The position numbers were made by a program, and so were the translations under genes. Of a stretch of 64,000 nt of DNA, positions 1 through 64,000 are shown one piece after another. The notes beneath the pieces are model-generated. The model saw only the letters and a list, made by a program, of their open reading frames with translations, was not told where the DNA came from and searched no databases. Origin of the DNA: Actinomyces bowdenii (lineage in GTDB: Bacteria; Actinomycetota; Actinomycetes; Actinomycetales; Actinomycetaceae); assembly GCF_017592395.1 (NCBI RefSeq), contig NZ_JAGFOU010000004.1, positions 62,001 to 126,000 on the forward strand, read 5' to 3'. How positions within the stretch are numbered: position 1 is the stretch's first letter; each line of letters starts with the position of its first letter.

Positions 1-95
1 CGAGCCGGTCTCCACAGGCCCCGCTCCTGCAGGCCCCGTCCACAGTCACGCCGGGAGCGCCAGACGCCCCGCGAGCCCCGCAGTAGCGTCGAGGC

Positions 96-980
96 ATGGC
101 AGGCAGGCGGGCGCACTCGGGGAAACGGCCCCTCGACGAGCTCGTGCGGCTCGCCTGCTCCACCGACCCGATCGAGCCCGAGACCCATCCCCGGCGCCTG
201 GCCATCGCACCGCGGGCCGCCATCATCACCGGCGTGGCGCTCATCGTCCTGGCCCTCCTGCTCGCCCTGCGCGCCGTCGCCCTGGCGCCCTCGGCCTCGG
301 CTCCGGCCCCCACAGGCGCTCCCGCGCCCGCCCCGGTCCCGACCGACGGCGCCGCAGCGCCACCCGCACAGGCCGATCCAGCGGGCATCGCCGGAGCGCA
401 GCCGCCAGCCGGCCCGACGGCCTCCAGCAGCACCGGGGCGGCAGGAGGCGGCACGGCCCCGGCGGACCCGCTGGGCACCGGCGCCCCCGGGCAGGACCGA
501 CTGGTCGTGCACGTCGCCGGAGCCGTCCAGAGCCCCGGGGTGGTCCTGCTGCGCCCAGGGGCGCGCGTCGTCGACGCCATCGAGGCCGCCGGTGGGGCCA
601 CCGCCGAGGCGGACACCGACCAGCTCAACCTGGCCCGGGCCCTGGCCGACGGCGAGCAGGTGCGGGTGCCCCGCCTCGGGGAGACCCTCCCGCCCCAGGA
701 CCCCGGCCGGGCGGGCGGGCAGGCAGCCCCGAGCGCACCAGGCCCGCCGCCGGGCGATGCGGCTGCCGGCCCCCAGGCGGCCCCCGGCAGCCGCATCAAC
801 ATCAACACCGCCACCGCCTCCCAGCTCGAGGAGCTCCCCGGGATAGGGCCGGCCCTGGCCCAGCGCATCGTCGAGCACCGCCAGACCCACGGTCCCTTCG
901 CCTCCGTGGAGGACCTCACCGATGTCCCCGGCATCGGCCGGGCCAAGCTCGAGGCCCTCAAGGAGGCGGCCACCGTATGA
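96..980 (+). CDS. comEA: ComEA, DNA-uptake receptor
   Basis: Membrane-anchored double-stranded DNA receptor of the natural transformation machinery, 294 aa. A basic N-terminus is followed by one membrane segment at about residues 40-64 and a long Ala/Pro/Gly-rich stalk (65-133). An SLBB domain follows at about 134-195 (VVHVAGAVQSPGVV), and the C-terminal helix-hairpin-helix DNA-binding pair lies at about 232-292 (ININTATASQLEELPGIGP and DVPGIGRAKLE). This is the standard Gram-positive ComEA order. Its stop overlaps the start of comEC by 4 bp (ATGA), so the two are translationally coupled. Family assignment is secure. Whether this organism is naturally competent cannot be read from here. Confidence 0.95.
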   Translation: MAGRRAHSGKRPLDELVRLACSTDPIEPETHPRRLAIAPRAAIITGVALIVLALLLALRAVALAPSASAPAPTGAPAPAPVPTDGAAAPPAQADPAGIAGAQPPAGPTASSSTGAAGGGTAPADPLGTGAPGQDRLVVHVAGAVQSPGVVLLRPGARVVDAIEAAGGATAEADTDQLNLARALADGEQVRVPRLGETLPPQDPGRAGGQAAPSAPGPPPGDAAAGPQAAPGSRININTATASQLEELPGIGPALAQRIVEHRQTHGPFASVEDLTDVPGIGRAKLEALKEAATV

Positions 981-3070
981 ACCGCGACACCACCCGCGGC
1001 CCCCGGCCGCCGACCCTCCCCGCCGCAGCAGCGCCCTGGGACGACCCCGCCGTCCTGTCCGCCCTGGCTCCCTCCCGGCGCGGGCGCGCGCCCGCCCGAA
1101 CCGGAAAGGCCCCCGAGGCCCTCGACCTGCGGCTCCTGCCCCCAGCCCTCAGCGCCTGGGCAGCGGCCTTCTGGGCGGTCGGGCAACCGGCCGCGGCCTG
1201 GGGGACGGTGGCCGCCGCGGCCCTGGCATGCCTGGGCCCCGGCATCCTTCTGGCCATCGCGGCGCTGCGCTTCCGCCCACCGCGCCACCGTGCCGATGAC
1301 AGGCCGGGCGCGCCCCAGGACCGGCCCGAGACCATCGGGTCACCGGCCGCCAGCCTCCTGGTCTGCCTGGTGGCCATCTGCGGCGTGCTGGCAGTCAGCG
1401 CCGCCCAGATGTGGTCCCGCGGCCTGGACCCCCTCACCGCCGCCACCGCGCGCCCGGGCGCCGTGACCCTCCTGGGCACTGTGGCCGAGCAGCCCCGGGT
1501 CTCGGCCACGCCCAGGGCCACCACGGTCATCACCATCCTGGATGTCGAGAGCGTCGACGGCCGGCCCAGCCGGCAGCGGGCCATCGTCCTGGCAGGGCAG
1601 GAGTGGGCTCGCCTGGACATGGGGGACCGGGTGCGGGTGCGCGCGAGCCCCCGGGCCACCGAGCCCGGCAGGCGGGAGACGGCCCTCATCGGGCGCTCCG
1701 CCACCGTGCGGCTCCTCGAGCCGGCCTCGGGCGCCCTGGGCGCCGTCACCGCCCTCAGACGGGGACTGGCCCGGGCCGTCGGCGCCCCCACCGGGGGGAC
1801 CGAGGGTGCAGCGGCCCTACCGGGGCCCTGGCCCCGGGGCAGCCGCGAGCTCGTGCCCGGCGTGGCCCTGGGGGACGACCACGCCCTGCCCGCCGAAGTG
1901 CGCCAGGACATGCGCACCGTGTCCATGACCCACCTCACGGCCGTCTCCGGGCAGCATGTGGCCATCGTCCTGGGGCTGTGCCTGGCGGCCCTGGGGGTGG
2001 TGCCGCGCCGGTGGCGGGCCCTGGTCGGCGCCCTCCTCCTGGCCGGCCTGGTCATCCTCGTGCGCCCCTCGGGATCGGTGCTGCGCTCAGCCGCCATGGG
2101 GTCGGTCATGCTCCTCGGGGTGGCCGCGGGACGGCGGGCGGCGGCGCTGCCCTCCCTGTGCGCCGCCATCCTCCTGCTACTGCTGGCCGACCCCTGGCAG
2201 TCCCGCGACTACGGCTTCGCCCTGTCCGTGTCAGCCACGGCGGGCATCCTGCTGGGGCAGCGCCCGATGGCCGCGGCCCTGTCCCGGCGCCTGCCGCGGT
2301 GGGCGGCCACCGCCCTGGCCCTGCCCCTGGTGGCCCAGGCAGCCTGCGCCCCCATCCTCATCCTCCTCCAGCCCAGCGCGGGGGCCTGGTCGGTCCCCGC
2401 CAACGTCCTGGCCGCCCCCGTGGTCCCCCTGGTCACGGTCTGCGGCATCCTGGCCACCCTCATCGCGCCCCTGTGGCCCGCGGCCGCCGGGCTCATCGCC
2501 TGGCCGGCCACGGCGGGCTGCGCCTGGCTGGTGGCGGTCGCCGGTGCCCTCGCCCACCTGCCGGGAGCCCGGATGCCCTGGCCCGCCGGGATCACCGGCG
2601 CGCTCGCCGCCGCCGGGGCCGAGGCCGTCGTCGTCGCCCTGGCCCACCCCGGGGCGCGCCGCAGGTGCGCAGGCCTGCTGCGCCGCCCTCCCGGCCCCGG
2701 GCGCCTGCCGGGCGGCCCGCGCCGGGCAGTGGGGCTCAGGCGGCCGCCCCGTGGCAGGCTTGTCCCATGGCATCGCCCCGATCCTCGCGCTCCCGAGGCG
2801 CGCGCAGCTCCCGCGGCTCCGGCGCCCCGGCAGGAATCCCCTGGGACCAGGCCGAGCTCGCCCCGGTGGTCCTCATCCGCGCCGGGGAGGAGATCCTGGC
2901 CGACCGTGCTGTGGCCCTCCTCGTGGCCCAGGCCAGGGCCAAGGACCCCACGACGCAGGTCACGCGGGTCGAGGCCGCCACCTATGAGGCCCACCAGCTC
3001 GACACCCTCGTGTCGCCCTCCCTGTTCGGGGAGCCGCGGCTCATCCTCATCCCCGCCCTGGAGCAGATGA
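977..3070 (+). CDS. comEC: ComEC/Rec2 competence channel, C-terminus overlapping holA
   Basis: Polytopic membrane protein expected to form the channel for single-stranded DNA during transformation. The competence-domain signature is clear (MTHLTAVSGQHVAIVLGL at about 315-332), followed by a series of hydrophobic segments to about residue 555. The C-terminal metallo-beta-lactamase domain of long ComEC proteins is missing, as in some other actinobacteria. After about residue 560 the sequence becomes Arg/Pro-rich and looks like non-coding-frame GC-rich DNA. The only in-frame stop is at 3070, so the frame overlaps holA by 304 bp. Either a long out-of-frame overlap exists, or a frameshift or sequencing error hides the true end near 2650-2760. 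The first 550 residues are secure; the end is not. Confidence 0.85.
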   Translation: MNRDTTRGPRPPTLPAAAAPWDDPAVLSALAPSRRGRAPARTGKAPEALDLRLLPPALSAWAAAFWAVGQPAAAWGTVAAAALACLGPGILLAIAALRFRPPRHRADDRPGAPQDRPETIGSPAASLLVCLVAICGVLAVSAAQMWSRGLDPLTAATARPGAVTLLGTVAEQPRVSATPRATTVITILDVESVDGRPSRQRAIVLAGQEWARLDMGDRVRVRASPRATEPGRRETALIGRSATVRLLEPASGALGAVTALRRGLARAVGAPTGGTEGAAALPGPWPRGSRELVPGVALGDDHALPAEVRQDMRTVSMTHLTAVSGQHVAIVLGLCLAALGVVPRRWRALVGALLLAGLVILVRPSGSVLRSAAMGSVMLLGVAAGRRAAALPSLCAAILLLLLADPWQSRDYGFALSVSATAGILLGQRPMAAALSRRLPRWAATALALPLVAQAACAPILILLQPSAGAWSVPANVLAAPVVPLVTVCGILATLIAPLWPAAAGLIAWPATAGCAWLVAVAGALAHLPGARMPWPAGITGALAAAGAEAVVVALAHPGARRRCAGLLRRPPGPGRLPGGPRRAVGLRRPPRGRLVPWHRPDPRAPEARAAPAAPAPRQESPGTRPSSPRWSSSAPGRRSWPTVLWPSSWPRPGPRTPRRRSRGSRPPPMRPTSSTPSCRPPCSGSRGSSSSPPWSR

Positions 3071-3834
3071 CCGACGCCCTCCTGAGCGACCTGCTGGCCT
3101 ACGTGGGGACCGCCGACCCGGAGGTCGCCGTGATCCTGCGCCACAACGGCGGCCAGCGCGGCAAGAGGCTCCTCGATGCGATCAAGGCCTCCCCCTACCC
3201 CGTCATCGCCTGCGACGCCATCAAGAGCCCCAAGGACAAGTCCGCCCTCGTCACCGCCGACGTGCGCCGCGCCGGGCGGCGCATCGAGCCCGAGGCCGTG
3301 GGGGCCCTGGTCGACGCCCTGGGCAGCGACGTGCGCGAGCTGGCCTCCGCCGTCGACCAGCTCCTGGCCGACACCCAGGGCACCGTGAGCGTGGAGCACG
3401 TGCGCACCTACTACGCCGGGCGCATCGAGGCCACCGGCTTCACCGTCGCCGACGCCGCCGCGGCAGGCAACGCCCCCGCCGCCGTGACGGCCCTGCGCCA
3501 CGCCGTGGCCACGGGCACCGACCCGGTGGCCATCGTGGCGGCCCTGGCCATGAAGATCCGCCAGCTGGCGCGCGTGGCCGCTGCCGGGGGCCGGCGGATG
3601 AGCCCCGCGGAGCTGGGCATGGCCCCCTGGCAGGTGGACCGGGCCCGGCGCGAGCTCTCCGGCTGGTCCGACGACGCCCTGGCCACCTCCATCCTGGCCG
3701 TGGCCCGGGCCGACGCCGAGACCAAGGGCGCCAGCCGCGACCCCGTCTACGCCGTCGAGCGCGCCGTCCTGGCCATCTGCCGGGCCCGGGGCGCGGGAGC
3801 CGCGCCCCGGAGCGGGGGGCGGCCCGCCCGCTGA
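2767..3834 (+). CDS. holA: DNA polymerase III delta subunit
   Basis: Clamp-loader delta subunit, 355 aa, which opens the sliding clamp during replication. Family features are the N-terminal stretch APVVLIRAGEEILADRAV, the LFGEPRLILI segment, and the C-terminal helical collar domain ending around AVERAVLAICRARG. Start ATG 2767 is the first in this frame near the family N-terminus, but it lies inside the comEC frame and has no strong ribosome binding site. A later start would still leave an overlap because conserved residues begin near 2857. Gene order comEA-comEC-holA-rpsT is typical of actinobacteria. It converges on the DUF1846 gene with only 4 bp between stops. Confidence 0.93.
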   Translation: MASPRSSRSRGARSSRGSGAPAGIPWDQAELAPVVLIRAGEEILADRAVALLVAQARAKDPTTQVTRVEAATYEAHQLDTLVSPSLFGEPRLILIPALEQMTDALLSDLLAYVGTADPEVAVILRHNGGQRGKRLLDAIKASPYPVIACDAIKSPKDKSALVTADVRRAGRRIEPEAVGALVDALGSDVRELASAVDQLLADTQGTVSVEHVRTYYAGRIEATGFTVADAAAAGNAPAAVTALRHAVATGTDPVAIVAALAMKIRQLARVAAAGGRRMSPAELGMAPWQVDRARRELSGWSDDALATSILAVARADAETKGASRDPVYAVERAVLAICRARGAGAAPRSGGRPAR

Positions 3835-3838
3835 GGCG

Positions 3839-5326
3839 CTACCGCTTCTTGTACAGCGACTTGGTGGCGTAGACCGGCTCGTTGGTGACCTGCACGCCCA
3901 GGGAGCGGAAGATGCCCTCGTCCACGGGGCCCAGGATCGTGGAGGTGTGCACGTCGCAGCCGCGCAGGCTCTCCAGCTGATCCAGGGCACGCCGCGCATT
4001 GTCGTCCCCATTGGCTGAGACGGCCAGGGCGATGAGCACCTCGTCGGTGTGCAGCCGCGGGTTGCGCGAGCCCAGGTGCTGGGTCTTGAGGGTCTGGATG
4101 GGCTCGATGGACTCCGGCGCCAGCAGCTCCACGCCGTCCTCGATGCCCGCCAGGGTCTTGAGGGCGTTGAGCAGCATCGCCGAGCAGCAGCCCAGCAGGG
4201 CGCTGGTCTTGCCGGTGACGATCCGCCCGTCGGGCAGCTCGATGGCGGCCCCCGGCGCGTGAGTGGCGCGGGCCACCCGCAGGGCCGGGTCCACCACGGG
4301 GCGGTCGTGGGTGCTCACCCCCACCTTGGCCATGAGCAGGGCGATGCGGTTGGACTGGACGGGCTCTGCGGCGTCGCGCTTCTCGGCCACCAGCGCCTTG
4401 TAGTAGCGGCGGATGATCTCCTGGCGGGAGGCCTCCCGGCAGGCCTCGTCGTCGCTGATGCAGTGCCCGGCCATGTTGACACCCATGTCCGTGGGTGAGG
4501 CGTAGGGGCAGGAGCCCAGGATCTCCTCGAACAGGCGGGTGAGCACCGGGAAGATCTCCACGTCCCGGTTGTAGTTGACGGTCTGGACGCCGTGGGCGGC
4601 CAGGTGGAAGGGGTCGATCATGTTGACGTCGTCGAGGTCGGCGGTGGCGGCCTCGTAGGCGATGTTGACCGGGTGGTCCAGGGGCAGGTTCCAGATGGGG
4701 AAGGTCTCGAACTTGGCGTAGCCGGAGGCCAGGCCCCGCTGGTGGTCGTGGTAGAGCTGGGACAGGCAGGTGGCCATCTTGCCCGAGCCCGGCCCGGGGG
4801 CGGTGACGACCACCAGGTCGCGGCTGGTCTCGATGTACTCGTTGCGCCCGTAGCCCTCATCGGAGACGATGCGCGCGACGTCGTTGGGATAGCCGGGGAT
4901 GGGGAAGTGGCGGTAGACCTTCAGCCCCAGGGTCTCCAGCTTGCGCTTGAAGTCCTGTGCCTGGCGGTTGTCGTGGGTCCACTGGGTGATGACGACGCTG
5001 GCCACGTACAGCCCGTAGCCGCGGAAGGCGTCGATGTGGCGCAGCAGGTCGTCCTCGTAGGGGATGCCCAGGTCGGCGCGCACCTTGTTGCGGGCGAAGT
5101 CCTTGGCGTTGACGGCCACGACCACCTCGACCTCGCTGGCCAGCTCGGCGAGCATGACGATCTTGTTGTCGGGGGTGAAGCCAGGCAGGACGCGGGAGGC
5201 GTGCATGTCGTCGACGAGCTTGCCGCCGAACTCCAGGTAGAGCTTGCCCCCGAACTGGGAGCGCCGCTCGGCGATGTGGGTGGACTGCATGTGCAGGTAC
5301 TTGTCGCGGTCGAATCCGATGCGCAT
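3839..5326 (-). CDS. DUF1846 (UPF0371) family protein
   Basis: A 495-aa protein of the conserved DUF1846/UPF0371 family. Recognisable stretches are the N-terminal [20 protein letters not shown], the [17 protein letters not shown] loop at about 180, and the Cys-rich [14 protein letters not shown] near the C-terminus. The GPGSGK stretch resembles a phosphate-binding loop, but no catalytic role is established to my knowledge. Length matches the family. The start has a good ribosome binding site (AGGAGAG about 7 bp upstream). It is transcribed convergently to holA and stands alone. Function unknown; family assignment confident. Confidence 0.9.
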
Positions 5327-5379
5327 CGACTCTCCTGGTGGGGGTTGGGGGCAGGGACGGTCAGTAGGGACGGGGCGGG

Positions 5380-5417
5380 AAAAAGGGGAGGGCGCCTCCC
5401 GGTGGGGAGGCGCCCTC
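5380..5417 (-). terminator. Rho-independent terminator of rpsT
   Basis: A perfect 13-bp inverted repeat (5388-5400 with 5405-5417, loop GGTG) sits 25 bp beyond the rpsT stop. On the minus strand it is followed by CCCC and five T residues at 5384-5380. This is the clearest intrinsic terminator in the window and separates rpsT from the DUF1846 gene. Confidence 0.9.
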
Positions 5418-5442
5418 GACGTTGCTCACTGCTGTGCGGGCC

Positions 5443-5703
5443 TTACAGGGAGGCGACGCGCTTGGCGAGCTTGGACTTGCGGTTGGCGGCCTGGTTCTTG
5501 TGAATGACTCCCTTGGAGACGGCCTTGTCCAGCTTGCGGGAGGCGGCCTTGAGGTGCTCGAGAGCGGCGTCCTTGTCTCCGGCCTCAACGGCCTCGCGCA
5601 CGCGGCGCACGTAGGTCTTGAGCTCGGACTTGACGGACTTGTTGCGCAGGCGGGCCTTCTCGTTGGTCTTGATGCGCTTGATCTGGGACTTGATGTTCGC
5701 CAC
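5443..5703 (-). CDS. rpsT: 30S ribosomal protein S20
   Basis: Small-subunit protein S20, 86 aa, which binds 16S rRNA early in assembly. The sequence starts [20 protein letters not shown] and is rich in Lys/Arg helices, as expected, with a conserved [10 protein letters not shown] segment and C-terminal [10 protein letters not shown]. The start is GTG at 5703, with a purine-rich GAGAAAG upstream; a longer upstream reading frame exists but is not S20 sequence. Neighbouring holA across a converging gene is the usual actinobacterial arrangement. A strong terminator follows. Confidence 0.97.
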
Positions 5704-5845
5704 GGTGAAGCTTTCTCGTGTCTGGTTCGGTCGATGGCCGGAAGAGAGGGTTCGCGCCGCGGGCCGACATGGAGGTGGTGGGGCACCTGGCTGGCCCGGT
5801 CGCCGGACCCCGCAGCCGGCCAGGCCAGAGGTCCAGGGGGTGACT

Positions 5846-6553
5846 CTACCAGGCCGGATTCTCAAGGGCTTCGTGCGCACGGGCACCGGGCGCGTGAACT
5901 TGCTCGCCTGCGCCGAGCTCCACCTGGCTCTCCGCTCGCTCGATGAGCCTGGGGTCGTGGGTGGCCACGAGGATCGCCGCGGAGGTCCGGGCCCATTCGT
6001 CCAGGGCTCCGATGACCAGCGCGGCCAGCTCCTCATCGGCCCCGGCGGTGGGCTCATCGAGGATGACCAGGCGGGGGCGCTCCATCAGCAGTGTGCGAGC
6101 CAGGGCCACCCGCATCCGCTCCCCGCCGCTGAGCAGGCCCGTGCGGGTCCGGGACAGGTGGGTGAGCCTCGCGGCGGCCAGGGCATCGGCGATCCGTGCT
6201 CCGCGCTGGCGCCGGGGGAGCCCGAGCGCCCACGCGGCGTGGCGCAGTGCGGCGACGGGGGTCCAGGAGTCCTCCAGAAGGAGGTCCTGGGGCTGGAGGG
6301 CGATCGTGGTGCGGTGCGCCCGGCGGATGTCGCGCGGGCTCATACGTCCGGAGTGCTGGCCATCGATGGTCACGGTCCCGGTGAAATCGAGGTCGTGCAG
6401 GCCCAGGCACCACGCGGTGGTGGTCTTGCCGGAGCCGTTGGGACCGCTGAGGGCCGTGACGGTGCCCTCCCTCAGGGACAGGTCGAGCCCGTCGACGAGC
6501 AGGCGCCCGCCCCTGGAGATGGTCAGGCCTGTGGCGGTGAGCGTGTCAGTCAT
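5846..6553 (-). CDS. ABC transporter ATP-binding protein
   Basis: Cytoplasmic ATPase of an ABC transporter, 235 aa. Walker A is GPNGSGKTT (about 38-46), the signature is [11 protein letters not shown] (about 140-150), Walker B is [12 protein letters not shown], and the switch His is in ATHDPRL. It overlaps the upstream permease gene by 8 bp, so the pair forms one unit. Size and pairing with a large permease resemble MacB-type or bacteriocin-associated exporters, but the substrate cannot be deduced. The 3' end lies about 140 bp from rpsT, transcribed in the same direction. Confidence 0.88.
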
Positions 6554-8531
6554 GGTGGGCCTGCCTCCTGCGGCGGGGATGGGTGGGCCGAGCGGTGGTG
6601 TGGCGCGCTCCTACGACAGCGGCCGCGGTGAGGGCCAGGGCGCACGCAGCCTGGGTGAGGGCCAGTTCAGCGCTGGGCTGGGTCAGAAGCGGCCAGGCGA
6701 GGATGAGCACGGGGATCGTGATGAGGATCGCGGTCAAGAGGTGACCGGCCAGCGGCCGCTGGCCCAGGAGGCGCTCGATCTCTCGCCTGCGCCGCCTGGC
6801 CTGCGCCCAGGCCCGTGCCGCGAGCCCGGCGCTGGCCACGGCACCGGTGCCTGCGGTCAGCAGGATGAGTGCGTGGAGGACTGCTGTGCGCGTGGTCTGC
6901 TCCCTGAGGGCCGTGTTGCCGGTGCCGACGGTGTCGAAGCGCGCCACGAGGTCCTCCACATGGTGCTCGCGCAGGTTCTCGCGCAGGGAGACGAGGCTGT
7001 GGCCGGTGAGGGCTGCGGCCCCCTGGGTGATGGCGGACAGGTAGTCGTCCGGGGCGAAGTAGCCGTCGGGGACCACGGCGATGAGGCAATCATCGGTGCG
7101 GGTGCCCTCGGTGCTGAGGAAGAAGCTGACGGCGGGGAGGTTCTCCGGCAGGAGCGCGCTGACCTCCTCCAGGTCGTGAGCGGTGACGGTGATCGTGCTC
7201 GCGCTCGCCCCGTGCAGGGCATTGAAGCGGGCCTGCTCGACGAGCCCCTGGGTCAGGGCCTCGTCCTGGCTGGCCAGCGATTGGGGCCGGTAGAGGGCTA
7301 CCCGCTGCTCGGCGACCTCGGGCAGGCCGTAGTGGGCTGCGGCCGTGTTGTTGAGGTAGAGTGTGGGCGGCCCACTGCCGTCCTCGTTGGAGCCGTTGGG
7401 GATCGCCCAGGCCAGGACGAGGTGCCCCTCCTCCTGGGCCTGGGCGATGAAGGACGCGATCTGCGGCGTCTTGGCATTCAAGGTGGGTTCGCTGACCGAC
7501 CAGATGCTCAGGGTAGTGGCTGCAGGGAGGGACTGCTGGGCCTGGGCCTGGTTGCGCAGTGCTTGCGCCTGGAGGACATCGATGATGAGGCTGGTGCTCG
7601 CGGTGGAGAAGGACCAGGTCATGGTCAGCACGAGTGCGTAGGTCAGCAGAGCGATCCCGTGGCGTGGATGCGCCTCAGTGCCGGGGCGCCGCCGGGTCCC
7701 AGCGGCGAGCACGGCCCATCCTGCCAATGTGCCGGTCAGGGTTGCGGCGAGGGTCAGGGCCGTGCAGCAGGCGATGAGCTCGGCGCTCATGCGGTGGATG
7801 CTCAGCACGGCGGAGCCGTAGATGTCGCAGGCCACCAGCAGGGCCAGTAGGGCCAGGGGCAGCAGGAGCCACCGGCATGCTGTCAGGAGGCTGTTCTTGA
7901 GGAGGTGGAGGGCCAGGCGGGCGTGGGAGCGGCCCAGCAGTCGGGCGCTTCTGTAGGAGGAGGACTGGGTGGTGGTGGCAAGGGCCAGGACGAGCGCCAG
8001 GACCATCTGGGCTATCAGCAGGCTCACGCCGATCTCGGAGTTGATGGCGGTGGACAGGGCAAGGCCCGGTGCCAGGGTCCCTGATCCGCTGATCCGATCA
8101 CTCCACCGGTCGGCGGCGTGGTTGAGGAACTGAGCGGTGCCCTGCCGGGAGCCGATGGCGTACCACCCGCCCAGGGCATCATCCTGGACGGTGCTGCCAC
8201 CGTAGGCGATGGGCTCCGGCAGGAGCAGGGGGGTCAGTGGTGGACGGATGTAGTCGTCGGCCTCGTAACCGAGGATCTCGACGTTGGTGGTCGAGAAGGA
8301 CTCATCGATGGTGTCTGCGAAGGCTGTGATGTGGCGTACCTGGGCGACCTCGACGTCGGCCTGCTCGCCGATCTGACGAAGCTCATCCGGGTCGACGCCG
8401 GTACTGCTGATGATGACGTAGCCGCTCGCCTCGGCCGGGAACAAGGACAGGAGCGTCTGGGGGACAAGCAGGATGGTCGCCAGGCAAAGTGCGAGGTTGA
8501 GGGCCCAGGTGGCTCTGAGAAAATTCTTCAT
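6546..8531 (-). CDS. ABC transporter permease, large extracytoplasmic domains
   Basis: Integral membrane protein of 661 aa partnered with the overlapping ATPase. One membrane segment lies near the N-terminus (residues 8-30), followed by an extracytoplasmic domain of about 140 residues, then a cluster of about four segments. A second soluble region and three C-terminal segments follow. This layout resembles FtsX/MacB-like or bacteriocin-associated integral membrane proteins; I cannot separate these. ATG 8531 was chosen because the 16 codons upstream (from 8579) fall inside a palindromic repeat unrelated to the protein. No strong ribosome binding site is visible. Confidence 0.75.
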   Translation of the reverse strand: MKNFLRATWALNLALCLATILLVPQTLLSLFPAEASGYVIISSTGVDPDELRQIGEQADVEVAQVRHITAFADTIDESFSTTNVEILGYEADDYIRPPLTPLLLPEPIAYGGSTVQDDALGGWYAIGSRQGTAQFLNHAADRWSDRISGSGTLAPGLALSTAINSEIGVSLLIAQMVLALVLALATTTQSSSYRSARLLGRSHARLALHLLKNSLLTACRWLLLPLALLALLVACDIYGSAVLSIHRMSAELIACCTALTLAATLTGTLAGWAVLAAGTRRRPGTEAHPRHGIALLTYALVLTMTWSFSTASTSLIIDVLQAQALRNQAQAQQSLPAATTLSIWSVSEPTLNAKTPQIASFIAQAQEEGHLVLAWAIPNGSNEDGSGPPTLYLNNTAAAHYGLPEVAEQRVALYRPQSLASQDEALTQGLVEQARFNALHGASASTITVTAHDLEEVSALLPENLPAVSFFLSTEGTRTDDCLIAVVPDGYFAPDDYLSAITQGAAALTGHSLVSLRENLREHHVEDLVARFDTVGTGNTALREQTTRTAVLHALILLTAGTGAVASAGLAARAWAQARRRRREIERLLGQRPLAGHLLTAILITIPVLILAWPLLTQPSAELALTQAACALALTAAAVVGARHTTARPTHPRRRRQAHHD

Positions 8532-8558
8532 GGGAGTGTCGTGCAGTAGGCGGATCCG

Positions 8559-8638
8559 CCCACTTTCGACAATTTGCATGAGATCGTACTTCTCCAGGCC
8601 TGGAAAAGGCCGATCTCATGCAAATTGTCGAAAGTGGG
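8559..8638. repeat. Long palindromic element, copy A
   Basis: A perfect 28-bp inverted repeat (8559-8586 with 8611-8638) surrounds a 24-bp centre. Arms contain TTTCGACAATTTGCATGAGA. The element begins one base beyond the stop of the PemK-like gene and lies 27 bp upstream of the permease start. It shares its arms with a second copy at 10951-11020. It is AT-richer than its surroundings. It could serve as a terminator or mRNA stabiliser, or be a small mobile element. Confidence 0.9.
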
Positions 8639-8639
8639 G

Positions 8640-9377
8640 TCAGGAGTGGTGGGCGCGCAGGGCCGCGACGACGGCCTCGAAGGTGCCGCGCGGCATGGTG
8701 GCGCCCTCGCGGCGCACCGCGCCCGGCTCTACGCTCAGCAGCCGGTCCAGGCGCACCTCGCTGGGGCGGCCCCGCGAGTCCCACGGCCCCGAGCCGACGT
8801 CGTGCCAGTGGCGGCCCCAACGCGCCTCCTGGGCGGCGTCGCGGTCGTGGTCCTTCGATGTCATCTGGGCCACCACCAGCAGGCCCCGGGCGCGGGCGAG
8901 CACGAGCACCGGGCGGTCCTTGCCCCGGGCGGCATCCTCCTCATAGGGCACCCAGGTCCACACGACCTCGCCGGGGTCGGCATCCCCGTCGGGATCGGGG
9001 CTGTAGGTGAAGTCGGGCAGGCCCAGGGCCGCGACGTCGTAGACCGCCACCCCGCGATGCGGCGCGCTGCCGCCGCCCCGAGCGCCGTCGTCGGTCCCGC
9101 GGCCGGGGTGGTCGGCCCCACGGGACGAGGCGCCGCTGGGCTTGGGGTGCGAGCTGTCCCTGGAGGCGGCGCCCTTGCGCTGGGCACCGGGGGAGCTCGG
9201 TGAGGCGGGCCTCGCCGTCCCCCCGCCTCCTGGGCCTGGGGCGGTCTCGGCACTGGGGCGATCGGCGGGGCCGTCGGTGGCCCCCGTCGGCTTCGTCGCG
9301 GTTGTCAGCGCCTCGGAGGCGGCATCGGCGGCGGCGCGCCCGAGCACGCGCAGGATCCGGTTGAGCAGACTGGCCAT
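8640..9377 (-). CDS. PemK/MazF-like protein with long N-terminal extension
   Basis: A 245-aa protein whose C-terminal half resembles the PemK/MazF endoribonuclease fold: GEVVWTWVPYEEDAARGKDRPVLVLAR followed by a QMTSKDHD stretch and PSEVRLDRLLSV. These correspond to the strand-loop pattern of MazF-family toxins (the conserved RP and the later T/S-D region). The first 110 residues are Ala/Gly/Pro/Ser-rich and appear disordered. No antitoxin-sized gene lies beside it, so a classical toxin-antitoxin pair is not supported. It may be a solitary actinobacterial PemK-like protein. Family assignment moderate; activity unknown. Confidence 0.65.
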   Translation of the reverse strand: MASLLNRILRVLGRAAADAASEALTTATKPTGATDGPADRPSAETAPGPGGGGTARPASPSSPGAQRKGAASRDSSHPKPSGASSRGADHPGRGTDDGARGGGSAPHRGVAVYDVAALGLPDFTYSPDPDGDADPGEVVWTWVPYEEDAARGKDRPVLVLARARGLLVVAQMTSKDHDRDAAQEARWGRHWHDVGSGPWDSRGRPSEVRLDRLLSVEPGAVRREGATMPRGTFEAVVAALRAHHS

Positions 9378-9406
9378 GGGGCCACCCTAGCCGCAGCCGC
9401 ATCGAC

Positions 9407-9442
9407 GGCGCCCCGCAGGCCCGGCCGGGCCTGCGGAGCGCC
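9407..9442 (-). terminator. Candidate hairpin terminator after the sugar porter
   Basis: A 9-bp GC stem (9413-9421 with 9428-9436) extended by an outer 5-bp stem (9407-9411 with 9438-9442) lies 40 bp beyond the sugar porter stop. No T-run follows, so termination is inferred from position only. Confidence 0.4.
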
Positions 9443-9481
9443 GATCAGCTTCGATGAGCGCCTCGGAGGCGGCGACAGCGG

Positions 9482-10864
9482 CTAGTGCCCGCTCCCCAGG
9501 CCCAGCCTCTCCTCCATCTCCTCCAGGGGCACGCCCTTGGTCTCGGGCATCGTGGTCAGCACCCAGATGAGTTGGCCGACCATGCACACCAGGAACAGGG
9601 TGAAGGCCCATCCGCCGCCCAGGCCCCCGGCGATGGCCGGGAAGCTCCAGGAGATGACCGCGGCGAAGAACCAGTGGGTGAAGGAGCCCAGGGCCTGGCC
9701 GCGGGCGCGGATGCGGCTGGGGAAGATCTCGGAGATGAACACCCAGATCACCGAGCCCTGGCCGAAGGCGTGAGCGGCGATGAACACCAGCAGGCTCAGC
9801 AGCACCAGGGTGGAGGCGCCGCCGCTGAAGCTCTCGCCCGACATGAAGAACACCACCGCGATCGATCCCAGGGAGATGAGGTAGCCGATGGAGCCCACGA
9901 TCATCAGTTTACGGCGGCCGAACTTGTCGATGACGGTCAGTGCTGTCATCGTGGCGATGAGGTTCATGGCCCCGACCGCGATGGAGGACAGGAATGCGGT
10001 ATCCGAGCCCGCCCCCGCCATGCGGAAGATGTCCGGGGCGTAGTACATGATGGCGTTGATCCCCGAGAGCTGGTTGAAGGCCGCGATCGCGAAGGCCAGG
10101 AGGATGACCCGGTAGTTGCGGGGCACGAAGAACGGGGCCTTGCCCATGGAGGCGTCCTGCTTCAGCGCCTGCTCGATCTCCCCGATCTCGAAGTCGGCCT
10201 CCTGGCGCGAGGAGGTCAGGCGCTCGACGATGGAGCGGGCCAGCTCGGTGCGGCCCTTGCCGTAGAGCCAGCGGGGGCTCTCGGGGATGGTCAGGGCCAG
10301 AAGGAGGAAGGCCATGGCGGGGACCGCCTCGATGCCGAACATCCAGCGCCAGGCCACCTCGTAGTCGAAGACCTTGGCCAGCACGTAGTTGGACAGGTAG
10401 GCCAGCAGGATGCCGAGCACCACGTTGAACTGCACGAGCCCCACCAGGCGTCCCCGCACCCGGGCGGGGGAGATCTCAGCGGTGTAGATCGGTGCCACCA
10501 CGGAGGCCCCGCCCACGCCGATGCCGCCGATGAGGCGGAAGAACATGAACAGGTACCAGTCGGAGACCAGGGCCGAGCCCAGGGCTGAGACCGTGTAGAG
10601 CAGGCCGATGGTCAGCAGGATGTTCTTGCGGCCCCAGATGTCCGCGGGGCGCCCCGCGGACATGGCGCCGATGATGGTTCCGATGAGGGCGGTGGCCACC
10701 GTGAACCCGAGACCGAACTCGCTCAGGTCGAAGACCGAGCGCAGGTTGTTGGTGGTCCCGGAGATGACGGCTGTGTCGAATCCGAAGAGGAGTCCTCCCA
10801 GCGCGGCCACGATGGCGCTGCGGATGACGAGTGGGCTGATCTTGCTGCTGGTGGCTGACGGCAT
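9482..10864 (-). CDS. Sugar porter family MFS transporter
   Basis: A 460-aa, 12-segment major facilitator of the sugar porter family, probably a sugar:proton symporter in the cytoplasmic membrane. Signatures include GGLLFGFDTAVISGT at the first helix, GRKNIL in loop 2-3, RLIGGIGVGGASVVAPIYTAE in helix 4, PESPRWL before helix 7, QLSGINAIMYYAP in helix 7, and PETKG at the C-terminus. All are diagnostic and full length. Start ATG 10864 has AAGGAAG upstream. No catabolic genes sit nearby, so the substrate is unknown. The upstream region contains palindromic element copy B. Confidence 0.93.
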   Translation of the reverse strand: MPSATSSKISPLVIRSAIVAALGGLLFGFDTAVISGTTNNLRSVFDLSEFGLGFTVATALIGTIIGAMSAGRPADIWGRKNILLTIGLLYTVSALGSALVSDWYLFMFFRLIGGIGVGGASVVAPIYTAEISPARVRGRLVGLVQFNVVLGILLAYLSNYVLAKVFDYEVAWRWMFGIEAVPAMAFLLLALTIPESPRWLYGKGRTELARSIVERLTSSRQEADFEIGEIEQALKQDASMGKAPFFVPRNYRVILLAFAIAAFNQLSGINAIMYYAPDIFRMAGAGSDTAFLSSIAVGAMNLIATMTALTVIDKFGRRKLMIVGSIGYLISLGSIAVVFFMSGESFSGGASTLVLLSLLVFIAAHAFGQGSVIWVFISEIFPSRIRARGQALGSFTHWFFAAVISWSFPAIAGGLGGGWAFTLFLVCMVGQLIWVLTTMPETKGVPLEEMEERLGLGSGH

Positions 10865-10950
10865 CGTCGGCTTCCTTCATCGCAGGATGGGCTGCCGAGC
10901 GCAACCCGAGGTGATCGCACACTACCAGGGCAGCGCCACCGCCTCCCCAC

Positions 10951-11020
10951 TTTCGACAATTTGCATGAGATCGTACTTCTCCAGGCCCGGAGAAGTACGA
11001 TCTCATGCAAATTGTCGAAA
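10951..11020. repeat. Long palindromic element, copy B
   Basis: A perfect 32-bp inverted repeat (10951-10982 with 10989-11020) with a 6-bp loop. Its arms share TTTCGACAATTTGCATGAGA and following bases with copy A at 8559-8638. It begins 8 bp beyond the trpA stop and 86 bp upstream of the sugar porter start. The position just after a minus-strand stop is the same as in copy A, which suggests a 3'-end role. The exact identity also fits a miniature mobile element. Confidence 0.9.
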
Positions 11021-11028
11021 AGAAGGGG

Positions 11029-11895
11029 TTAGGGGGCGCGGGTGGCCGCCTTCATCGCCGCCACGAAGCCGATGAGCTCGGCGCGCAGCGCCTCCAGGGC
11101 GGCCGCATGGGCCGGCGAGCCCTCCGCCTCCGTCTGCGCCGCCTGGGCCAGGGCGGGGACGTGGGCCTCGATGATCTGGACCGTCGCCGAGCCCGAGATC
11201 GCCCCATCTGCCCCCGCCGCGATGGCCTCGGCCACCTGCTCGGGCCGGGAGATCCCGAAGCCGAGCATCACCGGTGCCGCCCCGGCCCCCCGCAGCCGCT
11301 CCACCGCCTGGGCCAGGCCCACCGTGGAGGAGGCGTGCTCGGTGCCGGTGACCCCCACCCGCGACACGGCGTAGATGTAGCCGCGCGAGGCCCCCGCCAC
11401 CGCATCCAGGGTGTGCTCGGCGGCCGAGGGCGGGGCGATGTAGACCGCATCGACCCCGGCATCGGCCGCAGCCGCGGAGAAGGCCGCGGACTCGCGCACC
11501 GGCACATCGGGCAGCAGCACCGAGTCGATGCCCACCGCCGCGCACCGGGCGTAGAAGGCCTCCAGCCCCAGCGCGAAGGGGACATTGCCGTAGATGAGCA
11601 TGCCGATGGGCAGCTCCGGGTGGCGGGAGCGCACCCGGCCCACCACCTCCAGGCAGGCATCGAAGCCCACACCCGCCTCCAGGGCTCGGATATGGGCCCG
11701 CTGGATGGTGGGACCGTCGGCCACCGGGTCGGAGAAGGGCACGCCCAGCTCCAGGGCATCGGCGCCCCCCTCGATGAGGGCCTCGATGATGGCCTCACTG
11801 GCCGACGCCGTGGGGTCGCCCACCATGACGAAGGGCACGAAGGCCCCCTCACCGCGCTCGTCCAGGGAGCGGAACATCTGGGGGTAGCGGCTCAT
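11029..11895 (-). CDS. trpA: Tryptophan synthase alpha chain
   Basis: Cleaves indole-3-glycerol phosphate to indole and glyceraldehyde 3-phosphate, in complex with the beta chain; 288 aa. Family motifs are GAFVPFVMVGDP at the N-terminus, LELGVPFSDPVADGP (catalytic acid region), SVLLPDVPVRES, and GFGISRPEQV. ATG 11895 follows the trpCB stop by one base, and AAGGAG within the end of trpCB serves as ribosome binding site. It is the last gene of the trp operon; a long palindrome follows. Confidence 0.97.
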   Translation of the reverse strand: MSRYPQMFRSLDERGEGAFVPFVMVGDPTASASEAIIEALIEGGADALELGVPFSDPVADGPTIQRAHIRALEAGVGFDACLEVVGRVRSRHPELPIGMLIYGNVPFALGLEAFYARCAAVGIDSVLLPDVPVRESAAFSAAAADAGVDAVYIAPPSAAEHTLDAVAGASRGYIYAVSRVGVTGTEHASSTVGLAQAVERLRGAGAAPVMLGFGISRPEQVAEAIAAGADGAISGSATVQIIEAHVPALAQAAQTEAEGSPAHAAALEALRAELIGFVAAMKAATRAP

Positions 11896-11896
11896 C

Positions 11897-14364
<2,468 letters not shown>

Positions 14365-14368
<4 letters not shown>

Positions 14369-15594
14369 GAGGCCTGCCCCTCCTGATCCTGCGACGGCTG
14401 CTCCCCGCCCGGCCCGCCGGCCGGCGCGCCGGCCGGCGCGGTGGCAGGCTCCCGGTCCCGCCCGGGCACGGGCTCGGGGGCCAGCTCGGAGGCCAGGTCG
14501 GAGGCCTTGGTCATGGACTCCAGGTGGGCGGCCACGGCGCCCGAGGCGATCTGCTCGCGGGCCATGGCGGCGCCGTCGGCCAGGCTGTCGGCGGGGCCGG
14601 CGAGGTAGAGCAGGGCGCCGGCGTTGACGGCGATGGCCTCCCGGTGGGCGGGGAGGCCCTGGCCGGAGATCGCCTCGCGCAGCAGCCGGGCGTTGTCGGC
14701 GGGCTCGCCGCCGCGCAGGTCGTCGAGCTCGCAGCGGCTGGCGCCCAACTCCTCGGGGGTGACCTCGTAGGCCTTGACCCCGCGGGGGGTGGCCTCGCGC
14801 ACCAGGGTGGGGCCGTGCACGGCGATCTCGTCCAGGCCCGAGCCGTGCACCACCAGGGCGCGCTTGCGCCCCAGCTGCACCATGGACTGGGCGATCATGT
14901 CCAGCATGGCCGGGTCCCACACGCCCATGAGCTGGTAGGTCAGGTGGGCGGGGTTGATGAGGGGGCCCAGCACGTTGAAGATCGTGGGGGTGGCCAGGGC
15001 CCGGCGCACCGGTGCCACGTGGCGCATGGCCGGGTGGTAGGCCTGGGCGAACAGGAAGGTGAAGTGGTCGCGGGCCAGCAGCTCCACGGCCACCTCCGGG
15101 GCCACGTCCAGGGGCAGGCCCAGCTCGGCGACGACGTCGGCGGCCCCCGTGCGCGAGGACACGGCCCGGTTGCCGTGCTTGGCCACCGAGACCCCCATGG
15201 AGGCGGCCACGAGTCCCGCGCCGGTGGAGATGTTGATGGTGCCGGCCCCGTCCCCGCCGGTGCCCACGACGTCGACCAGGGGGAAGGTGACGGCGGGGAA
15301 GGCGCGGGCGGCGGCGCGGAAGGCGGTGGCCGCCCCGCTGATCTCCTGGGCCTCCTCGCCCCGGGCGTGCAGGCCCGCGAGCAGGGCGGCGGTCTGGGCC
15401 TCGGACAGGTCCCCGGCGCCCAGGGCCGCGAAGACGATGGAGGCCTCCTCATGGCTCAGGCGCCCTCCCTGGACCACCCGGCGCACCAGGTCGTGGGCGT
15501 CCCGGGCGCTGGGCAGCGGCTCCTCCTGGCCGCCCCGGCCCCCGGGGGCCGGGGCGGTGGCCTCGAGGGCGCTGCGATCGGCGTCAGTGGTCAT
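14365..15594 (-). CDS. trpD: Anthranilate phosphoribosyltransferase
   Basis: Transfers phosphoribosyl from PRPP to anthranilate, the second step of Trp synthesis; 409 aa. The PRPP-binding loop [24 protein letters not shown] and [10 protein letters not shown] are diagnostic. Compared with the usual 340 residues it has extra N-terminal (about 25) and C-terminal (about 45) low-complexity extensions. It overlaps trpG (4 bp, ATGA) and trpCB (4 bp), so translation is coupled. Cytoplasmic. Confidence 0.96.
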
Positions 15595-16385
15595 CGTGCT
15601 GTCTCCTTGGTGGTCCGGGGGCTCGGGGCGGGGCTGTGCGGCGGGGGCCCGCCCGGCCGGGCCGCCCGGGCGGCGGCCAGATCGGCGGTCAGGGCCCGCA
15701 GCAGGGCCGGGCCCTGGGGGGTGAGGATCGACTCGGGGTGGAACTGCAGGCCCACGGCCGGGGCGCTGCGGTGGCGGGCCGCCATGACGATGCCGGCCCC
15801 GCCCTCACCGGTGCCGCCCGTGGTGCGGGCCAGGCAGATGAGGTCCTCCGGCAGCGCCCGGGTGCCCAGGGAGTGGTAGCGGGCCACATCGAGCGGGGCG
15901 CCGTCCAGCACCGCCAGGGCGGCGTCGGCGCGCCCCTGGGCGGTGACCTTCACCCGGTCGCTGCGCCCGTGGACCGGGCCCACCGGGGCGATGGTGCCGC
16001 CGCAGGCCTCCACCATGGCCTGGAATCCCAGGCAGATGCCCAGCATGGGGATGGCGCGACCCAGGCCGGCCTCCACCAGCTCCATGAGGCAGCCCGAGGT
16101 GCGCGGGTGACCCGGCCCGGGGGACAGGCACAGCACCGGGCGCTTCCCGGCCGCCAGCTCGGCGGCGGTGGGCTCCAGGGCCGCCAGCACCCGCTCGGCG
16201 CTGACATGGTTGCGGTAGACCTCGATGTCGGCCCCCAGGGAGGCGAACTGGTCGACGAGGTTGTAGACGAAGGAGTCCCGGTTGTCCAGCAGGACGACGC
16301 GGGCGGGGCCTCCTGGTTTGGCCCCTGCCCCGCCGCTCCCGCCCGTGCCGCCTGCCGTGGCGGCGGCTCGTGCCATGGCGCTCAC
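15591..16385 (-). CDS. trpG: Anthranilate synthase glutamine amidotransferase
   Basis: Class I glutamine amidotransferase subunit supplying ammonia to TrpE; 264 aa. Seen: VVLLDNRDSFVYNLVDQF, the nucleophile loop MLGICLGFQAM with its Cys, and the catalytic His/Glu in FHPES. The start is GTG 16385 (GTGA overlap with the trpE stop) with AGGAGG 8 bp upstream; ATG 16376 is an alternative. N- and C-terminal Gly/Pro-rich tails exceed the usual length of about 195 aa. Confidence 0.94.
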   Translation of the reverse strand: MSAMARAAATAGGTGGSGGAGAKPGGPARVVLLDNRDSFVYNLVDQFASLGADIEVYRNHVSAERVLAALEPTAAELAAGKRPVLCLSPGPGHPRTSGCLMELVEAGLGRAIPMLGICLGFQAMVEACGGTIAPVGPVHGRSDRVKVTAQGRADAALAVLDGAPLDVARYHSLGTRALPEDLICLARTTGGTGEGGAGIVMAARHRSAPAVGLQFHPESILTPQGPALLRALTADLAAARAARPGGPPPHSPAPSPRTTKETAR

Positions 16386-18151
16386 CTCTGCGTCCTCCTC
16401 TCGGTCCCGGGGGCTCCCGCCCCGCCGTCGCTGCCGGCCCCGCCGGTGCTGCCCGCATCGACGACGGCGCTGATCCCCAGGGCCCGGCCCTGGGCGGCGG
16501 CCACGGCCTCCAGGACGGCGCGGGCCTTGTGGACCGTCTCGGCGGCCTCCTTGGCGGGCACGGAGTCGGCCACCACCCCGGCCCCGGCCTGGACCAGTGC
16601 CTGCCCGCCGGCGACGAAGGCCGAGCGGATGACGATGCAGGTGTCCAGCTCGCCGTCGCCCCGGATGTAGCCCACCGAGCCCCCGTAGGAGCCGCGGCGC
16701 GCACCCTCGGCGGTGCGGATGAGCTCGGCGGCCCGCAGCTTGGGGGCGCCGGTGAGCGTGCCCATGGTCATCGAGGCCCGGAAGGCGTCCAGGGCGTCGA
16801 GGTCCTCGGCCAGCTGCCCGCTGACCTCGGAGACCAGGTGCATGACCCGGGAGTAGCGGTCCACGCGCATGAGGTCGCGCACCTGGCGCGTGCCGGGGCG
16901 GCTGACCCGGGCGACGTCGTTGCGGGCCAGGTCCACCAGCATGACGTGCTCGGCCACCTCCTTGGCGTCCGTGCGCAGCTCGAGCTCCAGGCGGGTGTCG
17001 CGCTCGTGGTCGATGCCGCCGTCGGGCGCCAGTCCGCGCGGGTTGGTGCCGGCGATGGGGCGGATGGCCACCTGCCCGGTGCGCGCCGAGTGCAGCAGCG
17101 CGGATTCCGGGGAGGCCCCGAAGAGCTCGAAGTCCGGGGCGGCCAGGTAGAACATGTAGGGGCTGGGGTTGGACCGGCGCAGGACCCGGTAGGCGGCCAG
17201 GGCGTCGGGGCAGGCGATGGTGAAGCCGCGCGAGGGCACGACCTGGTAGACGTCCCCGGCGGCGATATGCCCCTTCATGGTCTCCACGACCCGCTCGAAG
17301 CCGGCGTCGGAGACCGTGGGGGTGGCCTGCAGCGGCCCCGCCGCGGGGGCCGGTCCGCCGGCGGGCGCCCCGATCGCGCCGGCGGTGCCAGCGGTGGGTT
17401 CAGCGGCGGGTTCAGTGGTAGTGCCGGCGGCATTGATGGCGGTGGCCAGTTCCTCCATGCGCGCCTCCAGGCCCGCGGCGTCCACCGAGGCCCCCACGAG
17501 GGTGGCCGTGGCCGTGGGGTGGTCCACCACCAGGATGATGCGCGCGTCGTAGAAGAGGTAGTCGGGGCAGGTGTTGGCGCCCTGGGGGACCTCGGGCAGG
17601 GCCTCGAAGGTGGCCAGGTAGTCGAAGGCGAAGGCCCCGGCCTCCAGGGGCAGGTGGGGGTGGTCGACCTCGGCGGCGGCCAGGAGGCGCAGGGGCTCGA
17701 TGGTCGACAGGGCGGTGAGGCGGGCCCGCTCCTCGGTGGCGGGGTCGTCGTCGGCGCTGGTGGGCAGGCTCAGGGCCAGGCGGCCGGCCCGGCGCTCGAC
17801 GACGTGCCCGCCCAGCTGGGACTCCAGGCGCTCGATGGCGGCCAGGCCGTCGGGGCTGGGACCCGGGGCCGCGGCGGGTGCGCCGTGCTCGGGCAGGGCC
17901 TCGACGACGACCTGGGGGCCCCAGCAGGTCAGGCGCGCGCAGGCCTCCAGGACGGCGATGGTGGTGCGCGAGGCCTTGGTGGTGATGTCGGCGCTCTCCA
18001 GCAGGACGCAGTCCAGGGGGCGCGGGCGCTGCCCGTGCGGGCCCTGGTCGGTGCGCAGCACCCCCTCGTGGGCGAGGTGCTGGAGGAGGGCGCCGCCGTC
18101 GGCGTGGTAGGCCACGGTCCTGGTGACCGGCGTCGGTGGCGTGGGGGTCAT
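16382..18151 (-). CDS. trpE: Anthranilate synthase component I
   Basis: Chorismate-using subunit of anthranilate synthase, the committed step of Trp synthesis; 589 aa. The N-terminal LLES motif (CVLLESAD, about 48-55) is the known Trp feedback-binding element. The C-terminal catalytic half carries FGASPESALLH, RPIAGTNPRG, DLARNDVARV and VGYIRGDGELDTCI. A 40-residue Ala/Gly/Pro insert separates the two halves, and the C-terminal tail is Gly-rich. It is the first structural gene of trpEGD(CB)A and is preceded by a Trp-codon leader peptide, so attenuation is likely on top of feedback inhibition. Confidence 0.96.
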   Translation of the reverse strand: MTPTPPTPVTRTVAYHADGGALLQHLAHEGVLRTDQGPHGQRPRPLDCVLLESADITTKASRTTIAVLEACARLTCWGPQVVVEALPEHGAPAAAPGPSPDGLAAIERLESQLGGHVVERRAGRLALSLPTSADDDPATEERARLTALSTIEPLRLLAAAEVDHPHLPLEAGAFAFDYLATFEALPEVPQGANTCPDYLFYDARIILVVDHPTATATLVGASVDAAGLEARMEELATAINAAGTTTEPAAEPTAGTAGAIGAPAGGPAPAAGPLQATPTVSDAGFERVVETMKGHIAAGDVYQVVPSRGFTIACPDALAAYRVLRRSNPSPYMFYLAAPDFELFGASPESALLHSARTGQVAIRPIAGTNPRGLAPDGGIDHERDTRLELELRTDAKEVAEHVMLVDLARNDVARVSRPGTRQVRDLMRVDRYSRVMHLVSEVSGQLAEDLDALDAFRASMTMGTLTGAPKLRAAELIRTAEGARRGSYGGSVGYIRGDGELDTCIVIRSAFVAGGQALVQAGAGVVADSVPAKEAAETVHKARAVLEAVAAAQGRALGISAVVDAGSTGGAGSDGGAGAPGTERRTQR

Positions 18152-18203
18152 GGGGCCTCTTTCCTGAAGTGTCTCCTGGGATGTCCTTGACGGCGGGAGT
18201 CAG

Positions 18204-18283
18204 GCGGGCCGTTCACGCATGGTGCCGAGGTGGCCCGCGGTGAGCGAGCCGGTGCGTCCTAGCGCGGCGATGAGGCGGCTCGC
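18204..18283 (-). promoter_or_regulatory. trp attenuator stems between leader peptide and trpE
   Basis: Two alternative stems are visible on the minus strand. GCGAGCC (18283-18277, inside the leader coding region just after the Trp codons) pairs with GGCTCGC (18250-18244, after the leader stop). GCGGGCC (18238-18232) pairs with GGCCCGC (18210-18204). The layout fits ribosome-position-dependent folding. The distal stem has no T-run, so its action could be through Rho-independent termination of actinobacterial type or by affecting trpE translation. Assignment is inferred from position and pairing. Confidence 0.55.
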
Positions 18284-18324
18284 CCTGAGGGGAGCCACCA
18301 CCAGATGGTGTGCCGCGTGGTCAT
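18259..18324 (-). CDS. trpL: trp operon leader peptide
   Basis: A 21-residue reading frame, MTTRHTIWWWLPSGRAASSP followed by R and a TAG stop, ending about 107 bp before trpE. Three consecutive TGG codons at residues 8-10 are the classic sensor of charged tRNA-Trp. No ribosome binding site is visible. A TACAGT -10-like hexamer at 18336-18331 ends 6 bp before the ATG, so the transcript may be leaderless; a poor -35 candidate (TTGTGC, 18361-18356) lies 19 bp upstream. The gene is too short for ordinary gene finders. The triple Trp codon directly upstream of trpE makes the call strong. Confidence 0.85.
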   Translation of the reverse strand: MTTRHTIWWWLPSGRAASSPR

Positions 18325-18397
18325 GGGGCCACTGTAGACCGCGGTGGGCCGAGCGGCACAATCGTCCGCATCGCGGGACCTGCCCGTGGCCTGCTCG

Positions 18398-18485
18398 CAT
18401 TCCCGCCTGCGCGGGGAGGGCATGTAAGAGGCGCCGTTCGCCCGGTGCCGCGTCTCCACATGCCCGCCTGCGCGGGGAGGGCATC
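18398..18485. CRISPR. Two-repeat orphan unit with type I-E-like spacing
   Basis: Two copies of a 26-27-bp sequence (18398-18424 and 18459-18485, one mismatch in the first 26) share a CCCGCCTGCGCGGGG core and lie exactly 61 bp apart. That period equals a 29-bp repeat plus a 32-bp spacer, the usual type I-E geometry. The GC hairpin flanked by a short tail is also I-E-like. There are no further copies and no cas genes. It may be a relic array or an unrelated duplicated hairpin. Confidence 0.45.
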
Positions 18486-18667
18486 GGGGCTGCGCCGGCG
18501 GGGCGGGCCTGGAGGATCCTGGCCCGCGGCTGCCGGTGGCCACTGCGCGCCGGTGAAGGCGTCATGACAACTGCTCCGGATATCATGCGGTCGCAGCGAC
18601 CCCTGAATAGCACGTCGGAGTGCGGTCATGAGAATGGTCGCGGGACTTAAGGAAGCCGGATAGCGAC

Positions 18668-19663
18668 ATGACGAATCTCGACCCCCACCCCACCGCCTCT
18701 GTGCTCGGGCCCGGGCAGCCGTGCACCGACATCGAGGTGCTCGAGCCCCGGCCGGTGCCGCTGGGCGGGCTGCGCGCCATGACCGTATACCGGACCCTGC
18801 CGCAGCGGCGGCGATCGCTCGTGGGGGCGTGGTGCTTCCTGGACCATTACGGCCCCGATGACGTCTCGGCGACCGGCGGCATGCAGGTCCCGCGCCACCC
18901 GCACACGGGGCTCGCCACCGTCTCGTGGCTCTTCACCGGGAGGATCGATCATCTCGACTCCGGCGGCAATGCCGCCTCGGTGAGCCCCGGGGAGCTGAAT
19001 CTCATGATCGCCGGCCGTGGCATCACCCACCAGGAGTTCAGCGCGCCCGAGACCACCTCGCTGCATGGCGTGCAGCTGTGGTTTGCGCTGCCCGAGGAGA
19101 CCCGGCACAGCGAGAACCACTTCGCCCACTACGCCCCCGAGTCCGTGATCGGCGAGGGGGTCACCGCCCGGGTGTTCATCGGCGAGCTGCTCGGATCGGC
19201 CTCCCCGGTGCGCACGCGCACACCCGGCCTGCTGGGCGCCGAGCTATTGATCGACCCGGGCGCGACCGTCAGACTCGAGGTGCGTCCGGATTTCGAGCAT
19301 GCGGTGCTGGCCGAGGACGCTGATGTGGCGGTGAATGGGGTGGTGACCCCGCGCCGCTGCCTGGCCTACGCACCCGTTGGATCGGACACGCTCGAGATCG
19401 CCGCGGGTCGGGGCGGAGCACGGGTGATCCTGCTCGGGGGAGTGCCGCTGGGCGAGCAGATCGTCATGTGGTGGAACTTCATCGGCCGCACCCACGACGA
19501 GATCGTCGAGTACCGCCGCCGCTACCAGGCCGAGATGGGATTCGAGGCCGCGCACCCCGACGACGCCGGAAAGCCCGCGATCTTCGGCCGGTTCCCGCCG
19601 GGGCAGCCGGAGCCGCTTCCCGCTCCTACGATGCCCACCTCCCGGCTCAAGCCGCGCAAGTAG
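18668..19663 (+). CDS. Pirin family protein
   Basis: A 331-aa bicupin of the pirin family. The N-terminal cupin contains the metal-binding His set: PRHPHTGLATVSWLFTGRI and later GITHQEFS. The C-terminal cupin has the pirin tail pattern ending in EIVEYRRRYQ. Pirins bind iron and some are quercetin dioxygenases or redox-sensitive transcription cofactors; which applies here is unknown. It is the only gene on the plus strand in this stretch, opening away from the trp operon. The region downstream is a CRISPR locus. Confidence 0.9.
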   Translation: MTNLDPHPTASVLGPGQPCTDIEVLEPRPVPLGGLRAMTVYRTLPQRRRSLVGAWCFLDHYGPDDVSATGGMQVPRHPHTGLATVSWLFTGRIDHLDSGGNAASVSPGELNLMIAGRGITHQEFSAPETTSLHGVQLWFALPEETRHSENHFAHYAPESVIGEGVTARVFIGELLGSASPVRTRTPGLLGAELLIDPGATVRLEVRPDFEHAVLAEDADVAVNGVVTPRRCLAYAPVGSDTLEIAAGRGGARVILLGGVPLGEQIVMWWNFIGRTHDEIVEYRRRYQAEMGFEAAHPDDAGKPAIFGRFPPGQPEPLPAPTMPTSRLKPRK

Positions 19664-19909
19664 TCCATGAGGAAGAACTTTAGTAGCGCGGTGGCACCGC
19701 GGTAGCACTGGCGTCCTGAGGCCTTTGCGCGGGGCATGTGGTCTTCTCTGGCAGGCCGGCCCGGCGGGATTCCGGTGGGCCCGACTCGGGGGCTGAATCG
19801 CCCGGGCTGTGACGCCGATGAATGAGCCTTTCCCGGGTGATGGCGGGAGGTCCCGGGAGGGGCTCTGGAGGGAGTGCGAGGGCACTAGCGGAGGAGCTTA
19901 TGGGACTTG
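19664..19909. other. Intergenic stretch between pirin and CRISPR leader
   Basis: About 250 bp without a supportable gene. It contains a GC palindrome around 19686-19702 (CGCGGTGGCACCGCG), a candidate terminator hairpin for the pirin gene. Otherwise nothing recognisable. The duplicated CRISPR leader begins at its right edge. Confidence 0.5.
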
Positions 19910-20139
19910 AGTCCTGGGTATCGGATGTCTGATGTTGGTGGGGGAGGGGGGCTTTTCCGCATGGTCTCGTTGGATTCCGGGTGACGGGGGCTCTGGAGGG
20001 GTGTCGCTGGCGCTGTGGTGCTGACCTGCGCCGATGTGGTACAAAGGGGTCTGTGCCGGGGCGGTCTGGAGGGTGCCGACGGGTCGCCTGCGCTGCGCCT
20101 CGCATCACTGCTGGTCACAGGGGGTGATTCGAGGGGTGG
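19910..20139 (+). other. CRISPR locus 1 leader (duplicated sequence)
   Basis: The 230 bp immediately before the first repeat match 53302-53531, upstream of locus 2, without gaps and with six differences by my comparison (about 97% identity). Such conservation right up to the first repeat is what a CRISPR leader would show. The left edge begins in a short palindrome, GGACTTGAGTCC (19904-19915). The leader's 3' part is partly repeated again at 20828-20889. Confidence 0.8.
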
Positions 20140-20660
20140 GTCAGAAGGCACCCCGCGCCATAAGGTGCATTGAGACGTAGCCGCCCTTTGTGATGATGAT
20201 GGAGCTGTCGGTCAGAAGGCACCCCGCGCCATAAGGTGCATTGAGACTGAGCTCAAGCTCATCCTTCGTCAGTTGGAGTACCAAGTCAGAAGGCACCCCG
20301 CGCCATAAGGTGCATTGAGACGTCAACCCCAGGCTGTCGAGAATCTTCTCGATCGTCAGAAGGCACCCCGCGCCATAAGGTGCATTGAGACACCATCGAT
20401 GATGTCTGAGTAGCATCCCTCACCGAGTCAGAAGGCACCCCGCGCCATAAGGTGCATTGAGACCTCTATTCCCCGCCCTCCGTGCGGGCAACCGTTAGTC
20501 AGAAGGCACCCCGCGCCATAAGGTGCATTGAGACGATCATGACCCATCCTTTCTCTAAGAGCCTGCCCCGGTCAGAAGGCACCCCGCGCCATAAGGTGCA
20601 TTGAGACGCGCAGGCATACAGGGTTTCAACTGCCGTACTCGGGTCAGAAGGCACCCCGCG
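20140..20660 (+). CRISPR. CRISPR array 1, 7 full repeats, 7 spacers, no cas genes nearby
   Basis: Seven identical 37-bp repeats start at 20140, 20211, 20285, 20355, 20427, 20498 and 20571. Each begins GTCAGAAGGCACCCCGCG and ends GGTGCATTGAGAC. An 18-bp half repeat at 20643-20660 closes the array. Spacers are 34, 37, 33, 35, 34, 36 and 35 bp and all differ. Identical repeats near the leader and the truncated last one at the right indicate plus-strand orientation. The ATTGAGAC end resembles the ATTGAAAC handle of class 1 systems (types I-B, I-C, III), but the type is not proven. Repeats can fold (GCACC with GGTGC). No cas gene occurs in the window, so processing must be in trans if it occurs. 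Confidence 0.97.
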
Positions 20661-20693
20661 TGGGTCGGTTCTCTGCCGGGTCGGTCGTTTTCT

Positions 20694-20761
20694 GCTGGGT
20701 GACTTGCATTCTGCCCGTTGAGATCCGCCTATCTGGGCCAGCGGGATGCGGGTGACCCAGC
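20694..20761. repeat. Palindromic intergenic element, copy 1
   Basis: Imperfect inverted repeat: GCTGGGTGACTTGCATTCTG on the left, and GGGCCAGCGGGATGCGGGTG running on into ACCCAGC on the right. Related copies lie at 20941-21008, 53721-53788 and 58059-58126. Confidence 0.75.
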
Positions 20762-20940
20762 GAGATGCGGGAGACCCCGCGGCATAGCGTGTGCGCCCCT
20801 CATAGCCGGAGTGACCGGGAGGGCCTCGACGGGTCTCTAGCAGTGCGCCTCGCATCACTGCTGGTCACAGGGGGTGGTTCGAGGGGTGGGTCAGGAGGTG
20901 CCCCGCGTGGGTCGGTTCTCTGCCGGGTTGGTCGTTTTCT

Positions 20941-21008
20941 GCTGGGTGACTTGCGTTCTGCCCGTTGAGATCTGCCTATCTGGGTCAGCGGGATGCGGGT
21001 GACCCAGC
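20941..21008. repeat. Palindromic intergenic element, copy 2
   Basis: Nearly identical to copy 1 at 20694-20761, from which it arose by the 247-bp tandem duplication of the CRISPR trailer. Confidence 0.75.
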
Positions 21009-21112
21009 GAGATGCGGGAGACCCCGCGGCATAGCGTGTGCGCCCCTCATAGCCGGAGTGACCGGGAGGGGCGAGAGGCGGGCGCGCGGCGGCGCCTCGG
21101 AACTGCCCTCGT

Positions 21113-21661
21113 CTACGAGCGCATGTGCTCAGAAGGGGCCCAGGGAGCCTCAGAGCCGGAGGGGGAATGCTCACCGGCCGCCCGCGCGCCCGCCCGTATC
21201 GGGCGGCTCTGCTTGAGGCGGCGGTGCTGGAGGACCACCGAGGTGGCGAAGGCCGCGAGAATCGCCACCGAGGCGATCCTGCCGGTGGGGCTGGAGAACC
21301 AGGCGCCCAGCACCGCCATGCCCACGGTCGTGTAGATCGTGGCCCAGGCCACCGCTCCCACGGCGGTGGCCGGGATGTAATGCCGCAGGGGCATGCGCGC
21401 CACCCCGGCCGAGAGCTGGATGAAGCTCTGGAGCCCCACGGTCAGAAAGGACATGGGGATGGCCAGCACGCCCCAGCGAGCCGTCCAGGCCTGGGCCGTG
21501 GCGTACAGGGGATGATCGAGCATCGCCGCCCACCTGCTGCGGGCCGTGCCCGCCGCAACGCCGCGCCCGATCCAGTAGAACATGTTCGACCGCGCCATGC
21601 CGCCGCACCAGAAGAACAGGAAGACCCAGGTGTAGGGCAGCTCGTTGATCCGGTCCATCAC
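21113..21661 (-). CDS. Short DedA-like membrane protein
   Basis: A 182-aa membrane protein with the C-terminal signature of the DedA/VTT family: a Gly-Val-Leu-Ala-Ile-Pro segment followed by a helix containing SAGVARMPLRHYIPATAVGA and W. About four membrane segments are visible, then a basic, Ser-rich tail. It is shorter than typical DedA proteins and lacks the first re-entrant loop, so it may be a divergent or truncated member. Known DedA members take part in lipid handling and membrane homeostasis. The stop lies close to the CRISPR trailer. Confidence 0.7.
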   Translation of the reverse strand: MMDRINELPYTWVFLFFWCGGMARSNMFYWIGRGVAAGTARSRWAAMLDHPLYATAQAWTARWGVLAIPMSFLTVGLQSFIQLSAGVARMPLRHYIPATAVGAVAWATIYTTVGMAVLGAWFSSPTGRIASVAILAAFATSVVLQHRRLKQSRPIRAGARAAGEHSPSGSEAPWAPSEHMRS

Positions 21662-21770
21662 GCGGGTCAGGCTAGCCTAAGCAAGGGGGCGGGCCGCAGT
21701 GATGCCGGCGATACCCACGTGCGGCCCGGCAGGCCGCGACCACACCGCAACCCCGCGGCTGCACCCCCAG

Positions 21771-22571
21771 CTACCCCCGCAGCGTCGCCTGGAGGGCCTG
21801 GAGCCAGGAGGCGTAGGCCGGGCCGGTCCAGCCCCTGCCCTGCGGGGCGGCGGGATCGCGCTGGAAGGCGGCCGGGTTGGCCCCCGGCCCCTGGAGCAGG
21901 ATCGCCTTGTAGTGGTCGGGGAAGCGCCTCCGGAAGGAGTACTCGACATTGCTCAGGCCCTTGGCGATCCGGCGGGCATCCCCGATCCGGTTGCCGGCGA
22001 ACCTCCCCTCGGCCTCCAGCTGCATGAGGTGGCGGGCCAGGAGCGGCGCACTGAACCACACCAGGTCGATCGAGAGCTTCTGGCCCCGGCTGTCGCGCAC
22101 CACCACCGTGCGCCGGTTCGCCGCGTGGTACTTGGTGATCTCCTCATGGACCACCCGCGTCTCCCGGCTGCGCCAGGAGGTCATGATCGTCATCGTCGGG
22201 GCGTCCACGAGACTGCTGTGGTGGTAGTAGCGCAGGACGTAGACGCCGCACAGGACGACCGCCACCCCCATCAGGCCGATGACGATCATGCCGATGGGGT
22301 CGGGGATGAGCGCCGCCAGCGGCGTGAGCACCACGCCGCAGGCGATGATGATGAAGCCGAGCACCCTCATCGAGGGGGCCGGGCGCTGGCGGGGCACCTC
22401 GAAGGCCTGCACTGCGCCGCCGGCGCCACCGGCTCCGCCGACGGCGGCGGGCCCGGTCACGCGCCCCGGCTCGTGGCGGCGCGAGCGCCGGGCCAGACGG
22501 GCGATCAGGGTCATGACGAGGGCGATGACGATGGCGAGGACCATCTTGACGATCACCGGGGTGGCATCCAT
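21771..22571 (-). CDS. Uncharacterised membrane protein
   Basis: A 266-aa protein I do not recognise. An N-terminal membrane segment (about 8-26), a Gly/Ala-rich linker, two adjacent membrane segments (about 69-112), then a soluble domain of about 150 residues with strand-rich stretches (RTVVVRDSRGQKLSIDLVWF) that recall a PH-like fold. A GGCCTCC-like purine run precedes the ATG on its strand (GGAGGCCCC). It stands between the DedA-like gene and the divergent lepA. Function unknown. Confidence 0.65.
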   Translation of the reverse strand: MDATPVIVKMVLAIVIALVMTLIARLARRSRRHEPGRVTGPAAVGGAGGAGGAVQAFEVPRQRPAPSMRVLGFIIIACGVVLTPLAALIPDPIGMIVIGLMGVAVVLCGVYVLRYYHHSSLVDAPTMTIMTSWRSRETRVVHEEITKYHAANRRTVVVRDSRGQKLSIDLVWFSAPLLARHLMQLEAEGRFAGNRIGDARRIAKGLSNVEYSFRRRFPDHYKAILLQGPGANPAAFQRDPAAPQGRGWTGPAYASWLQALQATLRG

Positions 22572-22772
22572 GGGGCCTCCTGGGATTGAGGGGAAGGACT
22601 GGGGTGCGATGGCAGGCTACCGCCGGCGGCCCGCCCCGGGCGGCCTCTCGGCCCTGGATGGCGGCGCTGCCGCATGGGGAGTCCGACCCGTCTCACATCG
22701 GCGCCTGACGGCGCCGGCTCCGCCACGTGGGAGACTTGACCCGGACCCATGCCCGCCTGAGGAAGAGCACAC

Positions 22773-24650
22773 GTGTCACCGATCCCCACGCCAGAGCAGA
22801 TGAGCAGCGTCAGCCCTGCGGCCACCGCGCCCGAGCTGCTGCGCAACTTCTCCATCATCGCGCACATCGACCACGGCAAGTCCACCCTGGCCGACCGCAT
22901 GCTCCAGGCCACCGGCGTCGTCCAGCCCCGCGACATGCGCGCCCAGTACCTCGACCGCATGGACATCGAGCGCGAGCGCGGCATCACCATCAAGTCCCAG
23001 GCGGTGCGCATGCCCTGGGCCGTCCAGGGCGAGGACGGCGAGATGCGCACCTACGCCCTCAACATGATCGACACCCCCGGGCACGTCGACTTCTCCTACG
23101 AGGTCAACCGCTCCCTGGCCGCATGCGAGGGCGCCGTCCTCCTGGTCGACGCCGCCCAGGGCATCCAGGCCCAGACCCTGGCCAACCTCTACATGGCCAT
23201 CGAGGGGGACCTGACCATCATCCCCGTGCTCAACAAGATCGACCTGCCCGCCGCCGAGCCCGAGCGGCACGCCGAGGAGATCGCCTCCCTCATAGGCTGC
23301 GAGGTCGAGGACGTCCTCATGGCCTCGGGCAAGACCGGGGCGGGCGTGCCCGAGCTGCTCGACCGCATCGTCCAGGCCGTCCCGGCCCCGCACGGCGACC
23401 CCGCCGCCCCGGCCCGGGCCATGATCTTCGACTCGGTCTACGACACCTACCGGGGCGTGGTCACCTACGTGCGCGTCGTCGACGGCGCCCTCAAGCCGCG
23501 CGAGCGCATCGAGATGCTCTCCACCGGCGCCGTCCACGACCTGCTGGAGATCGGCGTCATCAGCCCCGAGCCCCGGCCCTCGGCCGGATTGGGGGCCGGG
23601 GAGGTCGGCTACCTCATCACCGGGGTCAAGGACGTGCGCCAGTCCAAGGTCGGCGACACCGTCACCTCCGCGGCCGCCCCCGCCGCCGAGCCCCTGGCCG
23701 GCTACCAGGACCCCAAGCCCATGGTCTTCTCCGGCCTGTTCCCCGTGGACGGCTCGGACTTCCCCGCCCTGCGCGACGCCCTGGACAAGCTCAAGCTCAA
23801 CGACGCCGCCCTGACCTACGAGCCCGAGACCTCCGTGGCCCTGGGCTTCGGCTTCCGCTGCGGCTACCTGGGCCTGCTGCACCTGGAGATCATCCGCGAG
23901 CGCCTGGAGCGCGAGTTCAACCTGGACATCATCTCCACCGCGCCCTCGGTGGTCTACGAGGTGACCATGGAGGACCGCACCACCCACACGGTGACCAACC
24001 CCAGCGAGTTCCCCGAGGGCAAGGTCTCCACCGTCTCCGAGCCGGTGGTGCGGGCCACGATCCTGACCCCCAGCGAGTTCGTGGGCACGGTCATGGAGCT
24101 GTGCCAGTCGCGCCGGGGCACCATGGCGGGCATGGACTACCTGTCCGAGACGCGCGTGGAGATGCACTACACGCTTCCGCTGGCCGAGATCGTCTTCGAC
24201 TTCTTCGACGCCCTGAAGTCGCGCACCCGCGGCTACGCCTCCCTGGACTACGAGATGGACGGCTCCCAGGAGGCCAACCTGGTCAAGGTCGATATCCTGC
24301 TCAACGGGGAGAGGGTCGACGCCTTCAGCGCCATCGTCCACCGGGATGCGGCCTACTCCTACGGGGTGATGATGACCAAGCGCCTGAAGGACCTCATCCC
24401 GCGCCAGCAGTTCGAGGTCCCGGTGCAGGCCGCGATCGGCACCCGGGTGATCGCCCGGGAGACCATCCGCGCTCTGCGCAAGGACATGCTGGCCAAGTGC
24501 TACGGCGGCGACATCACCCGCAAGCGCAAGCTGCTGGAGAAGCAGAAGGAGGGCAAGAAGCGCATGAAGGCCATCGGCCGCGTGGATGTGCCCCAGGAGG
24601 CCTTCATCGCCGCCCTGGGGGCGGACACGCCCACCGGCCGGGACAAGTGA
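22773..24650 (+). CDS. lepA: Elongation factor 4 (LepA)
   Basis: Ribosome-binding GTPase that back-translocates or assists subunit maturation; 625 aa. G1 [11 protein letters not shown]2 region [12 protein letters not shown]3 [12 protein letters not shown] and G4 NKIDLP are all present. The LepA-specific C-terminal domain includes [15 protein letters not shown] and the [20 protein letters not shown] signature. GTG 22773 was chosen for the GAGGAA ribosome binding site about 10 bp upstream; ATG 22800 is an alternative. Typical actinobacterial partner of hemW and hrcA downstream. Confidence 0.97.
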
Positions 24651-24737
24651 GGCCGGGGTTCGGGAGGCCTCATCACGGCATCACGAGTGAGGACGGCCGA
24701 GGACGGCAGTCACGCAGCACTGGGGCAGGAGGCTCCG

Positions 24738-25613
24738 ATGGTTGAGCAGATCGACGGCGTGCCGGTGAGCCGCGGCACGGTCCACGCCGCCATGTCCGAC
24801 GACGGCGCGGGACTGGCCCTGACCCGCCACCTGGCCCGCGTCCTGGGGGAGCCCCACGCGGGCGCCGATGGGCGCCACCGGGGCGAGCCCTCGCCCTTCG
24901 CCCAGGGGGACCTGGTGGGCGCGGTGGCCGCGGTGTGCGCCGTGGCCCGGCTGCGCCCGGACTGCGGGCCGCCCGGGGTCTCGGCGCTCCACAAGGCCGC
25001 CGTGGAGGGCCCCGTGGCGGTCAACGCCCTGGGGCTCATCCCCGATCAGCAGGCCGATCGCGCCCACCACGGAGGGCTGGACAAGGCCCTGTACGTGATG
25101 AGCGGCGCCGAGGCCCGCCACTGGTCCAGGGTTCTGGGCGGGATCCGGCCCGGGGCCCTGGGGGAGAACCTGCTCATCGACAGCCCCGGTGAGGACCGGG
25201 ACCGCAGGGAGCCGGGCGTTGCGGGGGCGGCCGGGATCGACGACGTCGAGATCGGCGCGGTGCTGGGGATCGGGCGGCCGGGCAGCGGCATCCGGGTGCG
25301 GGTCACGGGGGTGCGCAACCCGTGCTCGACCTTCGCGCGCGGCGTGGGCCGGGGGGACTGGGTGGATGCCTTCTCCACCCGCAACCGGGTGGGCGTCTAC
25401 CTGTCGGTCCTTCAGGAGGGCGAGGTGCGGGCCGGCGATGAGGTGCGGGTGCTGGCCAGCCCGGGACACGGGGTGAGCTGCCGGCGCTGGTTCGCCCACC
25501 ACGACCCCCGCGACGCCCGGGCGATGCTCGCCGCGCAGGAGCGCGGCGGCTGCGTCATCGCCGGGTTCACCAGGAAGTACCTGCTGGCCGCTGCCGACGA
25601 GCCGGTCGGATGA
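24738..25613 (+). CDS. MOSC domain protein
   Basis: A 291-aa protein with a MOSC domain, the sulphur-carrier fold of molybdenum cofactor sulphurases and related YiiM/YuaD proteins. Seen: VAVNALGLIPDQQADRAHHGG, GALGENLLIDS, VLGIGRPGSGIRVRV and RNPCSTFARG with the conserved Cys. The first 90 residues before the MOSC core are unusual for the family. ATG 24738 is chosen because AGGAGG lies 6 bp upstream; a longer frame from 24687 has no such site. It overlaps the trmB region closely, and its stop lies 11 bp before the trmB ATG. Substrate unknown. Confidence 0.85.
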   Translation: MVEQIDGVPVSRGTVHAAMSDDGAGLALTRHLARVLGEPHAGADGRHRGEPSPFAQGDLVGAVAAVCAVARLRPDCGPPGVSALHKAAVEGPVAVNALGLIPDQQADRAHHGGLDKALYVMSGAEARHWSRVLGGIRPGALGENLLIDSPGEDRDRREPGVAGAAGIDDVEIGAVLGIGRPGSGIRVRVTGVRNPCSTFARGVGRGDWVDAFSTRNRVGVYLSVLQEGEVRAGDEVRVLASPGHGVSCRRWFAHHDPRDARAMLAAQERGGCVIAGFTRKYLLAAADEPVG

Positions 25614-25624
25614 GGAGGAGGCCC

Positions 25625-26650
25625 ATGACCCAGCAGCACCCGCCCCGCTCCCACGCCATCCGCTCGCGCGTGCGCTCCTACTCGCGCGCCGGCGGGCGCC
25701 TGACCCCCACCCAGGCCCAGGCGCTGGCCGAGTTCGGCCCCCGCTACGTGGTGGAGGTGCCGCGCGCCGACGCCGTGCGCACCGTCGCCCCGGGGTTCCG
25801 CCTGGAGCCGGAGGCGCTCTTCGGGCATGTGGGCCAGGCCCGGCCCCTGATTGTGGAGGTGGGCCCGGGCAGCGGTGAGGCGCTCCTGGCCCATGCGGCC
25901 GCGCATCCGGGGGCGGACTACCTGGCCATCGAGGTCTGGGAGACGGCGATCGCCCGGATGGTGGCCTCCATCGCCCGCCAGGGGCTGCGCAATGTGCGGG
26001 TCGTGCCCGCCGACGCCGCCCAGCTGCTGACCGCGGCCCTGCCGGTGGCCTGCGCCAGCGAGGTGTGGGTCTTCTTCCCCGACCCCTGGCGCAAGCCCCG
26101 CCACCGCAAGCGGCGCCTGGTCACCGCCGCCTTCGCCGACTCGGTGGCGCGGGTGCTGCGCCCCGGCGGGGTGTGGCGCATGGCCACGGACTGGGCGGAC
26201 TACGCCTGGCAGATGCGCGACGTCGTCGAGGAAGTCTCCGCCCTGCCGGCCGGGCTGCGCCCCGACGCCACCCTGCCCTACTTCCGCCATGACGACGCCG
26301 GTGCGCGCGCGGAGCTGGGGGCGCGGACCGCCGAGGAGGGCAGCCTGGGCAACGGCCCGGACCCCGGCTCGCCCTCGGGGGCGCGCGGCGGCTGGTGCGA
26401 GCGCTTCGCCGGCCGGGTGATGACCCGCTTCGAGCAGCGCGGCCTGGAGGCCGGGCGCACGATCAGGGACCTGCGCGCGGTGCGCACCGAGGTGGCCTGG
26501 GAGCCCGAGCTGGGCGCCTCCATGCTCCAGCGCCTGGAGGCCCAGCGGGCGGCCTGGGACGCCGCGGAGCGCGAGCCCTGGCGCCTGCGCGAGGCCGGCG
26601 CCATGGGGGGCCTGGACCCCGGGCGGCGGGGCCGGGGGCCGGGGCGGTGA
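25625..26650 (+). CDS. trmB: tRNA (guanine-N7-)-methyltransferase
   Basis: SAM-dependent enzyme making m7G46 in tRNA; 341 aa. SAM motif LIVEVGPGSGEALL, acidic AIEVWETAI, and the TrmB hallmark VFFPDPWRKPRHRKRRLV are clear. The C-terminal TRFEQRGLEAGR motif is also present. A 45-residue low-complexity insert (about 228-260) and an Arg/Gly tail lengthen it beyond the usual 220-260 aa. The start at 25625 is chosen because GAGGAGGAGG lies just upstream; the GAGGAGGAGG itself would encode the first codons of a longer form from 25610. The stop overlaps hemW (GTGA). Confidence 0.94.
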   Translation: MTQQHPPRSHAIRSRVRSYSRAGGRLTPTQAQALAEFGPRYVVEVPRADAVRTVAPGFRLEPEALFGHVGQARPLIVEVGPGSGEALLAHAAAHPGADYLAIEVWETAIARMVASIARQGLRNVRVVPADAAQLLTAALPVACASEVWVFFPDPWRKPRHRKRRLVTAAFADSVARVLRPGGVWRMATDWADYAWQMRDVVEEVSALPAGLRPDATLPYFRHDDAGARAELGARTAEEGSLGNGPDPGSPSGARGGWCERFAGRVMTRFEQRGLEAGRTIRDLRAVRTEVAWEPELGASMLQRLEAQRAAWDAAEREPWRLREAGAMGGLDPGRRGRGPGR

Positions 26651-27963
26651 GCCCGGCCCAGCCCCTGGGCCCGCCCCTGCCGGGCATGGGGGAGCTGCCG
26701 GGGCGGGCCGCCGCGCCCGCCCCCGGCGGCGGGGCCCGCCCCTTCTCCGTCTACCTGCACGTCCCCTACTGCCGGGTGCGCTGCGGGTACTGCGATTTCA
26801 ACACCTACACGAACCTGGACATGGGGCGGGGGGCCTCCGCCGAGGACTTCGTGGGGACCCTGGCGGGGGAGATGCGGGCGGCGCGCGCCGCCATGGACGC
26901 CGTGGGCCTGCCGCCGCGGCCCGCCCGGACCGTCTTCGTGGGAGGGGGGACGCCCACGATGCTGCCGGCCGGAGACCTGGTGGCCATGCTGGGGCTGGTG
27001 CGCGAGTGCTTCGGGCTGGCTCCGGGGGCGGAGGTGACCACGGAGGCCAATCCCGACTCGGTGGATGAGGCCTCCCTGACGGCACTGGCCGAGGGCGGCT
27101 TCACGCGCGTGTCCTTCGGCATGCAGTCGGCCCTGCCCCATGTGCTGGCCGTCCTGGACCGCACCCATGCCCCCGAGCGGGTGCCGCAGGCGGTCGCCTG
27201 GGCCCGGCGCGCGGGGCTGAGCACCTCCCTGGACCTCATCTACGGGGCGCCGGGGGAGTCGGTGGAGGACTGGCGCCGCTCCCTGGAGGCCGCGGTGGGC
27301 ATCGGCCCGGACCACATCAGCGCCTACGCCCTGGTCATCGAGGAGGGCACGCGCATGTGGTCCCAGGTGCGCCGGGGCGAGCTGCCCATGCCCCAGGACG
27401 ACGACGAGGCCGCCAAGTACGAGCTGGCCGATGAGGTGCTCGCAGGCGCCGGCTACCAGTGGTACGAGATCTCGAACTGGGCGCGCCCGGGCCACGAGTG
27501 CCGGCACAACCAGGCCTACTGGCTCGACTGGGACTGGTGGGGGGCGGGTCCCGGCGCCCACTCCCACCTGGGGGATGCGCGCCTGTGGAACACCAAGCAC
27601 CCGGTGGCCTGGGCCGGGCAGATCGCCTCAGGCCACCTGCCGGTGGCCGGGCACGAGGTCATCGACGCCGAGTCCCGCGAGCTGGAGCGGATCATGCTGG
27701 GCATCCGCCTGCGCCGGGGCATCGATCTGGCGGGGCTCGGCGCGGCGCCCGACGGTGGGCCGGCCCGCGGCATCGTCCGGGCCGGTGCTCCCGCGCAGCT
27801 CGCGATGGCGGCCGGGAGCGCTGCGCCGCACCTGTCGCCCGTCGTCGCAGACCTGCTCGCCGATGGGCTCCTGGAGCCGCGGGCCGCCCAGCAGGGCCGG
27901 GCCGTGCTCACCCTGCGCGGCCGCCTCATGGCCGACGCCGTCACCCGGGCCCTGAGCGGGTAG
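26647..27963 (+). CDS. hemW: HemW-type radical SAM heme chaperone
   Basis: Radical SAM protein, 438 aa, formerly annotated as coproporphyrinogen III oxidase-like and now known as a heme chaperone in characterised members. The cluster motif CRVRCGYC (C-x3-C-x2-C) follows SVYLHVPYC; TVFVGGGTPTML and the HemW signature RHNQAYW are present. The start is GTG 26647, overlapping the trmB stop, with G-rich upstream sequence; ATG 26686 is a credible alternative. It precedes a membrane protein, and further on DUF3097 and hrcA, in the usual actinobacterial order. Confidence 0.93.
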   Translation: MSPAQPLGPPLPGMGELPGRAAAPAPGGGARPFSVYLHVPYCRVRCGYCDFNTYTNLDMGRGASAEDFVGTLAGEMRAARAAMDAVGLPPRPARTVFVGGGTPTMLPAGDLVAMLGLVRECFGLAPGAEVTTEANPDSVDEASLTALAEGGFTRVSFGMQSALPHVLAVLDRTHAPERVPQAVAWARRAGLSTSLDLIYGAPGESVEDWRRSLEAAVGIGPDHISAYALVIEEGTRMWSQVRRGELPMPQDDDEAAKYELADEVLAGAGYQWYEISNWARPGHECRHNQAYWLDWDWWGAGPGAHSHLGDARLWNTKHPVAWAGQIASGHLPVAGHEVIDAESRELERIMLGIRLRRGIDLAGLGAAPDGGPARGIVRAGAPAQLAMAAGSAAPHLSPVVADLLADGLLEPRAAQQGRAVLTLRGRLMADAVTRALSG

Positions 27964-28172
27964 CGGCCGCGCCAGCCGGCGGAGCCAGGGACAGGCCCCT
28001 GATCCCGCGTCGTGGCCCCAGCCGCCCATGGGGCCGGGGCCGACGGGAGCGCCTACCACCGCCAGCAGTAGGCAGGAGGGCCCCATGGCGCCCCGATCTC
28101 CTCAGTCCAGGATGCTCATGGATCCGGCATTCACCCGCGGTTGGGGCCTTACCTGTGGAAGAGTGATGGGCT

Positions 28173-29006
28173 ATGAGCACCTATCCACCCAACCCGCAGT
28201 ACCCCGACCACGGCCAGCAGCCAGGTGACGGCCAATCCGGCTATGGCGCCCAGCAGCAGCCCGGCTACCCGCCCTACCCCGCGGGAGGAGCCGGCCAGCA
28301 GGGATATGCCGCCCAGCCCGGATACGGCGCGCCCGGCTATGGCCCGCAGCCCGGCTACGGGGCGCCGGGGGTGCCGGTGGCGCCGCCCAGTGTCGGCGAG
28401 GCGCTGTCCTGGGCGTGGTCGGTCATCACCTCCAATGCCGCGGTCATCCTCGCGGGCTTCGGCCTGTGGACCCTGGTGATCGGGGTACTGAGCTTCCAGT
28501 TCGAGTACACCGTGAATAATGAGGAGGTCTCCTACGGCCTGGGCATCCCCTTCGGCCAGCCCATCGGCTATGTGCTGAATCTTCTCTCCACCATCGTCTT
28601 CGCCCACGTCGGCCTCAAGGCCGCCTCCGGACAGCGCGTGGCCTTCTCCGACTTCTTCACCTTCCCGAACCTGGGAGGGACCCTGATCGCAGCATTCCTG
28701 ACCTGGCTGGCCGCCGGGGTGGGCACCCTGCTGTGCCTCATCCCCGGGATCATCGCGCTCTTCCTGCTCTACTTCTCCGTGTACGCCGCAGCGGACAGGG
28801 GCGTGGACGGCATCGAGGCCATGAGGATCTCCTGGCGGACCCTGAGCGCCAATGTGGGGACCTACCTCCCCTTCGCCCTGGTGGGAACCGGCCTCTGGAT
28901 CCTTGGTTCAGTGACCGTCATCGGCTGGGTGATCACCGTGCCGCTGGTCTCGCTGATGACCGCCTACGCCTACGTGCGCTCCCAGGGCCGCCAGGTGGCG
29001 GCCTGA
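28173..29006 (+). CDS. Membrane protein with Pro/Gly/Tyr-rich N-terminus
   Basis: A 277-aa protein. The first 70 residues are a low-complexity Pro/Gly/Tyr/Gln tail with repeated PGYGAPGYGPQ-type units. About five or six membrane segments follow, with the last soluble stretch around FRMSWRTL-type sequence (AMRISWRTLSANVG). The C-terminal layout resembles actinobacterial membrane proteins related to DUF4013 or glycerophosphodiester-phosphodiesterase membrane domains; I cannot decide. It stands alone, 210 bp after hemW, and is followed by a strong hairpin. The 210-bp gap upstream shows nothing notable. Confidence 0.75.
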   Translation: MSTYPPNPQYPDHGQQPGDGQSGYGAQQQPGYPPYPAGGAGQQGYAAQPGYGAPGYGPQPGYGAPGVPVAPPSVGEALSWAWSVITSNAAVILAGFGLWTLVIGVLSFQFEYTVNNEEVSYGLGIPFGQPIGYVLNLLSTIVFAHVGLKAASGQRVAFSDFFTFPNLGGTLIAAFLTWLAAGVGTLLCLIPGIIALFLLYFSVYAAADRGVDGIEAMRISWRTLSANVGTYLPFALVGTGLWILGSVTVIGWVITVPLVSLMTAYAYVRSQGRQVAA

Positions 29007-29015
29007 TCCCGCCGG

Positions 29016-29059
29016 TCCAGGGCGCCCGGCGCCGTCCTCGCAGCGTCGGGCGCCCTGGA
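29016..29059 (+). terminator. Hairpin terminator
   Basis: A 17-bp stem with one G-T pair (29016-29032 with 29043-29059, loop of 10) lies 9 bp beyond the membrane protein stop. There is no T-run, which is common in high-GC actinobacteria. Confidence 0.65.
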
Positions 29060-29166
29060 GCGCGGCAGGCATCCCGCCCATCGGGCCGACGGCGCCGATC
29101 GGGCCTGACGATCACAGGGCGGGCGTAGTGTGGAGGCAGGAGCACTGATCGATCAAGGAGACAGTC

Positions 29167-30576
29167 ATGCACCTGCAATGGTGGTCCGTCCTCCCATTCG
29201 CAGCGATGCTGACCTGCATCGCCGTCCTCCCCCTCCTGCCCGCCACGGCCCACCGCTGGGAGCGGCGCTCGACCCAGCTGGGGGTGGCCCTGGCCCTGGG
29301 GCTGCCCGTGGCCGCCTGGATGTGGGTGGCCGGGGGCTGGCAGGTGGTCCTGGCCTCGGTGGTGGAGTACGGGCAGTTCATCACCCTCCTGCTGGCCCTG
29401 TTCGTCGTCTCCGGCGGGATCTTCCTCAAGGGCGACATCCAGGCCACCCCGCGCAACAACACCGTCTTCCTGGCCGTGGGAGGCCTGGTGGCCTCCTTCG
29501 TGGGCACCACCGGCGCCGCCATGCTGCTCATCCGCCCCCTGCTGGCCACCAACCGGGAGCGGCGCTACCGGGTCCACACGGTGCTGTACACGATCTTCAT
29601 CGTGGCCAACTGCGGGGGCCTGCTCACCCCCCTGGGCGATCCGCCCCTGTTCCTGGGATTCCTGCGCGGAGTGCCCTTCACCTGGACCCTGTCACTGCTG
29701 CCGCAGTGGCTCTTCGTCAACTGCCTCCTGCTGCTGGGCTACTACGCCCTGGACTCCTACTACTACTCGCGCGAGCCGGTGGCCGCGGTGGAGGCCGATG
29801 ACACCCAGATCGAGCCCCTGGGACTGCGCGGGGCCCTCAACTTCGCGTTCTTCGCCGTCATCATCGCCGCCGTCGCCCTGGCCCCCTCGGTGGACCTCCA
29901 CGCCATCGAGTCCGGGCACGCCACGGCGGGGGACTGGCTGCCGCTGCGTGAGCTCATCATGCTCGCCGCGGCGGCCGGCTCCTACCTCCTGACCGACCGG
30001 GGCGTGCGCTTCGGGGACAACCAGTTCACCTGGGGGCCCATCGCCGAGGTGGCCACCCTGTTCATCGGGATCTTCCTGACCATGATCCCGGCCCTGCACT
30101 ACCTGGACGAGGTCGCCGGGAGCCTGCCGCTGAACCGGATCACCTTCTTCGTCCTGACCGGGGGACTGTCCTCGGTGCTGGACAACGCCCCCACCTACGC
30201 GACCTTCTTCGAGATGGCCGGGCAGGTGCCCCACCCCGGTGGCGCCACCGTGGCGGGCGTGCCCGAGGCCTACCTGGTGCCCATCTCCCTGGGCGCGGTG
30301 CTGTGCGGGGCGATCACCTACATCGGCAACGGCCCCAACCTCATGGTCAAGGCCGTGGCGGAGGCCGACGGCGTGCAGATGCCCAGCTTCGGCTTCTACG
30401 TGCTGCGCGCCCTCCAGCACCTGGTCCCGGTCATCACCGCCATGGTGCTGCTGTTCATCGCCCAGGGCACGGTGTGGACGGCGCTGGGCGCGGTCCTGGT
30501 CCTGATCCTGGTGGGGCGCGACGCGCGGCTCATCGCGCGCTCCCGGCGCCTGGGCCTGGCCGCCCCCAAGGCCTGA
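29167..30576 (+). CDS. NhaD-like sodium/proton antiporter or anion permease
   Basis: A 469-aa polytopic membrane protein of the ion transporter superfamily. It has two pseudo-symmetric halves with re-entrant-like motifs: GGLVASFVGTTGAAMLLIRP and GGLLTPLGDPPLFLGF in the first, GGLSSVLDNAPTYATFFEMA and GAITYIGNGPNLMVKA in the second. These fit the NhaD-type antiporter family annotated as sodium:proton antiporters, but citrate or other carboxylate transport is not excluded. Good ribosome binding site (AAGGAG). It appears monocistronic. Confidence 0.85.
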   Translation: MHLQWWSVLPFAAMLTCIAVLPLLPATAHRWERRSTQLGVALALGLPVAAWMWVAGGWQVVLASVVEYGQFITLLLALFVVSGGIFLKGDIQATPRNNTVFLAVGGLVASFVGTTGAAMLLIRPLLATNRERRYRVHTVLYTIFIVANCGGLLTPLGDPPLFLGFLRGVPFTWTLSLLPQWLFVNCLLLLGYYALDSYYYSREPVAAVEADDTQIEPLGLRGALNFAFFAVIIAAVALAPSVDLHAIESGHATAGDWLPLRELIMLAAAAGSYLLTDRGVRFGDNQFTWGPIAEVATLFIGIFLTMIPALHYLDEVAGSLPLNRITFFVLTGGLSSVLDNAPTYATFFEMAGQVPHPGGATVAGVPEAYLVPISLGAVLCGAITYIGNGPNLMVKAVAEADGVQMPSFGFYVLRALQHLVPVITAMVLLFIAQGTVWTALGAVLVLILVGRDARLIARSRRLGLAAPKA

Positions 30577-30639
30577 GGAGGGCCCAGCGGCTCAGCGCCG
30601 CATATGGCATCGCGCCCCGCGCCCGCGTAGCCTGAGCAG

Positions 30640-31254
30640 GTGCAGCTGGGACACGTGATCCACAAGGTTCGTGACCTCGATCGAGCCGTGGCCGACTTCG
30701 AGGCCAGGGGATTCGCCGTGGAGTACGGCAGGGCGAAGAAGCCGTGCAACGCGCTCATCTACTTCTCCCACGGCCCCTACCTGGAGCTGCTGGCGCGCAC
30801 GGGGATGCCGCCGCTCCTGGGACGCCTGCTCTCGCTGGGCCCCCGCGGAGGTGCGGCCCGCCGCTTCCTGTCCTGGGACCGCGGCCCTGAGGGCCTGTGC
30901 GGCCTGTGCCTGGAGGGCGATGACCGGGAGCTGAGGGAGGCGATGGCACTGCTGGGCGGCAAGGGCCTGCGCATCAGGACCAAGCGCGTGGACACCCATG
31001 CGCGGGAGCTGCGCTACGAGGCCTTCTTCCCCCAGGACGTCGACCTGCCCTTCCTCATGAGCCACTTCAGCACCGATCCCCGGCCGCAGGGCTTCACCCA
31101 CCCCAACGGGATCAGCGCCATCACCCGCGTCGCCTACCCGCTGCCTGCGAGTAAGCGCGACACCGTCCTCAGGCTCAGCGACGACCCGGGGCTCGAGCTC
31201 GTGGAGCCCGGAGGCGCCTTCACGATCGCCTTCGACGACGGCAGCACCCTGTGA
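30640..31254 (+). CDS. VOC-superfamily (glyoxalase-like) protein
   Basis: A 204-aa protein starting QLGHVIHKVRDLDRAVADFE, the first strand-helix of a vicinal-oxygen-chelate fold with a metal-type His. The Glu in SHGPYLELLAR matches the second ligand region. The later part (SHFSTDPRPQGFTHPNGISAITRVAYP) matches the Glyoxalase-like (Glyoxalase_3) subgroup. The substrate is not predictable. GTG 30640 has a weak ribosome binding site; no better start exists. Confidence 0.8.
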   Translation: MQLGHVIHKVRDLDRAVADFEARGFAVEYGRAKKPCNALIYFSHGPYLELLARTGMPPLLGRLLSLGPRGGAARRFLSWDRGPEGLCGLCLEGDDRELREAMALLGGKGLRIRTKRVDTHARELRYEAFFPQDVDLPFLMSHFSTDPRPQGFTHPNGISAITRVAYPLPASKRDTVLRLSDDPGLELVEPGGAFTIAFDDGSTL

Positions 31255-31284
31255 GGGCGGGGGCGGTGCGCGCTGCTCGGGGCC

Positions 31285-32352
31285 TCAGCGCGTGCCGGGC
31301 GCGGTGACGAAGTCGATGAGCTCCTCCATGCGCCCCAGCAGGCTGGGCTCCAGGTCCTTGTAGGAGCGCACCGCCCCCAGGATCCGCTTCCAGCCCCGGG
31401 CGATATCGGCCTGGTCGGCATGCGGCCAGCCCAGGGCCTCCAGGGTGCCGTGCTTGATATCGGTGCCCCGCGGGATGTCCGGCCAGCGCTCCAGCCCCAG
31501 GCGCTCGGGCTTGACCGCCTGCCACACATCCACGTACGGGTGGCCCAGGACCAGCACGTCATCCCCGCCGGGCATGGCCCGCACCTGCTCGGCGATGCGC
31601 CACTCCTTGGAGCCGGCCACCAGGTGGTCCACGAGCACGCCGGCCCGCCGCTGGGGGCTGGGGGCGAAGTCCTCCAGGACGGGGACCAGGTTGTCCACGC
31701 CGTCGAGCATGAGGACCACCACGCCCTCGTGCCGCAGGTCGTCGCCCCAGACCCTCTCGACCAGCTCGGCGTCGTGCCTGCCCTCCACCCAGATGCGCGA
31801 GGCGCGCGCCACCCGGGCCCGCTCGCCCTCCACCGCATAGGAGCCCGAGGCCGTCAGCCGTCTCCCGGCGGCGCTGCGCGGCCCGGCCGGCGGGCGCCGT
31901 CGCGCCACCGGCGGGTCCAGGATCACCGGCCGTCCCTCGAACCAGAACCCCGGCCCCAGGGGGAAGGCCCGCCTGGTGCCGTGGCGGTCCTCCAGGACCA
32001 CCAGGTGCTGCCCGCCGGACTTCTCCACCGCCACGGCCGCGCCCACGAAGCCGGTCCGGCGGTCCTCGACCACCATGCCCCGCGCCACGGGCATGCTCAC
32101 CGAGGCGGGGCGCACCGCATGGGGGCCCTGCCGGTGCGGGTCGGCGGACAGCACATCCCCGCCGTAGCGGTCCGAGGACGACGGCGCCCGCGCCCCGCCC
32201 CGGGCCCCCCGCGTGTCCTGGCGCCCCTGCCCGCCCCGGGGGCTGTGCGGGGACTGGCCTGCGGACTGCTCGGCCCGGGCGCGCAGGGCGGCCCGGCGCG
32301 CTGCGGTGCTTCCGGGGACGGGCGGGCGGTAGGGCGTGTTCACCCTCGGCAC
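31285..32352 (-). CDS. DUF3097 family protein
   Basis: A 355-aa protein of DUF3097, which is restricted to actinobacteria as far as I know. Seen: the core VEDRRTGFVGAAVAVEKSGG, IWVEGRHDAELVERVWGDDL (a primase/Toprim-like acidic pattern with later DGVDNL and DHLVAGSKEWRI), and HPYVDVWQAVKPERLGLERW. The first 75 residues are low-complexity. Its place between hemW and hrcA is conserved. It is divergent from hrcA, with the CIRCE element in between. Biochemical role unknown; a nucleic-acid function is only a guess from the Toprim-like pattern. Confidence 0.85.
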   Translation of the reverse strand: MPRVNTPYRPPVPGSTAARRAALRARAEQSAGQSPHSPRGGQGRQDTRGARGGARAPSSSDRYGGDVLSADPHRQGPHAVRPASVSMPVARGMVVEDRRTGFVGAAVAVEKSGGQHLVVLEDRHGTRRAFPLGPGFWFEGRPVILDPPVARRRPPAGPRSAAGRRLTASGSYAVEGERARVARASRIWVEGRHDAELVERVWGDDLRHEGVVVLMLDGVDNLVPVLEDFAPSPQRRAGVLVDHLVAGSKEWRIAEQVRAMPGGDDVLVLGHPYVDVWQAVKPERLGLERWPDIPRGTDIKHGTLEALGWPHADQADIARGWKRILGAVRSYKDLEPSLLGRMEELIDFVTAPGTR

Positions 32353-32406
32353 GGTAGGGGAACCTCACGGCATGCCACGGCCTGACCCGCCGGACCACGG
32401 CGTAGG

Positions 32407-32433
32407 ATGGCACTCACAGCCCCGGAGTGCTAA
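32407..32433. promoter_or_regulatory. CIRCE operator upstream of hrcA
   Basis: An ATGGCACTC arm, 9 bp, then GAGTGCTAA. This matches the CIRCE consensus TTAGCACTC-N9-GAGTGCTAA at all positions of the right arm and 7 of 9 in the left. It lies 49 bp upstream of the hrcA start. A -10-like TAGGAT (32403-32408) overlaps its left edge, with CTGAC 15-16 bp further upstream as a weak -35, so bound HrcA would block the promoter. Confidence 0.93.
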
Positions 32434-32481
32434 GCGCTGATCGACTCCTGGGCCCGGGCGCGAGGGAGGAAGGAGGCGCCC

Positions 32482-33591
32482 ATGGCCGATGACAGGCGCC
32501 TCAAGGTGCTCTCAGCGATCGTCACCGACTACGTGCGCAACCGCGAGCCGGTGGGCTCCAAGGCCCTGGCCGAGCGCTACCGGCTGGGCGTGTCACCCGC
32601 CACCATCCGCAACGACATGGCGGCCCTGGAGGACGAGGGCTACATCCTCCAGCCCCACACCTCCGCCGGGCGCGTGCCCACCGAGAAGGGCTACCGCCTC
32701 TTCGTCGACCAGGTGGCGCGCATCAAGCCCCTGTCGGCACCCGAGCGCAACGCGATCACCGCCCTGCTGGAGGACGCCGTCGACCTGGAGCAGGTGGTGG
32801 CCCGCACCGTGCGGGCACTGGCCCAGCTCACCGGCCAGCTCGCCATCGTGGAGTACCCCAGCCTCAAGCTCGCGGCCCTCCAGCACCTGGAGCTGGTGGC
32901 GCTCAGCCCCACCCGGCTCCTGCTGGTCATCATCACCGACACCGGCCGCGTCGAGCAGCGCACCATCGCCCCCGGCCACCCGGCCGCCGTGCCGCTGCAG
33001 CCCGAGGGCCCCGAGGCCATCGGGGCGCCCCACCTCATCGACCCCGTGCTCCTGGACCGCCTGCGCACCCGGCTCAACACCGCCCTGGTGGGGCGCCGCG
33101 CCGCCGAGGCGGCCCCCATCCTGGCCTCCCTGGCCGAGCAGGCCCCCCGCGACGAGCGCCCCCTGCTCGAGGCCGTCGCCGAGGCCCTGGTCGAGGCCCT
33201 GAGCCCCGACGCCGAGGAGCGCCTCGTCGTCGCCGGCACCGCCAACCTGGCCCGCTCCACCCCCGACTTCGCCTCCATCGGCCCCCTGCTCGACGCCATC
33301 GAGGAGCAGGTGGTGCTCCTGCGCCTGCTCAGCTCGCAGCAGGACCTCCGCCGGGAGGACGGCGAGGGAGTGCGCGTGAGCATCGGCTCGGAGAACCGCG
33401 ACGACGCCCTGGCCGAGGCCTCCGTCGTGACCACCGTCTACGGCCCGCGCAGCGGCGAGGTGGTCGCCCACCTGGGCGTCATCGGGCCCACCCGCATGGA
33501 CTACCCCGCCACCATGGCCGCCGTGCGCGCCGTGGCCCTCTACCTGTCCCGATTCCTGTCCCCTCCCGAGAGCCAGGACCCGGCCCCCTAG
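32482..33591 (+). CDS. hrcA: Heat-inducible transcription repressor HrcA
   Basis: CIRCE-binding repressor of class I heat-shock genes, 369 aa. The N-terminal winged helix is clear (VLSAIVTDYVRNREPVGSKA, SPATIRNDMAALEDEGYI, PHTSAGRVPTEKGYRLFVD). The GAF-like central region and C-terminal IGPTRMDYPATMAAVR match the family. Strong ribosome binding site (GGAAGGAGG). With CIRCE upstream it is autoregulated. dnaJ follows 54 bp downstream and is probably co-transcribed. Confidence 0.97.
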   Translation: MADDRRLKVLSAIVTDYVRNREPVGSKALAERYRLGVSPATIRNDMAALEDEGYILQPHTSAGRVPTEKGYRLFVDQVARIKPLSAPERNAITALLEDAVDLEQVVARTVRALAQLTGQLAIVEYPSLKLAALQHLELVALSPTRLLLVIITDTGRVEQRTIAPGHPAAVPLQPEGPEAIGAPHLIDPVLLDRLRTRLNTALVGRRAAEAAPILASLAEQAPRDERPLLEAVAEALVEALSPDAEERLVVAGTANLARSTPDFASIGPLLDAIEEQVVLLRLLSSQQDLRREDGEGVRVSIGSENRDDALAEASVVTTVYGPRSGEVVAHLGVIGPTRMDYPATMAAVRAVALYLSRFLSPPESQDPAP

Positions 33592-33645
33592 ACCGCGGCT
33601 CCGTGATCATCAGACCACCCAGAAGCAGATGAAGGAACCCCTGAC

Positions 33646-34767
33646 GTGACCAACTACTATGAGGTGCTGGGCGTGAGCCGCGACGCCAGCGCCGAGGAGA
33701 TCAAGAAGGCCTACCGCAAGAAGGCCCGCCAGCTGCACCCCGACGTCGCCGGCCCCGGGCACGAGGAGGAGTTCAAGGAGGTCTCCACCGCCTACGAGGT
33801 CCTCTCCGATGCCGACAAGCGCCAGATGTACGACCTGGGCGGCGAGGACGCCCTGCGCGGCGGCGGCTTCAACGGTGGATTCGCGGGCGCGGACTTCGGC
33901 GACCTGGGCGGCATCTTCCAGTCCTTCTTCGGCGGCGCGGCCGGCGCCCGCGGACCCGCCTCGCGCGCCCGCCGGGGACAGGACTCCCTGGTGGCGGTCG
34001 AGGTCGAGCTCTCCGACGTCGCCTTCGGGGCCACCCGCACCATCCCCGTGGACACCTACGCCACCTGCACCACCTGCGGGGGCTCATGCTGCGCCCCGGG
34101 CACCGAGCCCGTCACCTGCTCGCAGTGCAACGGCACGGGCTCCATCCAGCGCATGACCCGCACCCTGCTGGGCCAGGTGATGACCGCCTCGCCCTGCCCG
34201 GGCTGCCAGGGCTACGGCACCGTCATCGTCACCCCCTGCAAGGACTGCTCGGGGGAGGGGCGCAGGCACGTGCGCCAGGACCTGGAGGTCAGCATCCCGG
34301 CCGGGGTGTCCACCGGCACCCGCATCCGCATGTCGGGCCGCGGCGAGGCCGGCCCCGCCGGCGGCCCCCACGGCGACCTCTACCTGGAGATCCACGAGAA
34401 GCCCCACGAGTTCCTCGAGCGCGACGGCGACGACCTCTACACCGAGCTGCGCGTGCCCATGACCGCCGCGGCCCTGGGCGCCTCCTTCACCCTCCAGACC
34501 CTCGACGGCGACCGGCAGGTCACCGTCAGGGCCGGCAGCCAGCCCGGCGACGAGGTCGTCCTCGACGGGCTGGGCGTGGGGCGCCTGCGCCGCAAGGGCC
34601 GCGGCGACCTGCACGTGTCCATCGTCGTGGAGACCCCCACCCGCCTGGACGACAAGCAGCGCCAGCTCCTGGCCGAGCTGGCCCGCCTGCGCGGCGAGGA
34701 CGACATCGCCCCCGCCAAGGACGAGGGCGTCATGGGCAAGCTCAAGGAGCGCTTCTCCGGGCGCTGA
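33646..34767 (+). CDS. dnaJ: Chaperone protein DnaJ
   Basis: Type I J-domain co-chaperone of DnaK, 373 aa. J domain 1-70 with HPD ([10 protein letters not shown]), Gly/Phe-rich region, zinc-finger region with [24 protein letters not shown] and CKDCSGEG, then the C-terminal substrate domains. The first Cys motif has Cys where Gly is usual (CGGSC). GTG 33646 is preceded by GAAGGA. It forms the hrcA-dnaJ unit, so HrcA probably controls it through read-through. Confidence 0.97.
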
Positions 34768-34796
34768 GCCGCCAGGGCCGCCCGGGGCCCTGGCCC

Positions 34797-35591
34797 TCAG
34801 GCGGGCGCGCCCGCCTGGGGCCCGCCGTGCTCAGGCCGCTTGCGGGAGTGGAGCGCGGCCCGGGCCCCGAAGATCGCCTGCCCCACCCGCACGCAGTCCG
34901 AGCCCTCCTCGATCGCCAGCTCCATATCCCCGCTCATCCCCATCGACAGCAGGCCGGGGCCGATCGTCCCCTCCGCCAGGGCGGCATCGCGCAGCTCGCG
35001 CATGAGCCGGAAGCAGGCCCGCACGCGCTCGCGGTCATCGGTGCGCGCGGCCAGGGTCATCAGGCCCCGCACCCGCAGGGCCGGGTAGTCGGCCAGGGCC
35101 TCCAGGAAGGCGGGCAGCCGGTGGGGCTCCAGGCCGGACTTGGAGTCCTCGCCCGAGGAGTTGACCTGCACATAGACCTCCAGGGAGCGCCCGGCGGCCT
35201 CCAGGCGGCGCTGGAGGGCCTGGGCCAGGCGCAGGGAGTCCAGGGCCTGGAACTCGTCGGCGAAGGCGGCGGCATCGCGCGCCTTGTTGGTCTGCAGGTG
35301 CCCGATGAGGGCCCAGTGGATCCCCAGGTCCGCCAGGCCCCGGCTCTTGCGCAGGCCCTCCTGGACCTTGTTCTCGCCCATCTGGGTGACGCCCGCGGCG
35401 AAGGCCGCCCGCAGGCGCTCCTCGGGCACCGTCTTGGACACCGGCAGCAGGCGGATGGCCCGGGCATCGCGCCCCGCCCGCCGGGCGGCCCCGGCGATGC
35501 GGCCGCGCACCGCCTCCAGGCTGCGGGAGAAGTCCTCGGGCGTGACGGGGCAGGAGGCGCCCGCAGGCGCAGGGGTCGAGGGCTGGGTCAT
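34797..35591 (-). CDS. YggS/PLPBP pyridoxal phosphate homeostasis protein
   Basis: A 264-aa alanine-racemase-fold PLP-binding protein without known catalysis, which maintains PLP and amino-acid balance. The PLP lysine is in LLPVSKTVPEERL; MGENKVQEG, HWALIGHLQTNKA, VYVQVNSSGEDSKSG and LSMGMSGDMELAIEEGSDCVRVG are all family motifs. ATG 35591 is the first sensible start. It converges on dnaJ and diverges from rsmE. In most actinobacteria this gene is near ftsZ; here it lies between dnaJ and rsmE, an unusual site. Confidence 0.92.
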   Translation of the reverse strand: MTQPSTPAPAGASCPVTPEDFSRSLEAVRGRIAGAARRAGRDARAIRLLPVSKTVPEERLRAAFAAGVTQMGENKVQEGLRKSRGLADLGIHWALIGHLQTNKARDAAAFADEFQALDSLRLAQALQRRLEAAGRSLEVYVQVNSSGEDSKSGLEPHRLPAFLEALADYPALRVRGLMTLAARTDDRERVRACFRLMRELRDAALAEGTIGPGLLSMGMSGDMELAIEEGSDCVRVGQAIFGARAALHSRKRPEHGGPQAGAPA

Positions 35592-35687
35592 GGGCCATGA
35601 CGCTACACCCGCAGCGCACCGGCGGTGCGGCGGCGGCGCCGTGCCCGCGCTGCTGCTCGGCGCCGTCGCCGCCCGTAGGCTGGGGGC

Positions 35688-36593
35688 GTGAGCGCCCCCG
35701 TCTTCATCCTCAGCGCCCGGACCATCGAGTCGGCCACCGGGCCGGCCACCGGGCCGGCCACCGGGCCGGCCGCTGCCGCAGCCCGGCCGGCCCAGCGGCC
35801 CGGTCCCGAGCAGCCGGCTGAACCGCTCGGCGCTGTGGGCCGGGACCTGGTTGAGGGGGCCGAGCTCGTGCTCACCGGCCCCGAGGCCCGCCACGCCATC
35901 ACCGTGCGGCGCCTGCGCGCCGGCGAGCGGGTGGATCTCGTCGACGGTGCCGGGCTGCGCCTGCGCTGCCTGGTCACCGATGCCGGGGCGGGCGCCAAGG
36001 ACCGGCTGGGGGCGCGGGTCGTCGAGCGCGTGGAGGAGGCGGGCGAGCCGGTGGTCCTCACCCTCGTCCAGGCCCTGGCCAAGGGCGGGCGCGATGAGCA
36101 GGCCGTGGAGACTGCCACCGAGGTCGGCGTGGAGAGGATCCTTCCCTGGCAGGCCTCGCGCTGCGTGTCGCTGTGGCAGGGGCCCAAGCGCGACAGGGGC
36201 CGCCAGCGCTGGCAGGCCACCGCCTGGCAGGCCGCCAAGCAGGCCCGCCGCGCCGTCATCCCCACGGTGGAGGTGGTCCGCTCCACCGGGGAGCTGGCCG
36301 CATGGGTGCGCCGGTGCGTCGCGGGCGGGGGCGTGGTCGCCGTCCTGCACGAGCAGGGGACGGCGCCCCTGGCCTCGCTGCCCGCCCCGGCGCCGCCTGC
36401 CGGGTCCTGGGACGGGCGGCCGGGGCTGGCCGTGATCGTGGGGCCCGAGGGCGGGATCACCGATGAGGAGGCCGCGGCCCTGGAGGCGGCCGGGGCGGTG
36501 ACGGTCCGCCTGGGCCCCCACGTCATGCGCACCGCCTCGGCCGGCCCGGTGGCCCTGGCCGTCCTGGCCCAGCGCGAGGGCCTGTGGGGCTGA
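35688..36593 (+). CDS. rsmE: 16S rRNA (uracil1498-N3)-methyltransferase
   Basis: SPOUT methyltransferase making m3U1498 in 16S rRNA; 301 aa. Signature blocks: LTGPEARHAITVRRLRAGE, QALAKGGRDEQAVETATEVG, AAKQARRAVIPTV, VGPEGGITDEEAAAL and RLGPHVMRTASAG. After the first nine residues (VFILSARTIE) lies an Ala/Pro-rich insertion of about 40 residues. It contains three exact 12-bp repeats encoding TGPA, absent from normal RsmE. GTG 35688 was chosen as the only upstream start. It follows yggS divergently. Confidence 0.93.
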   Translation: MSAPVFILSARTIESATGPATGPATGPAAAAARPAQRPGPEQPAEPLGAVGRDLVEGAELVLTGPEARHAITVRRLRAGERVDLVDGAGLRLRCLVTDAGAGAKDRLGARVVERVEEAGEPVVLTLVQALAKGGRDEQAVETATEVGVERILPWQASRCVSLWQGPKRDRGRQRWQATAWQAAKQARRAVIPTVEVVRSTGELAAWVRRCVAGGGVVAVLHEQGTAPLASLPAPAPPAGSWDGRPGLAVIVGPEGGITDEEAAALEAAGAVTVRLGPHVMRTASAGPVALAVLAQREGLWG

Positions 36594-36661
36594 GGCGCCC
36601 GGGCCCCGGTGACGACGACGGCGCCGGCCGTGGTGCCGGGCGCCGCCCGGCCCTACTCGTC

Positions 36662-39097
36662 CTACTCGGTGAGGCGCTTGATGGCCGCGTGCGCGCTTGA
36701 GCCCGGGACCGGGGCGTAGACCACCACGTGGCTGCCGTCCTCGTCCATGTACAGGACCCGGTAGGGCAGCTCGACGACGCCCAGGTGCGGGTGGTTGATG
36801 GTCTCGACGCCCTCATTGGCCAGCCGCTGGGGCGTGGCCTCCGACCACATGCGCCCGAAGTCCCGGCTGGAGGTCATGAGTGAGCCCACGGTGCTGATGA
36901 CCTCGGCGTCGTCGGGGTGCTGCTCGGCCATGAGGCTCAGCTCGCTCATCGCCGATGCGACCACGGCCCGCCAGTCCGGCCAGAACTCCCGCGCCTGGCC
37001 GGCCACCAGGGCGAACTCCAGGAGGTTGACGTGCTGGCCGTGCCCGCCGCCCCACTGCAGGACCGGGGCGTAGAGCAGCGAGCCGCTCCGATTGGCCGCC
37101 AGGAGGCCCAGGGTGCGGCTGCGCAGCAGCGCAGGCGTGTCGAAGGTCTCCAGGAACTGCGCCATGGCGGGCCTGGGCGACTGCGCCCGCTGCTGGGGCA
37201 TCGCCGGCTGCGGGGCCTGCGGGGAGGCCGTGGGGGCCTGGATGCCCTGAGGACCGGTCTGGTCGGGGGCGGCCGGGTAGCCGATGGGCGCGGCCGCGGA
37301 GGCGGCGGGCGCCGCTGCCGGGGATGCAGGGGCCTGGGAGGGCTGGTGCACCCGCGGCTGGGGGCCGGTCATGCCGGGCTCGCGGGCGTGGGCGAAGGCG
37401 GCGGGCGCTGCTGCCGGGGATGCAGGGGCCTGGGAGGGCTGGTGCACCCGCGGCTGGGGGCCGGTCATGCCGGGCTCGCGGGCGTGGGCGAAGGCGGCGC
37501 GCAGCTCATCGGGCGCCCGGCCCTGGGGGTGGAGCGGCCCGATCTGGGCCGACTGGGCTGACTGGGCCGACTGCGCTGAGTGGGCCGAGGGGATGGACCG
37601 GCCGGGCTGGGCCGTCTGGACCGCCTGGGCCCCCTGGCCGAAGCCGGCCGCCGGCGCTGCCGAGGGCACTGGCCCGGGCTGGGGCTGCACCGTCGGGGCC
37701 TGCGGGGACGCGGCGGGCGGGGCCTGCCCGGGCGAGGGCTGTGCGAGTGCGGATGGTGGTAGTGCGGGCTGCGCCGCTGCCGGGCGTGAGGGCTGGGGCG
37801 GCGCGGGCCGGCCGGGGTTCGAGGCGGAGACGGTGGCCGAGGGCCGCAGGCCGGGCCAGCGGTCCGAGTGCTCCCAGACCTCCGGGGCCGCCGGCTGCTC
37901 CTGCGCGGGGGTCACCTGCGGCTGGGATCCGGTGCCCGGCCCCGAGGCAGGAGGCAGGGCCTCCCGGGAGGGGGCGTGGGGCGAGGCAGCCGCAGGGGAG
38001 GCCTGCGGCTCCACGGGGACCAGGGGGGAGGACCACTGGTCGGTGGAGGCCGAGGACGCGGACAGGGGCGCCGCCGAGGGTGCGGACAGCGCAGCGGCCG
38101 ATGAGGCCGACCAGGGCGCCGCCGAGGGCGCGGACAGGGGGCCGGTGGAGAGGGCCGCTGCGGGCGGCGGCTCGGCCGAGCGGGCCGACAGCGGCGCGGT
38201 CAGGGGCGCGGACAGCGGATCGGGGGACTCCGAGGCGGTCCCCGGCTGGGAGGTGGACTGGGATGTGGACAGCGGCGCCGTCAGCGGCTCGGACCAGGAG
38301 CCGGTCTGGGCCGATGCGGGGGAGGAGCCGGGCGGGGATCCCACCGGGGAGAAGGCCGAGGCCGCTGCGGGCTGCTCGGGCGCGGCCCCGGTCAGCGCCG
38401 GCGGTGCCGCCTGGCTCCCCGCCGCCCTGGGCCCGGTCGGCTGGGTCCGGGAGGACGAGGGGAAGGAGAAGGGGGCCTCGGCCTGCGCTGAGGCGCCGGG
38501 CGAGGCGCCTGCCGCGGTGCCGCCGGCGGCGGCGGGGGCCTGGCCGGCCTCCGGGACGATGCCGTAGCCGATCGCCTGCGCGGGCTGCGCCTGCGGCGCG
38601 GGGACCGCCGTCGGCGCAGCCGGCTCGGCGGCCCGGTCCTGCTGCGACGAGGGGGCGGTCGACCAGGCGGCCGGGTCCAGCGGGGCTGTGGGCTGATTGT
38701 CTGCCGGGGGGCCCGAGTCCGGCTCGGCGGGGGCCCGGTGCCGCCCGGCGGACTGGGCGGGTGCGGAGGGATCGTCCTGGCTCACCTCGTAGACATCGCG
38801 CAGCCGGGTCGCCAGCTCCTGGCGGTACTCGCCCTCGAGGTGGAGCGCGCGGGCGATCCGGTCCTCCAGGTCGGCCGGGATCGGGGTCTCCAGCAGGCCG
38901 CGCTCAAGATCGGCGTAGTAGTCCGTGCCGACGCCGAGCACGGCTGCGAGCTCGTCGCGGCGGATACTGGGCACGCGCCGCGGAGAGCTGCTATGGGCCA
39001 GGCCTGCCGCTGCCGGGGAGGTCCCTTTGCGGCAGTCCACAAGAAAACTGTACAAACTGGCCCGTGCTTTGACCTTGTCGTACATGGCGACCACCAT
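36662..39097 (-). CDS. MmyB-type XRE regulator with giant low-complexity linker
   Basis: An 811-aa regulator. Residues about 12-100 form a helix-turn-helix of the MmyB type (RRVPSIRRDELAAVLGVGTD followed by YYADLERG). Residues about 645-811 are the MmyB ligand-binding domain (ETFDTPALLRSRTLGLLAAN, FALVAGQAREFWPDWR). Typical family members are about 270-300 aa. Here about 540 residues of Ala/Pro/Ser/Gln-rich sequence separate the two domains, including a perfect 32-residue tandem duplication and SAQ repeats. ATG 39097 is chosen over ATG 39229; ATG 39085 is also possible. The linker keeps one frame over 1.6 kb, so it is likely translated. Ligand unknown. Confidence 0.8.
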   Translation of the reverse strand: MVVAMYDKVKARASLYSFLVDCRKGTSPAAAGLAHSSSPRRVPSIRRDELAAVLGVGTDYYADLERGLLETPIPADLEDRIARALHLEGEYRQELATRLRDVYEVSQDDPSAPAQSAGRHRAPAEPDSGPPADNQPTAPLDPAAWSTAPSSQQDRAAEPAAPTAVPAPQAQPAQAIGYGIVPEAGQAPAAAGGTAAGASPGASAQAEAPFSFPSSSRTQPTGPRAAGSQAAPPALTGAAPEQPAAASAFSPVGSPPGSSPASAQTGSWSEPLTAPLSTSQSTSQPGTASESPDPLSAPLTAPLSARSAEPPPAAALSTGPLSAPSAAPWSASSAAALSAPSAAPLSASSASTDQWSSPLVPVEPQASPAAASPHAPSREALPPASGPGTGSQPQVTPAQEQPAAPEVWEHSDRWPGLRPSATVSASNPGRPAPPQPSRPAAAQPALPPSALAQPSPGQAPPAASPQAPTVQPQPGPVPSAAPAAGFGQGAQAVQTAQPGRSIPSAHSAQSAQSAQSAQIGPLHPQGRAPDELRAAFAHAREPGMTGPQPRVHQPSQAPASPAAAPAAFAHAREPGMTGPQPRVHQPSQAPASPAAAPAASAAAPIGYPAAPDQTGPQGIQAPTASPQAPQPAMPQQRAQSPRPAMAQFLETFDTPALLRSRTLGLLAANRSGSLLYAPVLQWGGGHGQHVNLLEFALVAGQAREFWPDWRAVVASAMSELSLMAEQHPDDAEVISTVGSLMTSSRDFGRMWSEATPQRLANEGVETINHPHLGVVELPYRVLYMDEDGSHVVVYAPVPGSSAHAAIKRLTE
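37301..37492. repeat. 96-bp tandem duplication inside the MmyB-type gene
   Basis: Two consecutive 96-bp units (37301-37396 and 37397-37492) are identical apart from one base I can see. They encode two copies of a 32-residue block containing FAHAREPGMTGPQPRVHQPS. The length is a multiple of three and keeps the frame. Confidence 0.9.
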
Positions 39098-39698
39098 AAG
39101 TGGTCCCGGGCCCTGGAGGGTAGGTTTCGGCCCCTGGCGTGCACGCCTCACCTGAGGCGACGGCGGTTTGGGCCCGCCCGGTGCCCGCGGCGCCACTGTG
39201 ATCGGACTGTGACATCCGTGGGATCGCACAAGAAAACCGCTGAGTCGGTGCCTGGGGGCCCGGCAGGGCGCAGGCGCGGGGGCGTTGAGCGTGACGCTCG
39301 CACCACCACGGAGCAGGACGGGAGTAGGACTTCAGTCCTGGGATGTGCCGGGTGAGAGATGCCTCGGGCGGCCGGTGCGGGCGACGGGCGCGGGCGCCCT
39401 GCGGAGCGCCTCATGCCCGGGCGCGGCGGGCGGTGGCAGAGTCGGGGCGCCGGGTGCGGGATGCCCGGCCTCGCGCGGGGCTCCCCGCGCGAGGCGATGA
39501 GGGCGATCAGCCGGTCGGTGCGGATCGCGGAAGCGGGCGAGTGCGAGGAGGGGCGCGGATGGCGCCAAGGGCGGCTGGACGGCACGGGCTCAGGATGCGG
39601 CGCCGGCTCGTGCGCGCCAGGGCCGGATGGGCCGCCCGCGCGGTGAAGGGCGCTGATCGCCGGGCCCGCGCGGGGCTGACCCCGGCGGGGGGCCTTCG
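39098..39698. other. Intergenic region between MmyB-type and TetR genes
   Basis: 600 bp with no supported gene; the small frames here have random-looking composition. Three short palindromes are visible: GCCTCA-CC-TGAGGC at 39145-39158, GAGCG-TGA-CGCTC near 39287, and AGGACT-TC-AGTCCT at 39326-39339. The last resembles the left edge of both CRISPR leaders. CACAAGAAAAC occurs twice (39035-39060 and 39228-39245 areas). The first palindrome, 48 bp upstream of the MmyB-type start, is a candidate operator. Confidence 0.5.
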
Positions 39699-40313
39699 AT
39701 GAGTCCGCGGGGACGGCGCCCGGCCGGCTCCCCCGATGCGCGCCAGGCCATCCTGGACTCGGCTCGCAGGGCCTTCGCGCGTCAGGGCTATCAGGCCTCG
39801 CTACGAGGCGTGGCGCGGGAGGCGGGCGTGGACCCGGCACTGATCCACCACTACTTCCCGGACCGCGCCGCCCTGTTCGCCCAGGCGGTGATCGCTGATG
39901 AGGCCGGTGTTCCCCTGGATCTCAGTGAGCGGATCGCGGCCGTGGCCGCCCTGCCCCCCGAGCGGATCGGGGAGGGGGTGGTGCGCTCCTTCGTCTCGCT
40001 GTGGGACGAGGTCGGCGGGGACCGCTTCGCTGCGGTGCTGCGCGCGGCCCTGGAGAGCCCGGGGGGCCTGGAGCCCCTGCGCGACTACCTCACCGAGGGC
40101 GTGCTGGCCTCCCTGGCCGGAAGCCTGAGCCCGGACCGCGCCCGCCTGCGGGCCCAGCTCATCTCCAGCCAGATCCTCGGGCTGGGCATGGCCCGATGGG
40201 TGGGGCGGATGGACCAGGTGGCGGGCCTCGACGTCGAGCAGGCGGTGGCGCTCATCGGCCCCACCATCCAGCGCTACGCCCACGGGGAGCTGCCCGGCGC
40301 TCAGGGCGAGTAG
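39699..40313 (+). CDS. TetR family regulator
   Basis: A 204-aa TetR repressor. The N-terminal helix-turn-helix is standard (RQAILDSARRAFARQGYQAS, VAREAGVDPALIHHYFPDRAALF), followed by an all-helical ligand domain ending in QAVALIGPTIQRYAHGE, similar to TetR_C_17-type members. It is 83 bp upstream of an ABC transporter whose promoter carries a perfect 16-bp palindrome, so it most likely represses that operon. Effector unknown; a drug efflux role would be typical of the arrangement. Confidence 0.92.
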   Translation: MSPRGRRPAGSPDARQAILDSARRAFARQGYQASLRGVAREAGVDPALIHHYFPDRAALFAQAVIADEAGVPLDLSERIAAVAALPPERIGEGVVRSFVSLWDEVGGDRFAAVLRAALESPGGLEPLRDYLTEGVLASLAGSLSPDRARLRAQLISSQILGLGMARWVGRMDQVAGLDVEQAVALIGPTIQRYAHGELPGAQGE

Positions 40314-40361
40314 GGCGCGGGGCGGGCGACGGCCCGGCAGCGCGCGGATCGACCTCCTCCC

Positions 40362-40404
40362 TGGACAGGGAGCGGTGCACCCCTTATATTCATCACATGA
40401 TGAA
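40362..40404 (+). promoter_or_regulatory. Promoter with embedded TetR-type operator, leaderless start
   Basis: -35 TGGACA (40362-40367) and -10 TATATT (40385-40390) with 17 bp between, each one mismatch from consensus. A perfect palindrome TTCATCA-CA-TGATGAA (40389-40404) overlaps the -10 and the start codon. The expected transcription start is at or next to ATG 40397, so the mRNA would be leaderless, in keeping with no ribosome binding site. Confidence 0.75.
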
Positions 40405-41209
40405 AAGCATGGAGGGGGAGAGCCCGGCCGGCTCCGGGGGCGGTGGTGGCCGGGCGGTCGTGGAGGCCCAGCGGCTCAGCGTCAGCCGTGGCGGCCAGGA
40501 GATCCTGCACAGCCTGGATATGAGCATCGAGCCCGGTACGATCACCGGGCTGCTGGGGCCCTCGGGCTGCGGCAAGACCACCCTCATGCGCACGCTGGTC
40601 GGCGTCCAGCACTACTCGGGGCGGGTGCGGGTCCTGGGGCACGCCCCCGGTGCGCGCGCCGCGCGCGGGCGCGTCGGCTATGTCGCCCAGGGCCTGGCGG
40701 TCTACAGGGACCTCACGGCGCGCCAGAACGTCAGGTACTTCGCCGCCCTGGCGGGGGATCGCGCCCGCGGCATCGAGGAGGTCCTCACACTGGTGGGGCT
40801 GGGAGCGATCGCCGACCGCCCCGTGGCCGGCTACTCGGGCGGGCAGGCCGGGCGCGTGAGCCTGGCCTGCGCCCTGGTGGCCAATCCCGACCTGCTGGTC
40901 ATGGATGAGCCCACGGTGGGGCTCGACCCGGTCACCCGGGAGGAGCTGTGGGACTCCTTCCGCGCCATGGCGCAGGCGGGGGCCGCGCTCCTGGTCTCCA
41001 GCCACGTCATGGATGAGGCGTTCCGCTGCGACCGGGTGCTCCTCATGCGCCAGGGGCGCATCCTGGCCACCACCACGGCCGATGACCTCCTGGCCAGCAC
41101 CGGCCAGGAGACCCTTGACGCCGCCTTCCTCTGCGTCATCCAGCGCGGCGACTCGCCGGACGGCAGTGCCGAGCGGGAGGCCGAGAAGAAGAAGGAGGGG
41201 GAGCGATGA
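40397..41209 (+). CDS. ABC transporter ATP-binding protein (TetR-linked)
   Basis: A 270-aa ATPase. Walker A GPSGCGKTT, Q-loop YVAQGLAVYRDLT, signature YSGGQAGRVSLA (a divergent LSGGQ), Walker B LLVMDEPTVGLD, switch SSHVMDEA. C-terminal tail is rich in Lys/Glu. ATG 40397 or 40400; both are in the operator. It overlaps the permease by 4 bp. A DRR-type multidrug exporter with the TetR gene upstream is the likeliest reading. Confidence 0.9.
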   Translation: MMKSMEGESPAGSGGGGGRAVVEAQRLSVSRGGQEILHSLDMSIEPGTITGLLGPSGCGKTTLMRTLVGVQHYSGRVRVLGHAPGARAARGRVGYVAQGLAVYRDLTARQNVRYFAALAGDRARGIEEVLTLVGLGAIADRPVAGYSGGQAGRVSLACALVANPDLLVMDEPTVGLDPVTREELWDSFRAMAQAGAALLVSSHVMDEAFRCDRVLLMRQGRILATTTADDLLASTGQETLDAAFLCVIQRGDSPDGSAEREAEKKKEGER

Positions 41210-41952
41210 GCCTGCGCAGCTACCTGGCCACCACCCGCCGCATCCTGGCCCAGCTGCGGGCCGACCGCCGCACGGTGGGCCTCATCGCATTGGTTCCCGC
41301 CCTGCTGCTGACGCTGCTGTACTTCGTCTACCGCGACTACCCGGGAGCGGACCTGCTGTTCAACCGGATCGCGGTCTCGATGATGGCGATCCTGCCGATG
41401 GTGGTGATGTTCCTGGTCGCCAGCGTGGCCATGCTGCGCGAGCGCACGGGCGGCACCCTGGAGCGGCTGTGGACCACCCCCGCGCACCGCACCGACCTGC
41501 TCTTCGGCTACGCCACCGCCTTCGCCCTGACGGCGGTGGCCCAGTCCCTCATCCTGTGCGCCGTGGCGGCCTGGGGGCTGGATGTCCGCATCGAGGCCGC
41601 CTGGGGCTGGGTGGTGCTCGCCTCCCTCGTCAACGCCCTGGTGGGCGTGGCCCTGGGGCTGGTGGTCTCGGCCTTCGCCCGCACGGAGTTCCAGGCGGTG
41701 CAGTTCATGCCGGTGGTCATCTCGCCCCAGCTGTTCCTGTGCGGGCTGCTGGTGCCGCGCGAGCAGCTGCCCCGGGCCCTGGAGGTGGTCAGCGACGTGC
41801 TGCCCATGAGCTGGTCGCTGGACGCCATCGGCGAGCTGACCGCCCACGCCGAGGTCACCGGGGACTACCTGCGGAACATGGCGTTCCTGGTGTGCCTCTG
41901 CCTGGTGGTGCTGGCCCTGGCCGCCATGACGACCCCGCGCCGGACCCGCTGA
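41206..41952 (+). CDS. ABC-2 type permease (TetR-linked)
   Basis: A 248-aa membrane protein with six membrane segments and the ABC-2 pattern (MLRERTGGTLERLWTTPAHR, the amphipathic coupling region, and FARTEFQAVQFMPVVISPQLFLCG). It partners the overlapping ATPase (ATGA) to make a DrrB-like exporter. Substrate unknown. Confidence 0.88.
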   Translation: MSLRSYLATTRRILAQLRADRRTVGLIALVPALLLTLLYFVYRDYPGADLLFNRIAVSMMAILPMVVMFLVASVAMLRERTGGTLERLWTTPAHRTDLLFGYATAFALTAVAQSLILCAVAAWGLDVRIEAAWGWVVLASLVNALVGVALGLVVSAFARTEFQAVQFMPVVISPQLFLCGLLVPREQLPRALEVVSDVLPMSWSLDAIGELTAHAEVTGDYLRNMAFLVCLCLVVLALAAMTTPRRTR

Positions 41953-42053
41953 GGCCGTCCTGCTCTCCAGCCCTGCCGCGACCGGCACTGCCGCTCAGCC
42001 CCGCCGTGCGGCTGACGGCGCCGTCGGCCGCACAGCGGGCTTAGGGTGTCCTT

Positions 42054-42926
42054 ATGTGGATGCTCTTCGCCTGCGGCGCGGCCTTCTTCGCCGGGGTGAC
42101 GGCGGTGCTGGCCAAGGTCGGGATCCGGCACACGGACTCCACGGTGGCCACGGCGCTGCGCACCCCGGTGGTGCTGGCGGGGGCCTGGGCGATGGTGCTG
42201 CTGGTGGGCTCGCAGCGCTCCCTGGCGCAGGCCGATGCGCGCAGCCTGGTGCTGCTGGTGCTCTCGGGCCTGGCCACGGGCGCCTCCTGGCTGTGCTACT
42301 TCCGGGCGCTCCAGCTGGGAGAGGTCTCCAAGGTGGTGCCGATCGACAAGATGAGCACCGTGATGACCGTGCTGCTCGCGGTGGTGGTCCTGGGGGAGGG
42401 GCTGAGCCCGGCCGGTGGTGCGGGCGTGGTGCTCATGACGGCCGGCACCCTGCTCATGCTGGAGCGCGAGGACCTGCGGGCCCTGCCCCGGGCGCTGCGC
42501 GGCGGCGGGGGCTGGCTGGTCCACGCCCTGGGGTCGGCGGTCTTCGCGGCGCTGACGGCGGTGCTGGGCAAGGCCGGCATCGTGGGGGTGGAGTCGAACC
42601 TGGGAACAGCGGTGCGCACCGCGGTGGTGCTGGTGATGGCCTGGGTGCTGGTCCTGGTCTCGGGCAAGTGGGGGGAGGTCAGGCGGGTGCCGCGCGGCGA
42701 GCTGGGCTGGGTGCTGGCCTCGGGGGCGGCCACGGCGGCCTCCTGGCTGTGCTTCTACCGCGCCCTGCAGGATGGCCCGGCGAGCGTCGTGGTGCCGATC
42801 GACCGAATGAGCGTGCTGGTGACGGTCGCCTTCTCCGCCCTCGTGCTGGGCGAGCCCACGGGCCGGCGCTACCTGGCGGGCCTGGGGCTCCTCGTGGCCG
42901 GGACCCTGGCCCTGGTGGCCGCTTGA
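42054..42926 (+). CDS. EamA family permease
   Basis: A 290-aa, ten-segment drug/metabolite transporter built of two homologous EamA halves. Each half has the same hallmark: ATGASWLCYFRALQLGEVSKV with VPIDKMSTVMTV in the first, and ATAASWLCFYRALQDGPASV with VPIDRMSVLVTV in the second. The near-repeat shows the internal duplication. Substrate unknown. Monocistronic; the region downstream is an unusual repeat element. Confidence 0.88.
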   Translation: MWMLFACGAAFFAGVTAVLAKVGIRHTDSTVATALRTPVVLAGAWAMVLLVGSQRSLAQADARSLVLLVLSGLATGASWLCYFRALQLGEVSKVVPIDKMSTVMTVLLAVVVLGEGLSPAGGAGVVLMTAGTLLMLEREDLRALPRALRGGGGWLVHALGSAVFAALTAVLGKAGIVGVESNLGTAVRTAVVLVMAWVLVLVSGKWGEVRRVPRGELGWVLASGAATAASWLCFYRALQDGPASVVVPIDRMSVLVTVAFSALVLGEPTGRRYLAGLGLLVAGTLALVAA

Positions 42927-42938
42927 CCCCCGCCCCCG

Positions 42939-43126
42939 TTGCACATCTTCAACGCCGGCCCTGACCACATCATGCGGAAAAGTCGCAGTCTGCGGCCCCT
43001 GGGGCCCCTGAAGATGTGCAACCCGGCTCACGGTGCACATCTTCAGGGGCCCCGCGGGGAGGCACCGGATCCCGTATCCGCGGAATCGCGCCATTGAGCC
43101 GATCGGTTGATGGCTGAAGATGTGCA
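42939..43126. repeat. Element with four copies of TGCACATCTTCA
   Basis: The 12-mer TGCACATCTTCA occurs at 42940-42951 (plus), 43009-43020 (minus), 43034-43045 (plus) and 43115-43126 (minus). The middle pair forms part of a perfect 20-bp inverted repeat (43001-43020 with 43034-43053, loop of 13). The hairpin could terminate EamA transcription; the outer copies can pair with each other or with the middle ones. It ends 36 bp before phoH. Confidence 0.85.
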
Positions 43127-43161
43127 GCAGGAGCGCGGCGCGGACCGTTAGGATCAGCCCG

Positions 43162-44369
<1,208 letters not shown>

Positions 44370-44373
<4 letters not shown>

Positions 44374-44828
44374 CCACCGAGGTCAACAACGAGACATCCG
44401 TGCACATCGACGCCGCAGAGTTCACGGCCCTGGCCGACCACGTGCTGCGCGCCATGCACGTCAACCCCGCCGCCGAGCTGAGCATCCTGTTCATCGACCC
44501 CGAGCCCATGGCCGAGCTCCACGAGCGCTGGCTGGACCTGCCCGGCCCCACCGACGTCATGAGCTTCCCCATGGACGAGCTGCGCCCCGGCACCCCCGGG
44601 GCCCAGACCCCCGCCGGCACCCTGGGCGACATCGTGCTGTGCCCCCAGGTGGCCGCCGAGCAGGCCCTCAAGGCGGGCCACTCCGCCGTGGAGGAGATGC
44701 TCCTGCTGACCACCCACGGCATCCTCCACCTCCTGGGCTTCGACCACGCCGAGCCCCAGGAGCGCAAGGAGATGTTCGACCTCCAGCGCAAGCTGCTCCT
44801 GACCTTCCTGGCGGAGCGGCGCGCGTGA
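44370..44828 (+). CDS. ybeY: Endoribonuclease YbeY
   Basis: Metal-dependent endoribonuclease for 16S rRNA 3' maturation and rRNA quality control; 152 aa. The zinc-binding motif HGILHLLGFDH is complete and TDVMSFPMDE is present. Overlaps phoH (ATGA) and the CNNM gene (GTGA), so a translationally coupled phoH-ybeY-CNNM-era operon is visible. Confidence 0.97.
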
Positions 44829-46171
44829 GCGGCATCCCCGTCGCGCCCCTCATCTCCTGCGCCGTCGTCGTCCTGGGCCTGGGGGCTCTGCTGTCCGCGG
44901 GGGAGGCCGCCCTGGGCCGATTCACCCGGGCCGCCGCCGAGGACCTGGTGGAGGAGGGGCGCCGCGGGGCCCAGCGCGTGCGGGCCCTGGCCCGGCGCCG
45001 GGGCCCGGTCCTGGCCGCCGTCGCGGTGGCGCGCATCGCCGTGGACATGCTGGCCGCCGTCCTGACCACCCTGGCCGTCTCCGGGCTGGTGCACCGCTGG
45101 TGGCTGGTCCTGGCCGCGGCCCTGGTCATCAACATCCTCCTGCTGGGCCTGGTGGTGGGGCTGTCGCCGCGCACCTACGGCCAGCGCCACCCCGCCGCCA
45201 CCCTGCTGGCCCTGGGGCCGCTGCTGGGCTGGGTCGATGCGGCCGCCAGGCCCTGGCAGTGGCTGGCCTCCCGCCGCGCCCGCGCCACCGCCCCCACCGA
45301 CGCCGAGGCCCGCGAGGCCGTCCAGCAGGACCTGCGCGAGATCATCGACGAGGTCGGCGAGCCCGAGACCATCGAGGACGAGGACCGCCAGATGCTGCGC
45401 AGCGTCGTCGAGCTGGGCCAGACCCTCGTGCGCGAGGTCATGGTCCCGCGCACCGACATGGTCACCATCGAGGCCCTCAAGCCGGCCTCGGCGGCCATGC
45501 GCCTGTTCGTGCGCTCGGGCTACTCTCGCGTGCCGGTCATCGGCGAGGACGCCGACGATGTGCGCGGCCTGCTCTACCTCAAGGACGTCCTGCGGCGCCT
45601 GGCCGCCCACCCCGAGCATGAGGACCTGCCGGTCTCGGCCTTCGTGCGCGAGGCCGAGTACGTGCCCGAGACCAAGCCCGCCGACGACCTGCTGCGCGAG
45701 ATGCAGACCGGCCGCTTCCACATGGCCCTGGCCGTCGACGAGTACGGGGGCACCGCCGGGCTGGTGACCATGGAGGACCTCCTGGAGGAGGTCGTGGGCG
45801 AGCTCACCGACGAGCACGACCCCGAGCTGCCCGAGCCCGAGCTGATCGGTCCCGGGGTCTACCGCGTGCCCGCGCGCCTGGGCCTGGATGAGCTCGGTGC
45901 CCTGTTCGGCCTGGAGATCGAGGATGACGACGTCGAGACCGCCGGAGGCCTGCTGACCAAGGCCATCGGCCGCGTCCCCCTGCCCGGGGCCACCGGGGAC
46001 ATCCAGGGGCTGCGGCTGACGGCCGGGGAGGTGGCCGGGCGGCGCCGCCAGGTGGCCGCCCTGCAGGCCCGCCTCACCCCCGACGCCGATGCCGCCGGTC
46101 CCTCCCCGGGCCTGGCCCAGGACCCCGCCCCAGACCCCGCCCACGACAAGGACACCGACACCGATGACTAG
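44825..46171 (+). CDS. CNNM/CorC-type hemolysin-family protein
   Basis: A 448-aa membrane protein: DUF21/CNNM membrane domain (about 4-140), a CBS pair (about 195-320, [16 protein letters not shown] and [20 protein letters not shown]), and a CorC/HlyC C-terminal domain (about 335-420). Homologues act in Mg/Co transport or resistance. The C-terminus is acidic. It starts with GTG inside the ybeY stop. Usual actinobacterial neighbour of ybeY and era. Confidence 0.93.
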
Positions 46172-47342
46172 GACGCCCGAGAGCCACGAGACCAGCCCCG
46201 ATCCCGTGGGTGCCGGCATCCCCCCGCGGGACGCCGTGAGCCCCGGGCCCCCGACGGGCTTCCGCTTCCCCTCCGACGCCGAGCTCATGGACGGCCCCAA
46301 CGCCCTGGAGGACTTCGGGGACCCTGATGGCGAGGGCGGGGACGGGCCGGATGAGCAGGACGCGGAGCCCCCCGAGGGCCTGCCCGCCTCGGCCCGCGTC
46401 GAGGTCGCCATCCCCGACTACCCCGAGGACTTCCGGGCCGGCTTCGCCTGCCTCGTGGGGCGCCCCAACGCGGGCAAGTCCACCCTGACCAACGCCCTGG
46501 TGGGAACCAAGGTCGCCATCACCTCCGGGCGCCCCCAGACCACGCGCCACAACGTCCGCGGCGTGGTCCACCGCGAGGGCGCCCAGCTGGTGCTGGTCGA
46601 CACCCCCGGGATGCACCGGCCCCGCACCCTGCTGGGCAAGCGCCTCAACGACCTGGTGCGCCAGACCCTGGCCGATGTCGACGTCGTCGCCCTGTGCATC
46701 CCGGCCGACGAGAGGATCGGCCCCGGCGACCGCTTCATCGCCCGGGACCTGGCCGATCTGCGCACGCCCGTGGTCGCGGTGGTCACCAAGGCCGACAAGG
46801 TCTCGCGCCAGGACCTGGCCGCCCAGCTGCTGGCCGTCGACGCCCTGGGGGAGTGGGCCGACATCGTGCCGGTCTCGGCGGTCAGCGGCGAGCAGATCGG
46901 GACCCTGGAGGAGGTGCTCATCAAGCACCTGCCCCTGTCCCCGCCCCTGTACCCCACCGGGGAGATCACCGATGAGCCCCGGGAGGTGATGATCGCCGAG
47001 CTGGTCCGGGAGGCCGCCCTGGAGGGCGTGCGCGAGGAGCTGCCCCACTCCCTGGCCGTCGTCGTCGATGAGATCGCCGACCCCAGCGACACCACGCGCG
47101 AGGCCGGCCTGGTCAAGGGCGCGGGCCAGCGCCTCCAGGTGCGCATCTCCCTGGTGGTCGAGCGCGACTCCCAGAAGGCCATCATCATCGGCAAGGGCGG
47201 GTCCCGCCTCAAGGAGGTGGGGGTCAAGGCGCGCCGGGGCATCGAGGAGCTGCTGGGCCGCAAGGTCTACCTCGACCTGCACGTGCGCACCGCCAAGGAC
47301 TGGCAGTCCGACCCCAAGGCCCTGGCCCGCCTCGGCTTCTGA
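46164..47342 (+). CDS. era: GTPase Era
   Basis: Ribosome-assembly GTPase, 392 aa. G1 GRPNAGKSTL, G3 DTPGMHRP, G4 TKAD, and C-terminal KH domain with VERDSQKAIIIGKGGSRLKEVG are standard. About 85 N-terminal residues are an acidic low-complexity extension not found in typical 300-aa Era. ATG 46164 overlaps the upstream stop by 8 bp; the next ATG is at residue 42, after part of the extension. It is the last gene of the phoH-ybeY-CNNM-era operon. Confidence 0.95.
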   Translation: MTRTPESHETSPDPVGAGIPPRDAVSPGPPTGFRFPSDAELMDGPNALEDFGDPDGEGGDGPDEQDAEPPEGLPASARVEVAIPDYPEDFRAGFACLVGRPNAGKSTLTNALVGTKVAITSGRPQTTRHNVRGVVHREGAQLVLVDTPGMHRPRTLLGKRLNDLVRQTLADVDVVALCIPADERIGPGDRFIARDLADLRTPVVAVVTKADKVSRQDLAAQLLAVDALGEWADIVPVSAVSGEQIGTLEEVLIKHLPLSPPLYPTGEITDEPREVMIAELVREAALEGVREELPHSLAVVVDEIADPSDTTREAGLVKGAGQRLQVRISLVVERDSQKAIIIGKGGSRLKEVGVKARRGIEELLGRKVYLDLHVRTAKDWQSDPKALARLGF

Positions 47343-47407
47343 GGCGGGACCAGGCGATCGTGCCGCCGCCGGACTGTGCTTCGGCCCGGTCATGGCGCAC
47401 ACTGGGT

Positions 47408-47423
47408 CCCATGAACTCATGGG
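47408..47423. promoter_or_regulatory. Palindrome upstream of putA
   Basis: A perfect 16-bp palindrome CCCATGA-AC-TCATGGG lies 60 bp upstream of putA and 65 bp beyond era. A regulatory site is possible, but no regulator gene is adjacent and promoter elements are not clear. Confidence 0.35.
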
Positions 47424-47483
47424 CCCCGCGGCAGGCCCATCGGTCCTGGCCACCCTCCTGACGCACAAGAATGGGAGTGCACT

Positions 47484-50400
47484 ATGACAACGACGTCACC
47501 TCACACCGGCCCAGAGCCCGCCCCCGGCCTCCCGGAGCCCGGGGCCTGCCCCGCCGGGCTGTGGGACCTGGGCATCCGGGCCGTGGCCCGCGCCCGCACC
47601 TGGGCGGATGCCTCGGCCCATGAGCCGGTGCCCCGCACGGCCGAGCTCCTGTCGCGCATCCTGGCCGACCCCGACGGCCTGGAGTTCACCACGCGCTTCG
47701 TCGACGACGTCGTGCGGCCCGCCGACCTCGACGTGGCCGGGCGGGCCCTCCAGCGCCTGGCCGCGGGGCGCACCGGCTTCCTGCCCCCGGCGCTGTCGGC
47801 GGCCATGGGCATGGGCGGGCTCGCCTCGCGCCTGGCGCCCTCGGCGGTGGCGGCCATCGCCCGGCGCACCTTCCGCGAGCTGGTCGGCGACCTGGTGGTC
47901 GATGCCACCGATCGGGGACTGGGGCCGGCCCTGGCCCGCCTGCGCAAGGGCGGCAACCGGCTCAACGTCAACCTCCTGGGCGAGGCGGTCCTGGGCGAGC
48001 AGGAGGCGGGCCGCCGCCTGGCCGATGTCGCCGACCTGGTCACGCGCGAGGATGTCGACTACGTCTCGGTCAAGGTCTCGGCCGTCACCGGCCCCCACAA
48101 CCCGTGGGGCTTCGAGGAGGTCGTGGCCCACGGCGTGGAGGTCCTCACTCCCCTGTACCGCCTGGCCCGCGACCACGGCACCTTCCTCAACCTGGACATG
48201 GAGGACTACAAGGACCTGGACCTGACCCTGGCGGTCTTCACCGCCATCCTGGACCAGGAGGACCTGGCCGGCTATGAGGCCGGCATCGTCCTGCAGGCCT
48301 ACCTGCCCGACTCCCTGGCCGCCATGCAGCGCCTCCAGGAGTGGGCGGCCGCTCGCGTGGCCGCCGGCGGGGCGTGCATCAAGGTGCGCGTGGTCAAGGG
48401 CGCCAACCTGGCCATGGAGGCCGTGGACGCCCAGATCCACGGCTGGGAGATGACCACCCTGCCCTCCAAGCAGGCCACGGACACCAACTACAAGCGCATC
48501 CTGGACTGGGCGATGACCCCCGAGCGCACCAGGAGCATCCGCCTGGGCGTGGCGGGCCAGAACCTGTTCGACATCGCCCTGGCCTACGAGATGCGCGCCG
48601 AGCGCGGCCTGGAGGACGGCGACGCCGTGGAGTTCGAGATGCTCTCGGGCATGGCCACCGGCATCCAGGAGGTCGTGCGCCGCGATGTGGGCCACCTGCT
48701 CCTCTACGTGCCCGTGGTCTCGCCCGCCGAGTTCGATGTGGCCATCGCCTACCTGGTGCGGCGCCTGGAGGAGAATGCGGCGCCGGCCAACTTCATGTCC
48801 GGGGTCTTCGACATCGCCACCGATGAGGCGGTCTTCAACCGGGAGCGCGACCGCTTCCTGGCGGCCCTGGCCGACGTCGACCCCTCCGCGCCCCTGCCCG
48901 CGCCCCGCCGGGGCCAGGACCGCCTGGCGGAGGCCGAGGCGGAGCTGCCGGAGCCGGGGGACTCCCCGCGCCCCTTCACCGCCACCCCCGACTCCGACCC
49001 CGCCCTGGCCGCCAACCGCCGCTGGGCCCGCCGGATCGCCGCGGCCGTGCCCGCCTCCCAGCGCGGCGTGCGGGCCGTGGCCTCCGGGGCCGCCCGCCTG
49101 TCCACCACCGAGGCCGTCGACGCCGCCGTCGAGCTCCTGCGCGACTCCGCCCCCGCCTGGGCCGGGCTGGGCGCCCGGGAGCGGGCCATCATCCTGCACC
49201 GGGTCGGCGACGTGCTGGCCAAGCGGCGCGGCGAGCTCATCGAGGTGGCCGCCTCCGAGGCGGGCAAGACCATCGACCAGGCCGACCCCGAGGTCAGCGA
49301 GGCCATCGACTTCTGCCACCACTACGCCGAGATGAGCCTGTCCCTGGAGGACCCCGACTACCTGGTCGGGGCGCGCTTCGCCCCCTCGCGCCTGACGGTG
49401 GTGGCCTCGCCCTGGAACTTCCCCCTGGCCATCCCCACCGGGGGCGTGGCCGCCGCCCTGGCCACGGGCAGCGCCGTCATCCTCAAGCCCGCGCCCCCGG
49501 CCAAGCGCTGCGCCGCCGAGCTCGTCGAGGCCTTCCACGAGGCGGGCGTGCCCCAGGACGTCCTCATGCTGGCGCCCATCGAGGACGGCGAGGTCTCCCA
49601 GCACCTGGTCACCCACGAGGGAGCGGACCGGGTCATCCTCACCGGCTCCTACGACACCGCCCGGCTCTTCCGCTCCTGGAAGCCGGACATGCACCTGCTG
49701 GGGGAGACCAGCGGGAAGAACGCCATCATCGTCACCCCCTCGGCCGATCCCGACCTGGCCGTGCGCGACACGGTGGCCTCCGCCTTCGCCCACGCCGGGC
49801 AGAAGTGCTCGGCCTCCTCGCTGCTCATCCTCGTGGGCTCGGCCGGGCGCTCCGAGCGCATCGCCCGCCAGCTGGTGGATGCCACCGCCTCGCTGCGCGT
49901 GGCCGGGCCCGAGCACCTCGACGCCCAGGTGGGGCCCGTCGTGGTGCCCGATGAGCCCAAGGCCCTGCGGGGCCTGACCACCCTGGGGGCCGGCGAGCAC
50001 TGGGTGCTGCGCCCCCGGCACCTGGGCGGGGGCCTGTGGCGCCCCGGAATCCGGGCGGGGGTGCGGCCTGGCAGCGAGTACCACCTCACCGAGTACTTCG
50101 CCCCGGTCCTGGGGGTCATGCGCGTCGATACCCTCCAGGAGGCCATTGACGCGGTCAATGCGGTGGACTACGGCCTGACCTCGGGGCTGCAGACCCTCGA
50201 CGCCGAGGAGCTGGAGCTGTGGCTGGAGCAGGTCGAGGCTGGCAACCTCTACGTCAACCGCGGCATCACCGGGGCGATCGTGCGCCGTCAGCCCTTCGGC
50301 GGCTGGAAGCGCTCGGCCATCGGCTCGACGACGAAGGCCGGCGGTCCCAGCTACCTGCTGGGGCTGGGCGACCTCGTGGCGGGGGACCGGGCCGGGGCCG

Positions 50401-51038
50401 CGCAGGCCGATGACCGGGCCGCCCCGGTGGTCGAGGGCCTCTACGACGCTGCCCGTCACGAGCTGGCCCACGAGGAGCTGGCCTTCCTGCGCGGCGCCCT
50501 GGCCGCCGATGCCCGGGCCTGGGAGGCCGCCTACGGGCGGGCCGTGGATGTCACGGGCCTGGCCTGCGAGCGCAACGCGCTGCGCTACCGCAGCGCCCAG
50601 GTGGTGGTGCGCGCCGAGATGGGCACCGCTCCGGTGGACCTCGTGCGCGTCATGGCCGCAGGCATCCTGTCGGGGGCCGTTCTCCGGCTGTCCACGGCCG
50701 AGCAGCTGAGCCCCTCCCTGCGCGGGGCCCTGGCGGGCGCCGGCGTCGAGGTCGTGGTCGAGGCGCCGGTGGTCTGGCAGGCGCGCCTGGCCGACCTGGC
50801 CGCCTCCGGGGACCTGGGCGTGCGGGTGCGCCTCCTGGGGCCGCGCGAGCAGGGCGCCCAGGAGCGCTGGCAGGAGGCCTCCCGGGTCACCGGGGGCAGC
50901 CCGGATGTGGCCCTGTACACCGGGGAGGTGACGGCCTGCCCGCACAGCGAGCTGCTGCCCTTCCTGCGCGAGCAGTCGGTGTCGGTGACCAGCCACCGCT
51001 TCGGCACCCCCTTCGACATCGCCGAGGGGCTGCTGTAG
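47484..51038 (+). CDS. putA: Bifunctional proline dehydrogenase / glutamate-semialdehyde dehydrogenase
   Basis: Oxidises proline to glutamate; 1184 aa. N-terminal proline dehydrogenase barrel (about 130-460; VKVSAVTGPHNPWGFEEV, RVVKGANLAMEAV, YLVRRLEENAAPANFMSG). The aldehyde dehydrogenase domain follows (about 510-1000; VASPWNFPLAIPTGG, ETSGKNAIIVTPSADPDL, catalytic Cys775 in GQKCSASSLL, YVNRGITGAIVRRQPFGGWK). The final 180 residues have a degenerate dehydrogenase-like C-terminal domain as in long PutA. No DNA-binding ribbon-helix-helix domain is present, so it is not self-repressing. It separates era from leuA, which usually follow one another. Confidence 0.96.
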   Translation: MTTTSPHTGPEPAPGLPEPGACPAGLWDLGIRAVARARTWADASAHEPVPRTAELLSRILADPDGLEFTTRFVDDVVRPADLDVAGRALQRLAAGRTGFLPPALSAAMGMGGLASRLAPSAVAAIARRTFRELVGDLVVDATDRGLGPALARLRKGGNRLNVNLLGEAVLGEQEAGRRLADVADLVTREDVDYVSVKVSAVTGPHNPWGFEEVVAHGVEVLTPLYRLARDHGTFLNLDMEDYKDLDLTLAVFTAILDQEDLAGYEAGIVLQAYLPDSLAAMQRLQEWAAARVAAGGACIKVRVVKGANLAMEAVDAQIHGWEMTTLPSKQATDTNYKRILDWAMTPERTRSIRLGVAGQNLFDIALAYEMRAERGLEDGDAVEFEMLSGMATGIQEVVRRDVGHLLLYVPVVSPAEFDVAIAYLVRRLEENAAPANFMSGVFDIATDEAVFNRERDRFLAALADVDPSAPLPAPRRGQDRLAEAEAELPEPGDSPRPFTATPDSDPALAANRRWARRIAAAVPASQRGVRAVASGAARLSTTEAVDAAVELLRDSAPAWAGLGARERAIILHRVGDVLAKRRGELIEVAASEAGKTIDQADPEVSEAIDFCHHYAEMSLSLEDPDYLVGARFAPSRLTVVASPWNFPLAIPTGGVAAALATGSAVILKPAPPAKRCAAELVEAFHEAGVPQDVLMLAPIEDGEVSQHLVTHEGADRVILTGSYDTARLFRSWKPDMHLLGETSGKNAIIVTPSADPDLAVRDTVASAFAHAGQKCSASSLLILVGSAGRSERIARQLVDATASLRVAGPEHLDAQVGPVVVPDEPKALRGLTTLGAGEHWVLRPRHLGGGLWRPGIRAGVRPGSEYHLTEYFAPVLGVMRVDTLQEAIDAVNAVDYGLTSGLQTLDAEELELWLEQVEAGNLYVNRGITGAIVRRQPFGGWKRSAIGSTTKAGGPSYLLGLGDLVAGDRAGAAQADDRAAPVVEGLYDAARHELAHEELAFLRGALAADARAWEAAYGRAVDVTGLACERNALRYRSAQVVVRAEMGTAPVDLVRVMAAGILSGAVLRLSTAEQLSPSLRGALAGAGVEVVVEAPVVWQARLADLAASGDLGVRVRLLGPREQGAQERWQEASRVTGGSPDVALYTGEVTACPHSELLPFLREQSVSVTSHRFGTPFDIAEGLL

Positions 51039-51042
51039 CGCC

Positions 51043-51113
51043 GGCCTCCAGTGTGCCGGAGGCCCCGTGGCCCGGCCCCCGCAGCCCCGGATCTGCCGGG
51101 TGCTGCGGGGGCC
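51043..51113 (+). terminator. Terminator region after putA
   Basis: Two hairpins: a 7-bp stem (51043-51049 with 51058-51064), then a perfect 12-bp stem (51074-51085 with 51102-51113) with an inner 5-bp stem in its loop. No T-run. Position just beyond the putA stop supports termination. Confidence 0.6.
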
Positions 51114-51206
51114 GCGTGCTGCGGTCCGCCGGGCCCTGTGGGCACGCTGCTCCGTCCCGCCCCTGGACGACCGGCCCGGCTCAGGCGAGACGACAGGTCA
51201 CTCATC

Positions 51207-51239
51207 TATGATGCTATGTAGTAGAAGTGCTACACTTAG
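51207..51239 (+). promoter_or_regulatory. AT-rich promoter with dyad, ABC-XRE cassette
   Basis: A -10-like TATGAT (51207-51212) is followed by an imperfect dyad, TGTAG-N8-CTACA (51217-51234), extending to CTA...TAG. The region is markedly AT-rich. The dyad is a candidate operator for the XRE protein encoded at the end of the cassette. No good -35 is visible. Confidence 0.5.
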
Positions 51240-51267
51240 TTGCGTACCCACGGTGAGGAGGTGTGCC

Positions 51268-52164
51268 ATGCCAGAGGCGGTCCGATGTGAGGGCCTGGAC
51301 TTCTCCTACGGGGCCAGGCCCGTGCTGCGGGGCGTGGACCTGAGTATCGGCCGAGGCGAGGTGGTCTGCCTGCTGGGCCCCAATGGGGCGGGCAAGACGA
51401 CCCTGGTCGAGCTGCTCCTGGGGTCCCTGCGCCCGTCCGCGGGCAGTGTGCGGGTCCTGGGCCGGGATCCCAGGGGTGCCGGGCACGCCTTCTGGTCCCG
51501 AGTCGGCCTGGTTCAGCAGAACTGGTCCGACCACCCCAAGTGGCGGGTGCGCGACCAGCTGGAGTGGATCCGCTCAACCCACCAGACCGTCGTCGATGAG
51601 GTGCTGGAGGTGGGACGGGCTCTGGCGGCCGTCGGCCTGGAGGGCAGGGCCTCCTCCCGCCTGGGGGACCTCTCGGGAGGGCAGCGCCGCGCCGTCGACC
51701 TCGCTGCCGCGCTCCTGGCCCGCCCCGAGCTGCTCATCCTCGATGAGCCCACCACCGGGCTGGACCCTGCCGCCAAGGCCCGCATGCACGACCTCATCCT
51801 GGACCAGGTCGACCAGGTGGGCGCCACGGTGCTCATGACCACCCACGACCTGGCCGAGGCCGAGCGCATCGCCTCGCGCATCCTCATCCTGGCCGGGGGA
51901 GGGATCGTGGCCAACGGCACCGCCACGCAGCTGCGCGAGTCCCTGCCGGGCCGCGCCGAGGTCACCTGGGTGCACAACGGGGAGCACCACGTGCACGCCA
52001 CCGACAGTCCCGAGGCCTTCGTGGCGGGGCTGGACCTGGAGCGCATCTCCAGCCTGGCCGTTTCGCGCCCCACGCTGGAGGAGGCCTACCTGGCCCTGAC
52101 CGCGGGCAGGGACGGTGCCGAGGGACCCCGGGCCGTGAAGGAGCAGGAGGAGTACCAGTCATGA
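51268..52164 (+). CDS. ABC transporter ATP-binding protein (XRE-linked)
   Basis: A 298-aa ATPase. Walker A LLGPNGAGKTTL (about 35-46), signature LSGGQRRAVDLA, Walker B LLILDEPTTGLD, switch MTTHDLAEAE. The C-terminal 80 residues carry the DrrA/CcmA-like regulatory extension. ATG 51268 is preceded by GAGGAGG; the frame upstream is not coding. Followed by an overlapping permease and a short XRE gene. Substrate unknown. Confidence 0.9.
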   Translation: MPEAVRCEGLDFSYGARPVLRGVDLSIGRGEVVCLLGPNGAGKTTLVELLLGSLRPSAGSVRVLGRDPRGAGHAFWSRVGLVQQNWSDHPKWRVRDQLEWIRSTHQTVVDEVLEVGRALAAVGLEGRASSRLGDLSGGQRRAVDLAAALLARPELLILDEPTTGLDPAAKARMHDLILDQVDQVGATVLMTTHDLAEAERIASRILILAGGGIVANGTATQLRESLPGRAEVTWVHNGEHHVHATDSPEAFVAGLDLERISSLAVSRPTLEEAYLALTAGRDGAEGPRAVKEQEEYQS

Positions 52165-53006
52165 GCCTCGCCGTTGTGCCTCTGAGGATCCTGCGGGCCG
52201 GAGTCCGCCAGGCCCTGGCCGACCTGCGCCCCCAGTTCCTCGGGGCGGGGATCGTCTCCGTGGTCCTGCCCGTGGCCATCGTCACGCTCTCCGCCTGGGG
52301 GAGGGCGGGCTCCCCCGATGAGGGGGATGTGTCCTCCGGCAGTGTCCTGGCCGCCGGGGCCGTGGGTTCCTTCTGCGCCCTGGCTGTGATCAAGATCGCT
52401 AATGAGGCCTACCAGGACCGGGTTGGCGGTGCGCTGCTGCGGGTGAAGATCCTGCCTCACGGCCCCATGATCTGGGCGGTGGGCACCACCATCTCCTGCG
52501 TGGCCACCGTGCTGGTCATGCAGTGCTCCCTCATGCTGGCCGCCTCCCTCCTGATGGAGGGGGTCTCCCTCAGGGCGGGCGATGCCCTGCTCAGCCTGGC
52601 GGTCCTGCTGCTGTCGTCGCTGGCGGTCGCGCCGATCGGCTTCCTGGTGGCCTCCGTGGCCCGCAGCGCCTACGGCCTCATGGCCGCCACGGCGGCGGTG
52701 ATGGCGCTCCTGCTCACCAGCGGCTTCATGATCCCGATGGTCCAGATGCCCCTGTGGCTCCAGCGGTTGAACTGCGCCATGCCCTTCTACTGGGCGGGGC
52801 ACCTGAGCCGGTGGCTGCTCGTGGGCGATGCCTCCTGGGAGCCGATGGGCCAGTTCCGGCCCGTGCTCGCGGTGGGCGTCCTCGTGGCCTGGATGGTCCT
52901 CGGCTTCGCCGTCGCCCCTTTCATCATTCGCCGCTCGGTGGATCAGGAGACCATCGGTAGCCTGTCCCGCATGCAGGCCAAGATCCGCCGCCAGACGGGT
53001 ATGTGA
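52161..53006 (+). CDS. ABC-2 type permease (XRE-linked)
   Basis: A 281-aa membrane protein with six membrane segments and an ABC-2 pattern; GALLRVKILPHGPMIWAVGT matches the helix-loop near the coupling region. It overlaps the ATPase by 4 bp. Together the two form an exporter. The family is diverse, so the substrate is not given by sequence. Confidence 0.85.
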   Translation: MSLAVVPLRILRAGVRQALADLRPQFLGAGIVSVVLPVAIVTLSAWGRAGSPDEGDVSSGSVLAAGAVGSFCALAVIKIANEAYQDRVGGALLRVKILPHGPMIWAVGTTISCVATVLVMQCSLMLAASLLMEGVSLRAGDALLSLAVLLLSSLAVAPIGFLVASVARSAYGLMAATAAVMALLLTSGFMIPMVQMPLWLQRLNCAMPFYWAGHLSRWLLVGDASWEPMGQFRPVLAVGVLVAWMVLGFAVAPFIIRRSVDQETIGSLSRMQAKIRRQTGM

Positions 53007-53007
53007 C

Positions 53008-53247
53008 GTGCCCGGGAGTGAGCAGGGAGCAGATGTCGTCCACAACCGCATCGCGGTCATGCGCGCCGACCGCCGGGTCAGCCGCCGCCAGCTCGCCGAG
53101 GCCCTGGGCGTGCACTACCAGACGATCGGCTATCTGGAGCGCGGCGAGTACGCCCCCTCCCTCCACCTGGCGCTGAGGATCGCCCGCTATTTCGAGGTGC
53201 CGGTGGAGTCTGTTTTCTCCTTGGAGGAGTTCCCGCCCCTGGGCTGA
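53008..53247 (+). CDS. Short XRE-type helix-turn-helix regulator
   Basis: A 79-aa regulator with a single HTH: NRIAVMRADRRVSRRQLAEA, LGVHYQTIGYLERGEYAP, and FEVPVESVFSLEE. This is the 65-80-aa class often linked to ABC exporters in Gram-positive bacteria. The start is GTG 53008, one base beyond the permease stop, without a good ribosome binding site. It probably regulates its own cassette; the dyad at 51217-51234 is a candidate target. Confidence 0.85.
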   Translation: MPGSEQGADVVHNRIAVMRADRRVSRRQLAEALGVHYQTIGYLERGEYAPSLHLALRIARYFEVPVESVFSLEEFPPLG

Positions 53248-53301
53248 GGCCCGGGCGGGAGTGCCGGCCGGGCTGGCGGGATGGACAACGGGCAGGACCT
53301 T

Positions 53302-53531
53302 AGTCCTGGATATCGGATGTCTGATGTTGGTGGGGGAGGGGGACTTTTCCGCATGGTCTCGTTGGATTCCGGGTGACGGGGGCTCCGGAGGGGTGTCGCT
53401 GGCGCTGTGGTGCTGACCTGCGTGGATGTGGTACAAAGGGGTCTGTGCCGGGGCGGTCTGGAGGGTGCCGACGGGTCGCCTGCGCTGCGCCTCGCATCAC
53501 TGCTGGTCACAGGGGGTGGTTCGAGGGGTGG
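53302..53531 (+). other. CRISPR locus 2 leader (duplicate of locus 1 leader)
   Basis: 230 bp matching 19910-20139 with six substitutions and no gaps by my alignment. It leads directly into a CRISPR repeat, as in locus 1. The left edge is again an AGTCCTGG-type half palindrome. Confidence 0.8.
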
Positions 53532-53641
53532 GTCAGAAGGCACCCCGCGCCATAAGGTGCATTGAGACAGATGCTCGCGCTGGCGGCGACAACATTAACC
53601 ACGGGTCAGAAGGCACCCCGCGCCATCAGGTGCATGAAGAC
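53532..53641 (+). CRISPR. CRISPR array 2, two repeats and one spacer, plus a degenerate tail
   Basis: Repeat 1 (53532-53568) is identical to the array 1 repeat. Spacer 53569-53604 is 36 bp. Repeat 2 (53605-53641) has three mismatches, as expected for the last repeat. A 28-bp stretch (53642-53669) is followed by a decayed repeat start (ATCAGAAGGTGCCCGCGC, 53671-53688), so an extra, short spacer position may be present. That stretch contains a tRNA T-arm-like sequence. No cas genes nearby. Confidence 0.9.
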
Positions 53642-53720
53642 TCGCAGGTTCGAATCCTTTCCCCGCTACGATCAGAAGGTGCCCGCGCACAGCTGCTCTT
53701 CGCTGGGCTTGCCGTTTTCT

Positions 53721-53788
53721 GTTGGGTGAGTCGTGTTTCGCTCGTTGGGATCCGCCTATCTGGGCCAGCGGGTTGCGCCTGACCCAGC
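53721..53788. repeat. Palindromic intergenic element, copy 3 (locus 2 trailer)
   Basis: Related to copies 1 and 2, sharing TCCGCCTATCTGGGCCAGCG exactly. It follows the degenerate repeat, so the trailer of locus 1 was duplicated together with its leader. Confidence 0.7.
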
Positions 53789-53929
53789 GAGATGCGGGAG
53801 GGCCCGCGGTATTGGGGGTGCGCACCTTGGGGTTGCGGTGGATCCCGGGCGGGTCCTGGCCTGTGGGATGGGGGCGTGGTGCGGATTGCCGGGTTGTCGG
53901 TGGATCGGAGGGGTCCCAGGGGTGCGAAG

Positions 53930-53989
53930 TGCAGACAACCCCGGCGATCTGCAGACAACCCCGGCGAAATGCGGCCGACTCCGGCGAAG
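53930..53989. repeat. 20-bp tandem repeats upstream of leuA
   Basis: Three units of 20 bp start at 53930, 53950 and 53970; the first two share TGCAGACAACCCCGGCGA exactly, the third is decayed. A complementary stretch (GCCGGGTTGTC, around 53888) lies before them, and two ACCGGCAACC units follow at 54004-54023. Function unknown. The rest of 53815-54100 shows no gene. Confidence 0.6.
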
Positions 53990-54100
53990 TAGGGCCGGCC
54001 TCCACCGGCAACCACCGGCAACCACGGCCCCGCCCGCCAGCATCGGCCCGTCCGACCGCGCGGGCGGCCCCGCGGAATGGGGCTCGCCCGGCGCCGCAGC

Positions 54101-54129
54101 CTGACAGGGATGCGGATTCGCGGTAGGTT
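54101..54129 (+). promoter_or_regulatory. Candidate promoter of the leuA leader
   Basis: -35 CTGACA (54101-54106) and -10 TAGGTT (54124-54129), 17 bp apart. The predicted start of transcription is near GTG 54136, the first codon of the leader peptide, so the leader could be leaderless. Confidence 0.5.
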
Positions 54130-54135
54130 CATCCC

Positions 54136-54195
54136 GTGCGAGCGATCCTGCGGCCCTGCCGGGGCCTGCTGCTTAGTCGCCGCGGCGGGGCCTGA
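54136..54195 (+). CDS. leuA leader peptide (candidate)
   Basis: A 19-codon frame starting GTG, reading VRAILRPCRGLLLSRRGGA, then TGA. Three consecutive Leu codons (CTG CTG CTT at 54166-54174) lie about 120 bp upstream of leuA, followed by Ser-Arg-Arg-Gly-Gly-Ala. Leu-codon leader peptides before leuA are known in actinobacteria. It has no strong ribosome binding site; a promoter candidate suggests a leaderless message. Short and GC-rich, so chance is not excluded. Confidence 0.6.
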   Translation: MRAILRPCRGLLLSRRGGA

Positions 54196-54240
54196 CAGGC
54201 CGGCACCCCGACCGCGGCTGACGCCCATGCCCGGCCCCGC

Positions 54241-54256
54241 GGCGACCCAGGTCGCC
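54241..54256 (+). promoter_or_regulatory. Candidate leuA attenuator hairpin
   Basis: GGCGACC-CA-GGTCGCC (54241-54256) forms a 7-bp stem between the leader peptide and the leuA ribosome binding site. The region 54196-54240 is rich in complementary GC blocks that could offer alternative folds. Regulatory role inferred. Confidence 0.4.
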
Positions 54257-54291
54257 GGGCACCCACGACGCACGCCCCCAGGAGGCACCCC

Positions 54292-56091
54292 ATGCGCACC
54301 GCCCGCCCTGCACCCCAGCAGCCCTCCGGCATGCCCTTCCAGAAGTACCGCCCCTTCCTGGACACAGTGGCCACCGACCTGCCCGACCGCACCTGGCCCA
54401 CCAGGCGCATCACCCAGGCGCCGCGGTGGCTGTCCACCGACCTGCGCGACGGCAACCAGTCCCTCATCGAGCCCATGGGGCCCGCCGCCAAGCGCTCCAT
54501 CTTCGACCTGCTGGTGGCCATGGGCTTCAAGGAGATCGAGGTCGGCTTCCCCGCCGCATCCCAGACCGACTTCGACTTCGTGCGCTCCCTGGTCGAGGAC
54601 GGCGCCATCCCCGAGGACGTCACCATCTCGGTGCTCACCCAGTCGCGCGGCGACCTCATCGAGCGCACCCTGGACGCCTGCGTGGGCATCCCGCGGGCCA
54701 CCGTCCACCTCTACAACGCCATCGCCCCCCTCTTCCGGGAGGTCGTCTTCCGCATGGACCGCGGCCAGGTCCGCGACCTGGCCGTCGAGGGCACCCGGCA
54801 GGTCATCGCCCGCGCCGAGAAGGTCCTCACCGAGGACACGGTCTTCGGCTTCGAGTACTCCCCGGAGATCTTCGTCGACGCCGAGCGCGAGTACGCCCTG
54901 GAGGTCTGCAGCGCCGTCATGGACGTCTGGCAGCCCGAGGACGGGCGCGAGATCATCCTCAACCTGCCGGCCACCGTCGAGCGCGCCACCCCCAACGTCT
55001 ACGCCGACCAGATCGAGTGGATGAGCCGGAACCTGCCCCACCGCGAGCACGTGTGCCTGTCCCTGCACAACCACAACGACCGGGGCTCGGGCGTGGCCGC
55101 CACCGAGCTGGGCCTGCTGGCCGGGGCCGACCGCGTGGAGGGCTGCCTGTTCGGCCACGGGGAGCGCACCGGCAACGTCGACCTGGTGACCCTGGCCCTC
55201 AACCTGTTCAGCCAGGGCGTGGATCCCATGCTGGACATCTCCCGCATCGATGAGATCCGGCGCACCGTCGAGCGCGCCACCGGCATGGATGTGCCCCCGC
55301 GCACCCCCTACGCCGGTGAGCTGGTCTACACCTCCTTCTCCGGCTCCCACCAGGACGCCATCAAGAAGGGCTTCGCCGCCCGCGCCGCCCAGGTCCAGGC
55401 CCGCCGGGCCGAGGGGCTCGGCGAGGAGCAGGCCGAGACCGCCGTGCCCTGGTCCATGCCCTACCTGCCCATCGACCCCCATGACGTGGGCCGCTCCTAC
55501 GAGGCCGTGGTGCGCGTCAACTCGCAGTCCGGCAAGGGCGGGGTGGCCTACCTGCTGGGCACCACCCGCAAGCTCGACCTGCCGCGCCGCCTGCAGATCG
55601 AGTTCTCCCGCATCGTCCAGCGCCACACCGACACCTATGGCGGCGAGGTCGACGCCTCCGGCCTGTGGCGCATCTTCGCCGACGAGTACCTGCCGGCCGA
55701 CGGCGTGGGCGGGGACGGCCAGGAGCATCTCGAGGGCCTGGAGCCCTGGGGCCGCTATGCGCTCAAGGGCGCCACCCTGACCTCCAACGGCGAGGGGGAG
55801 GGCTCGCAGCTGACCGTCACCGTCGCCGACGGCGGTCAGGAGCGGGAGCTGGTCGCCCAGGGCAACGGCCCCCTGGACGCCTTCGTCACCGCCCTGGAGA
55901 CGACCGGGCTGGAGCTGCGGATCCTGGACTACGCCGAGCACGCCCTGTCCCAGGGGCGCGACGCCCGGGCCGCCGCCTACGTCGAATGCGAGGTGGACGG
56001 CCAGGTCCTGTGGGGCGTGGGCATCGACCACTCCATCACCACCGCCTCCTTCAAGGCCGTCATCTCCGCCGTCAACCGCGCCCTGCGCTGA
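54292..56091 (+). CDS. leuA: 2-isopropylmalate synthase
   Basis: First committed enzyme of Leu synthesis (acetyl-CoA plus 2-oxoisovalerate); 599 aa, the long actinobacterial form. The catalytic domain shows STDLRDGNQSLIEPM, GFPAASQTDFDF, SLHNHNDRGSGVAATELGL with the metal His pair, and GCLFGHGERTGNVDL. The C-terminal regulatory domain (about 450-599) ends SITTASFKAVISAVNRAL and is the Leu feedback site in characterised enzymes. AGGAGG precedes the ATG. A leader peptide suggests additional attenuation. Confidence 0.97.
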   Translation: MRTARPAPQQPSGMPFQKYRPFLDTVATDLPDRTWPTRRITQAPRWLSTDLRDGNQSLIEPMGPAAKRSIFDLLVAMGFKEIEVGFPAASQTDFDFVRSLVEDGAIPEDVTISVLTQSRGDLIERTLDACVGIPRATVHLYNAIAPLFREVVFRMDRGQVRDLAVEGTRQVIARAEKVLTEDTVFGFEYSPEIFVDAEREYALEVCSAVMDVWQPEDGREIILNLPATVERATPNVYADQIEWMSRNLPHREHVCLSLHNHNDRGSGVAATELGLLAGADRVEGCLFGHGERTGNVDLVTLALNLFSQGVDPMLDISRIDEIRRTVERATGMDVPPRTPYAGELVYTSFSGSHQDAIKKGFAARAAQVQARRAEGLGEEQAETAVPWSMPYLPIDPHDVGRSYEAVVRVNSQSGKGGVAYLLGTTRKLDLPRRLQIEFSRIVQRHTDTYGGEVDASGLWRIFADEYLPADGVGGDGQEHLEGLEPWGRYALKGATLTSNGEGEGSQLTVTVADGGQERELVAQGNGPLDAFVTALETTGLELRILDYAEHALSQGRDARAAAYVECEVDGQVLWGVGIDHSITTASFKAVISAVNRALR

Positions 56092-56297
56092 CCGCCTGCA
56101 GGGCGGGCTCGGGTGGGGGTGCCCGCCGGCGTGGCGGGGCTGGGGGGAGCGGCGCGAGGAACGAGCCACGCGGATGGCAGCCAAGAGCACCCCCACCCCC
56201 ACCCGCCCGTCCCGGTCCATCCCCACCGCCTCTGAGTGACGGACTGGTCGCCGTTCGCATCGCACCGGCGGGCGCCGGGCCGTGAGAGACTGCGGCC

Positions 56298-57047
56298 GTG
56301 ACGACCAGGCTCTACCGCGACGAGGCCGTGGTCCTGCGCACCTACAAGCTCGGCGAGGCCGACCGCATCATCGTCATGCTCACCCGCCACCACGGCCAGG
56401 TGCGGGCCGTGGCCAAGGGCGTGCGCCGCACCTCCTCGCGCTTCGGGGCCCGCCTGGAGCCCTTCTCCATGATCGACGTCCAGCTCCACGCCGGGCGCAG
56501 CCTCGACGTCGTCACCCAGGCCGAGATCATCGACCCCTTCGGGCGGTCCATCTGCGCCGACTACGCCATGTTCACCTGCGCCTCGACCATGGCCGAGACC
56601 GCCGAGCGCCTCAGCGCCGACAACGGCGACCTGGGCACCGAGACCAGCCCCCAGCAGTACCTCCTGCTGGCCGGGGCCCTGGCGGCCATGGCCCACCGGC
56701 GCCACGCCCCCGGCCTCATCCTGGACTCCTACCTGCTGCGCTCCCTGGCCCTGGGGGGCTGGGCCCCCTCGTGCTACGACTGCGCCCTGTGCGGGGCGAG
56801 AGGGCCCCACGGGGCCTTCCACATCCAGGCCGGGGGCGCGGTGTGCGAGACCTGCCGCAGCGCCGGTGCGGTGGTGGTCGCCCCCGCGGCCATGGCACTG
56901 TTGGGGGCACTGCTCTCCGGGGACTGGCCACTGGCCGACGCCTCGGGGCAGCGGGAGCGCGCCGAGGCATCCGGCCTGGTCTCGGCGTACACAACCTGGC
57001 ATCTGGAGCGCCGACTGCGCTCCCTGGCACTCGTGGAAAGGGCATGA
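56298..57047 (+). CDS. recO: DNA repair protein RecO
   Basis: RecFOR-pathway mediator that loads RecA on gapped DNA; 249 aa. N-terminal OB fold ([26 protein letters not shown]), a helical middle, and zinc-binding cysteines in CYDCALCG and VCETC. GTG 56298 is the only start near the family N-terminus. It is 4 bp from uppS, and the leuA-recO-uppS order is conserved in actinobacteria. Confidence 0.95.
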
Positions 57048-57050
57048 GCC

Positions 57051-57917
57051 GTGGCATCTGACGACCCCCGCAGCGCACCGGAGGCTCCTGGGCCCGATGA
57101 CCCGCGGGCCGAGCCGCGCAACGAGCAGATCCCCGAGGTCCCCGTCTCCGCGCCCACACCCCTGCACCGCCCCGGACTGACGCCCCCCAGCATCGACCCC
57201 GCCAAGCTCCCGGCCCACGTCGGCCTGGTCATGGACGGCAACGGGCGCTGGGCCAACGCCCGCAACCTGCCCCGCACCGAGGGCCACCGGGCGGGGGAGG
57301 CCAACCTCATCGACGTCATCGCCGGCGCCGTCGAGCTGGGGATCCAGGAGCTGAGCGCCTACGCCTTCTCCACCGAGAACTGGAAGCGCTCGCCGGCCGA
57401 GGTGCGCTTCATCATGGGCTTCACCCGCACCGTCCTGCGCGAGCAGCGCGACCAGCTCCACTCCTGGAATGTGCGAGTGCGCTGGGTGGGCCGCACCCCG
57501 CGGCTGTGGCGCTCGGTGCTCTCCGAGCTGCGGGCCGCCGAGCGCCTGACCGCCGGCAACACCGGCATGACCTTCAACATGTGCATCAACTACGGGGGCC
57601 GCGCCGAGATCACCGACGCCGCCCGGGCCATCGCCGAGGATGCGGCCGCGGGCCGGCTCAAGCCCTCGGCGATCTCCGAGAGCCTCTTCCAGCAGTACCT
57701 CTACTCCCCGACCATGAGGGAGGTCGACCTGTTCGTGCGCACCGGCGGGGAGCGGCGCACCTCCAACTTCCTCCTGTGGTCCTCGGCCTACGCCGAGCTG
57801 TACTTCTCCGACCTGCCCTGGCCCGAGTTCGACCGCACCGAGCTGTGGAAGGCCTGCCAGGACTACGCCCTGCGCGAGCGGCGCTTCGGCGGCGCCATCG
57901 ACCGCGTCGCCCCCTGA
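57051..57917 (+). CDS. uppS: Isoprenyl transferase (UppS family)
   Basis: Cis-prenyltransferase making polyprenyl diphosphate, the lipid carrier for cell-wall synthesis; 288 aa. The catalytic Asp is in [51 protein letters not shown] and [10 protein letters not shown] are family signatures (the usual RTSGE is RTGGE here). A 50-residue Pro-rich N-terminal extension precedes the core. The GTG start has GGAAAGGG upstream. The region downstream holds a palindromic repeat. Confidence 0.94.
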
Positions 57918-58237
57918 GGATCAAGGCCTGTGACCCGGCGCTGGGCCGCGGCATGGCTGCCGCTGGGGCGCATATCGCGGGGACTGCCTGCGGATCGCAG
58001 GAGGTGCCACTCACCGGAGGAGCCCTGCGCCACCGGCCCGCTGGGTGACTCGATTACTGCTGGGTCACTCGTATCCTGCTGGCCCGGATGGCGCTGTTCG
58101 GGCCAGCGGAATGCGGGTCACCCAGCGAAACGTGGGTGACCCAGCGAAACCCACAGCCACTATGAACAGCCCTGGAGGTGCCCGCGCCCATCGCGGGGTG
58201 CTCAAGGCCCACGACCTCCTCAGGCCCCTCAGGCCTC
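57918..58237. other. Intergenic region with palindromic element, copy 4
   Basis: 320 bp between uppS and the convergent SRPBCC gene, with no gene. It holds the palindrome 58059-58085 with 58100-58126 (27-bp arms, five mismatches), related to the CRISPR trailer element. Further short direct repeats with GGGTGACCCAGCGAAAC occur at about 58133-58149. A terminator or repeated-element role is plausible. Confidence 0.7.
58059..58126. repeat. Palindromic intergenic element, copy 4
   Basis: Imperfect inverted repeat with arms of GCTGGGTCAC...GGCCC type, closest to copies 1-3 in the right arm. It lies between two converging genes. Confidence 0.75.
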
Positions 58238-58720
58238 TCAGGCCTCCTTGGCGGCGATAAGCCCCTGGCCGGTCTCCACCAGGCTCTTCAGCCCGCTGAG
58301 CACCAGCATCCAGCCCTCGCCCGCCACGCCGTCGGCAGTGATGGGGGAGTGCTCCAGGTGGTCGTGAGTGACCCTCAGCAGGCAGTACCCGCCCTCCTGC
58401 TCGGTGATCTCCCAGGCCACACGGCTGGCGGGCTCGTCATGGGCCCGGGGGTCGTACAGGGAGCGCCAGGTGTGCACCAGGCGTCGGGGAGGGTCCCACT
58501 CGGCGATGGTCCCGCGCCCCCACAGGCTCTGCCCGTCGGGGGACAGATAGTTGAAGGCGCCGTCGGGACGGGCCTCGGTCTGGACGGCCGACCCGTAGAA
58601 GTACTGCCGGGTCAGCTCCGGGCTGGTGATCGCCTCCCACACCGCCTGGGGCGTGGCGCGGATGAAGACCTGGTAGACCTGCGGGGATGTCGAGCCCGCG
58701 GGGCTGCTGGGCGTGCTCAT
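58238..58720 (-). CDS. SRPBCC/AHSA1 family protein
   Basis: A 160-aa START-like protein (VYQVFIRATPQAVWEAITSP at the start, then a helix-strand pattern and C-terminal GWMLVLSGLKSLVETG). Such proteins bind hydrophobic ligands. ATG 58720 overlaps the arsR stop (ATGA) and has GGAGG upstream. ArsR-SRPBCC pairs are common in actinobacteria. Ligand unknown. Confidence 0.9.
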   Translation of the reverse strand: MSTPSSPAGSTSPQVYQVFIRATPQAVWEAITSPELTRQYFYGSAVQTEARPDGAFNYLSPDGQSLWGRGTIAEWDPPRRLVHTWRSLYDPRAHDEPASRVAWEITEQEGGYCLLRVTHDHLEHSPITADGVAGEGWMLVLSGLKSLVETGQGLIAAKEA

Positions 58721-59055
58721 GGCTGATCCTCCAATGCTGACCTGAGATCGATGAGGTGCTGGCTGAATCCGGTGGTGTAGGCGTCCATCCACCGGTTGTG
58801 GATCTGCTGGATGGGGACAGGGTTGAGGTAGTGGGCGGTGCGGCGCCCCTCGCGCCGCGCCACCACCAGGCCGGCGTCCTGCAGGATGCGCAGGTGCTTG
58901 GCCACCCCGAAGCGGCTCATATCGAAGCCCTCGGTGAGCTCCGCCAGTGACTGGCCGTCGCGGGAGTGCAGCCGGTCGAGCAGTGACCGTCGGGTGCGAT
59001 CGGCCAGCGCCTTGAAGACCCTGTCCTGATCGTCGTCATCCACTGCCATCACCAT
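58717..59055 (-). CDS. ArsR family regulator
   Basis: A 112-aa winged-helix regulator (VFKALADRTRRSLLDRLHSR, QSLAELTEGFDMSRFGVAKH, LVVARREGRRTAHYLNP). No metal-binding Cys pair is visible, so it is not a classic arsenic or zinc sensor. Starts at 59055 or 59049 are both possible. A perfect palindrome overlaps the 5' end, probably its own operator. Co-transcribed with the SRPBCC gene. Confidence 0.9.
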   Translation of the reverse strand: MVMAVDDDDQDRVFKALADRTRRSLLDRLHSRDGQSLAELTEGFDMSRFGVAKHLRILQDAGLVVARREGRRTAHYLNPVPIQQIHNRWMDAYTTGFSQHLIDLRSALEDQP

Positions 59056-59057
59056 AG

Positions 59058-59073
59058 GTGACCATATGGTCAC
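59058..59073. promoter_or_regulatory. ArsR-type operator, perfect 16-bp palindrome
   Basis: GTGACCATATGGTCAC lies immediately before the arsR start. Length and AT centre suit an ArsR dimer. Autoregulation is inferred. Confidence 0.65.
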
Positions 59074-59076
59074 ACG

Positions 59077-59505
59077 TCAAGCCTCGACCCCCTCGGGTGC
59101 CGGCGCTGAGCAGGAGGCGCACAGGCCGAAGAACTCCGCGGTGTGCTCCATGGCCGTGAAGCCGTGGGCCTGGGAGACCCGGGCGATCCACGACTCCAAC
59201 TCGCCGCCGGCAACCTCCACCGTGTAGCCGCAGTTGCGGCACACGATGTGGTGGTGGTGCTCGGAGCGCTCGCAGGCCCGGTAGAGCAGCTCGCCCTCGG
59301 CGCTGCGCAGCTGGTCGACGTCGCCGGCCTCGGCCAGGGACTGCAGGTTGCGGTAGACGGTGGCCAGTCCCACCCGGGTCCCCTCGGCCTCCAGTGCGGA
59401 GTGGATCTGCTGGGCGGAGCGGAACCCCTCGGTGCGCGCCAGGATGTCGGCCACCGCGGCGCGCTGGCGGGTGGCCCGGGGGCGGACGGTGGTCTTCTCG
59501 CTCAT
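59077..59505 (-). CDS. zur: Zinc uptake regulator Zur (Fur family)
   Basis: A 142-aa Fur-family repressor. Helix-turn-helix core (RQRAAVADILARTEGFRSAQ, GLATVYRNLQSLAEAGDV), the HHHH tract in ERSEHHHHIVCRNCG, and the structural-zinc Cys pairs CRNC and CASC are seen. Its place at the end of znuA-znuC-znuB and the Zur box before znuA make Zur far likelier than Fur. AGGAGG precedes the start, which overlaps znuB by 4 bp. Confidence 0.92.
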   Translation of the reverse strand: MSEKTTVRPRATRQRAAVADILARTEGFRSAQQIHSALEAEGTRVGLATVYRNLQSLAEAGDVDQLRSAEGELLYRACERSEHHHHIVCRNCGYTVEVAGGELESWIARVSQAHGFTAMEHTAEFFGLCASCSAPAPEGVEA

Positions 59506-60392
59506 GGGCTGGCCTCCTGATGACGACGTGACCGACTGGCCAACCGTACCGCCCCGACCACGGCGGTGAGGACCGCCACCGCGGTGTAGGCGCCCACCAG
59601 CAGCACCACGATCATGGCGCCAGGAGACAGGCGCACGAAGTAGGTGATGGTCAGGCCGCTGACGCAGGCCACCACGCCCAGGCCCATGGCCAGGTGCATG
59701 GTGCGGGTGAAGGAGTGGGACACCAGCTGGGCGATGGCCACCGGCACGATCATCACCGCCGAGACCATGAGCGCGCCCACCACCCGCATGGACACCGAGA
59801 CCGTCAGGGCCGCCACCACGGCGATGAGGATGTTCAGCGCCCCCGTGGGCAGCCCGCAGGCCCGGGCGAACTCCTCGTCGTGGCACAGGGCGAACAGGGG
59901 GCCGCGCAGCCCCAGCCCGACCACCAGCACCCCGGCCGCCAGCACGATGGTGAACCAGGTGTCGGTCACCGAGACCGTGGAGATGGAGCCGAACAGGTAG
60001 GAGTTGAGGTTCGTCGTCGTCCCGCCGGCCAGGGAGATGAGGATGACGCCCCCGGCGATGCCCCCGTAGAACAGGATCGCCAGGGCCACATCCCCCCGGG
60101 TGCGGCCGCGGGCGCGGATGGCCTCGATGACCACCGCGCCCAGGACGCTGGCCAGGATCGCCCCGGGGATGGCCAGGGCATCACGCGGGGTGGCGTTCGC
60201 CGCGGCCCCGGCCAGCCAGCCCAGGGCGATGCCGGTCAGGGCGATGTGGCCGATGCCGTCGCCCAGGAGGGCCAGGCCCCGCTGAACCAGGTAGGTGCCC
60301 ACCACGGGGGCCGACAGGCCCACCAGGACGGCCACGATGAAGGCCCGCTGCATCAGGGGGCTGGAGAGCATGGCGGTCAGATCGGCCAGCAT
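59502..60392 (-). CDS. znuB: Zinc ABC transporter permease
   Basis: A 296-aa permease of the ABC-3 metal family, with about eight membrane segments. Markers: GTYLVQRGLALLGDGIGHIALTG, CHDEEFARACGLPTG, and VVGALMVSAVMIVPVA. It overlaps znuC by one base and zur by four, so it is co-transcribed with both. Confidence 0.94.
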   Translation of the reverse strand: MLADLTAMLSSPLMQRAFIVAVLVGLSAPVVGTYLVQRGLALLGDGIGHIALTGIALGWLAGAAANATPRDALAIPGAILASVLGAVVIEAIRARGRTRGDVALAILFYGGIAGGVILISLAGGTTTNLNSYLFGSISTVSVTDTWFTIVLAAGVLVVGLGLRGPLFALCHDEEFARACGLPTGALNILIAVVAALTVSVSMRVVGALMVSAVMIVPVAIAQLVSHSFTRTMHLAMGLGVVACVSGLTITYFVRLSPGAMIVVLLVGAYTAVAVLTAVVGAVRLASRSRRHQEASP

Positions 60393-61303
60393 CAGAAGCG
60401 CTCCTCTCGGGGCGGCCGGGCGCGGAGCACCGGCGCGTGGTGGACTGGCGGGGCCTGCTCGCCGTGGGGGTGCTCGTGCTCGCAGTCCTGGGTGGTGTCG
60501 TGGCCGATCTCGTCGTGGCGGGAGTGGTCGTGGCCCTCGGGACGCAGCTCGGCGGCCCGGCCGTCGCTGATGACCCGGCCGTCCTGGAGCACCACCGCGC
60601 GCTCGACGACGTCGGCCAGCTCGCCCATCTCGTGCAGGACCGTGATGAGCGTCAGCCCGCTGCCGCGCAGCTCGGTGAGGATCGCGGCCAGGGACTCGCG
60701 GCTGGCCCGGTCGATGCCCGCCAGGGGCTCATCGAGGATGAGCAGCTCGGGGCGGCGCACCAGGGCCCGGGCGATGAGCACGCGCTGGGCCTGCCCGCCG
60801 GAGAGGACCTGGACGTGGTCACGGGCCCGGTCGGCCAGGCCGACGGCGTCCAGCGCCTCCATCGCCAGCCTGCCGGCCCGGGGGCCCCGGTCGCCCCAGG
60901 GGCGCCGGGGCCCCAGCAGTCCTGAGCGCACCACCTCCAGGGCGGTGGCCGGGACCCCGGAGGCGGCCGTGACCCGCTGGGGCACGTAGCCCACCCGGTC
61001 CCAGTCCACGCCGCGGCGGCGGTGCACCGCCCTGCCCAGGAGGCGCACCGAGCCCGCGACCGTGGGCACCAGGCCCAGGATGGTCTTGACCAGGGTGGAC
61101 TTGCCCGAGCCGTTGGCCCCCAGGAGGGCCACCGACTCGCCCCGGCCCACCCGCAGGCTCACCCCGTCCAGGATGAGGCAGGAGCCCAGGACCACGCTGG
61201 CATCCTCGGCCTCCACCAGCGCCGATGACGGCGGCGACGCCGCCCGGGAGGTCTCGGGCGGCGTCGCGCTGCGAACGGGATGGCGCATGTCGGAACGGCT
61301 CAT
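60392..61303 (-). CDS. znuC: Zinc ABC transporter ATP-binding protein
   Basis: A 303-aa ATPase. Walker A ALLGANGSGKSTLVK, signature LSGGQAQRVLIARA, Walker B LLILDEPLAGID, switch VLHEMGE. The C-terminal 60 residues are rich in His/Glu/Asp (GHDHSRHDEIGHD, EHEHPHGE), which may buffer or sense zinc in the cytoplasm. The start overlaps the znuA stop. Confidence 0.93.
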   Translation of the reverse strand: MSRSDMRHPVRSATPPETSRAASPPSSALVEAEDASVVLGSCLILDGVSLRVGRGESVALLGANGSGKSTLVKTILGLVPTVAGSVRLLGRAVHRRRGVDWDRVGYVPQRVTAASGVPATALEVVRSGLLGPRRPWGDRGPRAGRLAMEALDAVGLADRARDHVQVLSGGQAQRVLIARALVRRPELLILDEPLAGIDRASRESLAAILTELRGSGLTLITVLHEMGELADVVERAVVLQDGRVISDGRAAELRPEGHDHSRHDEIGHDTTQDCEHEHPHGEQAPPVHHAPVLRARPPREERF

Positions 61304-62364
61304 GTGCAGGACAGCCCGGTGCGCAGGGCCTCCAGGTTGGCCTTCATCCCATCGACGTAGCCGCCCTTGTCGGGGGCGGACTCCATGGGGCTCAGGACGG
61401 CGGTGGTGGTGCCGGTCTCGCTGGCCAGGGCGTCGGCGGTCTTGGTGGAGACCAGCTCCTCGGTGTAGATCGTCGTGGTCCCGGTGTCCTGCACGACCTT
61501 CTTGATCGCGGCGATCTGGGCGGGGCTGGGCTCGGACTCGGGGTCGATGCCAGAGACCGAGGCCTGGGTCAGCCCGTAGCGCTCGGCCAGGTAGCCGAAG
61601 GCCGAGTGGGAGGTGACGAAGGTGGTGCGCTCGCAGGTGGCCAGGCCCTCCTGGTAGCTGGTGTCCAGGGAGTCCAGCTCGGCGGTGAGGGCCTCGAGGT
61701 TCTTCTGGTAGTCCGCGGCGTGGTCGGGGTCGGCGGCCGAGAGGGACTCCTCCACGGCTGCGGCCGCCGCGCTCATGCGCTGGGGGTCGAGCCAGAAGTG
61801 CGGGTCGAGGTCATCGGAGTGGCCGTGGTCATGGTCATGGCCGTGGTCATGGTCGTGAGCCTCCTCCGTGCCGTGGTCGTGGCCGTGATCATCGCCGTGG
61901 TCGTGGCCGTGGTCATCGCCGTGGTCGTGGCTGTGCCCGTGGTCATGATCGTGCTCGACCCCCTCATGGTGGACCAGGTCGGCCTGGGTGCTCAGGTCCA
62001 GGACCGCGGGCCCGGAGACCTGGGCGACGGCGTCGTCGAGCGAGGGCTGGAATCCCGGGACATAGGCGATGATGTCGGCCTCGCCCAGGGCGGTGACATC
62101 CTTGGGGGAGAGCTCGAAGTCGTGGGGCTCGGCATTCGTGGGCGTCACCGAGGTCACGGTGACGTGCTCCCCGCCGATGGTCTCGACCAGGTAGCCGATG
62201 GGGTAGAAGGAGGCTGACACGGCCAGCCGGCCGCCGCCGGAGCCCTCGTCCTCCCCGCTCAGCGCGGAGCAGGCGGTCAGGCCCGCCGCCAGGATGAGGG
62301 CGGCCCCCGCCGCGGCCGCGCGGCGCCATGGGCGCACTGCGTAGGTGCTCGTGGAATCATTCAT
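61300..62364 (-). CDS. znuA: Zinc ABC transporter substrate-binding lipoprotein
   Basis: A 354-aa cluster A-I solute-binding lipoprotein. The signal peptide ends in lipobox LTAC (Cys32). The zinc ligands are expected at His81 (AEPHDF), in DPHFWLDP, in [15 protein letters not shown], and near the C-terminal Asp/Glu region. A 50-residue His/Asp-rich loop (about 132-182) is typical of zinc-specific members. ATG 62364 abuts the Zur box; upstream in-frame ATGs exist (62373, 62379). Confidence 0.95.
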
Positions 62365-62378
62365 GCGAATCATTCTCA
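62364..62378 (-). promoter_or_regulatory. Zur box before znuA
   Basis: On the minus strand TGAGAATGATTCGCA, matching the pattern TG-NN-AAT-N-ATT-NN-CA of actinobacterial Zur boxes. It ends at the first base of the ATG. Zur with zinc would block transcription of znuACB-zur. Confidence 0.85.
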
Positions 62379-62570
62379 TCACAATGGGCGCCCGGGTCAA
62401 ACCGCGCCGCGCCCCCGCCCCCTTCCCCATGCTCCTCGCAGTGTGCCGTGAGGCGCCTCGCATCCGGGCCCGCCCGGCCCATGGCGGCCCCCGGGCACGG
62501 GCCGCCTACACTGGCCCCACTCGTTCCCGCCAACCAGGTGGGATCGCGACGACTCCCAAGGAGAGAACCG

Positions 62571-63962
<1,392 letters not shown>

Positions 63963-64000
63963 CCCGCGCCTGACCCGCCGCTGCGCATCCCCGGCCGCCG

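What the first reader, a model, noticed from the sequence alone, without database searches (positions are those of the whole stretch)
19910..20660. Orphan CRISPR array with duplicated 230-bp leader
Array 1 has seven near-perfect 37-bp repeats and a leader, but no cas genes exist in the window. An almost identical leader (six differences in 230 bp) precedes a second array 33 kb away. Fixed distance, no gaps and the intact first repeat at both sites suggest both loci were recently active or were copied. Either Cas proteins act in trans or the loci are relics. The repeat's ATTGAGAC end suggests a class 1 system.
Basis: partly seen in the sequence, partly recalled or inferred. Interest (0 to 1): 0.7.

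Follow-up and report, generated by a model that had tools for sequence, protein, structure and literature searches.

The report
Satellite CRISPR arrays served in trans
The two CRISPR memory banks in this stretch of an Actinomyces genome have no cas genes close by, but they are outlying copies belonging to a complete RNA-targeting CRISPR system elsewhere in the same genome that uses a reverse transcriptase; one related species carries 19 such copies.

Summary
Observation confirmed. Array 1 (20140-20660) has seven identical 37-nt repeats plus a truncated eighth; array 2 (53532-53690) has one perfect and one decayed repeat. Their 230-nt leaders differ at 6 positions, gapless. The arrays are orphan only within the window. 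The same genome (Actinomyces, contig C7) encodes a full type III-D system: Cas10 (GGDD), fused Cas7/Cas5 subunits, Csx19, Cas6, CARF-HEPN and CorA ancillaries, Cas2 and a reverse transcriptase-Cas1 fusion, flanked by two more arrays with nearly the same repeat and leader. A related species (G003) has all four arrays at the same four places yet shares none of the spacers, so the memory turned over after the split. The four leaders in the window's genome resemble each other more than their positional counterparts, which fits homogenisation. Dispersed leader-arrays recur in the genus: 19 arrays in G032 and 12 leader-repeat junctions in G024, each with one RT-Cas1. Related spacers are 65% antisense to coding sequence, matching the published type III average. 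How arrays spread is unresolved. A new member of a known kind, with unusually wide dispersal.

The parts
19910..20139 (+). Leader of array 1 (230 nt, one of four copies in the genome)
   Evidence: Gapless alignment of four leaders, 221-225 of 230 identical in pairs; homology ends abruptly upstream
20140..20607 (+). Array 1: seven identical 37-nt repeats GTCAGAAGGCACCCCGCGCCATAAGGTGCATTGAGAC, spacers 33-37 nt
   Evidence: predicted repeat hairpin GCGCC-AUAA-GGUGC followed by an 8-nt AUUGAGAC handle (z -1.5, 16 of 200 shuffles fold as well)
20643..20660 (+). Truncated terminal repeat of array 1
   Evidence: family D2; followed by a terminator-like stem-loop with a T-run at 20663-20686 (2 found, 0.5 expected)
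20805..20907 (+). Remnant of a further array: last part of a leader (84% over 94 nt) and a truncated repeat, inside a 247-bp tandem duplication of the trailer
   Evidence: (C34:82805-82907, 83%)
53302..53531 (+). Leader of array 2
   Evidence: 224/230 identical to leader 1
53532..53641 (+). Array 2: one perfect repeat, one 36-nt spacer, one decayed repeat (3 mismatches)
53642..53690 (+). Leader-distal spacer matching the 3' end of a host tRNA-Met gene (27/28), then a degenerate partial repeat

Best explanation
Both loci are satellite CRISPR arrays of one type III-D CRISPR-Cas system whose genes lie on another contig (C7). The RT-Cas1/Cas2 adaptation complex recognises the shared leader and first repeat and adds spacers at the leader end of all four arrays. 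Cas6 cuts the transcripts at the repeat hairpin, leaving an 8-nt handle. The Cas10/Cas7/Cas5 complex uses the crRNAs to find complementary phage or plasmid mRNA and makes cyclic oligoadenylate that activates the CARF-HEPN and CorA proteins. SHOWN: near-identical repeat and leader in four arrays, a complete gene set with intact motifs, synteny of all four arrays with G003, no shared spacers, leader homogenisation in the window's genome. INFERRED: acquisition and processing in trans, cOA signalling, and RNA as a spacer source.
For: Same repeat (one position different) at C7 on both sides of the RT-Cas1 gene with a 96-98% identical leader. RT-Cas1: Pfam RVT_1 and Cas_Cas1, aligned to the solved Cas6-RT-Cas1 7kft/7kfu with FADD and the Cas1 GLEG and GI-H segments. 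Cas2: PF09827, E 4e-16. Cas10 with GGDD, the one PDB sequence matched is 8s9t, E 8e-29. Csx19, III-D Cas7 and Cas5 models, Cas10 and Cas10d models. Cas6, CARF-HEPN, CorA-like. In G003 the flanks of arrays 1 and 2 are 87-95% identical at the same places, yet 0 of 23 G000 spacers recur among 24 distinct G003 spacers, even at 10 mismatches or fewer (six terminal spacers were delimited by hand). Joint positional orthology of the leaders is rejected, p-AU 0.0004.
Against: No RNA data. No protospacer found: 4 array loci against 50,697 phage records gave none, and 22-nt cores of 6 of the window's 9 spacers gave none in viral contigs. Array 2 has only one perfect repeat. For pair C7a alone positional orthology is not rejected (p-AU 0.22) and for pair W2 only marginally (0.0496). 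G003 leaders differ from each other by 10-24 positions, no less than orthologs do (15-21), so homogenisation is clear only in the window's genome. Some subunit calls rest on PADLOC models: the Pfam Cas10 palm and the NCBIfam Csx10 model score below their cut-offs.
Confidence: 0.87

Rival explanations
1. The window's arrays are relics: copied long ago, no longer transcribed or extended, drifting.
For: Small size (7+1 and 2 repeats), a decayed second repeat in array 2 and a dead leader remnant at 20805; no protospacers found.
Against: Seven identical repeats in array 1, an intact first repeat and a 230-nt leader kept at both sites for as long as G000 and G003 have been apart; spacer content differs at the same sites.
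Confidence: 0.1
2. The arrays are served by the genome's type I-E system on contig C3, or by the second type III-D effector set on C52, rather than by the C7 locus.
For: The genome has a I-E locus (Cse1, Cas7, Cas5, Cas6e-type and Cas1 by Pfam) with 43- and 151-repeat arrays, and a second Cas10/Cas7-5/Cas7-7/Csx19 set on C52.
Against: The I-E repeat is 28 nt and unrelated; the fetched 20-kb C52 stretch has no array of three or more repeats in the scan. The C52 effector could still use the crRNAs as a second consumer; that is not excluded.
Confidence: 0.06
3. The leader-array unit spreads as a non-autonomous mobile element (carried by an IS/MITE-like activity or by the RT-Cas1 itself), and the window's copies are two insertions of it.
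For: 19 arrays with a common leader of about 330 nt in G032 and 12 perfect leader-repeat junctions in G024 (10 of them read as arrays), each genome with one RT-Cas1 match. G033 has 7 perfect junctions and only a C-terminal RT-Cas1 match, residues 485-676. Of 7 G033 arrays read away from its cas locus, 1 has long flank homology with a fetched G032 array locus. In G029 both window sites lack arrays.
Against: No target-site duplication or common 3' end was found; upstream homology runs from about 330 to 1000 nt and varies; array 2 lies at the end of an inverted block, which also fits ordinary recombination. One further G033/G032 pair (L266/L197) shares a 679-bp stretch, on different sides of the array. 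This concerns origin and does not compete with service in trans.
Confidence: 0.3

Closest known systems
Type III-D CRISPR-Cas with RT-Cas1 (Cas10d, Csx10/Cas5, Csx19, Cas7 fusions)
   Same: Gene content, RT-Cas1 and Cas2, 37-nt repeats ending in an 8-nt ATTGAGAC handle, antisense spacer bias in related arrays
   Different: Arrays scattered over the chromosome; a second effector copy on another contig without adaptation genes in the fetched stretch
Remote arrays with identical repeats served by a distant Cas locus (PMC12814883; abstract and search passages seen)
   Different: Here the same four sites are kept in two species with complete spacer replacement, and leaders look homogenised
Methanocaldococcus jannaschii multi-array genome (18 CRISPR loci, PMC3890593, passage seen; its long shared leader elements are recalled, not checked)
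   Same: Many arrays over one genome with a common leader
   Different: Archaeon; no RT-Cas1 (recalled)
Pyrobaculum arrays (PMC3396285, passages seen)
   Same: Reports repeat mixing between arrays of a genome and suggests recombination or copying of a leader-proximal repeat from another array, and one promoter-like element nearly invariant in 37 arrays of six species
   Different: Archaeal; a short promoter element rather than a 230-nt leader; no RT-Cas1 mentioned in the passages seen
Marinomonas and Arthrospira RT-Cas1 type III-B systems (PMC5513706, abstract and passages seen)
   Same: RT-Cas1; Arthrospira RT-linked spacers mostly without traceable source
   Different: Type III-B effectors; Cas6 is part of the Marinomonas fusion (recalled) but a separate gene here

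Membership tests
CRISPR array (not a chance tandem repeat) | Three or more near-identical 23-50 nt repeats with unique, regular spacers and a leader | tested here: met
   Array 1: 7 identical repeats, spacers 33-37 nt all different. Array 2 alone has only 2 repeats; it qualifies through the shared repeat and leader
Type III-D CRISPR-Cas | Cas10 with cyclase GGDD, closest to III-D Cas10 | tested here: met
   PADLOC Cas10 and Cas10d models; the one PDB sequence matched is 8s9t with GGDD aligned. Pfam Cas10 palm is below its cut-off. That 8s9t is a III-D complex is recalled
Type III-D CRISPR-Cas | Cas5 (Csx10-like) and Cas7 fusions, Csx19 | tested here: met
   Csx19 E 2e-54, Cas7_IIId and Cas5_IIId models, TIGR03986 above its cut-off. 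Csx10 (TIGR02674) is below its NCBIfam cut-off, so the Cas5 call rests on PADLOC models
RT-Cas1 adaptation module | Reverse transcriptase fused to Cas1 with both active sites, plus Cas2 | tested here: met
   RVT_1 and Cas_Cas1 in one frame, FADD and Cas1 motif segments against 7kft, Cas2 PF09827 E 4e-16 (the frame sent was the wrong one and gave nothing)
RT-Cas1 adaptation module | Spacers acquired from RNA | not testable with these tools
   Antisense bias is compatible with selection after DNA acquisition; no experiment
Active satellite array in trans | Leader and first repeat kept, spacer turnover | tested here: met
   (comparison with one related species at the same sites)
Active satellite array in trans | Transcription and crRNA processing | not testable with these tools
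   No RNA data
Relic array | Degenerate repeats and leader | tested here: not met
   Array 1: perfect repeats and intact leader. Array 2 is partly degenerate (3 mismatches in its second repeat)
Transposable element (leader-array unit) | Defined ends with target-site duplication | tested here: inconclusive
   No common 3' end, variable 5' extent; clean empty/occupied site pairs not obtained

The most novel reading that the evidence does not exclude
In Actinomyces the leader plus first repeat of an RT-Cas1 type III-D system is a self-spreading, non-autonomous chromosomal element: one RT-Cas1 both seeds new arrays at distant sites and keeps up to 19 of them in step, with leader copies homogenised by gene conversion, so that the memory is spread over the chromosome.
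Probability: 0.15. Interest if true: 0.8.

Novelty: new member of a known kind. Interest (0 to 1): 0.45.

Why it matters
Arrays without neighbouring cas genes are often filed as orphans or relics. Here two such arrays can be assigned to a specific distant RT-Cas1 type III-D system, and positional conservation with complete spacer replacement gives a sequence-only sign of service in trans. The genus also offers a natural series (four arrays here, 19 in G032) for studying how CRISPR arrays multiply and whether RT-Cas1 has a part in it.

Tried and rejected
Protospacers: arrays W1, C7b, G003 C7a and G029-1 gave no match among 50,697 phage records (E up to 0.05). Array W1 against the 32 genomes of the genus that had no match gave hits in 4 of 32, which were at arrays as far as I read them; this revealed the G032 arrays. 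22-nt cores of 6 of the window's 9 spacers gave 0 exact matches in viral contigs.

Gene-start idea: by eye many antisense spacers look like Shine-Dalgarno plus ATG. On 845 collapsed spacers the motif occurs 39 times antisense and 15 times same-strand (p 0.0015; later batch alone 10 against 3 of 208, p 0.09; I-E 1 against 4 of 191). Host background per strand is 1.3%. The antisense excess looks real, but a specific preference for gene starts over the rest of a gene is not shown, so I dropped it as a claim. In 1639 spacers of the more distant loci, most of which matched only the Cas1 part (orientation taken as fetched), the motif was 7 antisense against 12 same.

Strand bias of the related spacers: 550 of 845 antisense by codon score (65%), I-E 107 of 191, simulated antisense coding 36-mers 1737 of 2000. 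It matches the 65% given for type III in PMC8482600 (passages seen), so it is ordinary. The window's own 9 spacers split 5:4, uninformative. The set comes from fetched loci only, other genera included; arrays whose detected repeat was not 36-38 nt were left out, and 376 duplicates and 10 off-length pieces were dropped. An earlier version included some pieces with repeat remnants and gave 560 of 860.

Mobile-element signature: no common trailer and no target-site duplication identified. Literature: in the listings (lists cut at 10-15 titles; open-licence PMC only) I saw no paper on homogenised 230-nt leaders, on array spread by RT-Cas1 or on gene-start spacers. The nearest, PMC3396285, I opened for passages: it discusses repeat mixing between arrays.

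Failed scripts: one search stopped after printing its table and was completed by 49; the IQ-TREE step of 87 failed and was rerun; 98 failed and was rerun.

Full report
WHAT IS THERE. Array 1 has seven identical 37-nt repeats from 20140 to 20607, with spacers of 33-37 nt and a truncated terminal repeat ending at 20660. Array 2, 33.4 kb downstream in the same orientation, has one perfect repeat (53532-53568), one repeat with three mismatches (53605-53641) and a degenerate remnant. The 230 nt in front of each first repeat match at 224 of 230 positions without a gap, and the similarity stops abruptly upstream. The region behind array 1 also holds a 247-bp tandem duplication of the trailer with the end of a third leader and a truncated repeat.

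WHERE THE CAS GENES ARE. The window is contig C34 of a 3.1-Mb genome in 54 contigs. The repeat occurs 23 times in the genome at up to 3 mismatches: 7 in array 1, 2 in array 2, and 5 and 9 in two arrays on contig C7. Between the two C7 arrays lie RT-Cas1 (19738 to about 21765) and Cas2 (PF09827). Beside them, on the same strand, lie Cas10, a Cas7-Cas5 fusion, a double Cas7, Csx19, a TIGR03986 Cas7-like protein, a pentapeptide-repeat protein, a CARF-HEPN protein and a CorA-like protein, and on the opposite strand Cas6. RT-Cas1 carries RVT_1 and Cas_Cas1 and aligns to the solved Cas6-RT-Cas1 (7kft) across both, with FADD and the Cas1 motif segments. Cas10 keeps GGDD, and the one PDB sequence it matches is the Cas10 of 8s9t. 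Some subunit calls rest on PADLOC models, since the Pfam Cas10 palm and the NCBIfam Csx10 model stay below their cut-offs. Together this is a complete type III-D system. Cas1, RAMP and Cas6 searches of the whole genome gave no match on the window's contig.

ARE THE WINDOW ARRAYS LIVE? In G003, a complete genome of another species of the genus, four arrays sit at the same four places: two 33.37 kb apart and two flanking RT-Cas1. The flanks of the window's arrays are 87-95% identical there. None of the 23 spacers of the window's genome recurs among 24 distinct G003 spacers, nor among 22 of G029, even allowing 10 mismatches (six terminal spacers delimited by hand). Sites are kept, content is replaced. 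That is expected if acquisition continued after the split, including at the two sites without cas genes. It does not prove activity today. Array 2 shows a single spacer laid down in front of its decayed repeat.

LEADER HOMOGENISATION. Leaders within the window's genome differ by 5-9 of 230 positions; positional counterparts in G003 differ by 15-21. A tree with all positional pairs enforced is rejected (p-AU 0.0004). Singly, W1 (0.009), C7b (0.03) and W2 (0.0496) are rejected and C7a is not (0.22). G003's own leaders differ by 10-24, so the effect is clear on one side only. Bootstrap support within the unconstrained tree is low at several nodes.

DISPERSAL IN THE GENUS. RT-Cas1 is found in 28 of 213 genomes of the family at E 1e-60 or better, 16 of them in the genus; several of these matches are partial, split or carry a stop. 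In G032, which has one RT-Cas1 match, I found 19 arrays with 130 repeats in all: 17 scattered plus 2 beside RT-Cas1. They have a leader of about 330 nt in common and an identical first repeat. A leader-repeat junction pattern (up to 2 mismatches) gave a match in 20 of 49 genomes. Perfect junctions number 18 in G032, 12 in G024, 7 in G033, 4 each in G023, G009, G004 and G020, and 3 in G034; control counts are 0-3 per genome. The pattern gives 0 in G000, G003 and G029, whose repeat type it misses, so counts are lower bounds for arrays of this family, while not every junction was read as an array (in G024, 10 of 12 were). G033 has only a C-terminal RT-Cas1 match. Of the 7 G033 arrays read away from its cas locus, 1 shares long flanks with a G032 array locus. 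Both window sites lack arrays in G029; the 2-kb block next to array 2 is inverted relative to G029, G012 and G033. I found no transposition signature.

SPACERS. No protospacer was found for the window's spacers with the searches made. Across 845 distinct spacers of related arrays, 550 read as antisense to coding sequence and 295 as sense (65%), in two batches (64% and 68%); 191 type I-E spacers of the window's genome gave 56%. Simulated antisense coding pieces give 87%, so roughly 70% of the spacers are truly antisense (inference). The average given for type III in PMC8482600 is 65% (passages seen), so this is normal type III behaviour and says nothing by itself about RNA capture. One oddity: the leader-distal spacer of array 2 is the 3' end of a host tRNA-Met gene with one mismatch, in tRNA sense; that it is the initiator tRNA is my reading of its sequence. 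It ends like the gene, not like a CCA-tailed tRNA.

HOW IT MOST LIKELY WORKS. RT-Cas1/Cas2 inserts spacers at the leader end of all four arrays. Each transcript is cut by Cas6 at the repeat hairpin (GCGCC-AUAA-GGUGC; not unusually stable against shuffles), leaving AUUGAGAC. Cas10 complexes then scan mRNA and signal through cyclic oligoadenylate to the CARF-HEPN and CorA proteins. The anatomy is shown; the traffic in trans is inferred. A second Cas10/Cas7-5/Cas7-7/Csx19 set on C52 could use the same guides.

KNOWN OR NEW. Distant arrays with identical repeats have been reported to acquire spacers at comparable rates (PMC12814883, abstract and passages seen). That paper gives a maximum of 23 arrays for one V-A locus, and M. 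jannaschii has 18 CRISPR loci (PMC3890593, passage seen). Repeat mixing between arrays of a genome is described for Pyrobaculum (PMC3396285, passages seen). So the finding is a new member of a known kind. The wide dispersal of leader-arrays around a single RT-Cas1 in Actinomyces is the part a specialist would want to follow.

Noticed in passing
window 53642-53669: The leader-distal spacer of array 2 matches the 3' end of a host tRNA-Met gene (C6:19724-19751) at 27 of 28 bases, in tRNA sense; possibly a host-derived spacer.
   Followed up: partly
window 51294-53260: A 2-kb block with ABC-transporter genes and an HTH regulator is inverted relative to G029, G012 and G033; array 2 lies at its end.
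   Followed up: partly
window 18394-21220: A 2.8-kb block with a pirin-family gene and array 1 is absent from G029, where the matched flanks lie about 40 bp apart.
   Followed up: partly
window 20686-20781 (also C9:78007); window 53880-54038 (also C1:87555); window 58040-58150: The trailers behind the arrays contain stretches repeated elsewhere in the genome; the first resembles by eye the 19-bp tandem repeats at 58040-58150 (CCAGCGAAACGCGGGTCAC).
   Followed up: no
L075 (C52:8001-28000) 8485-14799: Second type III-D effector set (Cas10, Cas7-5, Cas7-7, Csx19) with no array of three or more repeats in the fetched stretch; transposase-like frames nearby (by eye, no family search).
   Followed up: partly
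L012 (C3) 310-19391: Type I-E locus (Cse1, Cas7, Cas5, Cas6e-type, Cas1 by Pfam) with arrays of 43 and 151 repeats in the same genome.
   Followed up: partly
L099, L100 (G029): G029 keeps three arrays of this type with Cas10-like frames next to two of them (Cas10 palm just below the Pfam cut-off) but has no RT-Cas1 match at E 1e-60; arrays and effector may have outlived the adaptation module.
   Followed up: partly
L188, L194, L145 (G032); in part L189 and L193: In three G032 arrays the terminal repeat is followed by a roughly 180-bp element with inverted ends (TTTCTCACCAG...CTGGTGAGAAAGG) and then a piece of the repeat's end, a MITE-like insertion in the terminal repeat.
   Followed up: no
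C7 array b (L011, minus strand): Repeat variants mark array chronology: in array C7b the seven leader-proximal repeats carry one variant while the two distal ones carry the variant of array C7a.
   Followed up: no
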